NCBI RefSeq assembly: GCF_000060345.1
Contig: NC_008571.1
Span: forward strand, 3,042,501 to 3,106,500
Source: Christiangramia forsetii KT0803
GTDB lineage: Bacteria > Bacteroidota > Bacteroidia > Flavobacteriales > Flavobacteriaceae
Length of the DNA stretch: 64,000 bases
Direction of reading: 5' to 3'
Part shown: piece by piece, positions 1-64,000 of the stretch
Position numbering within the stretch: position 1 is the first letter of the stretch
Layout: each line of letters begins with the position of its first letter
Made by a program: the position numbers and the translations under genes
Notes under the pieces: generated by a model
The model's input: the letters and a program-made list of their open reading frames with translations, nothing else
What the model was told of the DNA's origin: nothing
Databases searched by the model: none

Positions 1-1830
<1,830 letters not shown>

Positions 1831-2043
1831 TAATCTATTTTGATTGCTCAAAACAGAAGTATTATAATGTATTACTTAATATTAAATATTTCTATCTAAT
1901 AGTGTTCTCGTATTCTTTGTTTCTCAATATGTCAATGAACTTTTTTCCTGTCTAACGATAAAACCTCGATGATCTTACAAACTAAAAAGCTTTCGCTCCC
2001 TGGTTGTTTGTAAAAACTATGCCCGTTCTATCTCTAGGAATCG

Positions 2044-2117
2044 TGGAGAATATCGGAGTCGAACCGATGACCTCCTGCGTGCAAGGCAGGCGCTCTAGCC
2101 AGCTGAGCTAATCCCCC
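2044..2117 (-). tRNA. tRNA-Ala (anticodon TGC)
   Basis: The complement folds as a 74-nt tRNA. The acceptor stem is GGGGGAT paired with ATTCTCC and the discriminator base is A. The D-arm motif TAGCTCAGCTGG, the anticodon loop CTTGCAC (anticodon TGC) and the T-loop GGTTCGACTCC are all visible. CCA is not encoded. It sits in the 16S-23S spacer next to tRNA-Ile, the standard arrangement. Confidence 0.97.
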
Positions 2118-2123
2118 ATTTTT

Positions 2124-2182
2124 GAATTCCGAGTTTAGAATTCAGAATTTAGAATTAGAATTCCTTAGCTTCTAGAATTTCC
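2124..2182. repeat. AT-rich spacer with repeated GAATT units
   Basis: The spacer between the two tRNAs contains at least five copies of the core GAATT or AGAATT within about 60 bases. This looks like slippage-type expansion in a transcribed spacer. No function is inferred. Confidence 0.6.
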
Positions 2183-2271
2183 TTTTAATTTATTTCAAAT
2201 GAACTTCAGTCTCTCAAGCTTAACTTTAAACTTTTCAACCTGTAACTTTAAACTCGCGCTTTGCGCGGTCG

Positions 2272-2345
2272 TAGTCTCAGGCAGACTCGAACTGCCGACC
2301 TCTACATTATCAGTGTAGCGCTCTAACCAGCTGAGCTATGAGACT
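2272..2345 (-). tRNA. tRNA-Ile (anticodon GAT)
   Basis: The complement folds as a 74-nt tRNA with acceptor stem AGTCTCA paired with TGAGACT and discriminator A. It has D-arm TAGCTCAGCTGG, anticodon loop CTGATAA (anticodon GAT) and a normal T-arm with GTTCGAGTC. CCA is not encoded. It lies between 16S and tRNA-Ala within the rRNA operon. Confidence 0.97.
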
Positions 2346-2351
2346 GTCCAT

Positions 2352-2430
2352 AAAACAGTTCCAAGTTCAAAGTTTTAAAGTTCAAAGTTTTTCAACTCTT
2401 CACTTTTCACTTTTCGCTCTTCACTATTTT
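2352..2430. repeat. Short direct repeats in the 16S/tRNA-Ile spacer
   Basis: The spacer carries repeated AAGTTCAAAGTTT-like units followed by repeated TTCACTTTTC units. It is low-complexity DNA of the kind often seen in Bacteroidetes rRNA spacers. No gene is present. Confidence 0.5.
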
Positions 2431-2494
2431 TAATCGAATTGACGATAAGAATCAAGACCAAATTGGCCTCTGAACTTCCCTTACTAATTGTCGC

Positions 2495-2511
2495 TTGTCA
2501 CTAGGTGACAA
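2495..2511 (-). other. Perfect hairpin just downstream of 16S
   Basis: TTGTCAC and GTGACAA form a perfect 7-bp stem with a 3-nt loop about 10 nt beyond the 16S 3' end. In the rRNA precursor this could be a processing or folding element. That role is inference from position only. Confidence 0.5.
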
Positions 2512-2519
2512 AGCTCTAG

Positions 2520-4047
<1,528 letters not shown>

Positions 4048-4366
4048 TAAATCTTATATATATTCAACAACTACTAAAGAAATTGCTCAGTATGACTTTT
4101 TCTAGTCTTAATTCTTATACACTTGATTATAAAATATAAATACTCTATAATCCTTGTCAATTCAATATATCAATGAACTTCGATCAATTATCAATGAGCA
4201 GTTATCAATTAACAATCCTAAAATTGCCTGATGATCATTGCTTATTGTTTATTGATCATTGTCTAGTTAAAACCCAAGGATTCGAACCTCTACTCTCGCC
4301 CCGTTCGGCGGTCTCTTTTAATCTCAATCTGTAATTCTGAACGTGTGCTCTCTCTCAAAGCGGGTG

Positions 4367-4402
4367 CAAATATACAATGCTTTTTCTTTACCAACCAAAC
4401 CT
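4367..4402 (-). promoter_or_regulatory. rrn promoter, 16S-proximal copy
   Basis: On the minus strand a TATATTTG box (4367-4374) is preceded by TTTGG/TTGG (4391-4400) at about 16-20 bases, matching the Bacteroidetes consensus TTG-N19-TAnnTTTG. The sequence just downstream, CACCCGCTTTG, is repeated in the next promoter upstream. The start of transcription would be about 6-8 bases past the box, near 4360. Directed toward 16S. Confidence 0.75.
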
Positions 4403-4497
4403 TTTTAATAAAAAATTTAGTTTCTTTTTTAAAGCTTGTAGCGTCTATTCGCTAACTCCCCTTTTCAAATGAACTCCCTTCGTTTCCAAAGCGGGTG

Positions 4498-4533
4498 CAA
4501 ATATAAAACGACTTCTGCTCTCCAACCAAATAA
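4498..4533 (-). promoter_or_regulatory. rrn promoter, middle copy
   Basis: A minus-strand TATATTTG box (4498-4505) is preceded by TTTGGTTGG (4522-4530), the same -33 word as the proximal copy. The downstream bases CACCCGCTTTG are identical to the proximal copy, so the unit appears duplicated with a 131-bp period. Confidence 0.75.
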
Positions 4534-4632
4534 AAAATTACTTTTTTTTAGTTAATTTTTGAAGTCCTTTCCTATCGTATACCCCATTCTCATTACTGTC
4601 AGTGAACATCCCGCTCGTTTTGTAAGCGGCTG

Positions 4633-4668
4633 CAAATATACAACTGAATTTAGATTACACAAGAGGTT
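4633..4668 (-). promoter_or_regulatory. rrn promoter, distal copy
   Basis: A minus-strand TATATTTG box (4633-4640) is preceded by TTG (4660-4662) at exactly 19 bases. The downstream sequence CAGCCGCTTAC resembles the other two copies with a few changes. It lies 135 bp upstream of the middle promoter. Confidence 0.7.
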
Positions 4669-4812
4669 TCAAAAAAATTAGGAACTTTTACATGAATAAA
4701 TACTATTCAATAAAAAACCAGAGAATTATGCACCTCTTTTCAATATGAACACTATAATAGTTTAAAGAAACCGCTAATAAGAGTAGAATTCAGCAATAGA
4801 AATTTTCGTATT

Positions 4813-6717
4813 TTATAGAAAAAGATCCCAAACCAAGCCAAATCTGATCAAAAAATCGGTGTATGGGTAGCCAGGAGCAGTAAAGTTATTATTAGAATCT
4901 ATCAAATCATTAAGATTTTGCAACTTAAAGAATATCCTCGCTTTGTCAACTTTTGCGTTAAAAAAATAATCTACAACAGGATATCCTCCTAATTTCTGAG
5001 AATTCTGAACATAGAATTCAGCTAAAACAGGATCATAAGCATTCATTTCATACTCTGAGAAATATTTAAATGTAAAACCTGTTTGAAGATAAAGTGCATT
5101 ATCAAACCAAAAATCTTTGTAGTATATGGAGTTCCGGGTAACAAAATCGGGTAAATTAAGTACATCTAATCCCTCCAATACATTTTGATACATTATTGTA
5201 TTATAAGAACCGAACAATCCAAAATCGAATTCCTTTTCGGCTTTCAATTTAAAATATCGAACTTGAGAACCAGCCTGAAATGGTTTTACATTCCCCATTT
5301 CATCTAAAGAGAAATAAGTATAATTTTCAATCTGGGAAAGACTCCCTGATACATCAAAAAGTTTTTTCGATTTAAAATCAGCAAAAAGTTTTTGTGAAAT
5401 TTCATTATCGAAATCGTTCTGCCAATTATAATTTAAATAATCACTTTGATAAAGAAGAAAATTAAAGTTTGGAGCGGTACTATTTTGATTAAGACCGAAA
5501 CGCACTCCATTATTCTCATCAAACTCATAAGACGCCGCTGCAGACAGATAATTTCCAGCAAACTCGTCTGAAAGGTTCAATCTAGCATCAGCTTCCACAG
5601 CAAAATCACCTATCTTCTTCTTATAAGAACCGACTACATGAAGGAGGTTTCCATTAATCCTATTTACGATAGTGTCTCCGGGCTTTATAAAAACTGAATT
5701 ATACCCATAATTATAATTTGTATGTCCAGCCCCAAATGAAAGCTCTCCTAAAAGGCTGTTTGCATAATTAACAGAAACCTCATTGAATAATTTCTTCATC
5801 CTGGTTTCATCCTTCAGGTTGCTTGACTCAAAAGACTCCCCGAATATCTCAGTTTCGGAAGCATCCTGTTTAAAGACAAATTTTTTATAGCTATAGTCAA
5901 AGACATGGCTTAAACTAAGCATATTGGTAGAATCTGTAATCTTTGTCAATCTATATTCATGATCTAAAAAAAAGCGTTTGCCAAAAATCACATTTTGGGC
6001 ATTTTCAAAATTCACTTCAAGAACAGATCGATCATCAAATTCTGGCTCTTTATCAATATATTGCTGAATTGCCTGATCTGTAAGGCCGCCATTTTCTTCA
6101 TTCAGTAAATCCTGAGAAACAAAATGAGCCTTTGCATGATATTTCCCATTATCAGAATCATAACTAAAACCCATTCTCAAGTTTCCCGCACTAGTCAGAA
6201 TATGCTGATACCTGCCAAGGGCACGTGTTCCTTTATAGGCGATGAATAAATTTAAATTTTCAGAGGTATTTATCGTAAATAGGGCATCCAATTGTTGACC
6301 CTGTTCAGGAACGGTTTTAAAATAAAGGTCGGTTAGAGGCGTGGGTACATGAAAATAATTTATATCCTCCACTTCCATAAAATTAAAATGTTTTGCCCTT
6401 GCTCCAAACTGGGGAAATGTATTTTTATAATCTTTCCTCAGGCTTAAACTATTATAGGTTTGACCGGTATTAGAAAAAGGTAGTAACTCAAAATTATCTT
6501 TTCGTAGATAATTGAACTTATAGTCTTTTAGAATGGTAAGGGTAGTGTCTAGATGTACCGTATCATTCTTTATAGAAATGATTTTATAATCTTCTATTGG
6601 CGGCATACTATCCTTTTCTACTCCTTCCTTTTTAGTCTTATTTAGAGTACTTTCAGATCTTTGAGCAAAGACATCAAAAGTGTAAAAAATTAATAAAACT
6701 AAGATAAAGTATTTCAT
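4813..6717 (-). CDS. Putative outer-membrane porin (Porin_10 family)
   Basis: The 634-residue protein starts with an export signal (about residues 1-18, ending DVFA) and is otherwise rich in alternating aromatic/polar strands. It ends in a strand finishing WDLFL, as in outer-membrane beta-barrels. Its overall look (N-terminal segment with YFHVPTPLTDLYFKT, followed by repeated strands) matches the Bacteroidetes Porin_10 family. Family members are presumed nonspecific or solute channels; substrate is unknown. It is transcribed alone from a TATTTTTG box at 6735-6742, divergent from the next gene. Family assignment is by recognition without alignment. Confidence 0.8.
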   Translation of the reverse strand: MKYFILVLLIFYTFDVFAQRSESTLNKTKKEGVEKDSMPPIEDYKIISIKNDTVHLDTTLTILKDYKFNYLRKDNFELLPFSNTGQTYNSLSLRKDYKNTFPQFGARAKHFNFMEVEDINYFHVPTPLTDLYFKTVPEQGQQLDALFTINTSENLNLFIAYKGTRALGRYQHILTSAGNLRMGFSYDSDNGKYHAKAHFVSQDLLNEENGGLTDQAIQQYIDKEPEFDDRSVLEVNFENAQNVIFGKRFFLDHEYRLTKITDSTNMLSLSHVFDYSYKKFVFKQDASETEIFGESFESSNLKDETRMKKLFNEVSVNYANSLLGELSFGAGHTNYNYGYNSVFIKPGDTIVNRINGNLLHVVGSYKKKIGDFAVEADARLNLSDEFAGNYLSAAASYEFDENNGVRFGLNQNSTAPNFNFLLYQSDYLNYNWQNDFDNEISQKLFADFKSKKLFDVSGSLSQIENYTYFSLDEMGNVKPFQAGSQVRYFKLKAEKEFDFGLFGSYNTIMYQNVLEGLDVLNLPDFVTRNSIYYKDFWFDNALYLQTGFTFKYFSEYEMNAYDPVLAEFYVQNSQKLGGYPVVDYFFNAKVDKARIFFKLQNLNDLIDSNNNFTAPGYPYTDFLIRFGLVWDLFL

Positions 6718-6734
6718 ATATAGGGAATTGAATG

Positions 6735-6742
6735 CAAAAATA
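6735..6742 (-). promoter_or_regulatory. Promoter -7 box of the porin gene
   Basis: The minus strand reads TATTTTTG, a full match to TAnnTTTG, 18 bases upstream of the porin start codon, leaving a short untranslated leader. It forms a divergent pair with the box at 6765-6772. Confidence 0.6.
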
Positions 6743-6764
6743 ATAGATTACTGATCAATGGTAT

Positions 6765-6772
6765 TATATTTG
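6765..6772 (+). promoter_or_regulatory. Promoter -7 box of the 6811 gene
   Basis: TATATTTG matches TAnnTTTG 38 bases before the ATG at 6811. No clear -33 TTG is seen at the ideal distance. Confidence 0.6.
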
Positions 6773-6810
6773 CAAATATTATAATCAATATAAATTCAAA
6801 ATTAATCAGA

Positions 6811-7473
6811 ATGAACAGAATTAAACCTTTTTTTTTACTTGTGGTTCTAATCACGTTAGGTACATCCTCTTATTCGCAGAACATGGATCTACCTACAGAT
6901 TATATAAGAAATACAGGATTTGGAAAGAATGATATTCCTTCTAATGTAAAAGGAACTCCATTCTTAAACAAGAATTTTACTCCTGTACAATTGAAAATAA
7001 ACAATAAAACTATCAATGCTCAAATGAGATATGACGCTTATCGGGATGCATTTCAATTAAAACAATCCAATGGTAACGTCTACTTAAATAAAAACTCGCA
7101 GATGGGTATTACTTATCTAAATAAGGATTATTCATTATTAGAATATTATGACGACAATGAAATTAGACGTATTGGTTATTTACAAACCATGACTGAAAAT
7201 GATAATCTTAAAATCTTTAAAAAGCATATAAAAATTTTCACAGAAGGTGAAGAAGCTATAAACAGCTACACCACTGACAAACCAGCCAAATTTGAAGATG
7301 ATGTTAAGTATTTTATAGCAATAGATTCTAAAATGCCGAAGGAAGTAAAACTTAAGAGAAGAGATATCATCAGGTTTTTTAATGACAAGAAAGTGAAAAG
7401 CTATATCAAAGATAAGAAGCTTAAATTTAGAGATGAAGATGATTTATATACTCTTGCAGAATACCTTAATTAA
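6811..7473 (+). CDS. Secreted protein of unknown function
   Basis: This 220-residue protein has a clear signal peptide (about residues 1-22, hydrophobic FFLLVVLITLG, cleavage near YSQ). The mature part is highly charged and lysine-rich, with no cysteines and no motif I recognise; the C-terminal third (about 150-220) looks helical. It is single, flanked by its own promoter box and a strong hairpin terminator at 7496-7537. The protein is probably periplasmic or surface-associated. I do not recognise the family and offer no function. Confidence 0.75.
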   Translation: MNRIKPFFLLVVLITLGTSSYSQNMDLPTDYIRNTGFGKNDIPSNVKGTPFLNKNFTPVQLKINNKTINAQMRYDAYRDAFQLKQSNGNVYLNKNSQMGITYLNKDYSLLEYYDDNEIRRIGYLQTMTENDNLKIFKKHIKIFTEGEEAINSYTTDKPAKFEDDVKYFIAIDSKMPKEVKLKRRDIIRFFNDKKVKSYIKDKKLKFRDEDDLYTLAEYLN

Positions 7474-7495
7474 ATGTAATTTATTAGTAGCGTAT

Positions 7496-7537
7496 AAAAG
7501 AGGCCGCCTAAAAAGTACTTTTTAGGCGGCCTCTTTT
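7496..7537. terminator. Strong bidirectional hairpin terminator
   Basis: AAAAGAGGCCGCCTAAAAAG is followed after 2 bases by its reverse complement, ending in a T run on either strand. It ends the 6811 gene on the plus strand and the decayed gene at 7536-7859 on the minus strand. Confidence 0.9.
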
Positions 7538-7859
7538 ATAAATCTTCAAGTGGATATTCCTTTTTCTCCAAAATGTCCTGCTGCTGGTATTTCTCAAATT
7601 TTTTGGAGAATTCTTTTTAGTATAAGCAGTTTTTATTTGACCTTCTTATCAATTTCCTTATCCTTCAGAGCCTGGTTGATCGTGTCAATTTCCTGGCTAC
7701 TTTTTCAGGATCGATAGCTTCAAAATCAGGTTGATTGAGGAACATATGTTCCCGGGCATAAGACAATCGCTACATTGGACCACACAGTTCATTAAAATAT
7801 AATTTGATCTGCTCTTTACTGGTTTCGCTGATACCTCTAAATGGAACGTTGCTGTTCAT
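7536..7859 (-). pseudogene. Decayed small gene of unknown family
   Basis: Reading the minus strand from an ATG at 7857-7859 gives protein-like sequence (ISETSKEQIKLYFNELCGPM) and then an in-frame TAG. Coding resumes (SYAREHMFLNQPDFEAIDPE) and shifts frame near 7690 to a stretch ending KDKEIDKKVK and TAA at 7633-7635. A further shift leads to KFEKYQQQDILEKKEYPLED with a stop at 7536-7538, directly at a terminator. Together the pieces would make a protein of about 107 residues. At least two internal stops and two frameshifts suggest a dead gene. I do not recognise the family; a sequencing artefact is unlikely with this many lesions. Confidence 0.6.
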
Positions 7860-7880
7860 GCCTAAATTTAGGCATGAACA
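7853..7880. repeat. Perfect 28-bp palindrome
   Basis: TGTTCATGCC, TAAATTTA and GGCATGAACA form a perfect 28-base palindrome, followed on the plus strand by seven T. It lies between the end of the arylsulfotransferase-like gene and the start of the decayed gene, whose ATG is inside the palindrome. It could be a terminator or an operator. Confidence 0.7.
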
Positions 7881-7888
7881 TTTTTTTA

Positions 7889-9208
7889 TTAATATCCTAA
7901 AGGACTTAATTCCGGATCACCCGGATAATAAGGATATCCTCTCCAGTAAAAACCATCACCCTCGAAGCGCCAAACTATTTCCCCTCCCTGAGTGACTTCC
8001 CAGAAACCACTAGTACCCTCCGTAATCAAGGTATTACCATTGCGAAGCCTGTAAGCGCCGGAAACTTTTGGTGAAAAAAGATCTTCGTGGCTATATTCCC
8101 AAATAATTTCTAACTCATTATTTGTTTCGCTTTGTAAAGAATATTCATCTGGTAGTCCAAGCTCATAAACGGTAGATCTTCCAGAAATATCTAAATTCCC
8201 ATTCACGTATATCAATAGGTTATTGGTTCCTGGAACAATATTGGGATCATGATTACTATAAAATAAGCGTTGGCCTTTTGGGTTACCATAAGCATCCGGA
8301 TTACCAATCCTATAAAGAATTTCACCACCTTTACCGTAATTACCACCAGTCGTACCCGCAGCCTGTTCTGAAGTCGTGCTATGATCAACAACCCATACTT
8401 CACTATAATAGTTAACACTCACTAAAATAGTATTTGTTCTCTCATCGTATTCAATTCCATTTGCATGCATAATATCACCATCAAAGGATTTTCTATGGAT
8501 TGAATCTCTATAATTGAGATCAATCTTTTGTGGATACAGGCCTGGGTTACCAAAGTTCTTTGCATTTACATCATAGTCCTGAATTAAATGATCCCATGAA
8601 TTCCACTTCCAAACAATTTGATCATTATTAGGATTTACTTCTATTAATTTTTCAACGTATATAGATTCGTTGGTATACCCATAGCCATTTTCAATCAATT
8701 CATTTCCTGATTTTTTATCCCAAGCTAGGATTAACACGTTTCCGTTTGGTAACATTTCAACATCATGATGCGCCAAATAATCTTCACTTGAATACTCATA
8801 TTTCCATAACTCTGCACCTGTTGGTGATATTATTGATACAATTCCACCATAACCACCGAAAGAAAACCTTGGATCTTCTACTATAAGCGAAGCTAACAAA
8901 TTACCATTTGGCAAGAGTTCGGCATCATTCCCTATGCCTGAAGATAAATTCCACTCATTCAAAATTTTTGACTTTCCTTTTTCAATCAAAAAGACACGAT
9001 TTGCGGCAGCATCATTCACTAATACATAATTATCATCGGCTAATTCCTCATTTAGGAACATGACCTTACCAGCAGTTGTATCGATATCTTTAAACTTATC
9101 TTCATCTGTAATAGGCTCAGGCGTAATAGGCTCTGGCGCAATAGTATCATCCCCACTACAAGAGAAGAGAAACAGTGAAATCAAGGCAAATAAAATTAAT
9201 TTTCCCAT
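7889..9208 (-). CDS. Arylsulfotransferase (ASST)-like lipoprotein
   Basis: The 439-residue protein begins with a lipoprotein signal (lipobox LFSCSG, Cys about residue 17). It continues as a repeated-blade beta-propeller with DVEMLPNGNVLIL, ANGIEYDERTNTILVSV and LRNGNTLITEG, as in the arylsulfotransferase family. Conserved-looking histidines occur in HHDVEML (about 146), DIMHANGI (about 247) and SNHDPN (about 318), where the family places its sulfate-transfer residues. Members move sulfate between phenolic compounds, but many Bacteroidetes relatives are uncharacterised. It follows a SusC/SusD/lipoprotein set after a 68-base gap containing a hairpin, so co-transcription is possible but partial. 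The true donor or acceptor is unknown. Confidence 0.8.
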   Translation of the reverse strand: MGKLILFALISLFLFSCSGDDTIAPEPITPEPITDEDKFKDIDTTAGKVMFLNEELADDNYVLVNDAAANRVFLIEKGKSKILNEWNLSSGIGNDAELLPNGNLLASLIVEDPRFSFGGYGGIVSIISPTGAELWKYEYSSEDYLAHHDVEMLPNGNVLILAWDKKSGNELIENGYGYTNESIYVEKLIEVNPNNDQIVWKWNSWDHLIQDYDVNAKNFGNPGLYPQKIDLNYRDSIHRKSFDGDIMHANGIEYDERTNTILVSVNYYSEVWVVDHSTTSEQAAGTTGGNYGKGGEILYRIGNPDAYGNPKGQRLFYSNHDPNIVPGTNNLLIYVNGNLDISGRSTVYELGLPDEYSLQSETNNELEIIWEYSHEDLFSPKVSGAYRLRNGNTLITEGTSGFWEVTQGGEIVWRFEGDGFYWRGYPYYPGDPELSPLGY

Positions 9209-9222
9209 GTTAGATTAAATAT

Positions 9223-9253
9223 AAAAAAAAGCGACCTGAAAGATCGCCTTTTT
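9223..9253 (-). terminator. Hairpin after the 9277 lipoprotein gene
   Basis: On the minus strand, AAAAAGGCGA and TCGCTTTTTT can pair around a 9-base loop and end in T. It is a moderate terminator that may reduce transcription into the ASST-like gene. Confidence 0.6.
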
Positions 9254-9276
9254 ATTATTTAGTTAAAAAAACTTAA

Positions 9277-10047
9277 CTATTGGTTCACACAAAAATCTGT
9301 AGATTCCGAAGCACCGAACGCTCCTGTTCCAGAAGCAGCATTTACAATAGAACATGTAAGGCTATAACCACCCTCAAAAACTCCGTCAAACTGACCATCA
9401 GAGTAAGCATCATAGATCGTAAACGTATAACAACCATCTTCTAAAAAGATATCTGTCTCATACTGTTTTCCTCTACTATCCACAGAAGCAGCAGGACCAT
9501 AAGGTACTTCCGGTCCTGAAGCAACTACATTCCCATTACTATCAGTAATATCCCATGAAGTTTCTTCTGCATATTGATCTGTAGTAATAACTAACTTATA
9601 GTCATTACAAATTACTTCTTTATTAAAATTAATAGTCGCAACATTGTTAAAAGCTGATCCTGCAGTTGATGGTTGAAGCTCTAATACTAAAGAGTATGAT
9701 TGACCCTCTGCTAAATCATCCGGGTTCAAGGTTACATCTACAGTACCCTCATAAGAGTTAGCTGGAATAGTAGCTGTACCTATGGAATAAGATGAACCAA
9801 GAGCGGTAGAAGATTCTGAAGCGACTACGTTAAACGTTCTTTCCTGTGCTGATGTTGTTGTAACATTTACTGGAATAGTAACTGTGGCATTATCATCACT
9901 AGGAACAGTAACGTTGAAAGATCGACTAGCGAACTGAACAGCTTCCGGACCATTTTCAGAGTCAAAAATTAAAGTCTCTTCTTCACAGCTCACAAATACT
10001 GCTAAAACCATTAGCAGTATTGGGAGCTTATATATTAATTTTTTCAT
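9277..10047 (-). CDS. SusC/D-associated surface lipoprotein
   Basis: The 256-residue protein has a lipoprotein signal (lipobox VFVSCEE, Cys about 21). A Calx-beta/DUF-like domain follows (about 35-145, with RSFNVTVP and TATIPANSYEGTVDVTLNP). The C-terminal domain (about 150-256) carries TSWDITDSNGNVV and CYTFTIYDAYSDG, a pattern common in Bacteroidetes secreted proteins. Third genes after SusC/SusD are often surface glycan- or ligand-binding proteins, which is the inferred role. It starts 17 bases after the SusD stop, so it is in the same operon. Confidence 0.75.
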   Translation of the reverse strand: MKKLIYKLPILLMVLAVFVSCEEETLIFDSENGPEAVQFASRSFNVTVPSDDNATVTIPVNVTTTSAQERTFNVVASESSTALGSSYSIGTATIPANSYEGTVDVTLNPDDLAEGQSYSLVLELQPSTAGSAFNNVATINFNKEVICNDYKLVITTDQYAEETSWDITDSNGNVVASGPEVPYGPAASVDSRGKQYETDIFLEDGCYTFTIYDAYSDGQFDGVFEGGYSLTCSIVNAASGTGAFGASESTDFCVNQ

Positions 10048-10064
10048 TTTTATATAGTTTATAA

Positions 10065-11564
10065 TTAGTAACCTGGGTTTTGTTGATCTCTCAAGCCTGG
10101 GTTCGCATTAAATTCTACGAGAGGCAGAGGAAGTGTGAATCTATAGTCTGTGGGAGACAAAGTACAGGCTCCGTTGAAAGCACAATCTACAGGATCTTTA
10201 AGAACTCCTCTATTTGCTCTTTCTCCAAGACGTTTTAAATCTTTATACCTATGCCCTTCAAATGCAAGCTCCACTCTTCTTTCTTCTAAGATATCAGCAA
10301 AAGCTTCCTGCATACCAGCGTAAGAAGGTAAAGTAGTATCTTCTCCTAATCTAGCATCCCGCATTCTTTTTATCAAAGAAGCAGTTGAATTAGAATCGCC
10401 ATTAAAATTACCCTGAGCAGCGTAAGCTTCAGCAAGGATTAGCAACATTTCAGAACTTCTGAATACTTTAAGATCATTCATTAGAGGACGACCCTCAGAT
10501 CCAGCATATTTATCAACTATAAGAACGTCATTAACCTGTCCACCTGCCTTTGAAGCGTAATCAGGATCGATTATTGAAGTTTCATCAAATAAAACATCAT
10601 AACGAACATCAGTAGTATCCACAAGATTAAATAGTGATCTACCAGCTTCGAAATAAGGTGATCCATCAAAACCAGGTCCTACAAAAGCAAATCTAGCTCC
10701 TATCCAACCGGTTGTTGCAACAGTACCAGTTGGTCCCTGTACATCATAAGAATCCCCTATTGTTCTCTCTAGCTTGAATATAATCTCGGCATTACTAGTG
10801 TCCGCAAAGATACCCGGGTATTCCTCTTGAGTTGCAAGACCATACTTTTCCAGTAGTTCAGATGCGTTAGCTTCAGCTACATCGTAATTCTGACGGTAAG
10901 CAGCCATTCTAGCTCTAAATGCCGTTATAAAATCTTGGCTAATAAAAGTTGTGGCGCTCTCAGTACTAAGTAAACTTTCAGCACGGTCAAGATCTGATTC
11001 TATCAGACCGAACACTTCTCCATTGGTATTTCTCAAAAGATTTTGATCAATTGTTGGTACAAAATCAACTAAAATAACACCCAATGCACTATCGTCTGTA
11101 TAATCTGTAGTGTAGTATGATTGTAGTTGGAAATGTCCAAATGCTCTAATAGCATAAGCCTGCCCCAGAATATCATCATATCTATCCTGCTCTCCCGCAG
11201 CTGGTTCCAATGCTATTGCCGCGTCTATCAACCTGTTTGCAGAGTTGATCAATGCATAATTTCTTATCCAGAAATTAGACGATGCTGGAGTACTAGGGTT
11301 AAGGTTAAAACCGTAGTCAGAGATACCCTGTCCACCATTATCAAAACCTATAGCCAACTCATCTGTGAATATCGCATTAAAAGCAATTTCCGGGGCCAGA
11401 TTTATATTATTATACACCCCGAATAAACCAGATTCGAGATCATCAACCGTCTCGAATGCTGCGTCTGCAGGTAACCTACCCGGTTGTTCAATTTCAATCG
11501 CGTCATTACAACTAAAAAGTAATAGACCAACGAATGCTCCTATTAAAATTTGTATTCTTTTCAT
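10065..11564 (-). CDS. susD: SusD/RagB family nutrient-binding lipoprotein
   Basis: The 499-residue protein has a lipobox (LLFSCND, Cys about 19) and SusD hallmarks. These are an N-terminal ADAAFETVDDLESGLFGVYN region, TPR-like helices, the motif RSSEMLLILAEAYAAQGN (about 365-385), and a C-terminal EERRVELAFEGHRYKDLKRLG stretch. SusD proteins form a lid over the partner SusC channel and bind oligosaccharides or other ligands at the cell surface. It lies 10 bases after susC in the same operon. Ligand cannot be told from sequence; no glycoside hydrolase genes are next to it. Confidence 0.95.
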   Translation of the reverse strand: MKRIQILIGAFVGLLLFSCNDAIEIEQPGRLPADAAFETVDDLESGLFGVYNNINLAPEIAFNAIFTDELAIGFDNGGQGISDYGFNLNPSTPASSNFWIRNYALINSANRLIDAAIALEPAAGEQDRYDDILGQAYAIRAFGHFQLQSYYTTDYTDDSALGVILVDFVPTIDQNLLRNTNGEVFGLIESDLDRAESLLSTESATTFISQDFITAFRARMAAYRQNYDVAEANASELLEKYGLATQEEYPGIFADTSNAEIIFKLERTIGDSYDVQGPTGTVATTGWIGARFAFVGPGFDGSPYFEAGRSLFNLVDTTDVRYDVLFDETSIIDPDYASKAGGQVNDVLIVDKYAGSEGRPLMNDLKVFRSSEMLLILAEAYAAQGNFNGDSNSTASLIKRMRDARLGEDTTLPSYAGMQEAFADILEERRVELAFEGHRYKDLKRLGERANRGVLKDPVDCAFNGACTLSPTDYRFTLPLPLVEFNANPGLRDQQNPGY

Positions 11565-11573
11565 ATTTATTTT

Positions 11574-14500
11574 TTATAATCCTATTTCTAATCCTAATGA
11601 AATTGTTCTTGGAGTAGGATAAATTCTTGATGTGTTATCTTGTGCTTCAGCATCAAAACCTCTCCACTCGCTAAACGTTGCTAAATTCTCACCTTGTAAG
11701 AAAACTCTAAGAGCAGTTAAGCCCATTTGATCAAGGGATGTCTTAGGAAGACTGTATCCAATCGTAGCAAATCTTACTCTTAAATAATCTGCATCTACAA
11801 GATATCTGGTACTTTCGTAAACACCGATATTAGTAGCCCTTAATGCCGGGATATCAGTTACACGGTTATCTGGAGTCCATGCTCTTTGTAAATCATTAGA
11901 AGAACGGAATTGTCCGATACTTGTAGGATCCTGGAACCCTGATAAATCGAAATCATAACGATCTACTCCAATTACATAGTTAAACTGTGTTTGAAGGAAA
12001 AATCCTTTGTAATCCATATTAAGTCCAAAACTTCCCGTAAAGTCAGGATAAATATTCTTATCTAACCATACACGATCTGTATCGGCATTAGGATTTTCAG
12101 TAACCTCACCATCTGCAGTGTAAAACAAAGCATTACCATTTGCAGGATTCACCCCAGCGTACTCAATCGTATAATATTCAAAAAGCTTGCCACCTTCTCT
12201 TCCGATCCCTATAATTTCGCCATCATCACTTGGAAGATCCAATATTTCAGTTTCATTATAGTTACCTACCAGGTTCACTCTCATATTGAATCCACCTTCT
12301 TCTAAACTACGAACAACATCGTAATTCAATGTAAGATCCACACCTTTATTAGATAAACTTCCTACGTTAGCATTAATACTGGTAATCGCGTTAATGGCAG
12401 AAACCGGTGTGCTTTGGAAAAGGTCTTCTGTTTCCTTGTAATATGCATCAACAGAGCCTCTTAGCCTTGATTGGAACAATTCGAAATCCAGACCAATGTT
12501 ACTAGAAGTTACAGTTTCCCATTTCAAAGTCGTATTAGCAATTTGGCTTAAGAATATAGAGTTTTGACCACCATATCCAGATCCAGTTGCGAAAAAGTTT
12601 CGGGTTAAATCTGGACCTGAGAAATAGGTAGTACCTGTGATTCTCTGGTTACCTGCAGTACCGTATGAGCCTCTTAGTTTCAACACATCAAATACGGAAC
12701 CACTCATGAAAGCTTCGTTATGAATATTCCATCTTCCCGCTATAGACCAAAAAGTTGCAAAACGGTTACTTTCCGAAAATCTATAGGATGCATCGCGTCT
12801 TACAGAACCAGACAAACCATATCTTCCGTCATAATCCCAATCTAAGGTACCGAAATATGAAAATAATCCTGCATTAAGAATATTGGCGTTCGCCTGATCT
12901 ACAAAGAAATCATTCTCTGAGTTATCATCTACGAACCCAGAACCGTCTCCAGGAGAGAAAGTCTTAGGGTCCAGCCCCTCAGCAGTATATCCAAAGGTTC
13001 TTAGGTGAGCCTTAAAATATTCCAAATAAGCTCCAACTCCAAAAGTATGATCTCCTATCTCCTTGTCGTAGTTCAACGAGGTTACATTATTAAAACTGAA
13101 AACTCTTGTAGTTTGCTGACTTTGGTCACCTGCAGTTGGATTTGCAGCTCCACCAAAAAGTAAACCGTTAAAAGAATCCGGAGCAGTAGCATTCGTCAAA
13201 AACTCACTATTGTAATCTGCACTGGCTACAATACCTGCAGTTAAATCATCAAAAATCTCGTAAGAAGCATTAAAACTACCTATAACTTTAACTTCCTCTT
13301 CGAGCCTTGTAAAGGTTCTCAATTTATCTATAAGGAATAGCGGTGTATTTGTAAAAGATAAAGGAGAAGTCAAATCAGCTCCATTAGTGTAATCGTCAGG
13401 AGAAATATAAGGAACAGACTGGTACGCACCTAGAATGTAGTTCTGGTTGATTCCACCAGTCCCAATACTGTTAGGCTCATTATTTTCAGAATAGTTCACA
13501 GACAAGTTAAGACCGTAGTTAAACTTATCATTCTCACTACGCCCAGACACATTACTACGAACGTTGAACCTCTGTAAATCTGAGTTTCTCAATATACCTT
13601 CAATCTCAGAATAACCTAGAGAGGTAAACTGAGTTGTTTTAGCTCCACCACTGGATAAATTTAAAGTATGACTTTTAGTTAAGGCATCTCTAAAGAAATA
13701 ATTAGCCCAGTCTGTTGTTTCAGCCGCGGCAATTTCCTCATCGGTCAAACCTGTACCTCTACCGTTTCCATATCGTTGCTCCAGTCGCAATTGCTCCTGA
13801 GAACTCATCAAATCATAATCATTATCCTGAAGAGTATTTACCCCAAGAATACCAGTATAATTGATTTTTAAGGGAGAATTAAAACTACCTCTTCTAGTTT
13901 CCACAATTACAACACCATTCGCTCCTCTATTTCCATAAATAGCAGTAGCCCCGGCATCTTTTAAAACCGAAATCGATGCAATATCCTGTGGGTTCAAACT
14001 ACGGAAGTTATCCTCATCTACAGGAGCACCATCAATAATAAATAACGGCTCTGTGTTACCATTAATAGAGTTGATACCACGTAAGTTAACCGTAGAATTC
14101 GCTCCTGGTTGCCCAGAACTAGTTGAAATATTCAAACCAGCTACCTGTCCAGATAGGGTCTGAACGAAACTAGCATTTGGTCTGTTCTCAATAGTTTCTG
14201 CAGTAACCGTTACAGATGACACAGAAGATTTCTCTTTTGTAGAAGTTCTATAACCCAAAACTACCACCTCTTCCAGAGCTCCCTGATCAACATCTAATGT
14301 TACGTTAATAACATTTTGAGCACCTACCGGCACAGATTGAGATGTAAAACCAACAAAGCTGAAGTTCAATGTTGAACCTTCGGTAGCAACAATTTCGTAT
14401 TTCCCATCGAAATCAGTCTGGACACCTGTTGAAGTACCCTCAACAACTACTGTTGCTCCGGGTAGTGGTAGACCCTCGTCATCGGTTACAGTACCTGAGA

Positions 14501-14579
14501 CTGTCTTGTCTTGTGCAAAACCAATTTGCACCACTAACACCAGTAAAAGTGTTAGAAATCCATGTAATTTTCTTTTCAT
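11574..14579 (-). CDS. susC: SusC/RagA family TonB-linked outer-membrane channel
   Basis: The 1001-residue protein has a signal peptide (about 1-22, ending GFAQ) and an N-terminal carboxypeptidase-D-like domain (VSGTVTDDEGLPLPGATV). The TonB-box-like and SusC signature region (EEVVVLGYRT, then PLFIIDGAPVDE, SISVLKDAGATAIYGNRGANGVV) leads into the plug, followed by a long beta-barrel ending LGLEIGL. It imports a ligand captured by SusD using TonB energy. It heads the operon susC-susD-lipoprotein(-ASST). The length is normal. No regulator (SusR, HTCS or anti-sigma) is adjacent, unusual for a typical polysaccharide locus. Confidence 0.97.
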   Translation of the reverse strand: MKRKLHGFLTLLLVLVVQIGFAQDKTVSGTVTDDEGLPLPGATVVVEGTSTGVQTDFDGKYEIVATEGSTLNFSFVGFTSQSVPVGAQNVINVTLDVDQGALEEVVVLGYRTSTKEKSSVSSVTVTAETIENRPNASFVQTLSGQVAGLNISTSSGQPGANSTVNLRGINSINGNTEPLFIIDGAPVDEDNFRSLNPQDIASISVLKDAGATAIYGNRGANGVVIVETRRGSFNSPLKINYTGILGVNTLQDNDYDLMSSQEQLRLEQRYGNGRGTGLTDEEIAAAETTDWANYFFRDALTKSHTLNLSSGGAKTTQFTSLGYSEIEGILRNSDLQRFNVRSNVSGRSENDKFNYGLNLSVNYSENNEPNSIGTGGINQNYILGAYQSVPYISPDDYTNGADLTSPLSFTNTPLFLIDKLRTFTRLEEEVKVIGSFNASYEIFDDLTAGIVASADYNSEFLTNATAPDSFNGLLFGGAANPTAGDQSQQTTRVFSFNNVTSLNYDKEIGDHTFGVGAYLEYFKAHLRTFGYTAEGLDPKTFSPGDGSGFVDDNSENDFFVDQANANILNAGLFSYFGTLDWDYDGRYGLSGSVRRDASYRFSESNRFATFWSIAGRWNIHNEAFMSGSVFDVLKLRGSYGTAGNQRITGTTYFSGPDLTRNFFATGSGYGGQNSIFLSQIANTTLKWETVTSSNIGLDFELFQSRLRGSVDAYYKETEDLFQSTPVSAINAITSINANVGSLSNKGVDLTLNYDVVRSLEEGGFNMRVNLVGNYNETEILDLPSDDGEIIGIGREGGKLFEYYTIEYAGVNPANGNALFYTADGEVTENPNADTDRVWLDKNIYPDFTGSFGLNMDYKGFFLQTQFNYVIGVDRYDFDLSGFQDPTSIGQFRSSNDLQRAWTPDNRVTDIPALRATNIGVYESTRYLVDADYLRVRFATIGYSLPKTSLDQMGLTALRVFLQGENLATFSEWRGFDAEAQDNTSRIYPTPRTISLGLEIGL

Positions 14580-14748
14580 TATTTCGTTAAATTTGAATTA
14601 GCCTGCGCCAAAAATCTTAATAAATTCCTAATAAACCAAAAAAAAATGCATTTTAACTCTTTAAAACTTTAACACCCTACAATAACTATCTGGTGCATCT
14701 TGCAATTCACCTTGAATATTTATTAATAAAATCACAACAAAATTACGA

Positions 14749-15345
14749 ATGCTTAACTTCTATAATACTAAAATAACGGTTGCAGGTGCAGACGAAGCTG
14801 GGAGAGGTTGCCTGGCCGGACCCGTGACTGCTGCTGCAGTTATCCTTCCAATAGAATTTAAAAACGCCGTTCTTAACGACTCCAAAACTCTCAATTTAAA
14901 AAATAGAAATTTTCTAAAATCATTAATTGAAGATGAAGCCATCACCTATGGAGTTGCTCATGTTTTTATGAAAGAAATAGATGAAATAAATATTCTGAAT
15001 GCCTCAATTTTAGCCATGCACCGAGCTCTACAAGTGTTAAAGTTTGATCCAGACCATATAATTGTCGACGGAAACAGGTTTAAACCCTACCAAAAAATTC
15101 CACATGAATGCATTATAAAAGGAGATGGAAAATATATGAGCATAGCCGCAGCATCTATATTGGCTAAAACCTACCGAGATGAGTTCATGGAAAAGATACA
15201 TGAAGAATTCCCGGACTATAATTGGAAAAAGAATAAAGGGTATCCAACTAAAGAACATCGAGCAGCCATTAAAAAGTACGGAGTTACCAAATATCACCGA
15301 AAAAGCTTTAAACTACTACCCGATCAATTGAAGATTGATTTCTAA
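14749..15345 (+). CDS. rnhB: Ribonuclease HII
   Basis: The 198-residue enzyme removes RNA paired to DNA, including single misincorporated ribonucleotides. The catalytic acidic residues are visible: ADEAGRG (Asp15, Glu16), IIVDGNRF (Asp about 106) and AKTYRDEF (Asp about 144). Family motifs [14 protein letters not shown] and NDSKTLN are present, and the length is typical. It starts 169 bases from the divergent susC start and is followed 34 bases later by a large lipoprotein gene. Confidence 0.97.
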
Positions 15346-15379
15346 GTTGCTATTTTTGCTTAAACTCCAAGCCTGACCA

Positions 15380-17812
15380 ATGAATAGATTCATCGTCTTT
15401 CTTTCAATATTGTCTGTTTTCGCCTGTTCCAAAAAGCAGGAAACCGATTTCAACATTATTGATCATATCCCAAATGATTCTGAAGCGATCATTTTGACTA
15501 GCGATATCCATCAATTTATTGAAACCCTGAATAATAATAATTTTATAAAAGAAAGTGAGTTTGGATTGAAAACCGAATTGTCTAAACAATTAAAGTTTAC
15601 ACAATTTCTAAATTTTAAATCTGAAACGAGCATCAATCTTTCAAATATCTCGTCTAAACCTTTAGTTTTTTCAATCATTACCAGAAAAGACTCGGGACTT
15701 GTAAGATTAGATTCTATTCAAAATAAAAGTGTAGAAACCTTTAAAGAAGAAGGCATTGAACTTCAAAGAATCGTGCTTGAAAACAATAAATTCTTTCTTT
15801 ATGAGACAGGAAGCACAAGCATTATTAGTAATTCAAAAAGTAAAATCCTTGATATTGCCAATGAACGAAATTTGTTAAATTCAGATGCATTCAGGAGTGC
15901 GTTGAATGCGTCTGATCCGAATAAAACCTCGATAATTCTAAGGAATTCTGCTTTTCAAAGATCCTTAGCATTTTTTGAAAATTTTAATTTTCCCGGTTTT
16001 AATAATTTTGCTGAATGGAGCTCTTTGGATCTTGATATTTATGCCTCAGAAATTAAAGTAAACGGCATAAGTCTTAGTGGAACAAATAAAAATTTTCTGG
16101 ATATATTTTCAGATATCGAACCCAGGGAAATAGAAATCAGCAAAGTATGTCCAGAGGATTTCCTAACTTTCTATTCTTTTAGTTTTGATTCAGATAAACT
16201 TAAAAGCAACCTAAAGAATATTTCTAAAGACAGTATTAAACGGGATTTTCCTGAGATTTTAAATAATATCCGCGAGGTTGCCACCATAAAGCTGAAAACA
16301 GGCAAACTTTTTGTATTTAACGCAATAGAGATTGAAACTTCTAAAGAAAATCTAGCCGGAATGGGGCAGGAAGTTGAGAAATATCGCAATATTCCAATAT
16401 TCGAATTAGAAGACCCCTCCATTTTTAAAGATCTTATTCCAGAGCTAATGCACATAGAGGAAACTCGCTTCTATGGAATTTTGGACCATTTCATCATATT
16501 CTCTAAGAACAAAGATCTTATTAAAGAAACAATTGCCGATTTTCAGAATTCTAACACAATTGCCGGAAAAAGCTATTATTCAGATTTAATCTCTTCACTA
16601 TCATCGGAATCTTCGATGCTTATGGTTTCACGATTACCTGAACTCTATGAGAGCATAAAAAATTCTTCAAATTCTGAAAAGTTAAATTTCAGAAAAAATA
16701 GTCTTGCTGCTTTTCAGATTATTAAGGAAGATAATTTCGCCCATCTTCACGGGATATTCTCAAATTCCAGCGATAAGTCGGTTAATGGGAATGGTGCTAA
16801 ACAAATTGCGACTTTTAAACTGGAATCACCGACTTCCTCCACTCCGTTTTTCTTTAAAAACCACCTCACCGATCAAATGGATATTAGCGTTCAGGATGAG
16901 GACAATATGCTATATCTCATTTCTAATAAAGGAACCATATTCTGGAAGAAAAAATTGGAGAGCCAGATTACCAGTCCTGTTTTCCAAGTAGATCTTTTTA
17001 AAAATGGCAATAAACAACTTGCTTTTTCTACAGGTTATCACCTTGAAATCCTGGATAGAAATGGAAATACAGTAAAGCCTTTCCCCGTAAAATTTAATGA
17101 TCCACTTACTCAGCCGCTGGCCGTTTTAGATTACGACAATAACCGCACGTATCGTTTTGTCCTGGCTCAAGGAAAGAAAGTTTATATGTTGGGCCCCAAG
17201 GGAAAGTCTATTAAAGGTTTTGATTTTGAAAATGCCAAATCTGAAATTGTAAAAGCTCCAAAACATATTAGACTTGGTAATAAAGATTATATTCTAATTG
17301 CCGAAAAATCAGGTAGGCTGAATATACTCAGTAGACAAGGTAGTATTCGCGTTCCGGTAAATGAAAATTTCAACTATTCTGAGAATGAATGGTATGGAAA
17401 CGAGGAGAAATTTATTTCTTCAGGATCTGATTCCAACCTGATTTCTGTAACCCAAAGCGGAGCAGTTTCCAGGAAAAACCTGGAATTTGCAGACAACCAC
17501 AGATTAGTGGCAAATGATGATCTTCTTGTTTATTTAAACGAAAATGAATTATCTATTAATGAGAAAAAGATCGCTTTAGATTTCGGACTCTATACAGATC
17601 CCCAATTATTTGAAATCGGAAAGAGATCACTTATTGCAATTACAGATCTACAGGCTCAAAAAGTTTATGTTTTTGAAAAAAATGCCGAATTACTTCCCGG
17701 TTTTCCGGTATTTGGCACTTCAAAAGTAGATATCGCCAATGCTGATCTTGATTCGAGACTGGAATTACTGGTAAGAGGTGACGAAAATGAGATTTTGCTT
17801 TATAAGCTTTAG
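15380..17812 (+). CDS. Large lipoprotein with C-terminal propeller-like region
   Basis: The 810-residue protein has a lipobox (LSVFACSK, Cys about 16). The N-terminal half (about 30-470) resembles proteins with repeated helical/strand domains such as DUF3352-like surface proteins. The C-terminal part (about 500-810) has repeats of the type GNKQLAFSTGYHLEILDRNG and GKKVYMLGPKGKSIKG, suggestive of PQQ/beta-propeller blades. I do not know its function. It follows rnhB closely, and this gene pair appears together in many flavobacteria as far as I recall. Likely anchored to a membrane and facing the periplasm or surface. Confidence 0.7.
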   Translation: MNRFIVFLSILSVFACSKKQETDFNIIDHIPNDSEAIILTSDIHQFIETLNNNNFIKESEFGLKTELSKQLKFTQFLNFKSETSINLSNISSKPLVFSIITRKDSGLVRLDSIQNKSVETFKEEGIELQRIVLENNKFFLYETGSTSIISNSKSKILDIANERNLLNSDAFRSALNASDPNKTSIILRNSAFQRSLAFFENFNFPGFNNFAEWSSLDLDIYASEIKVNGISLSGTNKNFLDIFSDIEPREIEISKVCPEDFLTFYSFSFDSDKLKSNLKNISKDSIKRDFPEILNNIREVATIKLKTGKLFVFNAIEIETSKENLAGMGQEVEKYRNIPIFELEDPSIFKDLIPELMHIEETRFYGILDHFIIFSKNKDLIKETIADFQNSNTIAGKSYYSDLISSLSSESSMLMVSRLPELYESIKNSSNSEKLNFRKNSLAAFQIIKEDNFAHLHGIFSNSSDKSVNGNGAKQIATFKLESPTSSTPFFFKNHLTDQMDISVQDEDNMLYLISNKGTIFWKKKLESQITSPVFQVDLFKNGNKQLAFSTGYHLEILDRNGNTVKPFPVKFNDPLTQPLAVLDYDNNRTYRFVLAQGKKVYMLGPKGKSIKGFDFENAKSEIVKAPKHIRLGNKDYILIAEKSGRLNILSRQGSIRVPVNENFNYSENEWYGNEEKFISSGSDSNLISVTQSGAVSRKNLEFADNHRLVANDDLLVYLNENELSINEKKIALDFGLYTDPQLFEIGKRSLIAITDLQAQKVYVFEKNAELLPGFPVFGTSKVDIANADLDSRLELLVRGDENEILLYKL

Positions 17813-17813
17813 C

Positions 17814-18518
17814 CTATTGATATTTTAACTCCGCCTGAAAAAGTTCCTGAAAATGCTTCAGCAGCTTTTCCTGGACTTCCTCAAGGTTAATCTCTTTCTG
17901 TCCCAGTTCAACATTTAAAGAGGTAACTGCTTTTCCTTTAATTCCGCAGGGAATGATATTATCAAAATAGCCAAGATCGGCATTTACGTTCAATGCAAAC
18001 CCATGCATGGTCACCCATCTGCTGGCTCTTACCCCCATAGCACAAATCTTCCTGGCAAAAGGCGTCCCTACATCCAGCCAGACTCCTGTTTCACCGGGGC
18101 TACGTTCAGATTTTAATCCGTATTCAGATAAAGTCAAAATCACTGCTTCTTCAAGCAGGCGTAGATATTTATGAATATCTGTGAAAAAATTATCCAGATC
18201 CAGAATTGGATATCCAACAATTTGTCCCGGGCCGTGGTAGGTAATATCTCCTCCCCTGTTTATCTTATAGAAAGTGGCATTCTTGGCCTTTAGTTCTTTT
18301 TCTGAAATAAGTAAATTTTCAGCATCGCCACTTTTTCCAAGGGTGTAAACATGAGGATGTTCTACAAAAAGAAAATAGTTCCTGGTGGGAATTTCGGTTC
18401 CTTCACGTCTGTTTTTAATTTTCAGATCAACAGTTTCTTTGAAAATGTTTTCCTGGTAATCCCAGGTTTCTTTATAATCTTTTATTCCTAAATTTCTTAC
18501 TTCAACTTCCTTGTTCAT
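17814..18518 (-). CDS. lipB: Octanoyltransferase (lipoate biosynthesis)
   Basis: The 234-residue enzyme moves octanoyl from acyl carrier protein to lipoyl domains. Motifs are RGGDITYHGPGQIVGYP (about 90-106), a lysine in FARKICAMGVRAS (about 155) and the acyl-thioester cysteine in IIPCGIKGKAVTS (about 190), all as in LipB. The start is 3 bases after the stop of the small Pmp3-type gene, so both are co-transcribed from the box at 18698-18705. It converges with the 15380 gene with only 1 base between stops. Confidence 0.96.
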   Translation of the reverse strand: MNKEVEVRNLGIKDYKETWDYQENIFKETVDLKIKNRREGTEIPTRNYFLFVEHPHVYTLGKSGDAENLLISEKELKAKNATFYKINRGGDITYHGPGQIVGYPILDLDNFFTDIHKYLRLLEEAVILTLSEYGLKSERSPGETGVWLDVGTPFARKICAMGVRASRWVTMHGFALNVNADLGYFDNIIPCGIKGKAVTSLNVELGQKEINLEEVQEKLLKHFQELFQAELKYQ

Positions 18519-18521
18519 ATT

Positions 18522-18680
18522 CTAAGACTTCCGATTATTTAATATGATGAGTGCCGCTATCACCCCCGGAATCCATCCCAATAGGGTTAGTATGAGAACG
18601 ATCAGGATTGAACCACAGCCTTTGTCATAAACCGCTAAGGGCGGAAAAAGCACCGATAATATTACTCGCCAAACGCTCAT
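18522..18680 (-). CDS. Pmp3/YqaE-family small membrane protein
   Basis: A 52-residue frame reads from ATG at 18678-18680 to TAG at 18522-18524. It matches the Pmp3/YqaE family: the first helix contains VILSVLFPPLAVYDKGCG and the second LIVLILTLLGWIPGVIAALI. Members are two-helix plasma-membrane proteins linked to membrane potential and stress in bacteria, fungi and plants. It heads a two-gene operon with lipB. It is short and easily missed by automatic calling, but the family pattern is unmistakable. Confidence 0.92.
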   Translation of the reverse strand: MSVWRVILSVLFPPLAVYDKGCGSILIVLILTLLGWIPGVIAALIILNNRKS

Positions 18681-18697
18681 TTAATCAAATTTTCATG

Positions 18698-18705
18698 CAA
18701 AGATA
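18698..18705 (-). promoter_or_regulatory. Promoter -7 box of pmp3-lipB
   Basis: The minus strand reads TATCTTTG (TAnnTTTG), 18 bases before the Pmp3 start codon. No good -33 TTG is visible. Confidence 0.6.
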
Positions 18706-18732
18706 GAATTATTATTTCGGCTTTTAATTGCG

Positions 18733-18763
18733 TTGTATGGCAGGCTGATAGTCACTATATTTG
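18733..18763 (+). promoter_or_regulatory. Promoter of lysS
   Basis: TTG (18733-18735) is followed after 20 bases by TATATTTG (18756-18763), a near-ideal Bacteroidetes promoter. Transcription should start near 18770, which argues for the ATG at 18800 rather than 18782 as the lysS start, because the latter leaves almost no leader. Confidence 0.75.
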
Positions 18764-18799
18764 CATCCGCATTTTTGTTGAATGCATAAAAAAAATTAT

Positions 18800-20491
18800 A
18801 TGCAGCAGTTATCAGAACAGGAACAAATTAGACGAGATAAATTAACGGCTATAAGAAAAGCCGGTATCAATCCATATCCTGCAGATCTTTTTCCAGTAGA
18901 CCATACCACTACCGGTATCAAGGAAAATTTTGAAGAAGGTAAGAACGTAGTAATCGCTGGCCGGCTCATGTCCAGAAGGATTCAGGGTAAGGCTTCTTTT
19001 GCCGAACTTCAGGATTCCAAAGGAAGAATTCAAGTGTATTTTAACAGAGATGAGATCTGTACCGGAGAAGACAAGTCTAAGTATAACGACCTTTATAAAA
19101 AATTGCTGGATATAGGTGATTTTATTGGAATTGAAGGAGAGCTTTTTAAAACTCAGGTTGGAGAGATGACCGTGATGGTAAAAGATTTCCACCTGTTAAG
19201 TAAGGCTTTAAGACCACTTCCACTTCCAAAAACTGATAAAGAAGGAAATACGCATGATGGATTTAATGATCCTGAACAAAGATACCGCCAGCGTTACGCT
19301 GATCTTGCGGTAAACCCAAAGGTGAAAGAGATTTTTGTGAAGCGCACAAAGCTTTTTAATGCAATGCGAAATTTCTTTAATGAAAGAGAATATTTTGAAG
19401 TAGAAACACCAATTCTTCAGTCTATCCCTGGTGGTGCCGCGGCAAGGCCTTTCGTTACTCATCACAATGCGCTGGATATTCCATTATACCTTAGAATTGC
19501 GAACGAACTTTATTTAAAAAGATTGATCGTTGGTGGTTTTGATGGTGTTTATGAATTCTCTAAAAACTTCAGAAATGAAGGAATGGACAGGACTCATAAT
19601 CCTGAATTTACGGCCATGGAAATCTATGTAGCATATAAAGACTACAACTGGATGATGGAGTTCACCGAGCAATTGCTGGAACATTGCGCAGAGGCTGTGA
19701 ATGGAACTACCGATGCTACTTTTGGAGAACATAAGATAAACTTTAAAGCACCGTATAAGCGTCTTAGTATGACAGATGCTATTATAGAATACACAGGTTT
19801 TGATATCACCGGAAAGTCTGAAAAAGAACTTTACGAGGCTGCAAAAGGTATGGATATCGAAGTTGATGATACCATGGGGAAAGGAAAGCTGATCGATGAG
19901 ATCTTCGGCGAGAAGTGCGAAGGGAAATTTATCCAGCCAACTTTTATTACAGATTATCCTAAAGAAATGAGCCCGTTATGTAAGGAACACAGAGATAACC
20001 CTGAACTTACCGAGCGTTTTGAATTGATGGTCTGCGGAAAAGAGATCGCTAATGCTTATTCTGAGCTGAATGATCCTTTGGATCAAAGAGAACGTTTTGA
20101 AGAGCAGCTGAAACTTTCAGAAAAAGGCGATGATGAAGCAATGTTCATTGATAACGACTTTCTTCGATCATTGGAATATGGTATGCCGCCAACATCAGGC
20201 CTAGGAATTGGAATGGACAGATTGATCATGTTTTTAACGAACAAGCAGTCTATTCAGGAAGTTCTCTTTTTCCCCCAAATGAAACCGGAGAAGAAAGCAG
20301 TTGAACTAAGCGAAGAAGAAAAAGAAGTTTTCAAATTACTTAAAAATGATAGCGTTCATGAACTTAATGACATTAAGGAGCAGTCAGGTTTAAGCAATAA
20401 AAAATGGGATAAAGCAGTAAAAGGACTTAGAAAACATAAAATGATAGATGTTTTTAAAGAAGGAGAAACATTGAATATGAAGATTTCATAA
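18800..20491 (+). CDS. lysS: Lysyl-tRNA synthetase (class II)
   Basis: It attaches lysine to tRNA-Lys. The protein has an N-terminal OB-fold anticodon domain (about 50-150) and a class II core with motif 2 FSKNFRNEGMDRTHNPEFT and motif 3 GLGIGMDRLIMFLTNKQ. A C-terminal extension of about 65 residues (rich in Lys/Glu, with SNKKWDKAVKGLRKHKMIDV) follows the core and is typical of Bacteroidetes LysRS as I recall. The start at 18800 (MQQLSEQE) fits homologue starts and the promoter position; a longer frame from 18782 adds six residues. A terminator follows at 20550. Confidence 0.96.
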   Translation: MQQLSEQEQIRRDKLTAIRKAGINPYPADLFPVDHTTTGIKENFEEGKNVVIAGRLMSRRIQGKASFAELQDSKGRIQVYFNRDEICTGEDKSKYNDLYKKLLDIGDFIGIEGELFKTQVGEMTVMVKDFHLLSKALRPLPLPKTDKEGNTHDGFNDPEQRYRQRYADLAVNPKVKEIFVKRTKLFNAMRNFFNEREYFEVETPILQSIPGGAAARPFVTHHNALDIPLYLRIANELYLKRLIVGGFDGVYEFSKNFRNEGMDRTHNPEFTAMEIYVAYKDYNWMMEFTEQLLEHCAEAVNGTTDATFGEHKINFKAPYKRLSMTDAIIEYTGFDITGKSEKELYEAAKGMDIEVDDTMGKGKLIDEIFGEKCEGKFIQPTFITDYPKEMSPLCKEHRDNPELTERFELMVCGKEIANAYSELNDPLDQRERFEEQLKLSEKGDDEAMFIDNDFLRSLEYGMPPTSGLGIGMDRLIMFLTNKQSIQEVLFFPQMKPEKKAVELSEEEKEVFKLLKNDSVHELNDIKEQSGLSNKKWDKAVKGLRKHKMIDVFKEGETLNMKIS

Positions 20492-20549
20492 CTGAAAATC
20501 CAGAAATAAATTTACTTCACTTTAAACCTTTTCGGTTTATCCAAGTCAA

Positions 20550-20576
20550 AAGACTGCTAATAGCGGTCTTTTTTTA
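20550..20576 (+). terminator. Terminator of lysS
   Basis: AAGACTGC and GCGGTCTT pair (8 bp with one G-T) around TAATA, followed by a run of T. Confidence 0.85.
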
Positions 20577-20635
20577 TTTTTATATTTGAGGAAATTCCGT
20601 GTTCAAAATAACCTTATTAACTTAAAAAACTATTT

Positions 20636-23131
20636 ATGATCAAAAAACAGAGCCTAAGGCTTCTGCTTTTAGCCCTCTCCCTAACGGTTTCAGGCTGCGC
20701 AGTTTTTCAGCCTCAGAAAAAATCTAAAACTGAAACTGCTGCAAAAGATGATTCCAAAAAAGATGAAAATGGAATCAAACCTTACAATAAAGTCATCACC
20801 AAGGACGCTAAGACCGATAAAGGTCTTTTCAGTGTTCACAAGGTAGACAGCAAATATTTTTACGAAATTCCGGATAGTCTTTTCAATCGCGAAATGTTAA
20901 CGGTTACCCGTATTGCTAAAACCGCCAGTGGAATAGGTTTTGGTGGTGGAAAGCAAAATACACAGGTACATCGCTGGCAAAAGAAAGGTGATAAAGTATT
21001 GCTTAGAGTCGTTTCCTATGAAGTTTTTGCTGCAGATTCCCTACCGGTGCATGAAGCAGTAATGAATTCAAATTTTGAACCTATCATCCAGTCTTTTGAT
21101 GTAAAGACAATTGGTAAAGATTCGGTAAGCAAAACTACGGTGATAGAAGTTACAGATCTTTACACTAAAGATGTTCAGGCATTAGGTTTACAGGATGGCG
21201 CCAGGAAGAATTATAAGATTTCCAGACTTGATGAAAGTCGATCTTATATTGATACCATTAGAAGTTATCCTGAAAATATTGAAATAAGACACGTAAAGAC
21301 TTATAACGCAGGCGAACCACCATCAAATGAAAGTACGGGTTCAATTTCTATGGAATTCAGTAATTCTATGATCCTTCTTCCAAAAGTTCCTATGGAAAGA
21401 AGGTATTTTGATGAGCGTGTAGGCTGGTTCACTACAGAACAAACCGACTATGGTTTAGAAGCACAAAAAAGTAAAACTATCGAATATCTGGATAGATGGA
21501 GACTGGAAGTGAAGGATGAGGATTTAGAAAAGTTCAAAAATGGAGAACTTGTAGAGCCTAAAGAACAAATTGTTTACTATATAGACCGTGCAACTCCAGA
21601 TAAGTGGGTTCCTTTTATAAAGCAGGGGATTGAAGACTGGCAGGTAGCCTTTGAAGAAGCAGGTTTTAAAAATGCAATTATCGCTAAGGACGCTCCAACA
21701 GTAGAGGAAGATCCAGACTGGAGTCCGGAAGATGTTAGATATTCTGTGGTTAGATACCTCGCTTCACCAATTCCAAATGCGAACGGCCCTCATGTAAGTG
21801 ATCCACGTTCCGGAGAGATCCTGGAATCAGATATCAACTGGTATCATAACGTAATGACGCTTCTTAGAAACTGGTTCTTTGTACAGACTGCAGCGATTAA
21901 CGAAGATGCTCAGGGTGTCGCTTTTAAAGATGAAGTAATGGGAAGGTTAATCCGTTTTGTTTCTTCTCACGAAGTAGGACATACACTGGGATTACCTCAT
22001 AATATGGGAAGTAGTGTGGCATATCCGGTTGAAAAACTAAGAGATGCCGAATTCACTCAGGAATTTGGTACGGCACCTTCTATTATGGACTATGCAAGAT
22101 TCAATTATATCGCTCAGCCAGAAGATGGTGATGTAGCTTTAATGCCTGAAATTGGAGTTTATGATAAATATGCAATTCAATGGGGTTATCGTCCTATTCC
22201 TGAAAAAGAAGGCAAGGAAGAAAAGGAAATTCTTGATGAATGGATCCTGGAACATGCTGGCGATGCCAAATATCGCTTCGGAAGACAACAAAGTGGGGTA
22301 ATTGACCCTAGTTCGCAAACCGAAGATCTTGGTGACGATGCCATGCTTGCCAGTGAATATGGAATAAAAAACCTAAAAAGAATTGTTCCTAAATTGATAG
22401 AATGGACGGCGGAAGATGGCAAGGATTATGATGATCTTGATGATCTTTATGGGCAGGTGTTATCTCAATACAACAGATACATGGGTCATGTTGCTGCTAA
22501 TATTGGTGGGGTGTACGAAAAATACAAGACCTACGATCAGGAAGGTGCAGTTTACACGCATGTAGATAAAGACACTCAGGAAAGAGCAATGAGCTTCTTG
22601 CAAGATCAGCTTTTTGAAACTCCGGAATGGATGATCAATCAGGAGATTTTCAATAAGATTGAATTCGACGGAAACATAGAGCGTATAAGAGGAATGCAGC
22701 AAAGAGCGCTGAATAATATTCTTGATTTCGGAAGAATGTCCAGATTGATGGAGAATGAAGAGATCAACGGAAATGAGGCTTATTCTTTACTGAATATGAT
22801 GACAGATCTCAGAAAAGGCATCTGGGATGAAGTCTATTCAGGAAAAAGAATAGATCGTTACAGAAGAAATCTTCAGAGAGCATATATTGAAAGAATGGAA
22901 TTCTTAATGAACGAAGAACAGGATGAAATTCCTGCGAGATGGAGAAACTGGGTCACCAGAAGTAATGTAAATGTTTCTCAAAGTGATATTAGACCAGTTG
23001 TAAGAGGTGAATTAAAGACCCTGGAAAGACAAGTGAAAAATTCAGTATATCGTTCCGGAGATACGTTGACCCGTTATCACCTACAAGATGTTCTAAAAAG
23101 AATAGATCTTATCCTGAATCCTATAAAATAA
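20636..23131 (+). CDS. Zinc-dependent metalloprotease lipoprotein (DUF5117/DUF4953 type)
   Basis: The 831-residue protein has a lipobox (TVSGCAVF, Cys about 21), an N-terminal DUF5117-like beta region and a catalytic domain with the extended zinc motif HEVGHTLGLPHN (first His about 445), followed by a Met-turn-like SIMDYARFNY. The whole matches the large secreted metalloproteases common in Bacteroidetes. It is probably anchored to the outer membrane and acts on extracellular or periplasmic proteins; the substrate is unknown. It is a single gene with a strong terminator. Confidence 0.88.
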   Translation: MIKKQSLRLLLLALSLTVSGCAVFQPQKKSKTETAAKDDSKKDENGIKPYNKVITKDAKTDKGLFSVHKVDSKYFYEIPDSLFNREMLTVTRIAKTASGIGFGGGKQNTQVHRWQKKGDKVLLRVVSYEVFAADSLPVHEAVMNSNFEPIIQSFDVKTIGKDSVSKTTVIEVTDLYTKDVQALGLQDGARKNYKISRLDESRSYIDTIRSYPENIEIRHVKTYNAGEPPSNESTGSISMEFSNSMILLPKVPMERRYFDERVGWFTTEQTDYGLEAQKSKTIEYLDRWRLEVKDEDLEKFKNGELVEPKEQIVYYIDRATPDKWVPFIKQGIEDWQVAFEEAGFKNAIIAKDAPTVEEDPDWSPEDVRYSVVRYLASPIPNANGPHVSDPRSGEILESDINWYHNVMTLLRNWFFVQTAAINEDAQGVAFKDEVMGRLIRFVSSHEVGHTLGLPHNMGSSVAYPVEKLRDAEFTQEFGTAPSIMDYARFNYIAQPEDGDVALMPEIGVYDKYAIQWGYRPIPEKEGKEEKEILDEWILEHAGDAKYRFGRQQSGVIDPSSQTEDLGDDAMLASEYGIKNLKRIVPKLIEWTAEDGKDYDDLDDLYGQVLSQYNRYMGHVAANIGGVYEKYKTYDQEGAVYTHVDKDTQERAMSFLQDQLFETPEWMINQEIFNKIEFDGNIERIRGMQQRALNNILDFGRMSRLMENEEINGNEAYSLLNMMTDLRKGIWDEVYSGKRIDRYRRNLQRAYIERMEFLMNEEQDEIPARWRNWVTRSNVNVSQSDIRPVVRGELKTLERQVKNSVYRSGDTLTRYHLQDVLKRIDLILNPIK

Positions 23132-23153
23132 ATTTAAAAGAATTTAATTATAT

Positions 23154-23187
23154 AAAAAGCTGTCGTTTTTTAACGACAGCTTTTTTT
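23154..23187 (+). terminator. Terminator of the metalloprotease gene
   Basis: AAAAAGCTGTCGTT pairs perfectly with AACGACAGCTTTTT around TTTT and is followed by more T. Confidence 0.92.
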
Positions 23188-23199
23188 GTTTTAACAACT

Positions 23200-23698
23200 C
23201 CTATCAACTCAGTGGTTTTGCATGATTTTAAATGAGCAATAAAAATTTATGTAAATTGATACATCAGAAAAAAGAAAAATCAGAATCCATGGCGTCCTAA
23301 ACGATTTTTGAATTTTGGTTTTGAACCTCTTTACCTATTGTTTAGGGATTGCTTTTAAGTGCAATTATAGTTTTGGAGTTTTGAAAACAGCCTACTTTTA
23401 GTCTTCGTAGTAAAACAAGAAAAACCGCAGAGGCTGGCAGCAGAGGATGGCCGAGCGCAGCGGTTGCCATCCGCACGATAAGGCTTTTTGTAGTTTTCAA
23501 GAATGCTAAAATAAGCCAAGACTTTTTTGTTTTTTTTTGGCGATGCAAAAAAGAAAAAGATGTATTTTGAATTATTTATTTCATTTAGGAGGGGATTGAT
23601 TCATAATATTAATTTCAAAACAAATCATCTTAAAACAAGACTTTTAAACCATTGATCTTTTTAAAAGTCAAAGAATAAGCAACTTAAAACATATAATC
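23200..23698. repeat. Non-coding stretch, candidate interspersed flavobacterial repeat
   Basis: About 500 bases with no credible gene. The part 23280-23580 has a very different character from nearby genes. It is GC-richer in the middle (CCGAGCGCAGCGGTTGCCATCC at about 23452-23473) and has oppositely oriented T-rich or A-rich ends. From memory, similar blocks occur between genes in other flavobacterial genomes. The 68-residue frame on the minus strand has basic, unordered content and is judged spurious. No second copy is present in this window, so repeat status is inference. Confidence 0.4.
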
Positions 23699-24082
23699 AT
23701 GAAAAATTTGATCACCGCAATTTTCCTTTTGTTCAGTATCAGCCTATTTGCCCAAGAACCCAACTCTCCCCGTTCAGAAATGTCTAATGAAGAAATGGCA
23801 ACTCTTGGAGCCAAAAGATTAACCATGCAATTAGATCTCACTGCTCAGCAGGAAGAAAAGCTCAAAACATTTTATTTGGATCAAATGGAATCCAGAAGAA
23901 AGCTCATGGAAAAATCTAAGAAAGAAAGAGATGAAATAAGACAGGATCGTATGGAGATGAACGAGGATCAAAAAGAGGAACTACGTAAAATACTTACTGA
24001 AGAACAGTTTACAAAATGGGAGCAACTTCAGGAAAAAAGACGCAAAGGAAGAAAAGCTCCTATGCGGGAAAGACAAAATTAA
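23699..24082 (+). CDS. Small secreted Spy/LTXXQ-like protein
   Basis: The 127-residue protein has a signal peptide (about 1-18, ending LFAQ). The mature helical part is rich in Glu, Lys, Arg and Met, with LDLTAQQEEKLKTF (about 51-64) and ILTEEQFTKWEQLQEKR near the C-terminus. This is the pattern of Spy/CpxP-type periplasmic chaperone-like proteins (LTXXQ motif). In Bacteroidetes such proteins often lie near sigma factor genes, but none is adjacent here. Function is inferred as periplasmic stress or chaperone-like. Confidence 0.75.
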   Translation: MKNLITAIFLLFSISLFAQEPNSPRSEMSNEEMATLGAKRLTMQLDLTAQQEEKLKTFYLDQMESRRKLMEKSKKERDEIRQDRMEMNEDQKEELRKILTEEQFTKWEQLQEKRRKGRKAPMRERQN

Positions 24083-24215
24083 GTTTTCAACTTGAGGAAT
24101 TGCAGTATTGCTTAGGCCCCGCAAAGCTGGAGTGTTCCTTATTATATATCCTGAAAATTGCTACAGAACGGCTTCAAGGCAAACCCAATATCTTTTTGGA
24201 AGGTTCGCTTTTTAG

Positions 24216-25229
24216 CTATATAATATTTACTTCAGCTTCAAGATCAATATTAAATTGATCTTTGATCTTCTTCTGGATGTTTTTGGAGAGCACCAGTAGT
24301 TCTGCTCCGGTAGCTTCTCCATAATTTACCAGCACCAATGCCTGATTTTTATGGACCCCGGCATCTCCTTTTCTATATCCCTTAAATCCTGCCTGATCTA
24401 TTAACCACCCGGCGGGGACTTTAATTTCGTTGTCAGAAATTTTGTATGAAGGGATTTCAGGAAACTTTTCTTCCAGCTCCTTAAACTGATCCTGACTAAT
24501 AATAGGATTTTTAAAAAAACTACCACTATTCCCAATTTCTTTTGGATCTGGAAGTTTAGATCTTCTTATGGCAATTACAGCATTTGAGATATCCTGAATC
24601 CCGGGTGAAGTAATGGCATTTTTTTCCAGTTCAGATCGTATAGCACCGTAATCGACGTTTAGTTGATGGTTTTCTTTTGTTAATCTAAACCTCACTGAGG
24701 TGATAATATACTGACCTTTAAGTTGGTTCTTAAAAACTGAATTTCGATATGAAAACTCACATTTTTCTAGACTAAATGTCTGCTCTTCCAAAGTTTGAAC
24801 ATTCATCGCCTTACAACTTACAAAGGAGTCTTTAAGTTCTACCCCGTAAGCGCCAATATTTTGAATAGGAGCCGTGCCAACATTTCCAGGAATAAGCGAA
24901 AGGTTTTCTAGTCCGCCATAATTTTGTTCCAACGTCCAAAGAACAAACTCATGCCAGTTTTCCCCGGCAGAGGCTTCAATGATAACCTCTTCATCTGTTT
25001 CTGAAACTATTTTTTTACCATTTAGAGCGATATGAACCACCGTTTTATGGATATCCCCGGTAAGCAACATATTACTGCCTCCTCCAAGAATAAATAGCTC
25101 TGATGCATAACTTTTGCGAAGCAGGCTCCTTAGATCATCAACATTTTCTATTGATATAAATTTATCTGCTCTAACATCAATGCCAAAGCTATTATGACCT
25201 TTAAGGGAGAAATTTCGCAAAACGCGCAT
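24216..25229 (-). CDS. murB: UDP-N-acetylenolpyruvoylglucosamine reductase
   Basis: The 337-residue flavoenzyme makes UDP-N-acetylmuramate for peptidoglycan. FAD-binding motifs FILGGGSNMLLTG and SLIPGNVGTAPIQNIGAYGVEL are present. The catalytic serine lies in GNSGSFFKNP (about 238) and the C-terminal glutamate in DLEAEVNII. The start codon overlaps the stop of the aminotransferase gene (TAATG), indicating translational coupling. It is the last gene of a two-gene unit. Confidence 0.96.
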   Translation of the reverse strand: MRVLRNFSLKGHNSFGIDVRADKFISIENVDDLRSLLRKSYASELFILGGGSNMLLTGDIHKTVVHIALNGKKIVSETDEEVIIEASAGENWHEFVLWTLEQNYGGLENLSLIPGNVGTAPIQNIGAYGVELKDSFVSCKAMNVQTLEEQTFSLEKCEFSYRNSVFKNQLKGQYIITSVRFRLTKENHQLNVDYGAIRSELEKNAITSPGIQDISNAVIAIRRSKLPDPKEIGNSGSFFKNPIISQDQFKELEEKFPEIPSYKISDNEIKVPAGWLIDQAGFKGYRKGDAGVHKNQALVLVNYGEATGAELLVLSKNIQKKIKDQFNIDLEAEVNII

Positions 25230-26425
25230 TATTTCTGAAGCTTATATTGTTTTAATGCTTTTTCAAGTATTTCAATAGCTCTTTCAAGATTCTCCTTCTT
25301 TAGAACATACGCTATTCTCACCTGATTTTTCCCGGTATTTGGTGTAGAATAAAATCCTGCTGCCGGTGCAACCATTATGGTTTCGTTATCGTCTTCAAAA
25401 TCTTCCAGAAGCCATTTGGCAAAATCATCTGCGTCTTCAATTGGTAATTCAGCAATACAATAAAAAGCTCCTTTTGGCTTAGCCACCTTCACTCCTTCTA
25501 TTTTTTCCAGGCCGTCTACCAGAAGATTTCTTCTGAAGGTATATTGTTCTATAACATCGTCAAAATAAGATTGTGGAGTATCCAACGCAGCTTCACTGGC
25601 AATTTGAGCAAAAGTAGGCGGACTTAATCTTGCCTGAGCAAATTTCATGGCTGTTGCGATCACTTCAGTATTTTTAGATACCAAACAACCAATTCTCGCT
25701 CCACACATACTATAACGCTTGGAAACTGAGTCTACCATAATAGCATTTTCTGCAAGTTCAGGGATGCTCATGATGGAGTGATGCTCTGCACCTTCATAGG
25801 CAAACTCTCGGTAAACCTCATCAGAAATTATAAACAGATCATGCTTCAAAGCAAGATCGGCCAACTGTTGTACTTCGTCTTTTGTATATAAATAGCCTGT
25901 AGGATTTCCAGGATTACATAGCACGATCGCTTTTGTCTTTTCAGAAATTAATTTTTCAAATTCTGAAATTGGAGGTAACGCGAAATTATTATCTATACTA
26001 GACTGGATAGCTCTTATTTTAACTCCTGAAGCCGTTGCAAAACCATTATAATTGGCGTAAAATGGTTCTGGTATAATCACTTCATCGCCGGGATCTGTTA
26101 TACTTCCCATAGCGAAAAGCAAGGCTTCAGATCCACCTGTTGTAATAATAATATCTTCCTTATTTACCGGAAGTGAAGATTTTTGATAATAGCCTGCCAG
26201 TTTTTCTCTATAGCTGTCAAAACCTGCAGAATGACTATAAGAAAGCACTTCAATATTATGATTTCTTACCGCATCTAAAGCAGCTTCCGGAGTTTTAATG
26301 TCCGGTTGACCAATATTTAACTGATAAATTTTTCTGCCTTTTTTTGAAGCAGCTTCAGCAAAAGGAACAAGTTTTCTTATTGGAGATTCAGGCATTTCCA
26401 GCCCTTTATTAGAGATCTTAGGCAT
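25229..26425 (-). CDS. PLP-dependent class I/II aminotransferase
   Basis: The 398-residue enzyme shows fold-type I features: NIGQPDIKTPEAA near the N-terminus, cofactor-binding TTGGSEALLFAMG (about 98), NPGNPTG (about 175), the Asp in ISDEVYREF (about 205) and the Schiff-base lysine in SVSKRYSMCGARIG (about 240). It resembles aspartate-type aminotransferases; the exact amino acid cannot be assigned. It overlaps murB by one base, so both are expressed together. Confidence 0.92.
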   Translation of the reverse strand: MPKISNKGLEMPESPIRKLVPFAEAASKKGRKIYQLNIGQPDIKTPEAALDAVRNHNIEVLSYSHSAGFDSYREKLAGYYQKSSLPVNKEDIIITTGGSEALLFAMGSITDPGDEVIIPEPFYANYNGFATASGVKIRAIQSSIDNNFALPPISEFEKLISEKTKAIVLCNPGNPTGYLYTKDEVQQLADLALKHDLFIISDEVYREFAYEGAEHHSIMSIPELAENAIMVDSVSKRYSMCGARIGCLVSKNTEVIATAMKFAQARLSPPTFAQIASEAALDTPQSYFDDVIEQYTFRRNLLVDGLEKIEGVKVAKPKGAFYCIAELPIEDADDFAKWLLEDFEDDNETIMVAPAAGFYSTPNTGKNQVRIAYVLKKENLERAIEILEKALKQYKLQK

Positions 26426-26521
26426 AGCTTATTATTTATGGGTGCAAAATTGCAAAATTAATGCATTAATCAAGAATATTCTATGGGGAATTATTCCCGG
26501 ATTTTTAATTTAAGCTCATAA

Positions 26522-26550
26522 AAAAAGCTCTCCATATTAGAGAGCTTTTT
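26522..26550 (-). terminator. Terminator of the DUF1573 gene
   Basis: AAAAAGCTCTC pairs with GAGAGCTTTTT around a 7-base loop. The arms end in A or T runs on both strands, so it can serve the minus-strand gene that stops at 26572. Confidence 0.88.
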
Positions 26551-26571
26551 CAAAACTATAAATTTATTAAT

Positions 26572-26964
26572 TTATTTAGTATCGCCAGCTTCGTCTTTTA
26601 CAAGACCTTTAATTTTTAAAGCTTTCGTTGGCTCTGCCGCATTTGAATATACCGTTACGGTTTTTCTGATTGGCCCAACTCTTTTTGTGTCATACTTCAC
26701 TTCAATTTCACCCGTTTTTCCAGGCATTATTGGTTCTTCAGGTTTCTTAGGAACCGTACATCCACAACTGGATTTAACGTCTTCAATCACTAAAGGAGCA
26801 TCTCCCGTATTAGTGAATTCGAATACTCGAACGCCATCACTGCCTTTCATTATTTCGCCATAGTCAATGGTTTCAGACTTAAATTCGATTTTCGCTGTTT
26901 TTTGAGCCTGCGCACTTGCAAGTCCTACAAAAACGAATATGGCTATTGCAATTAGTTTTTTCAT
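26572..26964 (-). CDS. DUF1573 family secreted protein
   Basis: The 130-residue protein has a signal peptide (about 1-20, ending ASAQ) and one DUF1573 Ig-like domain. Its motifs are IDYGEIMKGSDGVRVFEFTN, IEDVKSSCGCTVPKKP and PGKTGEIEVKYDTKRVGP. The CGC pair is typical of the family. Its role is unknown; such proteins are abundant in Bacteroidetes envelopes. It is transcribed divergently from valS. Confidence 0.9.
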   Translation of the reverse strand: MKKLIAIAIFVFVGLASAQAQKTAKIEFKSETIDYGEIMKGSDGVRVFEFTNTGDAPLVIEDVKSSCGCTVPKKPEEPIMPGKTGEIEVKYDTKRVGPIRKTVTVYSNAAEPTKALKIKGLVKDEAGDTK

Positions 26965-27063
26965 AATTTTAAATTTTAATCGGATTAGTAAAGATAAGCT
27001 GAAATAGTTTAATTCTCAAAATTTTAATCATTTCAGCAGCTTTCATAATCCTACATTAATAAT

Positions 27064-27071
27064 TACTTTTG
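27064..27071 (+). promoter_or_regulatory. Promoter -7 box of valS
   Basis: TACTTTTG matches TAnnTTTG. A longer valS frame beginning at TTG 27069 would start inside this box, so the ATG at 27099 is the supported start. No clear -33 TTG is seen at 19-20 bases. Confidence 0.7.
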
Positions 27072-27098
27072 CCATTATTTCAAAAATCAGACCAAGAA

Positions 27099-29729
27099 AT
27101 GGCAATTGCTTCACAATATAATGCGAAAAAAGTAGAGGATAAGTGGTATGACTACTGGATGAAGAACAATTATTTTCATTCAGAAGTTGATGATAGAGAG
27201 CCTTATACAATCGTAATTCCGCCGCCAAATGTCACAGGTGTTCTACACATGGGCCACATGTTGAACAATACCATTCAGGATGTATTGGTGCGAAGAGCAA
27301 GATTGAAGGGATTAAATGCCTGCTGGGTTCCTGGTACAGATCACGCTTCTATCGCTACGGAAGCAAAAGTAGTTGCTAAACTCAAAGCTGAAGGTATAGA
27401 TAAGAATGATCTTACCCGTGAGGAATTTTTGCAGCATGCCTGGGAATGGACCCATAAACATGGCGGAATCATTCTACAGCAGTTAAAGCACCTTGGAGCA
27501 TCTTGTGATTGGGAACGAACCAAATTCACGATGGATGATGATATGTCTGCCTCCGTGATCAAGGTTTTCGTAGATCTTTACGAAAAAGGCCTGGTGTATC
27601 GTGGTTACCGAATGGTAAATTGGGATCCACAGGCGAAAACAACACTTTCAGATGAAGAAGTGAATTATGAAGAAAGAAATGGAAAACTTTATCATTTAAA
27701 ATATAAAATAGACGGGACTGAAGATTACTTAACCATTGCCACTACCAGGCCTGAAACTATTTTAGGAGATACCGCAATTTGCATCAATCCCAATGATGAG
27801 AGATTTACACATCTAAAGGGAAAGAAAGCGATAGTTCCTATTTGTAACAGGACGATTCCAATTATCGAAGATGAGTATGTAGATATGGAATTTGGAACCG
27901 GTTGTTTAAAAGTGACTCCCGCGCATGATGAAAATGATAAAAACCTTGGAGACAAGCATGATCTTGATGTTATTGATATTTTTAATGACGATGCTACTTT
28001 AAATAATTACGGACTTCATTACGAGGGAAAAGATCGATTTGTGGTTCGTGCTGAAATTGTAGAAGAGCTTGAATTATACGGTTTTCTTGATAAAGTAGAA
28101 GATCACATAAATAAAGTAGGAACCAGTGAACGTACGGGTGCGGTTATAGAACCTAAGCTTAGCGATCAGTGGTTTTTGAAAATGAAGGAAATGGCGCAGC
28201 CTGCAATAAAAGCGGTATTAGGGGATGATATTAATCTTGTTCCTGAAAAATTCCTGAATACCTACCGCCACTGGATGGAGAATGTTCGGGACTGGAATAT
28301 TTCCCGTCAGCTGTGGTGGGGGCATCAGATTCCCGCTTATTTCTACGGAAAAGGTAAAAATGACTTTGTAGTTGCAGAAACTTTAAATCAGGCTGTTTTA
28401 AAAGCTCGTGAGGTAACTGGAAATGCAGAATTGCAGGCTTCAGACCTTACCCAGGATAAAGATGCGCTGGATACCTGGTTTTCTTCATGGTTATGGCCAA
28501 TGAGTGTTTTCAACGGAATCCTGGAGCCTGAAAATAAAGAAATTGAATATTATTATCCTACCAATGATTTGGTTACTGCACCTGAAATTCTGTTTTTCTG
28601 GGTAGCCAGAATGATCATGGCCGGATATGAATACAGAGGAGAGCGACCTTTTAAAAATGTTTATCTAACGGGTATTGTTAGGGATAAGCAAAGACGAAAA
28701 ATGTCTAAATCCCTTGGTAATTCACCAGACCCACTTGGTTTAATAGAACAATACGGCGCAGATGGTGTGCGTGTAGGCATGTTGTTAAGTTCTCCTGCCG
28801 GGAACGATTTGATGTTTGATGAAGATCTCTGTAAGCAAGGTAGTGGCTTCACAAATAAGATCTGGAATGCCTTTCGTTTGGTAAAGGGTTGGGAAATTTC
28901 AGAAAAAATTGAGCAGCCGGAAACTGCAAAAATGGCTATTAACTGGTATACAGCCAGGTTTCAGAAAACCATTAGAGAAATAGAAGATCATTATTCTAAA
29001 TATAGGATCAGTGATGCTCTAATGTCTACTTATAAGTTGATTTGGGATGATTACTGTAGCTGGTTTCTGGAAATGGTAAAACCAGGTTATGGGGAACCAA
29101 TGGATGCTAAAACTTATAAGGCGATAATTGCTATTCTGGAAGAAAATTTGAAGATTTTGCATCCGTTTATGCCTTTTGTTACCGAAGAGATCTGGCAGGA
29201 AATTACTGAACGAACTCCAGAAGAGGCTTTGATTATTGCCAAATGGCCGGTAGAGAAAGAATTTGATGAAACTATTATCAAGGAATTTTCTCATGCAGCT
29301 GAAGTAATTGCCGGAGTAAGAAAAATTAGGAAAGACAAGAATATTTCTTTTAAGAATGAAATAGATTTCAGCGTTCTTAATAATGAAAATACTTCCAAAA
29401 CTTTTGATGGTGTAATTTCAAAAATGGGCAATATCTCTAATTTGGAATATGTAACCGGATCTGTAGATGGAGCACTTTCCTTTAGAGTACGCTCTAATGA
29501 ATATTTTATTCCTATTGCAGGCGCTATAGATGTAGAAGCGGAAAAAGAAAAAATTCAGGAGGAATTAAATTATACGGAAGGTTTCTTAAAATCTGTAGAT
29601 AAAAAGCTTTCTAATGAGCGGTTTGTAAACAATGCGCCAGAAAAAGTGGTTGCGATAGAAAAAGCTAAAAAAGCAGATGCAGAGGCTAAGATTGAAGCAT
29701 TAAAGGCAAGTTTGAAGAGCTTAAGTTAA
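27099..29729 (+). CDS. valS: Valyl-tRNA synthetase
   Basis: The 876-residue class I synthetase charges tRNA-Val and edits threonine. The HIGH-type motif is [14 protein letters not shown] (about 45-55), the editing domain follows ([12 protein letters not shown], about 205-220), and the KMSKS motif is [13 protein letters not shown] (about 530). The anticodon domain comes next, and the C-terminal 70 residues form the usual coiled coil ([15 protein letters not shown] and an Ala/Lys-rich tail). The start at 27099 ([16 protein letters not shown]) fits the promoter position and homologues. Confidence 0.97.
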
Positions 29730-29751
29730 TTACAACAAAATAGCATTATTA

Positions 29752-29780
29752 AAAAAAGAGGGCGATTTGCCCTCTTTTTT
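29752..29780 (+). terminator. Terminator of valS
   Basis: AAAAAAGAGGGC pairs perfectly with GCCCTCTTTTTT around GATTT. Confidence 0.93.
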
Positions 29781-29865
29781 AGTTCAATATAACAACTAAT
29801 CTCTATTCAGGAATTTTCTCTGTACGAGATTCTACGAGTTCAATATATTTCTTTTCAGCTGCTTT

Positions 29866-31089
29866 TTAATTCAGAAAAAACTTAACTATCAATCCTCCCA
29901 CAAGCCATACATAGCAAATAAGAGCAAGGTATTTCAAAGTCTTTTCCAAAACTTCACTTTTCGGCGCCATCTCTTTCATAAACATGACATCATCTCTTTT
30001 AAAGAATCCCAGGTATAAAAGAAAGCCTGAAATTGCCAGAAAAACCATATTCAGCCAGAAGGTATAATTGATCTTGAAATATTCAGTATCCTGAATTTTT
30101 ACTGAAGATGGATCTGGTAAAGCTCCAAAAAGATCAAATCCGTAATGCAGAGCCAGAGAAGCTCCGATCAACGATGTGAACAGTAGAAAGAGAATAAAAA
30201 AGCTCATTTTCCATCCATAGTACTTTGCGTTGATCCTAAGGATGGGAAAAACCACCAGATCACTAAAAATAAAGGCCATTACTCCGGCAAAGCTGACTCC
30301 TTTTCCAAATAATAAGGCTGCCAGAGGAATGTTTCCCATAGAACCTATAAAAGTTATAAATGCCGCTAATGGCCCTACGATAACATGTTCCAGTATTGTA
30401 AAAAATCCAAAATCGGTAGTTCCCTGCCCGCTATTAATAAACAAGGTTTGAAAAAAAGAATCGGGAACAAAAGCGGCAACAATTCCGGCAATGGTAAAGC
30501 CTACGGTTACGTCTTTCCAAACCATCTTCCACTCCATCCCATATTGCTGAGAAACTTTGGCCCAGTTGGTCTCAGATTTCATTTTCTTTTTCCAGGATTT
30601 ATCAGAATTTTCATCATCATCGTCTTCACTATCCAATCGCTCCCTGGCCTTTTTTATAAGTTTTTTTGGATTTATCAGCCTTATCAATAACCAGCTTATA
30701 AGAATCAGGATGATACCACCCACATATTCGCCCACTACGAATTGCCAGCCCAGGAAAATTGAGATAATAATTCCCAGTTCTATCACAAGGTTGGTAGAAG
30801 CCAGTAAGAATCCTATGGAAGAAATAAAGCTCGCTCCTTTTTTAAACAAACTTTTTGTAGATGCAAGAGCTGCAAAACTACAGGAGCTGCTTATAAATCC
30901 GAAGAACGTTCCCAGTAATAAACCTCTAGATTCTTCCTGCCCCATAGTTTCCTGCATCCTTTTTTCGGTCACAAAAACCTGGATACAGCTACTTATAATA
31001 TACCCGAGTGCAAATGCCCATAAGGCCATCCAGAAAAATCCGCTGGTTGTATATGCGGCTTCGCCCCATTTGCTTAAAAAATCATTCAT
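29866..31089 (-). CDS. Predicted permease (PF03773-like)
   Basis: The 407-residue protein has about 8-10 membrane segments and a charged, acidic cytoplasmic loop in the middle (about 150-170, rich in Asp and Glu, with ERLDSEDDDDEN). A conserved-looking FISSSCSFAALAS motif (about 63-75) and GSMGNIPLAALLFGKG in the second half fit the YraQ/ArsP permease group, whose members export arsenicals, metals or unknown solutes. It is the last gene of the copper island and follows copA after a palindromic repeat, so a metal-related role is inferred from context only. Confidence 0.7.
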   Translation of the reverse strand: MNDFLSKWGEAAYTTSGFFWMALWAFALGYIISSCIQVFVTEKRMQETMGQEESRGLLLGTFFGFISSSCSFAALASTKSLFKKGASFISSIGFLLASTNLVIELGIIISIFLGWQFVVGEYVGGIILILISWLLIRLINPKKLIKKARERLDSEDDDDENSDKSWKKKMKSETNWAKVSQQYGMEWKMVWKDVTVGFTIAGIVAAFVPDSFFQTLFINSGQGTTDFGFFTILEHVIVGPLAAFITFIGSMGNIPLAALLFGKGVSFAGVMAFIFSDLVVFPILRINAKYYGWKMSFFILFLLFTSLIGASLALHYGFDLFGALPDPSSVKIQDTEYFKINYTFWLNMVFLAISGFLLYLGFFKRDDVMFMKEMAPKSEVLEKTLKYLALICYVWLVGGLIVKFFLN

Positions 31090-31151
31090 GTCAAATAATA
31101 TTTTTGGCCGATTATTATTTCCATCAAACTGAACTTATTTCATCTGCTATA

Positions 31152-31272
31152 TTGAGACCCTAAACTAAATTCAGGGTGACGTCATCAATTTAAATGTCAT
31201 TCAGAACGCAGCGGTAGCGCAGTGAAGAATCTCATGTAATCCTGGGGATTCTTCGCTGCGCTCGGAATGACA
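31152..31272. repeat. Two palindromic intergenic repeats after copA
   Basis: At 31152-31184, ACCCTAAA and TTCAGGGT form an imperfect inverted repeat. At 31195-31272, TGTCATTC...GAAGAATC pairs with GGATTCTTC...GGAATGACA, a long imperfect palindrome that begins at the copA stop codon. Both look like dispersed Bacteroidetes intergenic repeats of the CATTCTGAGCG type. The second may form a hairpin at the end of the copA mRNA. Confidence 0.7.
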
Positions 31273-34020
31273 TTAATTCAACTTAGCACTTCTTAACCTC
31301 AACGCATTTCCAATAACAGAAACCGAACTAAAGCTCATCGCCAGTGCTGCGATCATTGGTGATAATAGCAATCCAAAGAATGGATACAATACTCCCGCTG
31401 CAATAGGGACACCTACGGTATTATAGATCAATGCGAAAAATAGGTTTTCTTTAATATTTCTCATCACTTTTTCGCTCAGCCTGATCGCTTTAAGAACACC
31501 TTTTAAGTCGCCTTTCACCAGGGTAACCTCAGCGCTTTCAATCGCCACATCGGTTCCGGTTCCCATGGCAATCCCAATATTTGCCTGCGCCAGGGCCGGA
31601 GCGTCATTTATACCATCTCCTGCCATGGCAACTTTTTTCCCTTCTCCCTGCAGTCTTTTAACCTCTTCCATTTTATCTTGAGGAACCATTCCTGCTTTAA
31701 AGTCGGCGAGACCGAGTTCTTTTGCAACGGCAGCGGCTGTCTTTTCATTATCACCGGTAAGCATCACCACCTTTATCCCTTCTTTTTGAAGTTCATGGAG
31801 CGCTTCCCTGCTGGTTTCTTTAATTTTATCTGAAATAGTTACAAATCCTACTATTTTTGAATTTACAGCGAGATACGAAACCGTTTTACCCTGTTCCTGT
31901 TCTGCAGTTACTTTCTTGTTGATCTCTTCGGAAATTTCAGCGTTTTCGACCTTCATCAATTTATCGTTTCCAAGAGCGAGCTGTTTTTCTTCAAATTTCG
32001 CCTCTACGCCTTTTCCTGTAACCGAATTAAAATCTGAAGCTTCTCCATATTCAATATTTTCAGCTTTAGCATATTTAACTGTTGCGGTTGCCAGAGGGTG
32101 TTCGCTTTGCGCATTTACTGAAGCGATCAAACGTGTAATTTCATCTTCGCTATATTCCGAAGAAACAGAAACGACTTTTTCTACAGAAGGTTTTCCTTCA
32201 GTAATCGTCCCCGTTTTATCAATAATAAGCGTATCTATCTGGTTCATTTCTTCAAGCGCACGTGCATTCTTGATCAAAACACCGTTTTTCGCACCTTTCC
32301 CTACCCCTACCATGACTGACATGGGTGTGGCAAGACCCAGCGCACATGGACAGGCTATGATTAGCACTGCAATGGCATTTACCAGCGCATACACATAAGC
32401 CGGATCTGGGCCATAGATAGCCCAGACTATAAAGGTAATTACCGAAATGGCTACTACTACAGGCACAAAATAAGCTGAGATTCTATCTGCCAGTTTTTGA
32501 ATGGGCGCCTGTGAACGACTGGCTTCATTTACCATTTTGATGATCTGGGCCAGAAGGGTTTCATCTCCCACTTTTTCGGCAGTCATGGTAAAACTTTGAT
32601 TTCCGTTAATAGTTCCGGAACTTACCTTATCTCCTTCTTTTTTATCAACGGGAATAGGCTCTCCGGTGATCATAGCTTCATCAATACTGGATTTTCCTTT
32701 CTTAATAGTTCCGTCTACGGGAATTTTATCTCCCGGCTTTACTCTTAAAATATCACCTTGCTGAATTTTATCTACAGAGATTGTTTCTTCATCCCCATCA
32801 ACCACTCTTACCGCGGTATTTGGAGCAAGTTTTAATAATTCCTTGATGGCTGAATTTGTCCTGCTATGAGCACGTGCCTCTAACACCTGCCCCATAAGAA
32901 CCAGCGTAAGAATCACCGTAGCTGCTTCAAAATAAACATGCACGGTTCCCATTTCAGTTTTGAATTGAGGAGGAAAAAAATCTGGAAATACTAATCCAAA
33001 TACGCTGAAGATCCAGGCGACTCCGGCACCAATTCCAATAAGGGTGAACATATTGAGGTTCCAGGTTTTGATGGAGCGGTAAGCACGTTCAAAGAACATC
33101 CAGGTAGCATAGAATACTACCGGAAGAGAAAGTCCGAATTGCACCCAGTTCCAGACCTTCATTCCGGCCAGATCATAAAGGGGATTGTCCGGGATCATTT
33201 CAGACATCGCAATTAGGAATATGGGCAGGGTAAAACCAACGGCAATCCAGAATTTTCGAAGTAATTTTTTATAACTTTTCTCTTCTGCTGAAGCTTCGGG
33301 CTCCATAGGAACCAGGTCCATCCCGCAAATTGGACAATCTCCCGGTCCATCCTCTACAATTTCCGGATGCATCGGGCAGGTATATTCCGTAGATTTCGGA
33401 GTTGCACTTACCTCTTCTACCAAATCCATCCCGCATACAGGACAGTCTCCGGGTTTATCATAGGTTTTATCGCCTTCGCAGTGCATAGGGCAATACCAGG
33501 TTCCCGTGCCTTTTTCTGGGTTCTTTTTCTTTTTATTTGAATGTCCGGCAGATTTTGACCTTTTTTCTCCCGGCTTCATTATATGATAATTTCCACCGTC
33601 TTTTTGAAGAGCATTTTCAAATTTTTCAATTTCGATATGCTCTTTCATACTGATCTCGGCCTCTTCTTTTTCTAAATTTACAGAAGCCTTTACAACGCCA
33701 TTAACGTCATTCAGAATTTTTTCCACATGAGAACGGCATCCATTACAGGTCATCCCGGTAATCTGATAGGTATGCTGCATCGGTTTTTCTGCAGAATTTT
33801 CAGCATCTTCCGGCATCGCGATATGATAATTCCCACCGTTTTTCTGAAGAGCCTCTTCAAATTTTTCAATTTTGATATGCTCTCTCATTTCAATCTCGGC
33901 TGCGGCTTTCTCCAGATTCACTGAAGCATTTAGTACTCCATCAACTTCACTTAAAGTTTTTTCTACATGAGCACGACAACCGTTGCAGGTCATTCCCGAA
34001 ATTTTATAATTATGTTTCAT
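31273..34020 (-). CDS. copA: Copper-translocating P1B-type ATPase
   Basis: The 915-residue pump exports Cu(I) from the cytoplasm using ATP. Domains in order are two HMA metal-binding domains (about 1-68 and 80-148, each with GMTCNGCR), two CPMH...CPxCGMDL metal-binding domains (about 175-240), and the eight-helix ATPase. The ATPase shows the membrane CPC motif (ACPCALGLATP, about 555), TGEPIP, phosphorylation site DKTGTITEGKP (Asp about 600), the HP motif in SEHPLATA, and GDGINDAPAL. It has a TAACTTTG promoter box at 34073-34080. The two HMA domains are near-duplicates at the DNA level. Copper specificity is inferred from CPC and neighbours. Confidence 0.96.
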   Translation of the reverse strand: MKHNYKISGMTCNGCRAHVEKTLSEVDGVLNASVNLEKAAAEIEMREHIKIEKFEEALQKNGGNYHIAMPEDAENSAEKPMQHTYQITGMTCNGCRSHVEKILNDVNGVVKASVNLEKEEAEISMKEHIEIEKFENALQKDGGNYHIMKPGEKRSKSAGHSNKKKKNPEKGTGTWYCPMHCEGDKTYDKPGDCPVCGMDLVEEVSATPKSTEYTCPMHPEIVEDGPGDCPICGMDLVPMEPEASAEEKSYKKLLRKFWIAVGFTLPIFLIAMSEMIPDNPLYDLAGMKVWNWVQFGLSLPVVFYATWMFFERAYRSIKTWNLNMFTLIGIGAGVAWIFSVFGLVFPDFFPPQFKTEMGTVHVYFEAATVILTLVLMGQVLEARAHSRTNSAIKELLKLAPNTAVRVVDGDEETISVDKIQQGDILRVKPGDKIPVDGTIKKGKSSIDEAMITGEPIPVDKKEGDKVSSGTINGNQSFTMTAEKVGDETLLAQIIKMVNEASRSQAPIQKLADRISAYFVPVVVAISVITFIVWAIYGPDPAYVYALVNAIAVLIIACPCALGLATPMSVMVGVGKGAKNGVLIKNARALEEMNQIDTLIIDKTGTITEGKPSVEKVVSVSSEYSEDEITRLIASVNAQSEHPLATATVKYAKAENIEYGEASDFNSVTGKGVEAKFEEKQLALGNDKLMKVENAEISEEINKKVTAEQEQGKTVSYLAVNSKIVGFVTISDKIKETSREALHELQKEGIKVVMLTGDNEKTAAAVAKELGLADFKAGMVPQDKMEEVKRLQGEGKKVAMAGDGINDAPALAQANIGIAMGTGTDVAIESAEVTLVKGDLKGVLKAIRLSEKVMRNIKENLFFALIYNTVGVPIAAGVLYPFFGLLLSPMIAALAMSFSSVSVIGNALRLRSAKLN

Positions 34021-34072
34021 TTTTTTTATATAAACTTCCTGAAATAAGAATTTCAGAAGATATTAAACTATG

Positions 34073-34080
34073 CAAAGTTA
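34073..34080 (-). promoter_or_regulatory. Promoter -7 box of copA
   Basis: The minus strand reads TAACTTTG (TAnnTTTG), about 53 bases upstream of the copA ATG. The leader contains a small dyad (GAAATTCTTATTTC). No evident -33 TTG. Confidence 0.6.
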
Positions 34081-34131
34081 CGCGAGGAAAGATGGAAAGA
34101 ATTTCGATATTTTAGAAATATCTTTTAATTC

Positions 34132-34176
34132 AAAAAAAAAACCGCCTAAAATATAAAAGATGAATTTTAGGCGGTT
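34132..34176 (-). terminator. Terminator of the copper-storage gene
   Basis: AACCGCCTAAAAT and ATTTTAGGCGGTT pair perfectly across an 11-base loop and are followed on the minus strand by nine T. It separates the copper-storage gene from copA, which has its own promoter. Confidence 0.93.
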
Positions 34177-34182
34177 AATTTA

Positions 34183-34503
34183 TTATGCTGCATAAGCTTC
34201 ACAGGCACTTACACATTCTTTGCATGCTTTCGCGCAATCCTGGCAGTGCTTATGATCGTGTTTTCCGCATTCGTCAGCGCAGGCCTGGCAAACTTTTTTA
34301 CAGTAATCTACCAGTCCCTGTACATCCTTGTAATTAGTTGCCAGAACCTGGTTAAGCGTTGAACAAACTTCTGCACAAACCCTGTCAGTTCTAATACAGT
34401 CTTTCATCATTTTCACATTGTCTTCATCCAGACAGGCATCTGCACAATAATTACAATGGTTGATACAATTTCCTAATGCGCTAATTAATTTCTCATTTCT
34501 CAT
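34183..34503 (-). CDS. Four-helix-bundle copper-storage-like protein (DUF326)
   Basis: The 106-residue protein contains 16 cysteines spaced as CxxC, CxxxC and similar pairs along four predicted helices (for example CNYCADAC, CKKVCQACADEC, CQDCAKACKECVSAC), plus a HDHKH loop. This is the pattern of cytosolic Csp3-type proteins, which fill the bundle core with Cu(I)-thiolate clusters. No signal peptide is present, so cytoplasmic copper sequestration is inferred. It has a strong terminator and sits directly upstream of copA in transcription order. Confidence 0.9.
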   Translation of the reverse strand: MRNEKLISALGNCINHCNYCADACLDEDNVKMMKDCIRTDRVCAEVCSTLNQVLATNYKDVQGLVDYCKKVCQACADECGKHDHKHCQDCAKACKECVSACEAYAA

Positions 34504-34616
34504 AATATCTGATTTTTAGTTGTTTATATAAATCTAAGAATCAGAATCAATGCAAGCCTTTAAAATTTTGCTAAGAACTTTCAGTTTTAAATGAATTTAA
34601 CTTTCGAGAGGAATAA

Positions 34617-35624
34617 TTAAGAGTTTTTTATGTCCACTAACTTCCAACTCCAACCGTCCTGCCGGACAAGTGTTTTAAACATTCTTCTGTTATAATCAAT
34701 ATCTTCTGGAAAATTATCATCTTTCAAATTATCAAAAATGAGTTCTTTTTCTAAAAGTTTTTTGATACCTGGAGATGGAGGCCCATGTTTCTCAGGGTTT
34801 ATGTGGGTGACTTCAGTAAGAACCTCAAAATAATTTTCGTAGGCGATCATCAGTGGCTTAATTTCTTTATACTCCGGTCTTATTTCCTCTTTTACTTGAT
34901 CTGAAATAATAATCAATGCCTCATAAAGTCTCGCCAGCTGAAGTATGATCGCATTTTTCTCTTTATTATTATGAAAATAATGGATCACAGGATAAGCGCG
35001 ATGCTGCTGACTGTATTTAATTATTGATTCTGAAATATCTTCAACTTTTTTGATGAAAGGTTCAAAATTTTCTCCGTTCCATCCACTAATTATTATTTCT
35101 TCGGGACTGCTGCCAAGTGTACTCAATCTAATTCCAAGTTTGCGCTGGTCTATTACTGCTGAAAGTACCGGAATAAAATAAGTAACAGACATGGTAAGAA
35201 GGATGAGGCCCGTAAAAGAATAAATGCTGGTCACTATTCGCCATAAATCTGTTGAGGCCACATAATCACCCATCCCCAGGGTTGATAGTGTAAAACCACT
35301 GTAATATGTAATTTGCCAGAAATTTGCAGGTACTTTTGTAGTGCTATCAATAATGGATGCTGGATGTGAATAAAGAATACAAACAAGACTTCCCCATAAC
35401 AATAACACCCAAATAAGGACGATAGAAATCAATAAAAAATAACCGCCGTGAGCCAGTATTTTTGCTTTGCCATTTCTTCCGGAAACTATCAGTAAAAGTT
35501 TCCAGAAGAGATGCGAAAATCTACTGGTCAACCATCCTCCACCCTGCATAGACAAAGTAGTTTGAAGAATATCAAGCACAATGGACAGATAGAGGATTAC
35601 CCCTATAAACAGTAAGATTTCCAT
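34617..35624 (-). CDS. Two-transmembrane potassium-channel-like protein
   Basis: The 335-residue protein has several N-terminal membrane segments (about 1-25, 55-80 and 130-155) and a pore-loop signature FTLSTLGMGDYV (about 112-123), followed by a large cytoplasmic C-terminal domain of about 170 residues with no recognised RCK/TrkA-N motif. The selectivity filter reads GMGD in place of the usual GYGD. Ion-channel membership is likely; ion specificity is uncertain. Its place inside a copper island is unexplained. Confidence 0.75.
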   Translation of the reverse strand: MEILLFIGVILYLSIVLDILQTTLSMQGGGWLTSRFSHLFWKLLLIVSGRNGKAKILAHGGYFLLISIVLIWVLLLWGSLVCILYSHPASIIDSTTKVPANFWQITYYSGFTLSTLGMGDYVASTDLWRIVTSIYSFTGLILLTMSVTYFIPVLSAVIDQRKLGIRLSTLGSSPEEIIISGWNGENFEPFIKKVEDISESIIKYSQQHRAYPVIHYFHNNKEKNAIILQLARLYEALIIISDQVKEEIRPEYKEIKPLMIAYENYFEVLTEVTHINPEKHGPPSPGIKKLLEKELIFDNLKDDNFPEDIDYNRRMFKTLVRQDGWSWKLVDIKNS

Positions 35625-35701
35625 AATATTTATTTTGGTTGATTGTACAAAAGCTTAAAATTCTTAGCCTGATAAATACTATTATCTTAAACTCTTGTTT
35701 C

Positions 35702-36268
35702 TTAAACTGAATCCAGGCTTTTTCTATCTTTTACATGCCTGTTCTTATACTCTGAGGGAGTTATGCCGGTAGCCTTTTTAAAAGAAGTTGAAAGATATGC
35801 GGGGGTAGAATATCCTAAATTATCAGCGATCATTGCAATATTCCATTCATTATAATTCAATAACTCCTTGACACGTTCTACACGAACTGCATTATAAAAT
35901 TTCTGAATACTCTGCCCTTCACTCTCACTAAAAACGTGGGTAATATGGCTATAATCAAAATGCAACTCTTTAGTTAAAATGCTGGATAGTTTATGGTTAG
36001 AGGTATCGTTTGAGTAGACCTCCTCTATGATCACAGATTTGATAGAATTAATTAGTTTTTCATTTCGATCCTGAATAATTTCAAATCCAACCTGTTCAAA
36101 ACGTTTTTGGAGCTGATGAATTTCAATGCTGGTTAATTCCCTATTCAGGTTTGCCTCTCCTAAGCTAATTTTAGAAAAAGGAATTTCCAGATCCTGGAGA
36201 ATATCTTTGACCGTTATTATACAGCGCTGGCAAACAACATTCTTGATATGAAGAGGATAATTATTCAA
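35702..36268 (-). CDS. AraC-type regulator with N-terminal CxxC metal-binding-like domain (copy 1)
   Basis: The 188-residue protein combines an N-terminal segment of about 70 residues (IKNVVCQRCIITVKDIL, with CxxC at about 13-16, ending GFEII) that resembles an HMA/ferredoxin-like metal domain, and a C-terminal AraC double helix-turn-helix (about 115-180, VERVKELLNYNEWNIAMIADNLGYSTPAYLSTSFKKATG). It lacks a separate ligand-binding cupin. The natural inference is a one-component copper sensor acting as a DNA-binding regulator of this island. It follows a DUF3347 gene and a terminator; a perfect dyad lies 14 bases upstream of its start. Confidence 0.85.
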   Translation of the reverse strand: MNNYPLHIKNVVCQRCIITVKDILQDLEIPFSKISLGEANLNRELTSIEIHQLQKRFEQVGFEIIQDRNEKLINSIKSVIIEEVYSNDTSNHKLSSILTKELHFDYSHITHVFSESEGQSIQKFYNAVRVERVKELLNYNEWNIAMIADNLGYSTPAYLSTSFKKATGITPSEYKNRHVKDRKSLDSV

Positions 36269-36281
36269 AATTCTTGGTTTA

Positions 36282-36299
36282 TTGAACTAAAATTCAATT
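36282..36299. promoter_or_regulatory. Dyad upstream of the AraC copy 1 gene
   Basis: ATTGAA-CTAAAA-TTCAAT is a perfect 6+6 dyad just before the regulator gene. The 13-base word ATTGAACTAAAAT recurs upstream of the PepSY gene (37720-37732). It could be an operator, but it is AT-rich and a near copy also lies after valS, so support is weak. Confidence 0.3.
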
Positions 36300-36310
36300 A
36301 AAAATAATAA

Positions 36311-36337
36311 ATCAGGCTGAAACTTGTTCAGCCTGAT
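36311..36337 (-). terminator. Terminator of DUF3347 copy 1
   Basis: ATCAGGCTGAA and TTCAGCCTGAT form an 11-bp stem with a 5-base loop, followed on the minus strand by TTATTATTTTT. Confidence 0.85.
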
Positions 36338-36347
36338 CCACAATTAT

Positions 36348-36917
36348 TTACATGATGGTTTCTTCAACACGACCACACTTAAGCATTTTATCTCCAAAAT
36401 ATGGGTTTCTAATTTCTTCTGAATTTGAATACCAGAAATCCCCTTTTCCTTCAAAGGCCATTGGGCAGAACTGCTTATAGATCTTTCCTGAAGAAATAGC
36501 TTCTTTAAGTACCGGCTCCATAGCCGCAGTTAATTCTGAAAAGACCTCTCTTTGCTGATTGATATTCTCTGTAGCTACCATTCTACCGGCAATTTTAGCG
36601 ATCTCCGGTCTGGCTTCGTTTAAGGTATTTCTTAAGTTTTCTGCTGACTTTCGGCTAGCTGAAGCATCAGTTCTAACCAGAGCATCTTTTACAGCCAGAT
36701 ACTCTTCAAAAGCCTGTTTTACCTTTTCATTACTAAATTCAGCAGGTACCTCTTTCATTGGTTTTTCATCATCCATTTCTTTAGAATCCTGACTCATTTC
36801 ATGATGATCTTCAGCAACAGTTTCCTCTTTCTCCTTTTTAGAATCTGCACAAGAAGAAAGAATTAAACTTCCTGCAATTAAACTCATCGTTATTAAACTT
36901 CTTACTTTCATTTTCAT
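36348..36917 (-). CDS. DUF3347 lipoprotein (copy 1)
   Basis: The 189-residue protein has a lipobox (LILSSCAD, Cys about 23), a short acidic/Met/His linker (HHEMSQDSKEMDDEKPM) and one DUF3347 domain (about 65-189). The domain begins as a helical bundle and ends with the conserved block YKQFCPMAF...GDFWYS...IRNPYFGDKMLKCG. The CPM and CG cysteines plus nearby Met and His suggest a copper site. The same domain occurs in the 41819 gene and at the C-terminus of the CusB-like adaptor. Role inferred: periplasmic copper binding. Confidence 0.85.
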   Translation of the reverse strand: MKMKVRSLITMSLIAGSLILSSCADSKKEKEETVAEDHHEMSQDSKEMDDEKPMKEVPAEFSNEKVKQAFEEYLAVKDALVRTDASASRKSAENLRNTLNEARPEIAKIAGRMVATENINQQREVFSELTAAMEPVLKEAISSGKIYKQFCPMAFEGKGDFWYSNSEEIRNPYFGDKMLKCGRVEETIM

Positions 36918-36972
36918 TTTTATGATTATTTACTATTGATATTTGACGTATTTATATGTTAATGATAACAAT

Positions 36973-37695
36973 CTATTTTTTATTCTTCTTTTTTGGCTGA
37001 ATAATCTTTCTAACGGTTGGGGAAGAGATGTACCAGAGTAAAAATCCGCTTAAAACCGTAATAAGACCAAGCAAAGAAAAGCTTCTAAGCAGGAGATTAT
37101 TAAAATCATCCCTTCCTTCGTAATCCATTGTGTGCGTCATCCAAAGAAAATCAAACCAGCGCCAGTCCCTGTGACGCACGCTTTTAAAATTTCCTGTCAA
37201 AGCGCCTACGTAGGCCTTTAGGTTCTCATCGGTATCATAGGAAATCACATATGCAGGCAGCAAATTTTCACGATATTCGTGATGCTTACCTGTTTCAGTT
37301 ATCCTCTGGATTCCGGATACTTCCAGATCTGCTCTCATATATCTTGAGGCTATATCAAGGGCCTGTTGCTTACTAATCTCATCAATTTTTTCTCCAGAAC
37401 GCGCATCCATTAATATTTTATTATTGATATAATAGAACGGCTGCCCTGAGATCTCCTGAAGTTTTACAGAAGTAACCCGTAGTTCCGGATCCAGTACTGT
37501 TGGACTCTTAAGGTCTGAAAAAGATGATTGAACCGGCTTCTCTTTTTTAAACTGATCACCATGTATCTCATCAAGGTCTGTCCAGCTAAAATAGAGTCCG
37601 CTTACCGTCCACATGATGAACTGTATCCCAATGAATAGTCCCAAATAACGATGGGCTTTCCTGATATTGAGTGCTGTTTTTCGTTTTACGATCAT
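36973..37695 (-). CDS. PepSY-domain membrane protein
   Basis: The 240-residue protein has an N-terminal membrane helix starting with the PepSY_TM signature RKAHRYLGLFIGIQF (about 12-35). It has a periplasmic region with PepSY-like strands (about 85-150) and a second C-terminal helix (about 200-225) with LLGLITVLSGFLLWY. Related proteins are associated with iron and copper reductases or cuproprotein assembly. It is in a run with the DUF2231 and DUF3347 genes; a copper-related membrane role is inferred from context. Confidence 0.82.
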   Translation of the reverse strand: MIVKRKTALNIRKAHRYLGLFIGIQFIMWTVSGLYFSWTDLDEIHGDQFKKEKPVQSSFSDLKSPTVLDPELRVTSVKLQEISGQPFYYINNKILMDARSGEKIDEISKQQALDIASRYMRADLEVSGIQRITETGKHHEYRENLLPAYVISYDTDENLKAYVGALTGNFKSVRHRDWRWFDFLWMTHTMDYEGRDDFNNLLLRSFSLLGLITVLSGFLLWYISSPTVRKIIQPKKKNKK

Positions 37696-37771
37696 TTATT
37701 TCAATGGTAGGTTATCTAGATTTTAGTTCAATAAAATATTCATACTTAAAAAACCAAAGCCATTTTTATAT

Positions 37772-38473
37772 TTAATGAGAATGGGCTCCATTGTTTTCAG
37801 ACTCCAGGTATTCTCCCTGTGGCCCTACTCCTTCAATATAAACCAGTTGTGCCCCATAATGGCCTGCTTCTGAAACAGAATAGGCCGCAAATCCAAGAAT
37901 TAAAAAAACCACTATTTCAAAAATTCGATTCTTTTTCAATAGAAATAAACTTACTAATTTTAAAGTTGCAGCGACAGCACTGGAATAAATAGTCCACTCA
38001 GCAAATTTATCGTGCTGTGCTAGTACACTTTTTGCCATTTCAGTTAGGTCATGTACGTGCGGGTGCGCATATACTCCGGCAATATAAGCCCCTATAAAAC
38101 CGAAGCCCACACATAATAAAATAACCCAATCAAGATTTCGCTTTAGCACGAATATTTGAATAAGTTGAAGGATTCCTCCCAACAACAACAGTACGATTGG
38201 GAAATGGACTATTAGTGGATGTAAATTTGGAAAATCGTCCAGCTCAGCTTTTACTTTGTTAGAGGACTTCTCTTTACTTTCACCTTGATAGCCTCCCTCA
38301 TTTTCAGCATCCTGTAATTCAGGTTGTGCAGTGATTGTATCTTGTTCCAATTCCTGTTCAGCAGTATTGGTCGAGTGATCATGACCTTCATGATTATCCT
38401 GAGCTTGTGTCGCAAGCGTTAGGGTGCTAAAAAAGAATAATATGTATAATTTTTTCATCATATAAGTTTTCAA
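37772..38473 (-). CDS. DUF2231 membrane protein with His-rich N-terminus
   Basis: The 233-residue protein has a signal segment (about 5-24, ending TQAQ), a His/acid-rich linker (DNHEGHDHS), and four membrane helices beginning with the DUF2231 signature LHPLIVHFPIVLLLLGG (about 83-99). Further histidines occur in YAHPHVHDL and at the C-terminus (NGAHSH). Metal or haem contact is plausible. An ATG 12 or 15 bases further in would give a cleaner signal peptide and may be the real start. It lies downstream of a structured 5' region at 38513-38578. Confidence 0.8.
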   Translation of the reverse strand: MKTYMMKKLYILFFFSTLTLATQAQDNHEGHDHSTNTAEQELEQDTITAQPELQDAENEGGYQGESKEKSSNKVKAELDDFPNLHPLIVHFPIVLLLLGGILQLIQIFVLKRNLDWVILLCVGFGFIGAYIAGVYAHPHVHDLTEMAKSVLAQHDKFAEWTIYSSAVAATLKLVSLFLLKKNRIFEIVVFLILGFAAYSVSEAGHYGAQLVYIEGVGPQGEYLESENNGAHSH

Positions 38474-38512
38474 TATAACTCCTTGGAAGGAGCGACAAAA
38501 ACGATTAATTGC

Positions 38513-38578
38513 AGGAAAAATGGAGAGAATATATTATTCTCAACTAATTACTATTAAAACGACTCTCTCCTTTTTCCT
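38513..38578 (-). promoter_or_regulatory. Alternative hairpins in the leader of the DUF2231 gene
   Basis: AGGAAAAA and GGAGAG (38513-38527) pair with CTCTCC and TTTTTCCT (38565-38578) across a long loop. Within the loop, GAGAATA and TATTCTC (38525-38541) form a second hairpin that shares bases with the first, so the two are mutually exclusive. Such an arrangement could control read-through from the multicopper oxidase gene or translation of the DUF2231 gene. This is inference from structure only. Confidence 0.45.
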
Positions 38579-38752
38579 TGCATTTATTTATAATCTTATA
38601 AGTTTCTAAAAAAACCGAAAGTCTCACATGGTGCTCATCGTAAATCTTCTCAATTTTTCCCTTTTCCTATTTTTATGAACCTCTTCTTCAGTCTCTCTAT
38701 AAGAAAAGCATTTCCGGGATTTTAAATTCTCAATCCTTCCTATTGAAATTCT

Positions 38753-41179
38753 TTAAAACTTGAAGGACAATCCTCCTCCAGCTCCAAACCTATTATCGTA
38801 ACTACCCATTAGAGAAAAATTCTTTGATAGAAAATACTCCAGTCCGGCACTCCAGGTTTGTTCATTTTCAAAATCTTTTCCTTCTTCCAGGTCATTTACC
38901 CATCCAAAATCTGCCTGAAATTCATACTCTCCAAAAACAGCCAATCTTGGAAAAATCATAATTTCCCTCGCAAGACTAATCTGGGGTCTTAGTTTACTAT
39001 CTAAACGTACATCGAGCGAAAACATATAGGGGGTGAAATATCTAAGTCCCCCAATTGCAGTGGTACTTAGCTCATCCATACTGTTTTCCATTTCATTTTC
39101 TACATTCACACCTCCGAATAATCGTACCCAGTCATTGATATAATATTCATAAGAAAATTCAGCTTCCAGGTTCTGGTTCCATCCATACTCTGCCAATGCT
39201 GTAAATTGATTTCTAACATTTGAGCTAACAACATTCAATTCAGTCATATGCGACGCCGCATCCAGCATTCCCCAGGTATAGAATTTATTGGTTTCCCTAA
39301 CCAGATTACTAACAGGAAAGGGTTCCATCCGTTCATCTCTCTTAGTATCATAGCTTACTATTCTGGCCATTCCTGCATCCATGTGATATAGTATATGGCA
39401 ATGAAAAAACCAGTCACCATACTCATTTCCATAAAACTCTATGGTGACCTCCTGCATAGGCGGCACATTTACGGTGTGTTTAAGAGGTGAATATTCTCCA
39501 TTTTTATTAAGAACTCTAAAGAAATGCCCGTGTAAATGCATTGGGTGATGCATCATGGTTAGATTATTAAAAGTAATACGGGTAACTTCATCACCTTTAA
39601 TTTTTATCTTATCTGCTTCAGATAGCGTCACTCCGTTCATACTCCATATATACCTGTTCATGTTTCCTGTTAAATTCAGTAATACATTGGTCACAGGAAT
39701 GCTATCGTTAAACTCTGTCTTCTCCGGAGCTTTTAAATAATCATAATTATATTCTGAAAACATATCCATTCCCTGCATGCCTTCCTTAGAATCTTTTTTC
39801 ATTTCGCTCATGCCATTCATTTCCTGATTTGGTTTATCAGAATTGGACATTTTCATAGTGTCATTCTTCATTTTCATTTTTGAGTGATCCATTTGAGAAT
39901 GATCCATTTTCGCCATAGATGAATCTTTTTCCATCTTCATTTTTGAATGATCCATCCCGGAGTGATCCATTTCAGGATTTTGTTTTTTATCCTCCATCTT
40001 CATCCCCCCGTGATCCATGTTATCCATCTGCATGCCCCACTTTTCTTTAAGTTTATAGGGTTCTGGATGATTAGGGCGGGATTGCAATGCAGGAGCACCC
40101 ATCTTCATATCCATCTTTGCCATTTTCTGCATCATTCCAATCTTATCGGGGCGAGGTACATCCGGCGCCGGCAGGACTTCTCCCTGCCCGAGAAACGCAG
40201 AAGCAGTTCCTGAACCATCCTGGGCCATAATTTTAAATTCCATTTTTCTATTTTCTGGAATTTCTACAATAAAATCATAAGTTTCAGCTACCCCTATAAA
40301 TGTTTTATTGCGTTTCACCGGAACTACATTTTTTCCATCAGCAGAAACCAATGTCGGCGTCTCGCCTCCAAACGTCATCCAGAACGAAGTAGAGGCTGAA
40401 CCATCAATAATTCGCAACCTTACTTTTTCTCCAGGTTTAAATTCAGGATATTCAATTTTTTCCTCTCCGTTAATCAGGAACGCGGGATAATATATATCTG
40501 CAATGTCAGCGCCTTCCATACGCTGCCTCCAAAAATCTAATTGGGCACCAAAAGCTCCACGCTTAATTACCTGGTTAAGCGGAGTGGCAGTTCCTTTTTT
40601 AATATTATACCATTCAGTTCCTCTTTTTAAAAATCGAAGTACATCTTTTGGTTTCTCGTTAGTCCAGTCTGAAAGTACTAAGACAAGATCTTTATCATAC
40701 TCCAGTTCTTTTTCCTTTGGATGAATTAAAAGAGAACCAAAAACACCGCTTTGCTCCTGTAACATGGTATGGGAATGGTACCAATAGGTTCCATTTTGTT
40801 TTATCTCAAATTCATATTTAAAGGTAGTTCCTGGTTTAATTGGAGGAGTTGTAAGATAAGGTACTCCATCAAAAAAGTTTGGAAGCAACATTCCATGCCA
40901 GTGAATGGAAGTTTCCACATCCATCTTATTCTCCACATAAATCACTGCATACTCCCCTTCGGTAAACTCCAGCGTTGGCCCGGGAATTCCTCCGTTCACT
41001 GTCATGCCCATTACTTCTTTACCGGCTTTATTTACTTTTTCCTGGTCAATGGTAAGTTGGTATTCCCGTACCGGCAGGTCATTTACATTACCTTCCACCG
41101 AGGCTTCCAATTCTTGCTGCGCATATCCTGTAACTCCAACAATCAAGATTAAGATTAGTAGATAATTTTTCAATATCAT
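38753..41179 (-). CDS. Multicopper oxidase fused to a CopB-like outer-membrane barrel
   Basis: The 808-residue protein has a signal peptide (about 1-20) and three cupredoxin-type domains with copper ligands HWHGMLLPN (about 88), YWYHSHTML (about 133), HHPMHLHGHFFRV (about 546) and HCHILYHMDAGM (about 592). This is a PcoA/CopA-type Cu(I) oxidase. Between domains 2 and 3 is a Met/His-rich segment (about 383-468) with repeated DHSKMKM and DHGGMKM words. After the oxidase, residues about 625-808 read as beta-strands ending GGGLSFKF and look like the CopB/PcoB barrel (EYGWNQNLEAEFSYEYYINDWVRLF). Fusion of the two normally separate proteins would tether the oxidase to the outer membrane. Confidence 0.9.
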   Translation of the reverse strand: MILKNYLLILILIVGVTGYAQQELEASVEGNVNDLPVREYQLTIDQEKVNKAGKEVMGMTVNGGIPGPTLEFTEGEYAVIYVENKMDVETSIHWHGMLLPNFFDGVPYLTTPPIKPGTTFKYEFEIKQNGTYWYHSHTMLQEQSGVFGSLLIHPKEKELEYDKDLVLVLSDWTNEKPKDVLRFLKRGTEWYNIKKGTATPLNQVIKRGAFGAQLDFWRQRMEGADIADIYYPAFLINGEEKIEYPEFKPGEKVRLRIIDGSASTSFWMTFGGETPTLVSADGKNVVPVKRNKTFIGVAETYDFIVEIPENRKMEFKIMAQDGSGTASAFLGQGEVLPAPDVPRPDKIGMMQKMAKMDMKMGAPALQSRPNHPEPYKLKEKWGMQMDNMDHGGMKMEDKKQNPEMDHSGMDHSKMKMEKDSSMAKMDHSQMDHSKMKMKNDTMKMSNSDKPNQEMNGMSEMKKDSKEGMQGMDMFSEYNYDYLKAPEKTEFNDSIPVTNVLLNLTGNMNRYIWSMNGVTLSEADKIKIKGDEVTRITFNNLTMMHHPMHLHGHFFRVLNKNGEYSPLKHTVNVPPMQEVTIEFYGNEYGDWFFHCHILYHMDAGMARIVSYDTKRDERMEPFPVSNLVRETNKFYTWGMLDAASHMTELNVVSSNVRNQFTALAEYGWNQNLEAEFSYEYYINDWVRLFGGVNVENEMENSMDELSTTAIGGLRYFTPYMFSLDVRLDSKLRPQISLAREIMIFPRLAVFGEYEFQADFGWVNDLEEGKDFENEQTWSAGLEYFLSKNFSLMGSYDNRFGAGGGLSFKF

Positions 41180-41197
41180 TTTATTTTTTTTAAAGTA

Positions 41198-41258
41198 CTG
41201 TCAAAATCAGCGCAGTCGAAGTTTTACAAGAGCCTTCCAATGCGCTTAGGCTGACATG
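41198..41258. repeat. Degenerate palindromic repeat upstream of the oxidase gene
   Basis: CTGTCA...GCGCAGTCGAAG is followed by a decayed partner CTTCCAATGCGCTTAGGCTGACA. It is a degraded copy of the same repeat family as 48676-48729 and 47237-47262. Confidence 0.65.
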
Positions 41259-41295
41259 AGTAATAATAAAATTGTTAAACACACTTTATTATTTA

Positions 41296-41787
41296 TCAAT
41301 TTTCATTTTCCAGACGGTAGATAATCTTCTTCATCTGGGCAATTTCTCGTTTCTGTGCTTCAATGATCTCCTCGGCCAGTTTTTTAGTCTCGGGATCTTT
41401 TAAATCGGCTCTTTTACTGGTTAATACCGCAATAGAATGGTGAGGTATCATCGCTTTCATATACAAAACATCTCCAATTATGGGTCTCTGTGCTCTCACT
41501 AAACCTAATGCACTTACGAACAAAACAAGGCTCCCTACATAAATGGCGATATTTTTTTTCCTATTCTTATACATATTTAACATGAGGGATAACATGATTA
41601 CTGCCATAGCAGCAATACCCAAACAGGTCATGTAAAACCGGGTTAGACTAAAGTAAACATGGTCAAATTCATAAGTATTCAAATACATTGTGATATACAT
41701 GGCTACAAATGATAGTCCAAGCATAAGAAAGAATTTGCCGTAATTGTTTCCTTTCATACTGTCATGTTTTTTGTCTTCTGAATTCAT
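41296..41787 (-). CDS. DUF305-like membrane protein
   Basis: The 163-residue protein has three membrane segments (about 15-35, 45-70 and 77-97) and a C-terminal helix pair (about 103-163) starting with MKAMIPHHSIAVLTSKRA, the DUF305 hallmark MIPHH. The histidine pair and Met residues suggest metal contact. Members are frequently found with copper-resistance genes. It lies between the oxidase and DUF3347 copy 2 in the same orientation with a 31-base gap to the latter. Confidence 0.85.
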   Translation of the reverse strand: MNSEDKKHDSMKGNNYGKFFLMLGLSFVAMYITMYLNTYEFDHVYFSLTRFYMTCLGIAAMAVIMLSLMLNMYKNRKKNIAIYVGSLVLFVSALGLVRAQRPIIGDVLYMKAMIPHHSIAVLTSKRADLKDPETKKLAEEIIEAQKREIAQMKKIIYRLENEN

Positions 41788-41818
41788 TTTGTTGGTTTTA
41801 TGGTTGGTATAATAAAAT

Positions 41819-42367
41819 TTACTTTTTAATGGTTTTCTTTACAGATCCACAATTCAGCATCTTTTCCCCGAAATAAGGATTTCTTATTTCTTCCACATCT
41901 GCATACCAGTAAGCTCCTTTATTATTAAAGGCCATTGGACAGAATTTTTTATAAATAGCTCCGCCAGACAAGGCCTCTTCAAACATTGGCCCTGCTTTTT
42001 CGGTAAATTTTGAAAATAATTCCCGCTGTTTTTCTATGTCATCGGTGCTGGCTATCTGCCCGGCAATAGATTTCATCTCTGCCCGTTCTTCGGTAAAAGA
42101 TTCTTCCATGCTCTTAGCAACATCTTTAACCTGGCTGGCATCTGCATTGGTCAAAGCCAATTTCATCTCCAGATAATTATGCCATATTTTCCCGGTCATT
42201 CCATCTTTAAAATCCTGATCGGCCACATCTACCGTCTCCTTTTCTGCCTTTTTAACCTCTTCAGGGCTATTTATCTCCACTGACTGTTTACCTTTATTAT
42301 CCACACAAGACGTAAATACAATGGCTGTAAACAGAATAGCAAACAGATTTAATATTTCTCTTTTCAT
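41819..42367 (-). CDS. DUF3347 lipoprotein (copy 2)
   Basis: The protein has a lipobox (IVFTSCVD, about residue 18 from the start used here) and a DUF3347 domain ending YKKFCPMAFNNKGAYWYA...IRNPYFGEKMLNCGSV. It is closely similar to copy 1 and to the end of the CusB-like adaptor. The start at 42367 (MKREILNL) gives a proper lipoprotein signal; a longer frame from 42409 adds 14 residues that spoil it. It follows the second CxxC-AraC gene. Confidence 0.85.
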   Translation of the reverse strand: MKREILNLFAILFTAIVFTSCVDNKGKQSVEINSPEEVKKAEKETVDVADQDFKDGMTGKIWHNYLEMKLALTNADASQVKDVAKSMEESFTEERAEMKSIAGQIASTDDIEKQRELFSKFTEKAGPMFEEALSGGAIYKKFCPMAFNNKGAYWYADVEEIRNPYFGEKMLNCGSVKKTIKK

Positions 42368-42442
42368 TTTTTGATTAGTTTTAATTAAGTATCTAAAATA
42401 CAGGTTCACAAAGCCTTAGATTGTTATAATTTCTTGAAACTT

Positions 42443-43012
42443 CTATAAAATTTGGTCTAAAGAATTTCTAAAATTTTGGTTTAACGTCTTATATTCAGTG
42501 AGACTCATACCGGTTTCAGTCTTAAATTGCCTGGACAGATGATTCACATTACTGTAATCCAGCAACTGACTCATTTGTGTGAAATTATATTCCTTTGACT
42601 GAATAAGTTCCTTTACTTTTTCGATTTTCAGCTTTATAAAATACTTCTCTACGGTAGTATTTTCGGTATAAGAAAAAATCCTGCTCAAACGTGAATAATC
42701 ACTGTCGGTCTCTTCAGAAAGATAATTGGATAAAGTGCCGGTCTTTTGAATAGGCAGGTTTTCCAGAAGTCGAATAAGACATAATTTAACCTGTTCCACC
42801 AGAATCCTGTCACTGCTCTGCAATAATTCAAAGCCATTTTCATGAAGAACTTTGTGCAGTTTCTTTTCATGCACTTCCCTGTTTTCACTCTCATACACTA
42901 CCCGCCCCAACTCTACAAGTTTAATATCGAGCCCGGCCTCAATTAGCTCATTCCTTACTACTTTTATGCAGCGGTCACAAACCATATTTTTTATAAAGAC
43001 TTCTATCATCAT
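42443..43012 (-). CDS. AraC-type regulator with N-terminal CxxC metal-binding-like domain (copy 2)
   Basis: The 189-residue protein has the same two-part plan as copy 1. It has an N-terminal segment with IKNMVCDRCIKVVRNEL (CxxC at about 12-15) ending in GFELL, a helical linker, and an AraC helix-turn-helix (about 120-178, IEKVKELIQSKEYNFTQMSQLLDYSN). The two copies share IKNxVCxRCI and HEKKL/HQLQK-like positions but differ widely elsewhere, so the duplication is old. Inferred to be a copper-responsive regulator. It is next to DUF3347 copy 2, mirroring the pair at 35702-36917. Confidence 0.85.
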   Translation of the reverse strand: MMIEVFIKNMVCDRCIKVVRNELIEAGLDIKLVELGRVVYESENREVHEKKLHKVLHENGFELLQSSDRILVEQVKLCLIRLLENLPIQKTGTLSNYLSEETDSDYSRLSRIFSYTENTTVEKYFIKLKIEKVKELIQSKEYNFTQMSQLLDYSNVNHLSRQFKTETGMSLTEYKTLNQNFRNSLDQIL

Positions 43013-43038
43013 AATCTGGCTGGAATTTTCCTAAAATC

Positions 43039-43608
43039 TTATTTTTGAACCTTAAAAGGAATAGCAATTTTCACCTTTTCCCAGCTAAGAGTAATCTCAC
43101 CTTGTTGCTCCGCCGTTTTAGTTACTTCATACCTTAATTCCTCCTGAAGCTTCTCCAATTTTAAAGGTTTAGTCTCCAGTACCAATACATTTTTAGCTTC
43201 ATCATACTCATCCTTCCCATGCTGGTCCCAATGGCTGTTGAACATCACCTTCCAGGTTTCTTTTCCGGGAACCGTAAAAAAGGCATACTTCCCTGCAGGT
43301 AATATTTTCCCGTTAAAGTCAAGATCTTTATTGGTTTCCAGCCAGGTTACTTTATGAGCACCAGATTGCCATACACGATCATAGCCTACAAGACCGCCAA
43401 AAATCATCCTGTCCCTTACTGAAGGGGATGAATAATCTATATGTACATGCGCGTCCCCAATCATAGCCATTGCACTGGTATGAGGGCTCAGACTTTTTTT
43501 CGAATTTTCAGAACTTTTCTTCATGTTATGACCGGAATGATCTTCATGCTGGGCATTCGCTTGAATTGTAAAAGCTGCGATAAGGGCTATGTAAATCAGG
43601 TTTTTCAT
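43039..43608 (-). CDS. DUF2911 family secreted protein
   Basis: The 189-residue protein has a signal peptide (about 1-19, ending ANAQ), a short His-rich start (HEDHSGHNM) and the DUF2911 domain (VHIDYSSPSVRDRMIFGGLVGY, TWLETNKDLDFNGK, LPAGKYAFFTVPG). The function of the family is unknown. It lies inside the copper operon between the NTF2-like lipoprotein and the second CxxC-AraC gene. Confidence 0.87.
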   Translation of the reverse strand: MKNLIYIALIAAFTIQANAQHEDHSGHNMKKSSENSKKSLSPHTSAMAMIGDAHVHIDYSSPSVRDRMIFGGLVGYDRVWQSGAHKVTWLETNKDLDFNGKILPAGKYAFFTVPGKETWKVMFNSHWDQHGKDEYDEAKNVLVLETKPLKLEKLQEELRYEVTKTAEQQGEITLSWEKVKIAIPFKVQK

Positions 43609-43625
43609 TTTCTTATTTTTTTAAA

Positions 43626-44171
43626 TTATTGTTTTGGGTTATAATTTCTTGACGAGGAATGGGTCTTGATTATTTTCCAGGTATCTTCATTTCTTTTTAA
43701 AATTGAGGTGGCTACTCCTTTTTTCTGAATTTTTCTTTGTTCGCCTTCTTCTTCTTCTTCATTAAATATGATGGTATAGACATAGGTTTCCGTAGTAAAA
43801 GCATAGGGTAGATCTACATTAACATCCAGCTTATAATCTGAATATTTGAAACTTTCAAAATGTCCCAACTCCGGTCCCAAATGCTGGTCTATATATTCTT
43901 TATAAGTCCCTTCAACCCCACCAGATTCATAAACTTCTGACGAATCTGAAAAAAGTTTAAAAGTACCTTCGGTGGTAAGGTTTTCCAAGGCGTTTTTATA
44001 GGATTTCATCAGCTTGCTTACGACCTCTTGTTCAGCTTTCCTGGTTATTGATTCCCTGCTTTCAAATTTCATTTTTTCACCTGCATCCTCAGTTGCTTCC
44101 TTTTTTTCTTCGCAAGAGCTGAAGATGAAAAGTGCAGCTGTGAGAAACAGGATTGATTTTAGTTTTTTCAT
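43626..44171 (-). CDS. NTF2-like lipoprotein of unknown function
   Basis: The 181-residue protein has a lipobox (FIFSSCEE, Cys about 20), a charged linker and an NTF2/SnoaL-like domain (about 50-180), with KSYKNALENLTTEGTFKLFSDS and a C-terminal VATSILKRNEDTWKIIKTHSS strand pair. No metal motif is evident. It lies 20 bases after the CusB-like gene, so it is part of the efflux operon. Confidence 0.7.
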   Translation of the reverse strand: MKKLKSILFLTAALFIFSSCEEKKEATEDAGEKMKFESRESITRKAEQEVVSKLMKSYKNALENLTTEGTFKLFSDSSEVYESGGVEGTYKEYIDQHLGPELGHFESFKYSDYKLDVNVDLPYAFTTETYVYTIIFNEEEEEGEQRKIQKKGVATSILKRNEDTWKIIKTHSSSRNYNPKQ

Positions 44172-44191
44172 ATCGATATTCTAATAATTGG

Positions 44192-45886
44192 TTATAAAGT
44201 TTTAGTTGTTTCCCCACAATTCAGCATCGCTTCGCCGTAATATGGATTTTCAATGTTTTTGGAAAGGCTTAACCAATCGGCACCCTTATTACTGTTTGCC
44301 ATCGGGCAGTGTTGCAGGTAAATAGTGGAATCTAATTTCTCTACATTCCCGGCAACCAAAATCATTTGCTGTGAAAGAATTCTGAAATGATCCCGTTGAT
44401 TTTCCAGTTTCTCATTTTCTGAAATTCCTTCAAGCATTTCCCTGATCTTCCCTATATGTCCTGAGAGCATTTCAGAAGAACCTTCGATATTGATCTTTTC
44501 AGTTTTCTGAAGTAATTCTAAAGCGATCGCTGAAGTTTTATCGGCATCAGAAGCTACCAGAGCATCTTTCAATTCAAAATAAGAAGGCAATAGCTGTTTA
44601 AACTGAGACTGGAAAGCATTTGAAAGTTTCATTTCCATTCCCATTTCAGAATCCATCTCTACTTTTTGATTCATCATACTGGATTTTCCCTGAAGCTGGG
44701 CCGCGGCATCCACCGTAAAAGTTCCGTTGGTCACCACTTCTTCACCGCTACTTAAACCTTCAAGAACCTGATAGGTTTCGCCACTGGAATTCCCTAGTTT
44801 CACTTCCCTCATTTCAAAAACAGGCTCTGTAGCACTGGTTTTTACATAGACCAAAGAACGTTCCCCCGTCCACATAACGGCGCTTTTTGGAACTTCAAGA
44901 CTTTCATTACTTGATTTAGAAGTGCTTTCAACTGCTGCCTGAACAAACATCCCGGGTTTCAGTTGATTATTGCTGTTATTTAAAACCACCCTAACCTCCA
45001 CCGTTCTGGACGCATTGTCCAGTATAGGATTGATAAAAGAAATTTTTCCGCTGAAATTTTCATTGGGAATCGCGTTTATAGAAATATCTAAATCCTGGCC
45101 TTCTTTTAAATTGGAGATCTGCGATTCATAGGCATCAAATACAGCCCAAACTTTATCAAGATTCGCGATCTTCAGTAAGCCCTGACCTCTCTCCACATAA
45201 TCTCCTTCCTGAACCATTTTTTCAGTAACAACGCCTGAAACATTGGAATACACGGGGAAATTTTCAGTTACCTGTCCGGAACTTTCAATTTGATTGATCT
45301 GATTATCTGAAAGTTTCCAGAATTTTAGCTTATTACGTACCGCGTTGTAAAGAGAAGGCTGAGACTCTTTTAACTTTGCAGCGGTGATCAATTCCTGCTG
45401 GGCTGCCACCAGTTCCGGTGAATAAATTCTAGCCAGAAGGGCTCCTCTATTCACTTTTTCGCCAGTAGAGCTTATATTAAGGTTTTCAATTCTTCCGCCT
45501 ACATGGGAAGACTGAACACTGTTTTGATCTTCACTCTCCATGATCTTTCCTGAAAGCGTAATTTTTCCATCAATTCCGTTACCCTGGCCCACAATGCTGG
45601 TCTGGATATTGGCAAGTTTCATGGCATTTTCGGTCATGCTAATTTCATCAGCTCCCAGTCCGTCTGAACTTGCATCAGCAGGAATAAGATCCATTCCACA
45701 AATAGGACAATCGCCCGGTTCGGGTTGCATAATCTGCGGGTGCATGGAACAGGTCCACATAGTTTCAGTTTCTCCCTGCTCATGCTCGTGATTCGCAGTT
45801 TTTTCTTCAGAAGAATTGCCAAAAAACAGATACCCCAGAAGAAGGCCTGCGATCAAAATTCCAATGTATATGATTATTTTTTTCAT
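44192..45886 (-). CDS. cusB: CusB-type RND efflux adaptor with C-terminal DUF3347 domain
   Basis: The 564-residue membrane-fusion protein has an N-terminal membrane anchor (about 5-25) and a metal-binding WTCSMHPQI...GDCPICGMDL segment (about 44-70). The barrel-sandwich/helical hairpin/beta-barrel body follows (about 95-400, with VVTEKMVQEGDYVERGQ and VWAVFDAYESQI). An appended DUF3347 domain (about 430-564) ends YLQHCPMANSNKGADWLS and NPYYGEAMLNCG. It bridges the CusA pump and the outer-membrane channel for Cu(I)/Ag(I) export. The extra domain presumably delivers or senses copper. Confidence 0.93.
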   Translation of the reverse strand: MKKIIIYIGILIAGLLLGYLFFGNSSEEKTANHEHEQGETETMWTCSMHPQIMQPEPGDCPICGMDLIPADASSDGLGADEISMTENAMKLANIQTSIVGQGNGIDGKITLSGKIMESEDQNSVQSSHVGGRIENLNISSTGEKVNRGALLARIYSPELVAAQQELITAAKLKESQPSLYNAVRNKLKFWKLSDNQINQIESSGQVTENFPVYSNVSGVVTEKMVQEGDYVERGQGLLKIANLDKVWAVFDAYESQISNLKEGQDLDISINAIPNENFSGKISFINPILDNASRTVEVRVVLNNSNNQLKPGMFVQAAVESTSKSSNESLEVPKSAVMWTGERSLVYVKTSATEPVFEMREVKLGNSSGETYQVLEGLSSGEEVVTNGTFTVDAAAQLQGKSSMMNQKVEMDSEMGMEMKLSNAFQSQFKQLLPSYFELKDALVASDADKTSAIALELLQKTEKINIEGSSEMLSGHIGKIREMLEGISENEKLENQRDHFRILSQQMILVAGNVEKLDSTIYLQHCPMANSNKGADWLSLSKNIENPYYGEAMLNCGETTKTL

Positions 45887-45891
45887 CTTTA

Positions 45892-47109
45892 TTAATTATT
45901 TACAGTAAGGTATTCTACGATAGCATCTTTTTTAAACCAGGTGCTCACCGCTTCTACAAGGTTCATTTGTACCTGTAGTTGTATTTCCTGAATATCCAGG
46001 ACGTCATCAAAATCTATGGTTCCCGTTTCGTATTGTTTCAGTAATAATTCCTCGGCATCTCTGGCCTGGGAAAGATTATCTGTTTGAACCTCAAATTTGA
46101 TCCTGGAAGAAGCACGTTCATTCAATGCTGATCTTAATCTGCTTTCCAGTTCGTTTAAGGCTGAAGTTCTATCAGATGAAATTTGATCCTGCCGCAATTC
46201 ATTTTGCCTGGATACAGAACGATATTTTTTATTGAAAATAGGTACCGAAACAGATAGCATTGGCATAATAATGTCCTTTCCATTATCCGGGATATTCATA
46301 TCGGTTCGTTCCTGAACGCCTATATAATCAAGTCCGAATCCCAATTTTGGAGCTGCTTCCTGCTTATTTACCAGTTCAGAATTTTCAATACTTTCAGCAA
46401 ATCTGTCATAAAGCTGTAACTCGGGATGCAATGTTAAATTCATATTTTCAGACTCTTTCAAAGGAATCACTAAAGTATCCTGAACATTAATCTGCGTGTT
46501 ATCATCAACATTTAATAGATTATTAAACTGTGTTTGTTTAGCCTCTTTCTGAAGTTGAAAATTCTCTTTTTTCTCAAGTAGATCATTTTGTCTCATTTTG
46601 AGTCTGAGCACTTCCACCGCTGAAGCTTTTCCTACCTCAACAGAATTTAGAGCCATCGTTCTATATACTTCCAGAAGATCGATATTTTGCTGTAATACCT
46701 CTATTTTTTCCTCAATTTCATAAATATCAAAATAGAGCTGAGATACTTCTAATTTCAATTGTCTCTGTGCTATTTCAAGATCAACCTCCTCTATATCTAC
46801 CATAGAACCGGCATAATCCATTCTGGACTGGATAGTTCCAAACCAGGGAATCATTTGTCTTACCGAAACTCTCATTTTTTGAGCCCCGGTTCTGGTTTCC
46901 GGCTCGCTTATAAAATAGCCTGCTCCAAATTCGGTGTCGGGAATTGAATTCACTTCATTGATTCTTTCCTCTGCAATCGCAACATTTTGCTGCAAGGATT
47001 GAATTTGAGGATTATTATCCAGAGCCTGATTTTGGTAGGTTTGGAGTTGCTGAGCATGAATAAATCCAGTTCCTGCCAGGATAAATATTATTAAAATCAG
47101 TTTTTTCAT
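45892..47109 (-). CDS. cusC: TolC-family outer-membrane efflux channel (CusC type)
   Basis: The 405-residue protein has a signal peptide (about 1-19, ending IHAQ) and the repeated long helical hairpins of outer-membrane efflux proteins. Examples are LQTYQNQALDNNPQIQSLQQ, the VGKASAVEVLRLKMRQNDL region (about 160-180) and the ETGTIDFDDVLDIQ repeat near the C-terminus. It lies 5 bases before cusB in transcription order. Together with cusA and cusB it forms a three-part heavy-metal exporter. Confidence 0.92.
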   Translation of the reverse strand: MKKLILIIFILAGTGFIHAQQLQTYQNQALDNNPQIQSLQQNVAIAEERINEVNSIPDTEFGAGYFISEPETRTGAQKMRVSVRQMIPWFGTIQSRMDYAGSMVDIEEVDLEIAQRQLKLEVSQLYFDIYEIEEKIEVLQQNIDLLEVYRTMALNSVEVGKASAVEVLRLKMRQNDLLEKKENFQLQKEAKQTQFNNLLNVDDNTQINVQDTLVIPLKESENMNLTLHPELQLYDRFAESIENSELVNKQEAAPKLGFGLDYIGVQERTDMNIPDNGKDIIMPMLSVSVPIFNKKYRSVSRQNELRQDQISSDRTSALNELESRLRSALNERASSRIKFEVQTDNLSQARDAEELLLKQYETGTIDFDDVLDIQEIQLQVQMNLVEAVSTWFKKDAIVEYLTVNN

Positions 47110-47127
47110 ATACTTTATTATTTAAAA

Positions 47128-47262
47128 GTCATTGCGAGCCTTAAAAAAGGCGAAGCAATCTCAACTTCATATCCAAATTGCTGTTCTAGAGTTTGCTTCG
47201 TCGTTCCTCCTCGCAAAGACGTCTCTCTTATTATCCACATTTCGACTGCGCTCAATGTGACA
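47128..47262. repeat. Palindromic repeats between cusA and cusC
   Basis: At 47128-47222, GTCATTGCGAG pairs with CTCGCAAAGAC around AGCAATC and GTTTGCTTCGTC arms; this is the TCATTGCGAGGAACGAAGC-type repeat. At 47237-47262 is a half-copy TTCGACTGCGCTCAATGTGA of the type found whole inside cusA. These make up most of the 186-base gap between cusA and cusC. Confidence 0.75.
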
Positions 47263-47295
47263 TATACTTACCATTTTAATCTCTTTAACTACTTT

Positions 47296-50200
47296 CTAGT
47301 TTCCAGATACTAACTTCCGACTTCCAGCATCCAGTTGACTTTCCTTTCTCCAACTAAACAACACTGGCACTACGAATAAGGTGATCAGTGCGATTAGCAT
47401 TCCACCGAAAGCCGGAATTGCCATCGGGATCATAATATCGCTTCCTCTACCTGTTGAGGTTAGAATTGGTAATAAAGCAAGGATCGTTGTAGCCGTAGTC
47501 ATTAAACAAGGGCGTATTCGTTTTTGTCCAGCTTCAATCACCGATTGCCTGATCTGTCTTTTATTGTCGGGATCATTCTCCCTGAAAGTTTGTGAGAGGT
47601 AGGTGGCCATTACCACACCATCATCACTGGCGATCCCAAACAGTGCTATAAATCCAACCCATACGGCCACACTTAGATTGATCGTTTTTATCTGGAACAA
47701 CTGCCTGATATTTTCTCCAAAAAGGCTGAAATCCATAAACCAATCCTGGCCATAAAACCAGATCAAAATAAATCCACCGCCAAAGGCCACCGCAATTCCT
47801 GCAAATACCATTAAGGATGTTGAAACAGATTTGAACTGGAAATAAAGGATTAGAAAAATGATTAATAATGACAATGGAACTACCAGAGAAAGTGTCTTTT
47901 CAGCACGAAGCTGATTCTCATAATTTCCGGTAAATCGGTATTTGATTCCCGCAGGTATTTTCAATTCTCCGGAATCAATTTTACCCTGAATCAATGCCTG
48001 TGCGTTTTCCACCACATTCACTTCCGCGAAACCATCCAGTTTATCAAAAAGCACATATCCTGTTAAAAATGTGTTTTCACTCTTAATTACCTGAGGTCCT
48101 TTTTCATATTCAATTTCCACCAGTTCTCCCAATGGAACAGGCGAACCGCCCTCTACCGGCACATAAATATCCTTGATATCCTGAGGACTTGTACGAAGTT
48201 CTCTTGGATATCGAACACGAATTCCATAGCGTTCACGACCTTCCACCGTCTGACTCAATTGCATACCGCCAATAGCCACCTGCAATACCTGCTGTACATC
48301 ATCAATAGAAATTCCGTATCGGGCAAGCTTCTCTCGTTTGATATCGATCAATAAATATGGTTTCCCCACGATACGATCGGCAAAAACAGCTTCGTCTTTA
48401 ACTCCCTCTGCCTGCTTTAGAAGATCTTCAAGCTTCATCCCGAATTCCTGAATTTGCTTAAGATTCTGTCCCTGAACTTTGATGCCCATAGGTGCACGCA
48501 TCCCGGTTTGTAACATGATTAACCGGGTTTCAATTGGCTGCAATTTTGGAGCTGAAGTGACTCCAGGTAATTTTGTAACCCTGGCGATCTCATTCCAGAT
48601 ATCATCGGGAGTTTTAATCTCCGGGCGCCAGTTCCTGAAATATTCTCCGTCTTCATCTTCTATTAATTCTTCCCTTGTCACATTGAGCGGAGTCGAAATG
48701 AGATCCCTCGACTGCGCTCGGGATGACACATCTTCATCTACTTCAATATTTGGATTCGCGGCCAGTTTTCCACTTTTCAGCATAAAATATCCATCTTCAT
48801 TTACACGATATTGCTGCTTTTCACCGTGCTCATTCTCCATATATTCAGTTTTATACTGAATAATATTTTCATACATGGATAATGGTGCAGGATCCAGAGC
48901 CGATTCTGTACGACCCGCTTTTCCCACCACTGTTTCAATTTCAGGCAAACTCGCTACCGCCATATCCAGTTGCTGCAATACTCTTTTATTCTCCTCCACT
49001 CCTGAATGGGGCAACGATGTTGGCATTAATAGAAAAGATCCTTCATTAAGGGATGGCATAAACTCTTTCCCGGTATTTTTCATGATGAAAAATCCCAGAA
49101 TGACTATAGCCGTTGGAATTGCAAGGAACAGCAGTTTATTTTCCAGTGTCCAGGTTAGTATCCTTACATAATATTTCTGAAATAAATAAAAGACAGCTAA
49201 AAGTCCGAAACTTATTGCTGAAACAAAAAACAGGTTAAGAACAATATTATTCTGAAGTCCAAGCGGTCTCCAGTAAACCGATAATAAAAGTACTATCGTG
49301 AAGACAGCGATCCCGATCTTAAATAACTTACTCTGCTTCTCATCTATCTTATCAAACTTCAGAAGTAGATCAATGATCCCGAAACCTATCAGGGCAAGGC
49401 CAATCCAATAGCCAAAAATGCTAGCGGCAATTCCCACCACGATAAGAACCCCAGGAAGAATATAACCTATCTCTTTTCTAAAATTTCGCTTTTTGAAAAG
49501 GATAGCAGCAATTGGTGGTATAAGGAATAACGCAACCAGAATAGAAGATACCAGTGCCATTGTTTTTGTAAACGCCAGCGGCCTAAATAATTTTCCTTCA
49601 GCACCCACCATCGTAAAGACCGGAATAAAACTGATGATGGTGGTAAGTACTGCCGTTAAGATCGCTCCAGAAACTTCAGCCGTAGCTTCATAAACCAACT
49701 GATTAATGGGTCTGTCATCTTTCATATCCAGGTGCCTGATGATATTTTCAGAAAGGATAATTCCCATATCTACCATCGTACCTATAGCGATTGCGATACC
49801 CGACAAGGCTACAATATTCGCAGCCACCCCGAAGATCTTCATGGATATAAACACCATGAGCACCGCCACCGGCAATAATCCTGAAATTAATATGGACGCT
49901 CTTAAATTGAAAACCATGATAATAATCACCAGAATCGTGATTAAAATCTCCATCGTCAAAGCTTCATTTAAAGTACCCAGCGTCTCCTGAATTAGCTCCG
50001 TACGATCGTAAAAAGGAACGATGGTAAGTTGAGATTCTGTTCCGTCTTTTAATGTTTTTGAAGGTAAACCTGAGGCAATTTCATTGATCTCTGCCTTTAC
50101 ATTATTGATCACTTCCATAGGATTGGCTCCATAACGAGCCACTACCACTCCACCTACAACCTCAGCACCTTCCTTGTCCAGAATACCTCTTCGTGATGCA

Positions 50201-51057
50201 GGCCCCATAGAAACATTGGCGATATCTTTAATTCTTATGGACGCATAATCTTCTGAAGTCACCACGGCATTTTCGATATCTGCCACAGATTTAACATAAC
50301 CGAGTCCACGAACTAAATATTCTGCTTTATTGATCTCCAGGGTCTGAGCTCCGATTTCGCGATTGCTTTCCTTCACCGCCATTACTATCTCATCGAGACC
50401 AATCCCATACTGACGCATCAATTCAGGCTTCACATCAATTTGATATTCCTGAACGTAGCCACCAATACTGGCCACTTCTGAAACTCCGCTAGCACCGGAA
50501 AGGGCATATTTCACATAATAATCCTGAATACTCCGCAGTTCCTGGAGATCCCAGCCACCGGTCACGTTGCCATCTTTATCACGACCTTCCAGTGTGTACC
50601 AGAAGATCTGCCCAAGCCCTGTTGCATCCGGTCCCAGGGTAGGATTTATACCTTCGGGCAATAAATTTTCAGGTAAAGAATTCAGTTTTTCCAGAATTCG
50701 GCTTCGGCTCCAGTAAAACTCCACATCTTCTTCAAAAATGATATAGATACTGGAAAACCCGAACATCGAAGAACTTCTAATGGTCTTCACTCCGGGAATA
50801 CCTAGTAAACTTGTAGTAAGTGGATAAGTGATCTGATCTTCAATATCCTGGGGAGAACGCCCGGGCCATTCAGTAAAAATAATCTGTTGATTTTCACCAA
50901 TATCGGGAATGGCATCTACCGCCACCGGATCGTTTGGCAGTAAGCCTGTATCCCAGTTGAATGGCGAATTTATAATACCCCAACCTATCAATACTGCAAG
51001 CAATATGAAGGTAATAAGTTTGTTCTCTATTAAATATTTGATGCTTTTATTTAGCAT
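47296..51057 (-). CDS. cusA: CusA-type heavy-metal RND efflux pump
   Basis: The 1253-residue proton-driven pump exports Cu(I)/Ag(I) from periplasm or cytoplasm. It shows family features: IPDIGENQQIIFTEWPGRSP near the N-terminus, proton-relay segments GTMVDMGIILSENI (about 420) and GIASDDGVVMATY (about 1145), and methionines where the CusA metal-shuttling triad lies (LLMPTSLP, APLSMYENI, IMLQTGM). The region about 760-800 has an extra in-frame block SSRAQSRDLISTPLNVT encoded by a palindromic repeat (see separate entry). It is preceded by the HYC_CC_PP gene (87-base gap) and followed by cusC and cusB. Confidence 0.95.
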   Translation of the reverse strand: MLNKSIKYLIENKLITFILLAVLIGWGIINSPFNWDTGLLPNDPVAVDAIPDIGENQQIIFTEWPGRSPQDIEDQITYPLTTSLLGIPGVKTIRSSSMFGFSSIYIIFEEDVEFYWSRSRILEKLNSLPENLLPEGINPTLGPDATGLGQIFWYTLEGRDKDGNVTGGWDLQELRSIQDYYVKYALSGASGVSEVASIGGYVQEYQIDVKPELMRQYGIGLDEIVMAVKESNREIGAQTLEINKAEYLVRGLGYVKSVADIENAVVTSEDYASIRIKDIANVSMGPASRRGILDKEGAEVVGGVVVARYGANPMEVINNVKAEINEIASGLPSKTLKDGTESQLTIVPFYDRTELIQETLGTLNEALTMEILITILVIIIMVFNLRASILISGLLPVAVLMVFISMKIFGVAANIVALSGIAIAIGTMVDMGIILSENIIRHLDMKDDRPINQLVYEATAEVSGAILTAVLTTIISFIPVFTMVGAEGKLFRPLAFTKTMALVSSILVALFLIPPIAAILFKKRNFRKEIGYILPGVLIVVGIAASIFGYWIGLALIGFGIIDLLLKFDKIDEKQSKLFKIGIAVFTIVLLLSVYWRPLGLQNNIVLNLFFVSAISFGLLAVFYLFQKYYVRILTWTLENKLLFLAIPTAIVILGFFIMKNTGKEFMPSLNEGSFLLMPTSLPHSGVEENKRVLQQLDMAVASLPEIETVVGKAGRTESALDPAPLSMYENIIQYKTEYMENEHGEKQQYRVNEDGYFMLKSGKLAANPNIEVDEDVSSRAQSRDLISTPLNVTREELIEDEDGEYFRNWRPEIKTPDDIWNEIARVTKLPGVTSAPKLQPIETRLIMLQTGMRAPMGIKVQGQNLKQIQEFGMKLEDLLKQAEGVKDEAVFADRIVGKPYLLIDIKREKLARYGISIDDVQQVLQVAIGGMQLSQTVEGRERYGIRVRYPRELRTSPQDIKDIYVPVEGGSPVPLGELVEIEYEKGPQVIKSENTFLTGYVLFDKLDGFAEVNVVENAQALIQGKIDSGELKIPAGIKYRFTGNYENQLRAEKTLSLVVPLSLLIIFLILYFQFKSVSTSLMVFAGIAVAFGGGFILIWFYGQDWFMDFSLFGENIRQLFQIKTINLSVAVWVGFIALFGIASDDGVVMATYLSQTFRENDPDNKRQIRQSVIEAGQKRIRPCLMTTATTILALLPILTSTGRGSDIMIPMAIPAFGGMLIALITLFVVPVLFSWRKESQLDAGSRKLVSGN
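48676..48729. repeat. Palindromic repeat inserted in frame in cusA
   Basis: TGTCA-CATTGAGCGGAGTCGA and TCGACTGCGCTCGGGA-TGACA form a 53-base imperfect inverted repeat inside the cusA coding sequence, translated without a stop as residues about 776-793. The same family appears as degenerate or half copies in nearby gaps at 47237-47262 and 41198-41258. Confidence 0.85.
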
Positions 51058-51144
51058 TATCGTCTAGTTAAAAATTAGAAAATCGGCGCGTAAAGCGGGA
51101 AGCCACTGCATAAGAATGAGTGGTTTAAATCTAAAATTTAACTG

Positions 51145-51537
51145 TCAAATAAGGAATACCTGGTCTTCCAATAGAATATCAGAAACCAGTAATGGAGGAG
51201 TATAATCTTTAAATGGGATAATCTGTTTTGGTAAACTTTCAAACAGATTTAAATACGTAAATGAAAATGTGGTAATAAAAAGTTGTTGTTGGAAATCTAA
51301 AGAATCAAAAGATATCTTTAATTCATCCTGACCTTCTACCTCAACTTTTTCATTGGTACAACAACGATCTTCGGCATCTGCACTCATATGCATTCCGCAG
51401 GTCTTTGCTTTTGAAAAAACTGCTTTATCAACTAAATCGTTTCCGCAGAAATGCTTATCTACCGTAAAAGACATAGTAGACAGCATCACCAGAAAGGCCA
51501 TGCACAAAGAAATAATATGTTGAAATGCTTTTTTCAC
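51145..51537 (-). CDS. HYC_CC_PP family small secreted protein
   Basis: The 130-residue protein has an N-terminal signal segment and the pattern that names the family: VDKHFCGNDL (about 27), a CC pair in DRCCTNE (about 59) and a C-terminal DYTPPLLVSD. Cysteines and histidine suggest metal contact. These proteins commonly precede copper-efflux genes in Bacteroidetes. The start codon is GTG at 51535-51537; the promoter box at 51544-51551 is so close that the message would be nearly leaderless, or an upstream promoter is used. First gene of the cus operon. Confidence 0.8.
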   Translation of the reverse strand: MKKAFQHIISLCMAFLVMLSTMSFTVDKHFCGNDLVDKAVFSKAKTCGMHMSADAEDRCCTNEKVEVEGQDELKISFDSLDFQQQLFITTFSFTYLNLFESLPKQIIPFKDYTPPLLVSDILLEDQVFLI

Positions 51538-51543
51538 TCTTTA

Positions 51544-51551
51544 CAAAAGTA
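51544..51551 (-). promoter_or_regulatory. Candidate promoter of the cus operon
   Basis: The minus strand reads TACTTTTG (TAnnTTTG). A TTGG word lies about 16 bases upstream (51567-51570), shorter than the ideal 19. It is immediately before the HYC_CC_PP start. Confidence 0.55.
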
Positions 51552-51633
51552 CGTTTTTTTTGAAAACCAATCTATTATGGCAAAAATAGCACAAATCTTT
51601 TGGACATTTATTTCAAAATTTTAGGAAATACTT

Positions 51634-52086
51634 TCAACTTTTTCTTCTAAGAGTAAGACGATAATAGTAGAATGCCGGTAGTAGTATTAATAGAAATAGC
51701 GGATGAATCAAAAATCGTCTAACATAAAATAGTGCGAGATAATGCTCTCTTTCAATATTAAGCACAAGAAAAATAAAAGCTGATGTTGCCAGCGCATATA
51801 GAACAACATAGAGAATCGTCGAAAATTTAAGAATACCAAGGTCTTTAAAACTGATATAAATTATTAAAAGAGATATTGATGTATTTAGAGCGTACCTCAT
51901 GGTTAGATTAATCATAAGTTTAGCCATATCCATTGGCGGAATAATTCCTAGTAGATAATCTGACTTAAAGAATAAAATTAGAGGGTCATAGAAAATATCC
52001 TGCTCAAAAAACCGAACAGCTGCGAGTAAGATTACCAACAGTCCAATCTGTAAAACGCGATATCTTTTTTTTACTGTTTTCTCCAT
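51634..52086 (-). CDS. Exosortase F system-associated membrane protein
   Basis: The 150-residue protein has four or five hydrophobic helices and short basic termini (C-terminus RLTLRRKS). It matches the small membrane protein regularly found next to XrtF in flavobacteria, with features such as VRFFEQDIFYDPLILFF and RYALNTSISLLIIYI. It overlaps the xrtF gene by 16 bases, so both are co-translated. Its biochemical role is unknown. Confidence 0.85.
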   Translation of the reverse strand: MEKTVKKRYRVLQIGLLVILLAAVRFFEQDIFYDPLILFFKSDYLLGIIPPMDMAKLMINLTMRYALNTSISLLIIYISFKDLGILKFSTILYVVLYALATSAFIFLVLNIEREHYLALFYVRRFLIHPLFLLILLPAFYYYRLTLRRKS

Positions 52087-52619
52087 CTTGAATAAATTCT
52101 AACCCAAATTAGCCAAAGCATAAAAACAGTTCCATAAATAGCCAATGGGAAAAATATAGAATGCATCAATCCGGAATACTGGGGATATTCATAGATGCTT
52201 ACTGAAAGAATAACAATTCTAAGAATATTTATCGTGTATATGATCGCTGAACCGGCAAAGAGGTAAAGTAAGGTAGAGACAGGTTTTCCAAAAAAGGCCA
52301 GGACGAAAGAAGCAAATAAAATTATAATACTAGCTGAATTGCAACCTTCAACGATTCCGGCTAAAAAATAATCATCTACCATAAGTTTCATAGAAAGTCC
52401 AGTATAATGCATCACCACCTCTACATCTGCATATCCAAGCCCCTGCATCAAAGTTCCGCTTTGTCTTGCAACCAATTGCGTCAAAGGATCAGGAACCGGG
52501 TTTTCGTTATCATATAAAATTAAATAACTATTATAAAGACTGGAAAAAAGAAAATAGCTCCCCAAGAAAATAAAAATAAATCTTAGAACAAGTCGATATT
52601 TTTTAATTAGGCTAAGCAA
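52071..52619 (-). CDS. xrtF: Exosortase family protein XrtF
   Basis: The 182-residue membrane protein is a short exosortase/archaeosortase-type transpeptidase. The catalytic triad is visible: Cys in VEGCNSASIIILFASF (about 94), Arg in INILRIVIL (about 136) and His in LMHSIFFPLAIYG (about 152). Exosortases cut C-terminal sorting tags and transfer proteins to the envelope. No recognisable PEP-CTERM-tagged substrate lies in this window, so the target is unknown. It starts about 90 bases from the divergent GAF gene. Confidence 0.92.
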   Translation of the reverse strand: MLSLIKKYRLVLRFIFIFLGSYFLFSSLYNSYLILYDNENPVPDPLTQLVARQSGTLMQGLGYADVEVVMHYTGLSMKLMVDDYFLAGIVEGCNSASIIILFASFVLAFFGKPVSTLLYLFAGSAIIYTINILRIVILSVSIYEYPQYSGLMHSIFFPLAIYGTVFMLWLIWVRIYSRWRKQ

Positions 52620-52682
52620 ATTCTATTATGGGTTTTAACAAATTTATAGAAATGAAGTACGCCCTTTACATTTCAAATTGAA

Positions 52683-52690
52683 TACTTTTG
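52683..52690 (+). promoter_or_regulatory. Promoter -7 box of the GAF gene
   Basis: TACTTTTG (TAnnTTTG) lies 17 bases before the ATG at 52708. A longer frame beginning at TTG 52678 starts upstream of this box and is therefore not transcribed from it. Confidence 0.7.
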
Positions 52691-52707
52691 CACTAAAGAT
52701 TGTTAAT

Positions 52708-53163
52708 ATGACTTTTGATAAATTAAAACCGCAAATAGAAGTTCTCCTTAAAAAGGAAGATCTTGAAGTTAAAGATAAGCTTACTCAAGTTTGTGAGCTA
52801 CTGGAACAGAACATTCCGTATTATGACTGGGTTGGATTTTATTTCAAGAATGGAAATAAAGAGGAGTTGAAATTAAAATCTTTTGCCGGCGAACCAACAG
52901 ATCACGAAATCATTCCTTTTGGAAGAGGTATTTGTGGGCAGGTTGCTGTTTCTAATAAGAATTTTGTGGTTCCAGATGTGAAAGCTCAGAATAACTATAT
53001 TGCTTGTAGCATTCATGTGAAAGCCGAAATTGTGATTCCTTTATTCGTAGATGGAGAAAATATTGGACAAATTGATATTGACAGTCATACTGCAGATCCT
53101 TTTTCTCATGAGGATGAGGTTTTTCTTCAATGGGTAAATGAAAAGGTTGCAGAAATACTTTAA
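52708..53163 (+). CDS. GAF-domain protein, free-methionine-R-sulfoxide reductase-like
   Basis: The 151-residue protein is a single GAF domain: IPYYDWVGFYF, the IPFGRGICGQVA loop (Cys about 76), VPDVKAQNNYIACS (Cys about 100) and EIVIPLFVDGENIGQIDIDS. These match free-methionine-R-sulfoxide reductases (YebR type). As I recall, the YebR cysteines are 84, 94 and 118; here the first seems to be replaced by His while the latter two are kept with the same 24-residue spacing. The enzyme probably reduces free oxidised methionine. A strong terminator follows. Confidence 0.85.
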   Translation: MTFDKLKPQIEVLLKKEDLEVKDKLTQVCELLEQNIPYYDWVGFYFKNGNKEELKLKSFAGEPTDHEIIPFGRGICGQVAVSNKNFVVPDVKAQNNYIACSIHVKAEIVIPLFVDGENIGQIDIDSHTADPFSHEDEVFLQWVNEKVAEIL

Positions 53164-53179
53164 AATTCAACACTAAATA

Positions 53180-53217
53180 AAAAAGAAAACCCTCAAAAAT
53201 TTGAGGGTTTTCTTTTT
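53180..53217 (+). terminator. Terminator of the GAF gene
   Basis: AAAAGAAAACCCTCAAA pairs perfectly with TTTGAGGGTTTTCTTTT around a short loop. Confidence 0.92.
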
Positions 53218-53258
53218 TATAGCGTAGGTAAGTTTGAACTTTATAGTTCAAATATTTT

Positions 53259-53360
53259 CTAGAATTGAAGTGCTATAAGAACAAATAAGAAGATAAAAAA
53301 TCCTAATAGTTGCACTAGCGACGACAAATAATCTTTTTCAATTTCGTTTCCCATTTTCAT
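53259..53360 (-). CDS. Possible 33-residue single-helix membrane peptide
   Basis: The minus-strand frame from ATG 53358-53360 to TAG 53259-53261 encodes a charged head (KMGNEIEKDYLSSL) and one strongly hydrophobic helix (VQLLGFFIFLFVLIALQF). Such small membrane peptides are common but easily arise by chance in AT-rich DNA. No classical ribosome-binding site is evident and no family is recognised. Confidence 0.4.
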   Translation of the reverse strand: MKMGNEIEKDYLSSLVQLLGFFIFLFVLIALQF

Positions 53361-53484
53361 TTCTCTTATAGCATAAATATACCAAGCCTAAATATTGAGA
53401 ATTAGACTTTTAACTAACTTTAATGCTTTTTAAAAGAATTTAAGGAAATATATGTGGGAACTCAGAAATAAATTAACGAGATTT

Positions 53485-54741
53485 TTACATTCCTGTCCTT
53501 ATGGCTTCTACAGGATCTAATTTAGAGGCGGAGATAGCCGGAATTATTCCGGATATTAATCCAATCATAGCTGAAACTACAGTTCCTATGAGCATATTTA
53601 ATGGCGAAAGGACAAATTCAAATTCACCAGTAAATTGCGAAGCGATGATGGATACAATCCATACAAAGAATAAGCCCACTAATCCCCCTATGACCGAAAG
53701 AATAATAGCTTCAAAAAGAAATTGCGAAAGAATAAATTTGTTTTTAGCTCCAAGCGATTTCTGAATTCCTATAAGATTGGTTCTTTCTTTTACACTTACG
53801 AACATGATATTAGCAATCCCAAAACCTCCTACCAGAAGTGAAAATCCGCTAATTACCAAACCAATTATGTTCAGCTGTCCTGTAATATTATCTATGAAAT
53901 CTGAAAGTCCTGAAAGTTGATTCACGAAGAAATTATTAATCTCTCCTGGTTTTATGCCTCGCATACTTCTTAACTGCTGTTCTAAAATGGCTATAAACTC
54001 GTCATTATCTACTCCTTCCTCTGGTTTTAAAACAATTTGAGGAAAAACTGTTCCTTTAGTAGTTCCATATACCCTCCGTGCAAAATTCACTGGCACAAAT
54101 GCCTGACCGTCTCTTGAATTTCCAACAAATGACTGCCCCTGCTTTTCCATTACTCCAATAACCGTTGCCTTTCTTCCAAAAACCCGAAGTTCTTTTCCCA
54201 TAGGGCTGGTATCTCCAAATAAATTTGTAGCAACTTCATGACCTAATATAATTACAGGGGAACCACTAACGCCCTCTGGCTCATTAAAAAAGCGACCTTC
54301 AGCGAGATCAAAAGCCTCAATATCGTAATATTCATGGGTTACAGCACCCACATCTACTCCCGCACTGGTCACATCACGGTATTTTAAAGATGTTCCTCCA
54401 GGTATTCCCAGAGCAAAGCTAATCGCATCGAGGTCTGGCAAACTCTTTTTTAGATTTTGATACTCTTCATAAGAAACATCGGGAAACTGCTCTCGCTTCC
54501 AGCGAGGTATATCGGAGGGCCCAAAATTGAACCTCATCAAAATAATGGTACTATTATCTAGTGAACTAAGACTTCCCTTAATGTTTTTTTGCAATGAATC
54601 TACAGCGGCGAGAACCGCTATAATTGAAAATATACCAATGGTCACACCCAATAAAGAAAGAAAAGTTCTTAGCAGGTTATTCGTAAGAGCACTTACTGCA
54701 AAATTAAAACTCTCCTTTAGTACACGTAAATAAATTAGCAT
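53485..54741 (-). CDS. MacB/FtsX-type ABC transporter permease
   Basis: The protein (418 residues from this start) has one membrane helix near the N-terminus (LLRTFLSLLGVTIGIFSIIAVLAAV), a large periplasmic MacB_PCD domain (about 60-270) and three C-terminal helices of the FtsX domain (SGFSLLVGGFGIANIMFVSV, GGLVGLFFVWIVSI, SAMIGLISGIIPAISASKLDPVEAIR). Relatives export peptides, antibiotics or lipoproteins with an ATPase partner that is not adjacent here. The start at 54741 (MLIYLRVLKESF) suits the family; a TTG-started frame from 54789 adds 16 unlikely residues. Confidence 0.9.
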   Translation of the reverse strand: MLIYLRVLKESFNFAVSALTNNLLRTFLSLLGVTIGIFSIIAVLAAVDSLQKNIKGSLSSLDNSTIILMRFNFGPSDIPRWKREQFPDVSYEEYQNLKKSLPDLDAISFALGIPGGTSLKYRDVTSAGVDVGAVTHEYYDIEAFDLAEGRFFNEPEGVSGSPVIILGHEVATNLFGDTSPMGKELRVFGRKATVIGVMEKQGQSFVGNSRDGQAFVPVNFARRVYGTTKGTVFPQIVLKPEEGVDNDEFIAILEQQLRSMRGIKPGEINNFFVNQLSGLSDFIDNITGQLNIIGLVISGFSLLVGGFGIANIMFVSVKERTNLIGIQKSLGAKNKFILSQFLFEAIILSVIGGLVGLFFVWIVSIIASQFTGEFEFVLSPLNMLIGTVVSAMIGLISGIIPAISASKLDPVEAIRTGM

Positions 54742-54858
54742 GGTATAAAAATCAGCTGTTTTTGGACGATTTAAAGATAGGACGCCCAAAGGAATTTTTC
54801 GTTACAAAATTTATCAAGATTTCATTCATTCCAACTTCAAATTTTTAGCTTAATTGGT

Positions 54859-54866
54859 TACTTTTG
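54859..54866 (+). promoter_or_regulatory. Promoter -7 box of purH
   Basis: TACTTTTG (TAnnTTTG), 22 bases before the purH ATG. No clear -33 TTG at the ideal distance. Confidence 0.65.
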
Positions 54867-54888
54867 CAGCTTTAACAAACACAACACA

Positions 54889-56421
54889 ATGAGCGAATTA
54901 AAACAAGCAAAGTCTGCTTTAATTTCAGTTTTCAGTAAAGATGGATTAGAACCTATCGTTAGAAAGCTTGATGATCTGGGTATAACGATTTATTCCACCG
55001 GAGGCACCGAGAAATTTATCAAGGAGCTTGGAATCGAGGTTGTTCCAGTAGAAGATGTTACCTCCTACCCATCAATTCTTGGGGGAAGAGTAAAAACACT
55101 TCACCCTAAAGTTTTTGGCGGAATCCTGAATAGACAGGATCATGAAGGAGATGTAAAGGAACTGGAACAGTTTGAAATTCCGCAGATTGATATTGTAATT
55201 GTGGATCTTTATCCTTTTGAAAAAACAGTAGCTTCCGGAGCTGCAGAACAGGATATTATAGAAAAAATTGATATTGGCGGGATTTCACTTATTAGAGCTG
55301 CCGCAAAAAATTTTAAAGATGTTACCTGCGTTTCTTCTGTAGACGATTATCAGGAATTTCTTGATTTGCTGAATGAAAAAAACGGAGAAACCAGTACTGC
55401 TGACAGGAAGAGATTCGCTACCAAGGCATTCAATATTTCTTCACATTACGATTCAGCTATCTTTAATTATTTTAATCAGGAAGATGAAGTAAGTTCATTT
55501 AAACAAAGTGAATTAAAAGGGAAAGAATTAAGATATGGTGAAAACCCACATCAAAAAGGAACTTTCTTTGGAGATTTTGATGAGATCTTTAACAAACTTC
55601 ACGGAAAGGAACTTTCTTATAATAATCTTCTGGATGTTGATGCTGCGGTGAACTTGATGAATGAATTTAAAGGAGACGCCCCAACATTTGCAATTTTAAA
55701 GCATAATAACGCCTGCGGACTTGCTCAAAGAGACACAATTCATAAGGCATATGTAGACGCATTGGCCGGAGATCCTGTTTCAGCATTTGGCGGAATTCTA
55801 ATAAGTAATGTGGAAATTGATGCCGATACTGCTGAAGAAATCCACAAACTTTTCTGCGAAGTGGTGATCGCTCCATCATTTTCAGAAAAAGCATTGGAAA
55901 TTTTAAAGGGCAAAAAGAACAGAATCCTTCTGATCTTAAAAGATATAAAACTTCCCAAAAATCAGGTAAGAACCTGTCTCAATGGTGTTTTGGTTCAGGA
56001 TAAAGATTTGAAGACCGATACTATGGAAGATCTAAAGCAGGCGACCAGCAATAAAGCTACAGATGATGAGTTATCTGACATGATATTTGCTTCGAAGATC
56101 TGCAAACACACTAAATCGAACACCATCGTTTTTGCAAAAAACAAACAACTTTGTGCTAGCGGTACAGGACAAACTTCACGAGTTGACGCCCTTACCCAAG
56201 GTATAGAAAAGGCTAGATCATTTGATTTCAACCTTAAAGGAGCCGTGATGGCAAGTGATGCGTTCTTTCCATTTCCCGATTGTGTGGAGATTGCTGGAAA
56301 TGCCGGAATCACTGCAGTAATTCAGCCTGGAGGATCCATAAAAGATCAGCTAAGCATAGATTATTGTAATGATAATAATATCGCAATGGTGATGACAGGA
56401 ACACGCCATTTTAAACATTAA
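54889..56421 (+). CDS. purH: Bifunctional AICAR formyltransferase/IMP cyclohydrolase
   Basis: The 510-residue enzyme carries out the last two steps of IMP synthesis. The N-terminal cyclohydrolase domain (about 1-150) has SALISVFSKDGLE, STGGTEKFI and GGRVKTLHPKVFGGIL. The C-terminal formyltransferase domain has ELRYGENPHQKG (about 222), the Lys-His pair in AILKHNNACG (about 266) and DAFFPFPDCVEIAG. Normal length. It is followed by mreB after 41 bases, so read-through into the rod-shape cluster is possible. Confidence 0.97.
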   Translation: MSELKQAKSALISVFSKDGLEPIVRKLDDLGITIYSTGGTEKFIKELGIEVVPVEDVTSYPSILGGRVKTLHPKVFGGILNRQDHEGDVKELEQFEIPQIDIVIVDLYPFEKTVASGAAEQDIIEKIDIGGISLIRAAAKNFKDVTCVSSVDDYQEFLDLLNEKNGETSTADRKRFATKAFNISSHYDSAIFNYFNQEDEVSSFKQSELKGKELRYGENPHQKGTFFGDFDEIFNKLHGKELSYNNLLDVDAAVNLMNEFKGDAPTFAILKHNNACGLAQRDTIHKAYVDALAGDPVSAFGGILISNVEIDADTAEEIHKLFCEVVIAPSFSEKALEILKGKKNRILLILKDIKLPKNQVRTCLNGVLVQDKDLKTDTMEDLKQATSNKATDDELSDMIFASKICKHTKSNTIVFAKNKQLCASGTGQTSRVDALTQGIEKARSFDFNLKGAVMASDAFFPFPDCVEIAGNAGITAVIQPGGSIKDQLSIDYCNDNNIAMVMTGTRHFKH

Positions 56422-56462
56422 TTTTAGTACATTTACCCAAACCTCAATACTTATAAAATACT

Positions 56463-57491
56463 ATGGGATTTTTTGATTTTCTCATTGAAGAAATTGCAAT
56501 CGACTTAGGTACAGCGAATACCCTTATAATTCATAACGACAAAGTTGTTGTGGACAGCCCCTCTATAGTAGCACGCGACAGAACTTCCGGTAAAATAACT
56601 GCCGTAGGTAAGGAAGCGGCTATGATGCAGGGAAAAACTCATGAGAATATTAAAACCATACGCCCTTTAAAAGATGGTGTAATTGCCGATTTTGATGCCA
56701 GTGAAAAAATGCTCACCATGTTCATCAAAGAAATCCCGGCCCTTAAAAAGAAACTTTTTACTCCTGCCTTGAGAATGGTTATTTGTATTCCTTCAGGTAT
56801 TACAGAAGTTGAGATGCGTGCTGTTAAGGAAAGTGCAGAAAGAGTTAACGGGAAAGAGGTTTACCTTATTCACGAACCAATGGCAGCAGCGATTGGGATT
56901 GGTGTAGATATCATGCAGCCAAAAGGAAACATGATCGTTGATATAGGGGGTGGAACTACAGAAATTGCGGTAATTGCCCTTGGTGGTATTGTTTGTGACA
57001 AATCGGTCAAGATTGCCGGGGATGTATTCACTAATGACATTGTATATTATATGCGTACTCAGCATAACCTGTATGTTGGAGAACGTACTGCTGAAAAGAT
57101 AAAAATCCAGATTGGTGCGGCTACTGAAGATCTTGAGGTGCCGCCGGACGAAATGAGCGTTCAGGGTAGAGATCTTTTAACAGGGAAACCTAAACAGGTA
57201 AATATTTCTTACCGTGAGATTGCTAAAGCCCTGGATAAATCCATTCTTAGAATTGAAGATGCGGTTATGGAGACACTTTCTCAAACTCCTCCGGAACTTG
57301 CAGCTGATATTTATAATACGGGTATTTATTTAGCCGGTGGTGGTTCTATGCTAAGAGGATTAGATAAGCGCCTTTCTCAAAAAACAGATCTTCCTGTGTA
57401 TATAGCTGAAGATCCGTTAAGAGCTGTGGTTCGAGGTACTGGTATTTGCTTAAAGACATTGAACCGATATAAAGGGATTTTGATCAAGTAG
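56463..57491 (+). CDS. mreB: Rod-shape-determining actin homologue MreB
   Basis: The 342-residue bacterial actin directs side-wall peptidoglycan synthesis. Nucleotide-binding motifs are IDLGTANTLIIHND (about 13), MIVDIGGGTTEIAVIALGG (about 158-175) and the GIYLAGGGSMLRGLD segment (about 287). Start MGFFDFLIEEIAIDLGTANT is typical for Bacteroidetes. First gene of mreB-mreC-mreD-mrdA-rodA. Confidence 0.98.
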   Translation: MGFFDFLIEEIAIDLGTANTLIIHNDKVVVDSPSIVARDRTSGKITAVGKEAAMMQGKTHENIKTIRPLKDGVIADFDASEKMLTMFIKEIPALKKKLFTPALRMVICIPSGITEVEMRAVKESAERVNGKEVYLIHEPMAAAIGIGVDIMQPKGNMIVDIGGGTTEIAVIALGGIVCDKSVKIAGDVFTNDIVYYMRTQHNLYVGERTAEKIKIQIGAATEDLEVPPDEMSVQGRDLLTGKPKQVNISYREIAKALDKSILRIEDAVMETLSQTPPELAADIYNTGIYLAGGGSMLRGLDKRLSQKTDLPVYIAEDPLRAVVRGTGICLKTLNRYKGILIK

Positions 57492-57505
57492 GAGAAGCTT
57501 AATTT

Positions 57506-58330
57506 ATGCAGCAGATTTTCAACTTTCTTATTCGGAATAAGAATTCAATTTTATTCTTAATCCTGCTTGCTGTATCTATTTTTCTTACTGTTCAAAATCA
57601 CGCATTTCAGAAAAGTCGCTTTATAAGTTCCGCGAATTCCGTAACTGGACGAGTTTACTCATGGTCAAGCAACATCAATACCTATCTTCATCTTGATGAA
57701 TACAACGAAAGACTTTTAGAGGAAAACAATAAGCTCCGAAATATCATTTCCAATATCAACGATAGTATCTCCGTTGATAAGCAATTAGACAGTACTTCTT
57801 TTGAAGGTGATTATTTGTTCAGAACTGCCAGGGTAATCAATAATAACTTTGCGAAGGTTGATAACTACCTCACTCTTAACCGCGGAGAAAATTCCGGCAT
57901 CAAACAGGAATACGGGGTTATTACCAGCCAGGGAATTGTTGGGATTGTAGATCGGGTAAATAATGAGTATTCCCGCGTGATCTCTATACTGAACAGCAGA
58001 TCCAGGATTAACGCACAGTTAAGCAACACAAATCATTTTGGTAGTTTGATATGGGATGGGAAAGATCCAAATATTGTACAATTGATCGATGTACCAAGGC
58101 AGGCACCCCTTAAAAAGGGAGATACAATAATTACCGGCGGTAGGTCGTTGATCTTTCCAGAAGGACTTCCTATCGGAAGTATTAAAGATTTTAGCTTAGA
58201 TCAAACACAGAGCTACTATACAATAAATATCAAGCTATTTAATGATATGACGAATATCGGGTATGTTTATGTGATTGAAAATGTAAACAGGGAAGCAGTA
58301 GAAAATTTACAGGAGACCACTAATGAATAG
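57506..58330 (+). CDS. mreC: Rod-shape-determining protein MreC
   Basis: The 274-residue inner-membrane protein has an N-terminal helix (about 12-30), a coiled coil (about 70-95, NERLLEENNKLRNIISNIND) and periplasmic beta domains with LNRGENSGIKQEYGVIT and GKDPNIVQLIDVPRQAPLKKGD. It organises the elongation machinery with MreD, PBP2 and RodA. Its stop overlaps the mreD start by 8 bases, indicating coupling. Confidence 0.95.
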   Translation: MQQIFNFLIRNKNSILFLILLAVSIFLTVQNHAFQKSRFISSANSVTGRVYSWSSNINTYLHLDEYNERLLEENNKLRNIISNINDSISVDKQLDSTSFEGDYLFRTARVINNNFAKVDNYLTLNRGENSGIKQEYGVITSQGIVGIVDRVNNEYSRVISILNSRSRINAQLSNTNHFGSLIWDGKDPNIVQLIDVPRQAPLKKGDTIITGGRSLIFPEGLPIGSIKDFSLDQTQSYYTINIKLFNDMTNIGYVYVIENVNREAVENLQETTNE

Positions 58331-58829
58331 CAAACTACTTTCAAATATTGCCCGCTTTATAATTCTTGTATTTCTACAGGTTTTAATTCTAAACAATATC
58401 AATTTCGCAGGATATATAAATCCATATTTATATGTCTTATTTATTTTACTTTATCCTTTTGCCGGAAATCAGAGTCTTTTTCTTTTTCTCTCGTTTCTTT
58501 TAGGCATCAGCGTAGATATTTTTGAAGATAGTGGCGGTATAAATGCTGCTGCCTGTTTAGTTGCTGCCTTTATAAGACCTAATTTGCTCAGGTTTTCATT
58601 TGGAATTAGCTACGATCACCAAAATATAAGGCTCGCCAACACTCCCTTTGGAGCAAAATTGAGTTATATTTTTATTATGGTGGTCATCCATCATTTCGTT
58701 TTGTTCTCTTTGGAAATGTTCAGTCTAAATCATATACTCCTAATACTGAAAAAAACATTATTTTCCAGTATATTCACTGTAATCCTAATTCTTTTAAGCC
58801 TTACGCTATTCAGCAAGAAATATAGATGA
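58323..58829 (+). CDS. mreD: Rod-shape-determining protein MreD
   Basis: The 168-residue protein is almost entirely membrane helices (five or six), typical of MreD in Bacteroidetes, with a characteristic INPYLYVLFILLYPF and GISVDIFEDSGGINAAACL. It overlaps mreC by 8 bases and mrdA by 4 bases (ATGA). Confidence 0.9.
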   Translation: MNSKLLSNIARFIILVFLQVLILNNINFAGYINPYLYVLFILLYPFAGNQSLFLFLSFLLGISVDIFEDSGGINAAACLVAAFIRPNLLRFSFGISYDHQNIRLANTPFGAKLSYIFIMVVIHHFVLFSLEMFSLNHILLILKKTLFSSIFTVILILLSLTLFSKKYR

Positions 58830-60694
58830 GAAAAGTTTTACTCTACATAACCATTTTAACTACTGGCCTGATCTTTATTGGCAGATTATTTTACCTTCAG
58901 GTAGTAGATACTTCACTGGCTATTCGTTCTCAGGATAACGCCATAAAAGTGATATACGATTATCCACAACGAGGATATATTTATGACAGGGACGGTGAAT
59001 TAATGGTTTCTAACCAGCCATCTTACGATGTGATGGTAATTCCAAGAAATCTTAAACCTTTCGATACTACTGAATTTTGTAAGATTTTAAATTTTTCCCG
59101 GGAAGATCTTGAGAAAAAACTGGACAAGGCACGCATTTATTCTCCCATGTTACCATCTGTAGTGATTCCGCAGCTTACAAAAAGTGAGTATGCCATCCTT
59201 CAGGAGAAAATGAGGAAATATGAAGGTTTTTATATTCAGAAGAGATCCCTTCGAGATTACCAGGTAGATCATAGCGCCAACGTATTAGGGTATATCGCCG
59301 AAGTAAACCAGAAAAAAGTAAACGAAAATCCTTACTATATCTCTGGTGACCTCATAGGAAGAGCAGGAGTTGAAAGTTATTACGAAGAATTGTTAAGGGG
59401 TGTTAAGGGAGTAAAACATATACAGAAAGACAGGTTTAACAGAGATATAGGACCTTATAAAGAGGGAATTTATGATACCCTCCCTGAAAAAGGAAAAGAT
59501 ATAACCATTACTATTGATGCAGCCCTTCAGCAATATGGCAGCGCACTTATGGAAAATAAACGTGGTGGGATTGTTGCTCTTGAACCAGCGAGTGGTGAAA
59601 TACTTGCCTTAATTACCGCACCTACTTACGATCCGGCAAATCTGGTTGGTCGTAAACGTTCGCCTAATTTTACTGAATTATACTACGATACAATAGCCAG
59701 ACCTCTTTATGACAGGGGGCTACTTGCTGAATATCCTCCAGGATCTCCTTTTAAAACTTTAAACGCATTGATTGGACTTCAGGAAGGGGTAGTTGATACG
59801 AATGATAAATTCTCTTGTAATCACGGTTACACTTACGGAAGAGGAAGAAAACTAGGATGCCATGCGCATAGAAGTCCGTTAGATATGATTCCTGGAATTG
59901 CCCAGTCGTGCAATGCCTATTTTGCTAATGTTTATCGCCGTATTATTGAAAAGTATCCGACGCCGCAAGAAGGAATGAACACTTGGAACGCCCACCTGGA
60001 AAGTTTTGGCCTGGGTAATTTCTTAGGATCTGACCTTGAAACGGGGCGACCAGGAAAAATACCCGATGCTGATTATTACAACCAGATCTATAATTACCCT
60101 ACCTATAAATGGTATGCAACTGCAACTATTTCAAATGCTATTGGCCAGGGAGAAGTTTTAATGACGCCAATTCAACTGGCAAATATGGTCGCTACTATTG
60201 GAAATAAAGGCTGGTATTATACTCCTCATATTTTAAAGGAAATTAATGGCCAACCCATTAAAGAAGAAAAGTTTACAAAGAAGAACTATACTACTATCGA
60301 TACGAAGAATTTCGATCCCGTAGTTGAAGGAATGCACGAAGTTTACAAAAGCGGTACCGCTTCAGCATTAAGAATTCCGGGAATTGAAATCGCAGGAAAA
60401 ACAGGTACTGCTGAAAACTTTACCAAGATTGGAGGAAAAAGGGTTCAATTAACAGACCATTCTATTTTCGTGGCTTTCGCTCCGGTAGATAATCCTAAAA
60501 TCGCTATTGCTGTTTTTGTTGAAAATGGATATTGGGGAGGGCGTTATGCCGGTAGGATCGCAAGCCTTATGGTAGAAAAATATTTAAAAGGGACCATTAC
60601 CAGGACCGATATGGAAGACTGGATACTTAGCCATAGCCTTCAAGATGAATATGCAAAACCTATAAGCGGAGAACCTTTCAGAATTAATCAGTAA
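58826..60694 (+). CDS. mrdA: Penicillin-binding protein 2 (elongation transpeptidase)
   Basis: The 622-residue enzyme crosslinks side-wall peptidoglycan. It has an N-terminal helix (about 5-22), a dimerisation domain (QRGYIYDRDGELMVSNQPSYDV) and the transpeptidase domain. The latter has catalytic serine in YPPGSPFKTL (Ser about 307; SxxK kept, with Pro where Thr is common), SCN (about 363) and KTGTAEN (about 525). The ATGA overlap with mreD shows coupling. The next gene starts directly after its stop codon. Confidence 0.96.
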   Translation: MRKVLLYITILTTGLIFIGRLFYLQVVDTSLAIRSQDNAIKVIYDYPQRGYIYDRDGELMVSNQPSYDVMVIPRNLKPFDTTEFCKILNFSREDLEKKLDKARIYSPMLPSVVIPQLTKSEYAILQEKMRKYEGFYIQKRSLRDYQVDHSANVLGYIAEVNQKKVNENPYYISGDLIGRAGVESYYEELLRGVKGVKHIQKDRFNRDIGPYKEGIYDTLPEKGKDITITIDAALQQYGSALMENKRGGIVALEPASGEILALITAPTYDPANLVGRKRSPNFTELYYDTIARPLYDRGLLAEYPPGSPFKTLNALIGLQEGVVDTNDKFSCNHGYTYGRGRKLGCHAHRSPLDMIPGIAQSCNAYFANVYRRIIEKYPTPQEGMNTWNAHLESFGLGNFLGSDLETGRPGKIPDADYYNQIYNYPTYKWYATATISNAIGQGEVLMTPIQLANMVATIGNKGWYYTPHILKEINGQPIKEEKFTKKNYTTIDTKNFDPVVEGMHEVYKSGTASALRIPGIEIAGKTGTAENFTKIGGKRVQLTDHSIFVAFAPVDNPKIAIAVFVENGYWGGRYAGRIASLMVEKYLKGTITRTDMEDWILSHSLQDEYAKPISGEPFRINQ

Positions 60695-61945
60695 ATGAGT
60701 AAAAGCAGCGCAGCAGGATTTGACTGGATAAGCATCTTTATATATTTAATTTTAATCTGCTTTGGTTGGGCCAATATTTACTCTGCATCTCTAGGCAGCA
60801 ACACCGGTTCTTTTTTTGATCTAAGTCAGCCCTATGGTAAACAGGCCCTCTTTATAGGTTTAAGTATATTTCTAGTCATTATTGTACTTTCTATAGAAGC
60901 TAAATTTTACCAGCGTTTTTCAAGTATTATTTATCTTGTATCCCTGCTGTCTCTAGCAGGATTATTTGTTTTTGGAAAAACGATTTCAGGAGCTACTTCC
61001 TGGTATTCCTTTGGAAGCTTTGGAATACAACCATCTGAATTTGCCAAATTTGCTACTGCATTAGCTTTAGGAAAATATCTAAGCGATATTCAAACAAATA
61101 TCAGGCGGCTTAGCCATCAGGTGAAGGCATTTATAATTATTGCGATTCCTGCTTTATTAATAATTCCGCAACCGGATCCTGGAAGTGCCCTTGTTTACGC
61201 AGCATTCTTTTTCCCGCTTTACAGAGAAGGTTTATCTGGCTTTTATTTGGTGACGGGACTCTCTGCTATTGCTGTATTCATTTTAACCCTACTTATCGGG
61301 CCTTTATGGGTTAGCGCAGGGGTGATTTTTATCGCCCTGCTTCTATTCTTCAGGAAACGAAAAAAACGTCCCGGAAGAGTATTAATTACGCTCTTTGTAA
61401 TAATCTCTATTGCCTTGAGCTTTTCAGTTAATTATATCTTCGAAAATGTTTTTGAGCAGCGACATAGAGATCGATTCAATATTGTACTGGGAAAAGAAGT
61501 AGATTCCCGGGGTATTGGGTATAATACCAATCAAAGTGAAATTGCTATAGGTAGTGGTGGATGGCTTGGGAAAGGCTGGACTGAAGGAACACAAACAAAA
61601 GGTCATTTTGTTCCTGAACAGCATACTGACTATATTTTTAGCACTGTTGGTGAAGAATGGGGATTTTTAGGGAGTGCTTTGGTAGTGATCTTATTTGTAC
61701 TTCTGCTTCTACGACTTCTTGTTCTTGCGGAAAGACAACGAAATCAGTTTTACAGGATCTATGGATATTCTGTAATAGGAATACTCTTTATACATTTTCT
61801 CGTAAATATCGGGATGGTAATTGGCGTATTCCCAACCGTTGGAATCCCTCTACCTTTTTTTAGTTATGGAGGTTCCGGACTCTGGGGTTTCACGATACTG
61901 CTATTTATCTTTATTAAGTTAGATTCTGACAGGCTTTCTTACTGA
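60695..61945 (+). CDS. rodA: RodA peptidoglycan glycosyltransferase (SEDS)
   Basis: The 416-residue integral membrane protein with about ten helices polymerises glycan strands as the partner of PBP2. SEDS motifs are SWYSFGSFGIQPSEFAKF (about 103-120), PQPDPGSALVYAA (about 155-167, with the key Asp), FVPEQHTDYIFSTVGEEWG (about 305-325) and IPLPFFSYGGSGLWG (about 385-399). It begins directly after the mrdA stop and ends the rod cluster; no strong terminator is seen directly after it. Confidence 0.97.
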   Translation: MSKSSAAGFDWISIFIYLILICFGWANIYSASLGSNTGSFFDLSQPYGKQALFIGLSIFLVIIVLSIEAKFYQRFSSIIYLVSLLSLAGLFVFGKTISGATSWYSFGSFGIQPSEFAKFATALALGKYLSDIQTNIRRLSHQVKAFIIIAIPALLIIPQPDPGSALVYAAFFFPLYREGLSGFYLVTGLSAIAVFILTLLIGPLWVSAGVIFIALLLFFRKRKKRPGRVLITLFVIISIALSFSVNYIFENVFEQRHRDRFNIVLGKEVDSRGIGYNTNQSEIAIGSGGWLGKGWTEGTQTKGHFVPEQHTDYIFSTVGEEWGFLGSALVVILFVLLLLRLLVLAERQRNQFYRIYGYSVIGILFIHFLVNIGMVIGVFPTVGIPLPFFSYGGSGLWGFTILLFIFIKLDSDRLSY

Positions 61946-62246
61946 AGCGATTCAGACTAATTTTACCTCCAAATTTCGCATTTTTCGTCTTCTTTTCGTC
62001 ATTTTTAACTTCCGTAGCTATGGCTATGCAACTAATGAATGACTTCAATAGGCGAAAAAAGCCTTCATTTTCGGTTCCAAACTAAAAGCTTAAATCACTT
62101 CATTAAGAACACTTGTCTACCATCAATAATATGGCAGCAGCCATCAATATAATTACCGGATAGATATATTTTCTTTTCATATTCTAATTCTAAAGCATAA
62201 AAAAACCCGGAAATAAACTTCCGGGTTTCAATTTATCTATTAAATA
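61946..62246. other. Intergenic region between rodA and prc
   Basis: About 300 bases without a convincing gene. The part 61955-62085 resembles a dispersed flavobacterial intergenic element, with a central dyad TAGCTATGGCTA and AAATTTCGCATTTTTCG/GGCGAAAAAAG flanks; this resemblance is from memory. A minus-strand 25-codon frame at 62103-62180 is judged doubtful. The prc terminator sits at 62202-62228. Confidence 0.5.
62202..62228 (-). terminator. Terminator of the tail-specific protease gene
   Basis: On the minus strand AAACCCGGAAG and TTCCGGGTTT pair around a short loop and are followed by seven T. Confidence 0.9.
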
Positions 62247-64000
62247 TTAATTCTTCACTTTCTTTTTTCTATTAACATCAGCAAGCTTATTTCTAGTAAT
62301 GTTATTCATTTTCATATCTGAAAGAACATTGATAGCTTCTTCAATATATACATCCTTACTCAGGTTTTCATGCCATCTCTGTCTCTTTTCCTTTAGGATA
62401 GTATCTGTTGTAAAGAGTTTTTCTTCATAAGGCAATGAATTATAAGTTAGATTGGTTTTATAATCCTTAATGGCATCAAACTGCTTGGCCATTTCCTTAT
62501 TTTTTTCAGCTTCATCAGCATAATCTGTATAATTTAAAGAATAGCTCCTGTCTTCACTCTGAGTTTTTACCCATTTGGCATTTTCTTCAATTAACTTAAG
62601 CTGAGTATTTGAATCCATTCTCTTTTTGCTGGCATCTATAGCTTCGTCATATCCAACATATCCATTCCAGATATCGAAATCTGCAGCATCGATCTTATCC
62701 CAGGGAAGTGGATTTTCCTGATCTTTTTCTCCAATATCAACAAAACTATATCTGTCTGGAACCACTACGTCACTCTTCACCCCTTCAAGCTGGGTTGAAC
62801 CACCATTTACACGGTAAAACTTCTGGGTAGTGATCTTAAGAGCTCCCATGTCTCCCATATCATTATTTCGAAGCCACCTGTTAAGATCTATTACATTTTG
62901 AACAGTTCCCTTACCATATGTTTGCTTACTTCCTATAATTATAGCTCTTTTATAATCCTGCATGGCAGCGGCTAGAATTTCAGAAGCCGAAGCAGATAAT
63001 TCGTTTACAAGGATTACCAGCGGGCCATCCCAGAGTACTTGCGGATCTTCATCTTTTAGTACTTCTTTACGAGCTCCATTTGATTTCACCTGAACTATAG
63101 GACCTTTTTCAATAAACATTCCTGCGATATCCACCACAGTTTTTAGTGAACCTCCACCATTATTTCTAAGGTCTAATACCAGACCTTCCATTCCTTCTTT
63201 TTTCAAATTGATAATATCTTCCTTAATGTCTGAAGCGGCATTTCGGTTTTCGTAATCTTCCATATCAAAATAGAATTTAGGTAAATTTATCACCCCAAAT
63301 TTTCTATTCTCTTTCTCTACCATTGAAGTTTTCGCATAGGTTTCTTCAATCTCAATCACATCACGAACTAAAGTCACCTCTTCAATATTGCCCATAACTT
63401 TTTTACGAACAGTAAGTATGACCTTAGTATCCTTTGGACCCTTAATAAGGTCTACCGCATCGTCTAGTCTCATTCCAACAATACTTACAGCTTCTTTCTC
63501 ATCTTCCTGCTTAACCTTAAGGATCACATCACCTTCAGCAATCTCCTCACTTAACCAGGCAGGCCCTCCGGAAATAACTTCAGTAATAGTAATATTATCA
63601 CTATCCTTCATTAAACGCGCACCAATTCCTTCAAGTTTACCTGACATGGCGATATCAAACCTATCCTTTTCCTGAGGTGCGAAATAAAATGTATGAGGAT
63701 CAAATTCCTCTACAATAGCGTTAATATATACTGAAAAATAATCTTCTCTTTCAAGATCATCAGTAAAATCGTAATACCTGTCTATATTAGAAAGTGTAGT
63801 TTCTCTCGCTTCTTTTTCAAGTTCAGCATCAGTCTTCATTACATAAGAGTCATCTTCTTCTTTTTGATTTTTCTCATCCTGTTTTAGATCGTAATAAGTA
63901 ATTAATGCATTGAACTTTAATTGCTCTTTCCATCTCTTTCTCATTTCTTCTTTTGAAGAAGCATATTCCAAACTATCGTAAGCTGTGTTTATATTCTCGC
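62247..64000 (-). CDS. prc: Carboxy-terminal-processing (tail-specific) protease, N-terminus cut off
   Basis: The frame stays open to the window end, so the N-terminal part is missing. The visible 584 residues contain a PDZ domain (GKLEGIGARLMKD...GPAWLSEEIAEGDVIL) and the S41 protease core with LVLDLRNNGGGSLKTVVDIA. The catalytic serine lies in NELSASASEILAAAM and the lysine in SKQTYGKGTVQNV. A C-terminal helical DUF3340-type region follows. It degrades or trims periplasmic proteins from their C-termini. A TTG at 63969-63971 is an internal codon: upstream residues (NINTAYDSLEYASS) continue the same protein. Confidence 0.94.
   Translation of the reverse strand, partial: ENINTAYDSLEYASSKEEMRKRWKEQLKFNALITYYDLKQDEKNQKEEDDSYVMKTDAELEKEARETTLSNIDRYYDFTDDLEREDYFSVYINAIVEEFDPHTFYFAPQEKDRFDIAMSGKLEGIGARLMKDSDNITITEVISGGPAWLSEEIAEGDVILKVKQEDEKEAVSIVGMRLDDAVDLIKGPKDTKVILTVRKKVMGNIEEVTLVRDVIEIEETYAKTSMVEKENRKFGVINLPKFYFDMEDYENRNAASDIKEDIINLKKEGMEGLVLDLRNNGGGSLKTVVDIAGMFIEKGPIVQVKSNGARKEVLKDEDPQVLWDGPLVILVNELSASASEILAAAMQDYKRAIIIGSKQTYGKGTVQNVIDLNRWLRNNDMGDMGALKITTQKFYRVNGGSTQLEGVKSDVVVPDRYSFVDIGEKDQENPLPWDKIDAADFDIWNGYVGYDEAIDASKKRMDSNTQLKLIEENAKWVKTQSEDRSYSLNYTDYADEAEKNKEMAKQFDAIKDYKTNLTYNSLPYEEKLFTTDTILKEKRQRWHENLSKDVYIEEAINVLSDMKMNNITRNKLADVNRKKKVKN

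Follow-up and report, generated by a model that had tools for sequence, protein, structure and literature searches.

The window, a 64,000-nucleotide stretch of the Christiangramia forsetii KT0803 genome, contains a copper island in which two small genes encode proteins A and B, each carrying a predicted HMA-like N-terminal domain followed by a DNA-binding domain of the AraC type. The features of the island are as follows:

29866..31089 (-): permease of the ArsP_1 family, where the island ends (Pfam, E 2e-55)
31273..34020 (-): copper P-type ATPase of the CopA type, in which Pfam marks two HMA and two HMBD stretches
34183..34503 (-): Csp1-like Cys-rich protein (NCBIfam TIGR04401, E 2e-11, below cut-off; DUF326)
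34617..35624 (-): channel of the Ion_trans_2 family, with A on one side and the Csp1-like gene on the other (Pfam, E 2e-9)
35702..36268 (-): protein A, predicted HMA-AraC regulator, 188 aa (ORF, TTG start)
35738..35977 (-): AraC-type DNA-binding domain of A, residues 98-177 (HTH_18 Pfam match)
36074..36259 (-): HMA-like domain at the N-terminus of A, roughly residues 4-65 (AF2 model)
36221..36232 (-): CxxC of A, C13 and C16 (sequence)
36307..36341 (-): terminator-like hairpin (15 pairs, fold z -5.6) separating A from the DUF3347 gene
36348..36917 (-): DUF3347 gene upstream of A (Pfam, E 4.5e-11)
38753..41179 (-): multicopper oxidase of the copper-resistance type (Pfam; sub-cut-off match to NCBIfam TIGR01480, E 1e-123)
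41296..41787 (-): DUF305/CopM-like gene (profile matches)
41819..42409 (-): DUF3347 gene downstream of B (Pfam, E 2e-9)
42443..43012 (-): protein B, predicted HMA-AraC regulator, 189 aa (ORF, ATG start)
42488..42712 (-): AraC-type DNA-binding domain of B, residues 101-175 (HTH_18 Pfam match)
42821..43009 (-): HMA-like domain at the N-terminus of B, roughly residues 2-64 (AF2 model and short Foldseek matches)
42968..42979 (-): CxxC of B, C12 and C15, in an MxCxxC setting (sequence and hhalign register)
44192..45886 (-): CusB-like adaptor carrying a DUF3347 domain at its C-terminus (profile matches)
45892..47109 (-): CusC/TolC-like outer-membrane factor (Pfam)
47296..51057 (-): CusA-like RND pump (Pfam)
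51145..51537 (-): small Cys-containing protein encoded at the head of the cus cluster (Pfam gave nothing at E 0.01)

Both regulator ORFs were found where the sequence-only reading had placed them, on the minus strand, which it had left unstated. The ORF coordinates and Pfam matches also bore out its observation that a DUF3347 gene adjoins each of them, one lying 79 nt ahead of A and the other 33 nt behind B. Given the hairpin between the DUF3347 gene and A, a transcription unit probably begins, or begins anew, at A; terminator-like sites as a whole were no more numerous than in shuffled sequences. The Csp1-like protein possibly functions in copper storage.

As the earlier reading had described, an IKNxVCxRC motif followed by an AraC-type DNA-binding domain is present in both proteins (IKNVVCQRCI in A and IKNMVCDRCI in B), which share 32% identity over 184 aligned positions; in A, Val replaces the usual Met two residues ahead of the first Cys of CxxC. 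The own genome also encodes two paralogues of these regulators, one a 76%-identical copy (G000:C1:1291683) and the other a 47% copy (G000:C1:1383308). HTH_18 (PF12833) was matched with 61.9 bits (E 7e-17) in A and 41.4 bits (E 2e-10) in B, both exceeding the Pfam cut-off of 33.6 bits. The claimed lack of a cupin domain also held, with no cupin family among the Pfam matches of A and B up to E 1, and a cupin-type AraC protein was rejected on this ground. Alignment of 56 members revealed N9, C12, C15 and G36 as invariant columns, of which both Cys and partly N9 were criteria for picking the members and G36 is independent. On the column counts and this alignment a chance motif was rejected, since the motif occupies one fixed place within a conserved domain.

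The N-terminal segment had further been likened to an HMA-type metal domain, and structure prediction, set beforehand as the check, gave a ferredoxin-like HMA-type fold. The AF2 models of A (pLDDT 94.3, pTM 0.87) and B (pLDDT 92.7, pTM 0.83) both showed a beta-alpha-beta-beta-alpha-beta order followed by seven helices, with strand 4-9, helix 14-26, strands 31-35 and 38-41, helix 47-59 and strand 63-65 in A, and strand 2-8, helix 13-25, strands 29-34 and 37-41, helix 45-58 and strand 62-64 in B, and with CxxC located in the beta1-alpha1 loop (C13/C16 and C12/C15, respectively). When B was compared by Foldseek, eight short matches (61-71 columns) among the best 50 of 692 were all HMA proteins, namely CopZ 2qif (two chains), CopZ 6ff2, TM0320 2kyz, Atx1 2xmv, the CopA domain 3fry, MerP 1osd and ZiaA 2ldi, with target-normalised TM 0.63-0.75, probability 1.00 and weak E values of 0.017-0.09. 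The DNA-binding half had 3oio, AraT 6swi, 3mkl and MarA 1bl0 among the matches listed.

Sequence profiles agreed with the predicted fold. The family profile searched against the PDB matched copper HMA domains over about positions 3-69 (ATP7B 2ew9, E 8e-6; Bacillus CopA 1p6t, E 1.5e-5; CopZ 6ff2, E 2e-4), the zinc protein ZiaA ranking later (E 0.03). Aligned by hhalign to 60 HMA domains from CopA-type ATPases, the N-domains that carry CxxC scored 95.4% (E 2e-8) with MxCxxC in register, against at most 4.7% for 20 column shuffles; as both sets were chosen for CxxC, this score leans on the motif, and an SxxC set and a no-CxxC set reached 10.1% and 4.4%, respectively. Pfam HMA (PF00403) matched neither A nor B up to E 1, its cut-off remaining unreached, and matched 14 of the 56 members at E 0.1 or better (best 1.8e-4); single-sequence searches were likewise weak (CopZ, E 0.19; 3fry, E 0.46). 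By these profile comparisons the segment is HMA-like. Computation establishes both domains and the homology of the first to copper HMA domains, which rests on hhalign and the PDB profile search.

A family match was obtained in 143 of the 296 Bacteroidota genomes sampled, and the co-occurrence check set beforehand linked the fusion to copper genes in other genomes. A strict copper set, for which a gene for CopA, CusB or a multicopper oxidase had to lie no more than 9 kb away, was present near 78 of 82 CxxC members of the window's family versus 0 of 30 relatives without CxxC. This contrast amounts to one evolutionary event because these relatives form one nested lineage, and it is overstated by its p-values; several of the 82 share an island. 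The corresponding numbers below 75% identity were 53/56 and 0/22, and 70 of 74 CxxC members had the set nearby with the own genome and Christiangramia excluded. Two of the 82 (L101, L110) had no copper genes; L072 and L098 lacked the strict set but carried a CusA/CusC or HMA gene. Outside the family, 18 of 24 loci had the same copper set, one (L188) had an HMA gene only, and L190, L193, L194, L198 and L199 had no copper genes, two of them being on short contigs. Copper-type neighbours within 5 kb were mostly encoded on the same strand (281/291), CopA started 540-900 nt past the regulator start in 28 CxxC members, and a cusC-like ORF ended 1-4 nt ahead of the regulator in 14 members. Across loci, the neighbours included multicopper oxidases, CusABC and copper-storage-like proteins. 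At the level of genomes, CopA occurred in 59 of the 76 with a family match and in 26 of the 73 without one. A copper-gene setting of the fusion across Bacteroidota is established computationally.

Regarding other copper regulators, the sequence-only reading had seen no CueR, CsoR or CusR/S gene in the island; among 20 ORFs scanned there (29866 to 52619), Pfam indeed gave no MerR, CsoR, response-regulator or kinase match, and A and B were the only ORFs matching DNA-binding families. In the own genome, the CueR, CopY and CopS models gave no match over cut-off; three sub-cut-off matches were found for CopY (TIGR02698) and 25 kinase matches, none over cut-off, for CopS (TIGR01386). None of the 296 genomes had a CueR (TIGR02044) match over cut-off (best 137.6 bits, cut-off 147.4), and 178 had weaker ones, so CueR-like relatives exist in some of these genomes. 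CsoR (PF02583) did not match A or B in Pfam searches up to E 1. One other gene of the own genome matched it over cut-off; as the island's sensor its product was rejected, since it is encoded elsewhere, in a cluster resembling those for mercury resistance that lies some 12 kb away from a different copper locus, and since no obvious copper ligands were seen in it by eye. CsoR matches were rarer in genomes with the AraC family (10/143) than in those without (77/153), a contrast confounded by taxonomy, as 65 of the 77 come from one taxonomic family that has no AraC match.

Dyad counting in the intergenic DNA of copper loci returned promoter-like words only. Reading of cus operon starts gave an element, TGTTAA-N26/27-TAnnTTTG, which occurred at 18 of 41 heads in which cusA follows a small Cys-containing gene, and at none of the other 16 small Cys-containing genes of this type. 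By eye, a second TGTTAA was sometimes seen 18-19 bp further on. Genome-wide, the element is unspecific: between 1 and 8 matches turned up in every one of 15 genomes, numbers much like those of a reversed control pattern. The element was found neither at the window's own cus head nor elsewhere in the window. In one genome (G039), a match, chosen for its likeness to the full element, heads a cus-copA operon, and no HMA-AraC regulator was found in that genome. Absent from the window and present in the regulator-less G039, the element is treated here as a conserved cus promoter element and at most as a candidate operator of the family.

We consider it probable that A and B, read as a whole, are AraC-family one-component regulators of copper-export genes with the HMA domain as Cu(I) sensor. 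In the mechanism proposed, an HMA domain of about 65 residues runs straight into helix 1 of a MarA/AraC-type DNA-binding domain, which has seven helices, and there is neither a cupin nor any other separate domain. Cytosolic Cu(I) would most likely be held by the two Cys of the CxxC loop, and might alter the packing of the HMA domain on the DNA-binding domain or bridge two monomers; the Cu(I)-loaded regulator would then activate the surrounding cus, copA and multicopper-oxidase genes together with its own operon. We infer which metal is bound, that Cu(I) is the signal, that the genes are activated and not repressed, and which promoters are targeted. We consider it possible, though less likely than not, that such proteins serve much of Bacteroidota as general sensors of cytosolic Cu(I), a copper-chaperone domain having become a sensor through its direct fusion to a MarA-type DNA-binding domain; they would act as Cu(I)-bridged CxxC-CxxC dimers on repeated cus/copA promoter sites and fill the CueR/CsoR niche.

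CxxC loops can also bind other metals or form disulfides. The HMA domain might accordingly sense another thiophilic metal (Zn, Cd, Hg or Ag) or thiol oxidation, with the copper operons as one output, a reading consistent with this wider chemistry, with MerP 1osd and ZiaA 2ldi among the structural matches, and with a few members that are solitary or beside other genes. It is rather unlikely: CPC, YNx4P and MxxSS, which are Cu(+) P1B-1 marks, occurred together in 38 of the 43 ATPases examined at CxxC loci and in 9 of 13 outside the family, multicopper oxidases, CusABC and copper-storage-like proteins are encoded nearby, and the best sequence matches in the PDB profile search were copper domains. 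Unlikely, too, is that the HMA domain is a docking or dimerisation module of an auxiliary AraC protein, with another system, such as a two-component one, sensing copper. Relatives without CxxC retain the domain (hhalign with the CxxC set, 98.3%) and, in 27 of 30, the second Cys; the conserved promoter element also heads a cus operon in the regulator-less G039; and one of the 25 sub-cut-off CopS-model kinase matches lies about 10 kb from the own genome's second copper locus. The occurrence of CopA in 26 of the 73 sampled genomes without a family match indicates that the family is not the sole route to running copper genes of this type. Against such a module stands the distribution of the strict copper set, present near 78 of 82 members with CxxC and near none of the 30 examined that lack it. 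That the regulators are passengers of mobile copper islands and control something else is highly improbable, although members occur on plasmids (six of 30 plasmid records were inspected, all six with CxxC and adjoining copper-type genes) and several CxxC members stand alone, in view of the closely preceding cusC-like ORFs, the same-strand bias and the recurrence of the copper link outside the window's family.

A sensing role of A and B would bear on a question that looks unsettled, namely cytoplasmic copper sensing in Bacteroidota. In a genome survey published in 2024 on a single Flavobacteriaceae species, MerR and CopY-family proteins are described as being without copper sites, ArsR-family proteins are given as possible cytoplasmic regulators, and the word AraC is absent (PMC11213822). 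No description of an AraC-HMA copper regulator was found by title or displayed abstract in searches of the open literature, and 26 of the 30 plasmid records annotate the protein as AraC or helix-turn-helix protein only. With a widespread family, an evident metal-binding loop and testable neighbours, the question would become directly answerable, and the AraC-HMA design would extend the list of known metal sensors.

Compared with known systems, A and B resemble HMA proteins (PF00403; CopZ, Atx1, the N-domains of CopA and ATP7B) in the predicted fold, the first-loop CxxC, mostly as MxCxxC, and significant profile matches; they differ in the fusion to an AraC DNA-binding domain, in the family's Asn where the HMA consensus of the hhalign set has Gly before Met, and in that most members fall below Pfam detection. 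They are like AraC/MarA-type proteins (PF12833) in a seven-helix domain over the Pfam cut-off with Foldseek matches including MarA 1bl0, and unlike them in an HMA-like instead of a cupin sensor half and in lacking a separate dimerisation domain. With CueR, CsoR, CopY and CusRS they would share copper-linked control of copA and cus genes, yet those regulators belong to other protein families, none of which A and B match, so that the design proposed earlier as distinct from known copper regulators does differ from all four. Ada also combines cysteine-metal chemistry with an AraC-type DNA-binding domain, but it uses Zn-held alkyl transfer and a fold other than HMA. What is new in A and B is probably the combination of an HMA sensor with an AraC-type DNA-binding domain, each part being already known.

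All genes of the copper island from 51537 to 29866 lie on the minus strand, as judged from ORFs with Pfam/NCBIfam labels. The order begins with a small Cys-containing protein, CusA, CusC, CusB, a DUF4440-like protein, DUF2911 and the regulator B, continues with DUF3347, a DUF305/CopM-like protein, a multicopper oxidase (MCO), DUF2231, PepSY_TM, a second DUF3347 and the regulator A, and ends with an ion channel, a Csp1-like protein, the CopA ATPase and an ArsP_1-type permease. The features referred to below are as follows.

34617-35624, minus strand: Ion_trans_2 channel gene, flanked by A and the Csp1-like gene
35702-36268, minus strand: A, AraC-type regulator gene in the copper island
36307-36341, minus strand: strong terminator-like hairpin of 15 pairs, just upstream of A
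36348-36917 and 41819-42409, minus strand: DUF3347 genes
42443-43012, minus strand: B, AraC-type regulator gene in the copper island
44192-45886, minus strand: CusB with a DUF3347-like C-terminus
52071-52619, minus strand: exosortase-like gene, a weak Pfam match below the cut-off

The gene order agrees with the sequence-only reading that A and B each adjoin a DUF3347 gene. B follows the DUF2911 gene after a gap of 26 nt, and the hairpin upstream of A implies that A probably begins or restarts a transcription unit. By eye, hairpin-like sequences with other letters stand at the same place in the Christiangramia/Gramella relatives L009, L011, L012 and L013. The DUF3347 proteins and the CusB C-terminus were also seen by eye to share the ending CPMA...W...I.NP..G..ML.CG, which may be a metal-binding module of the periplasm. 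The exosortase-like gene and a small hydrophobic protein occupy 51634-52619 (minus strand), immediately ahead of the cus cluster on its upstream side.

The Pfam HMA model gave no listing for A or B, and reached E 0.1 in just 14/56 members of the regulator family. AlphaFold2 predicted both proteins with high mean pLDDT (92.7 for B from 56 family sequences, 94.3 for A from 48) as beta-alpha-beta-beta-alpha-beta followed by seven helices. Among the 50 Foldseek matches listed, the eight short ones were to CopZ, Atx1, a CopA domain, TM0320, MerP and ZiaA (E 0.017-0.09), and the family profile matched copper HMA domains in the PDB at E 8e-6 to 2e-4 (hmmsearch). Using hhalign, the N-terminal domain aligned end-to-end with the HMA domains of CopA-type ATPases at 95.4% with MxCxxC in register, a score partly built in because both sets were selected for CxxC; sets without CxxC reached 10.1% and 4.4%. 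The Met two residues ahead of the first Cys occurs in 75/82 CxxC members and is Val in A. The sensitive tests thus agree on a predicted HMA-like N-terminal domain, the resemblance first noticed in the short segment around the motif.

The genome (3.80 Mb) harbors two further members, which share 76% and 47% identity with B; the nearest named relatives found for A are in Christiangramia (Flavobacteriaceae, Bacteroidota), at no more than 86% identity. The 76%-identical copy lies in a second copper island (L044, 1282001-1302000), about 10 kb from which is a histidine kinase (1280609-1281505). Another stretch of the genome (L196, 1368001-1373500) carries a mercury-resistance-like cluster, in which a CsoR-family gene (L196:3016-3408) and a Csp-like gene occur; a further HMA-AraC copper locus lies some 12 kb away.

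Within Flavobacteriaceae, B was matched at E 1e-12 or better in 76/149 genomes. Sampling 100 stretches around B matches (part of all matches), plus the own-genome and Christiangramia loci, gave 112 members, in which B relatives are over-represented since B was the query and some members share an island: 82 CxxC members on 77 stretches, 11 SxxC members (L114-L122, L124, L125) and 19 others without the motif (L126-L128, L130-L145). The SxxC and other no-CxxC members are paralogue groups in which the domain itself is retained. The first Cys was lost in all 30 members without CxxC, the second was kept in 27, and three had lost both. A CopA, CusB or MCO gene lay within 9 kb of 78/82 CxxC members versus 0/30 without CxxC. 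These genes were labelled by phmmer searches with proteins of the window as queries, so "CusB" may cover further proteins that share its small metal-binding domain. The difference held among members below 75% identity (53/56 versus 0/22), and 70/74 CxxC members had such genes after removal of the own genome and Christiangramia. Around the 30 members without CxxC we found two RND pumps, two Csp-like proteins and one HMA protein. In a tree of 104 rows (midpoint-rooted only for drawing, motif columns retained), the SxxC and other no-CxxC members formed one group of 27 rows; the CxxC members L194 and L110, without copper genes, fell just outside it, and L103, with copper genes, came next. From these comparisons, motif loss and copper-context loss coincide, but as one event.

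Operon anatomy was also analyzed. The regulator comes 1-4 nt after the end of a cusC-like ORF in 14 members, CopA starts 540-900 nt past the regulator start in 28 members, and 281/291 copper-type neighbours within 5 kb share its strand. CPC, YNx4P and MxxSS, which are marks of Cu(+) pumps, occurred together in 38/43 ATPases of CxxC loci and 9/13 beyond Flavobacteriaceae, counting only ATPases whose length and completeness allowed the check.

A family-profile match at E 1e-15 or better was found in 143/296 Bacteroidota genomes, CxxC and no-CxxC counted together. At 24 loci outside Flavobacteriaceae, high-scoring matches picked from the list (20 plus four), CxxC was present in 24/24, and CopA, CusB or MCO lay near 18/24 (phmmer limit E 1e-4). 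Furthermore, a plasmid search returned 30 records from ten genera, six of them Bacteroidota by their records and the remaining four presumably so. Six records from six different genera were examined, and all had CxxC and, by public annotation, copper-type genes beside the regulator, including P-type ATPases, Cus genes, oxidases and copper-binding proteins; the copper sign was a bilirubin oxidase in the Spirosoma plasmid, and DUF3347 plus a Cu/Zn exporter in the Aureibacter plasmid. The proposed tie between the fusion and copper genes extends to other genomes, at 70/74 members with the own genome and Christiangramia removed, 18/24 loci and 6/6 examined plasmid records.

Evidence was weighed for and against these regulators serving as the cell's copper sensor. 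In favour, the CueR model exceeded its cut-off in 0/296 genomes, with CueR-like proteins coming close in some, and neither the CopS nor the CopY model exceeded its cut-off in the own genome. CopA of the window type (E 1e-200 or better) was commoner with a family match (59/76 family-positive versus 26/73 family-negative genomes), where the 59/76 takes in family relatives without CxxC. However, those 26 family-negative genomes, together with the cus operon of the sampled genome G039, which stands without an HMA-AraC regulator, show that copper genes can run without one.

As copper-sensing regulators, A and B would act as one-component activators, in which Cu(I) would sit on the CxxC loop and either alter how the domains pack or link two monomers into a dimer; the cus and copA units would then be activated. 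A Cu(I)-bridged dimer is an attractive possibility, since no further domain for dimerisation remains in the fused protein. At 18/41 cus heads (L047, L048, L054, L056, L058, L061, L063, L066-L070, L072, L074, L077, L079, L091 and L104), the conserved element TGTTAA-N26/27-TAnnTTTG occupies a position that would suit an activator site; as it is missing from the window and present at the G039 cus head (L207), in a genome without the regulator, it is a lead only. Both parts are already known, whereas searches of open-access literature did not find the combination of HMA and AraC as a copper regulator. The HMA-AraC regulators stand a good chance of being named as a metal-sensor family.
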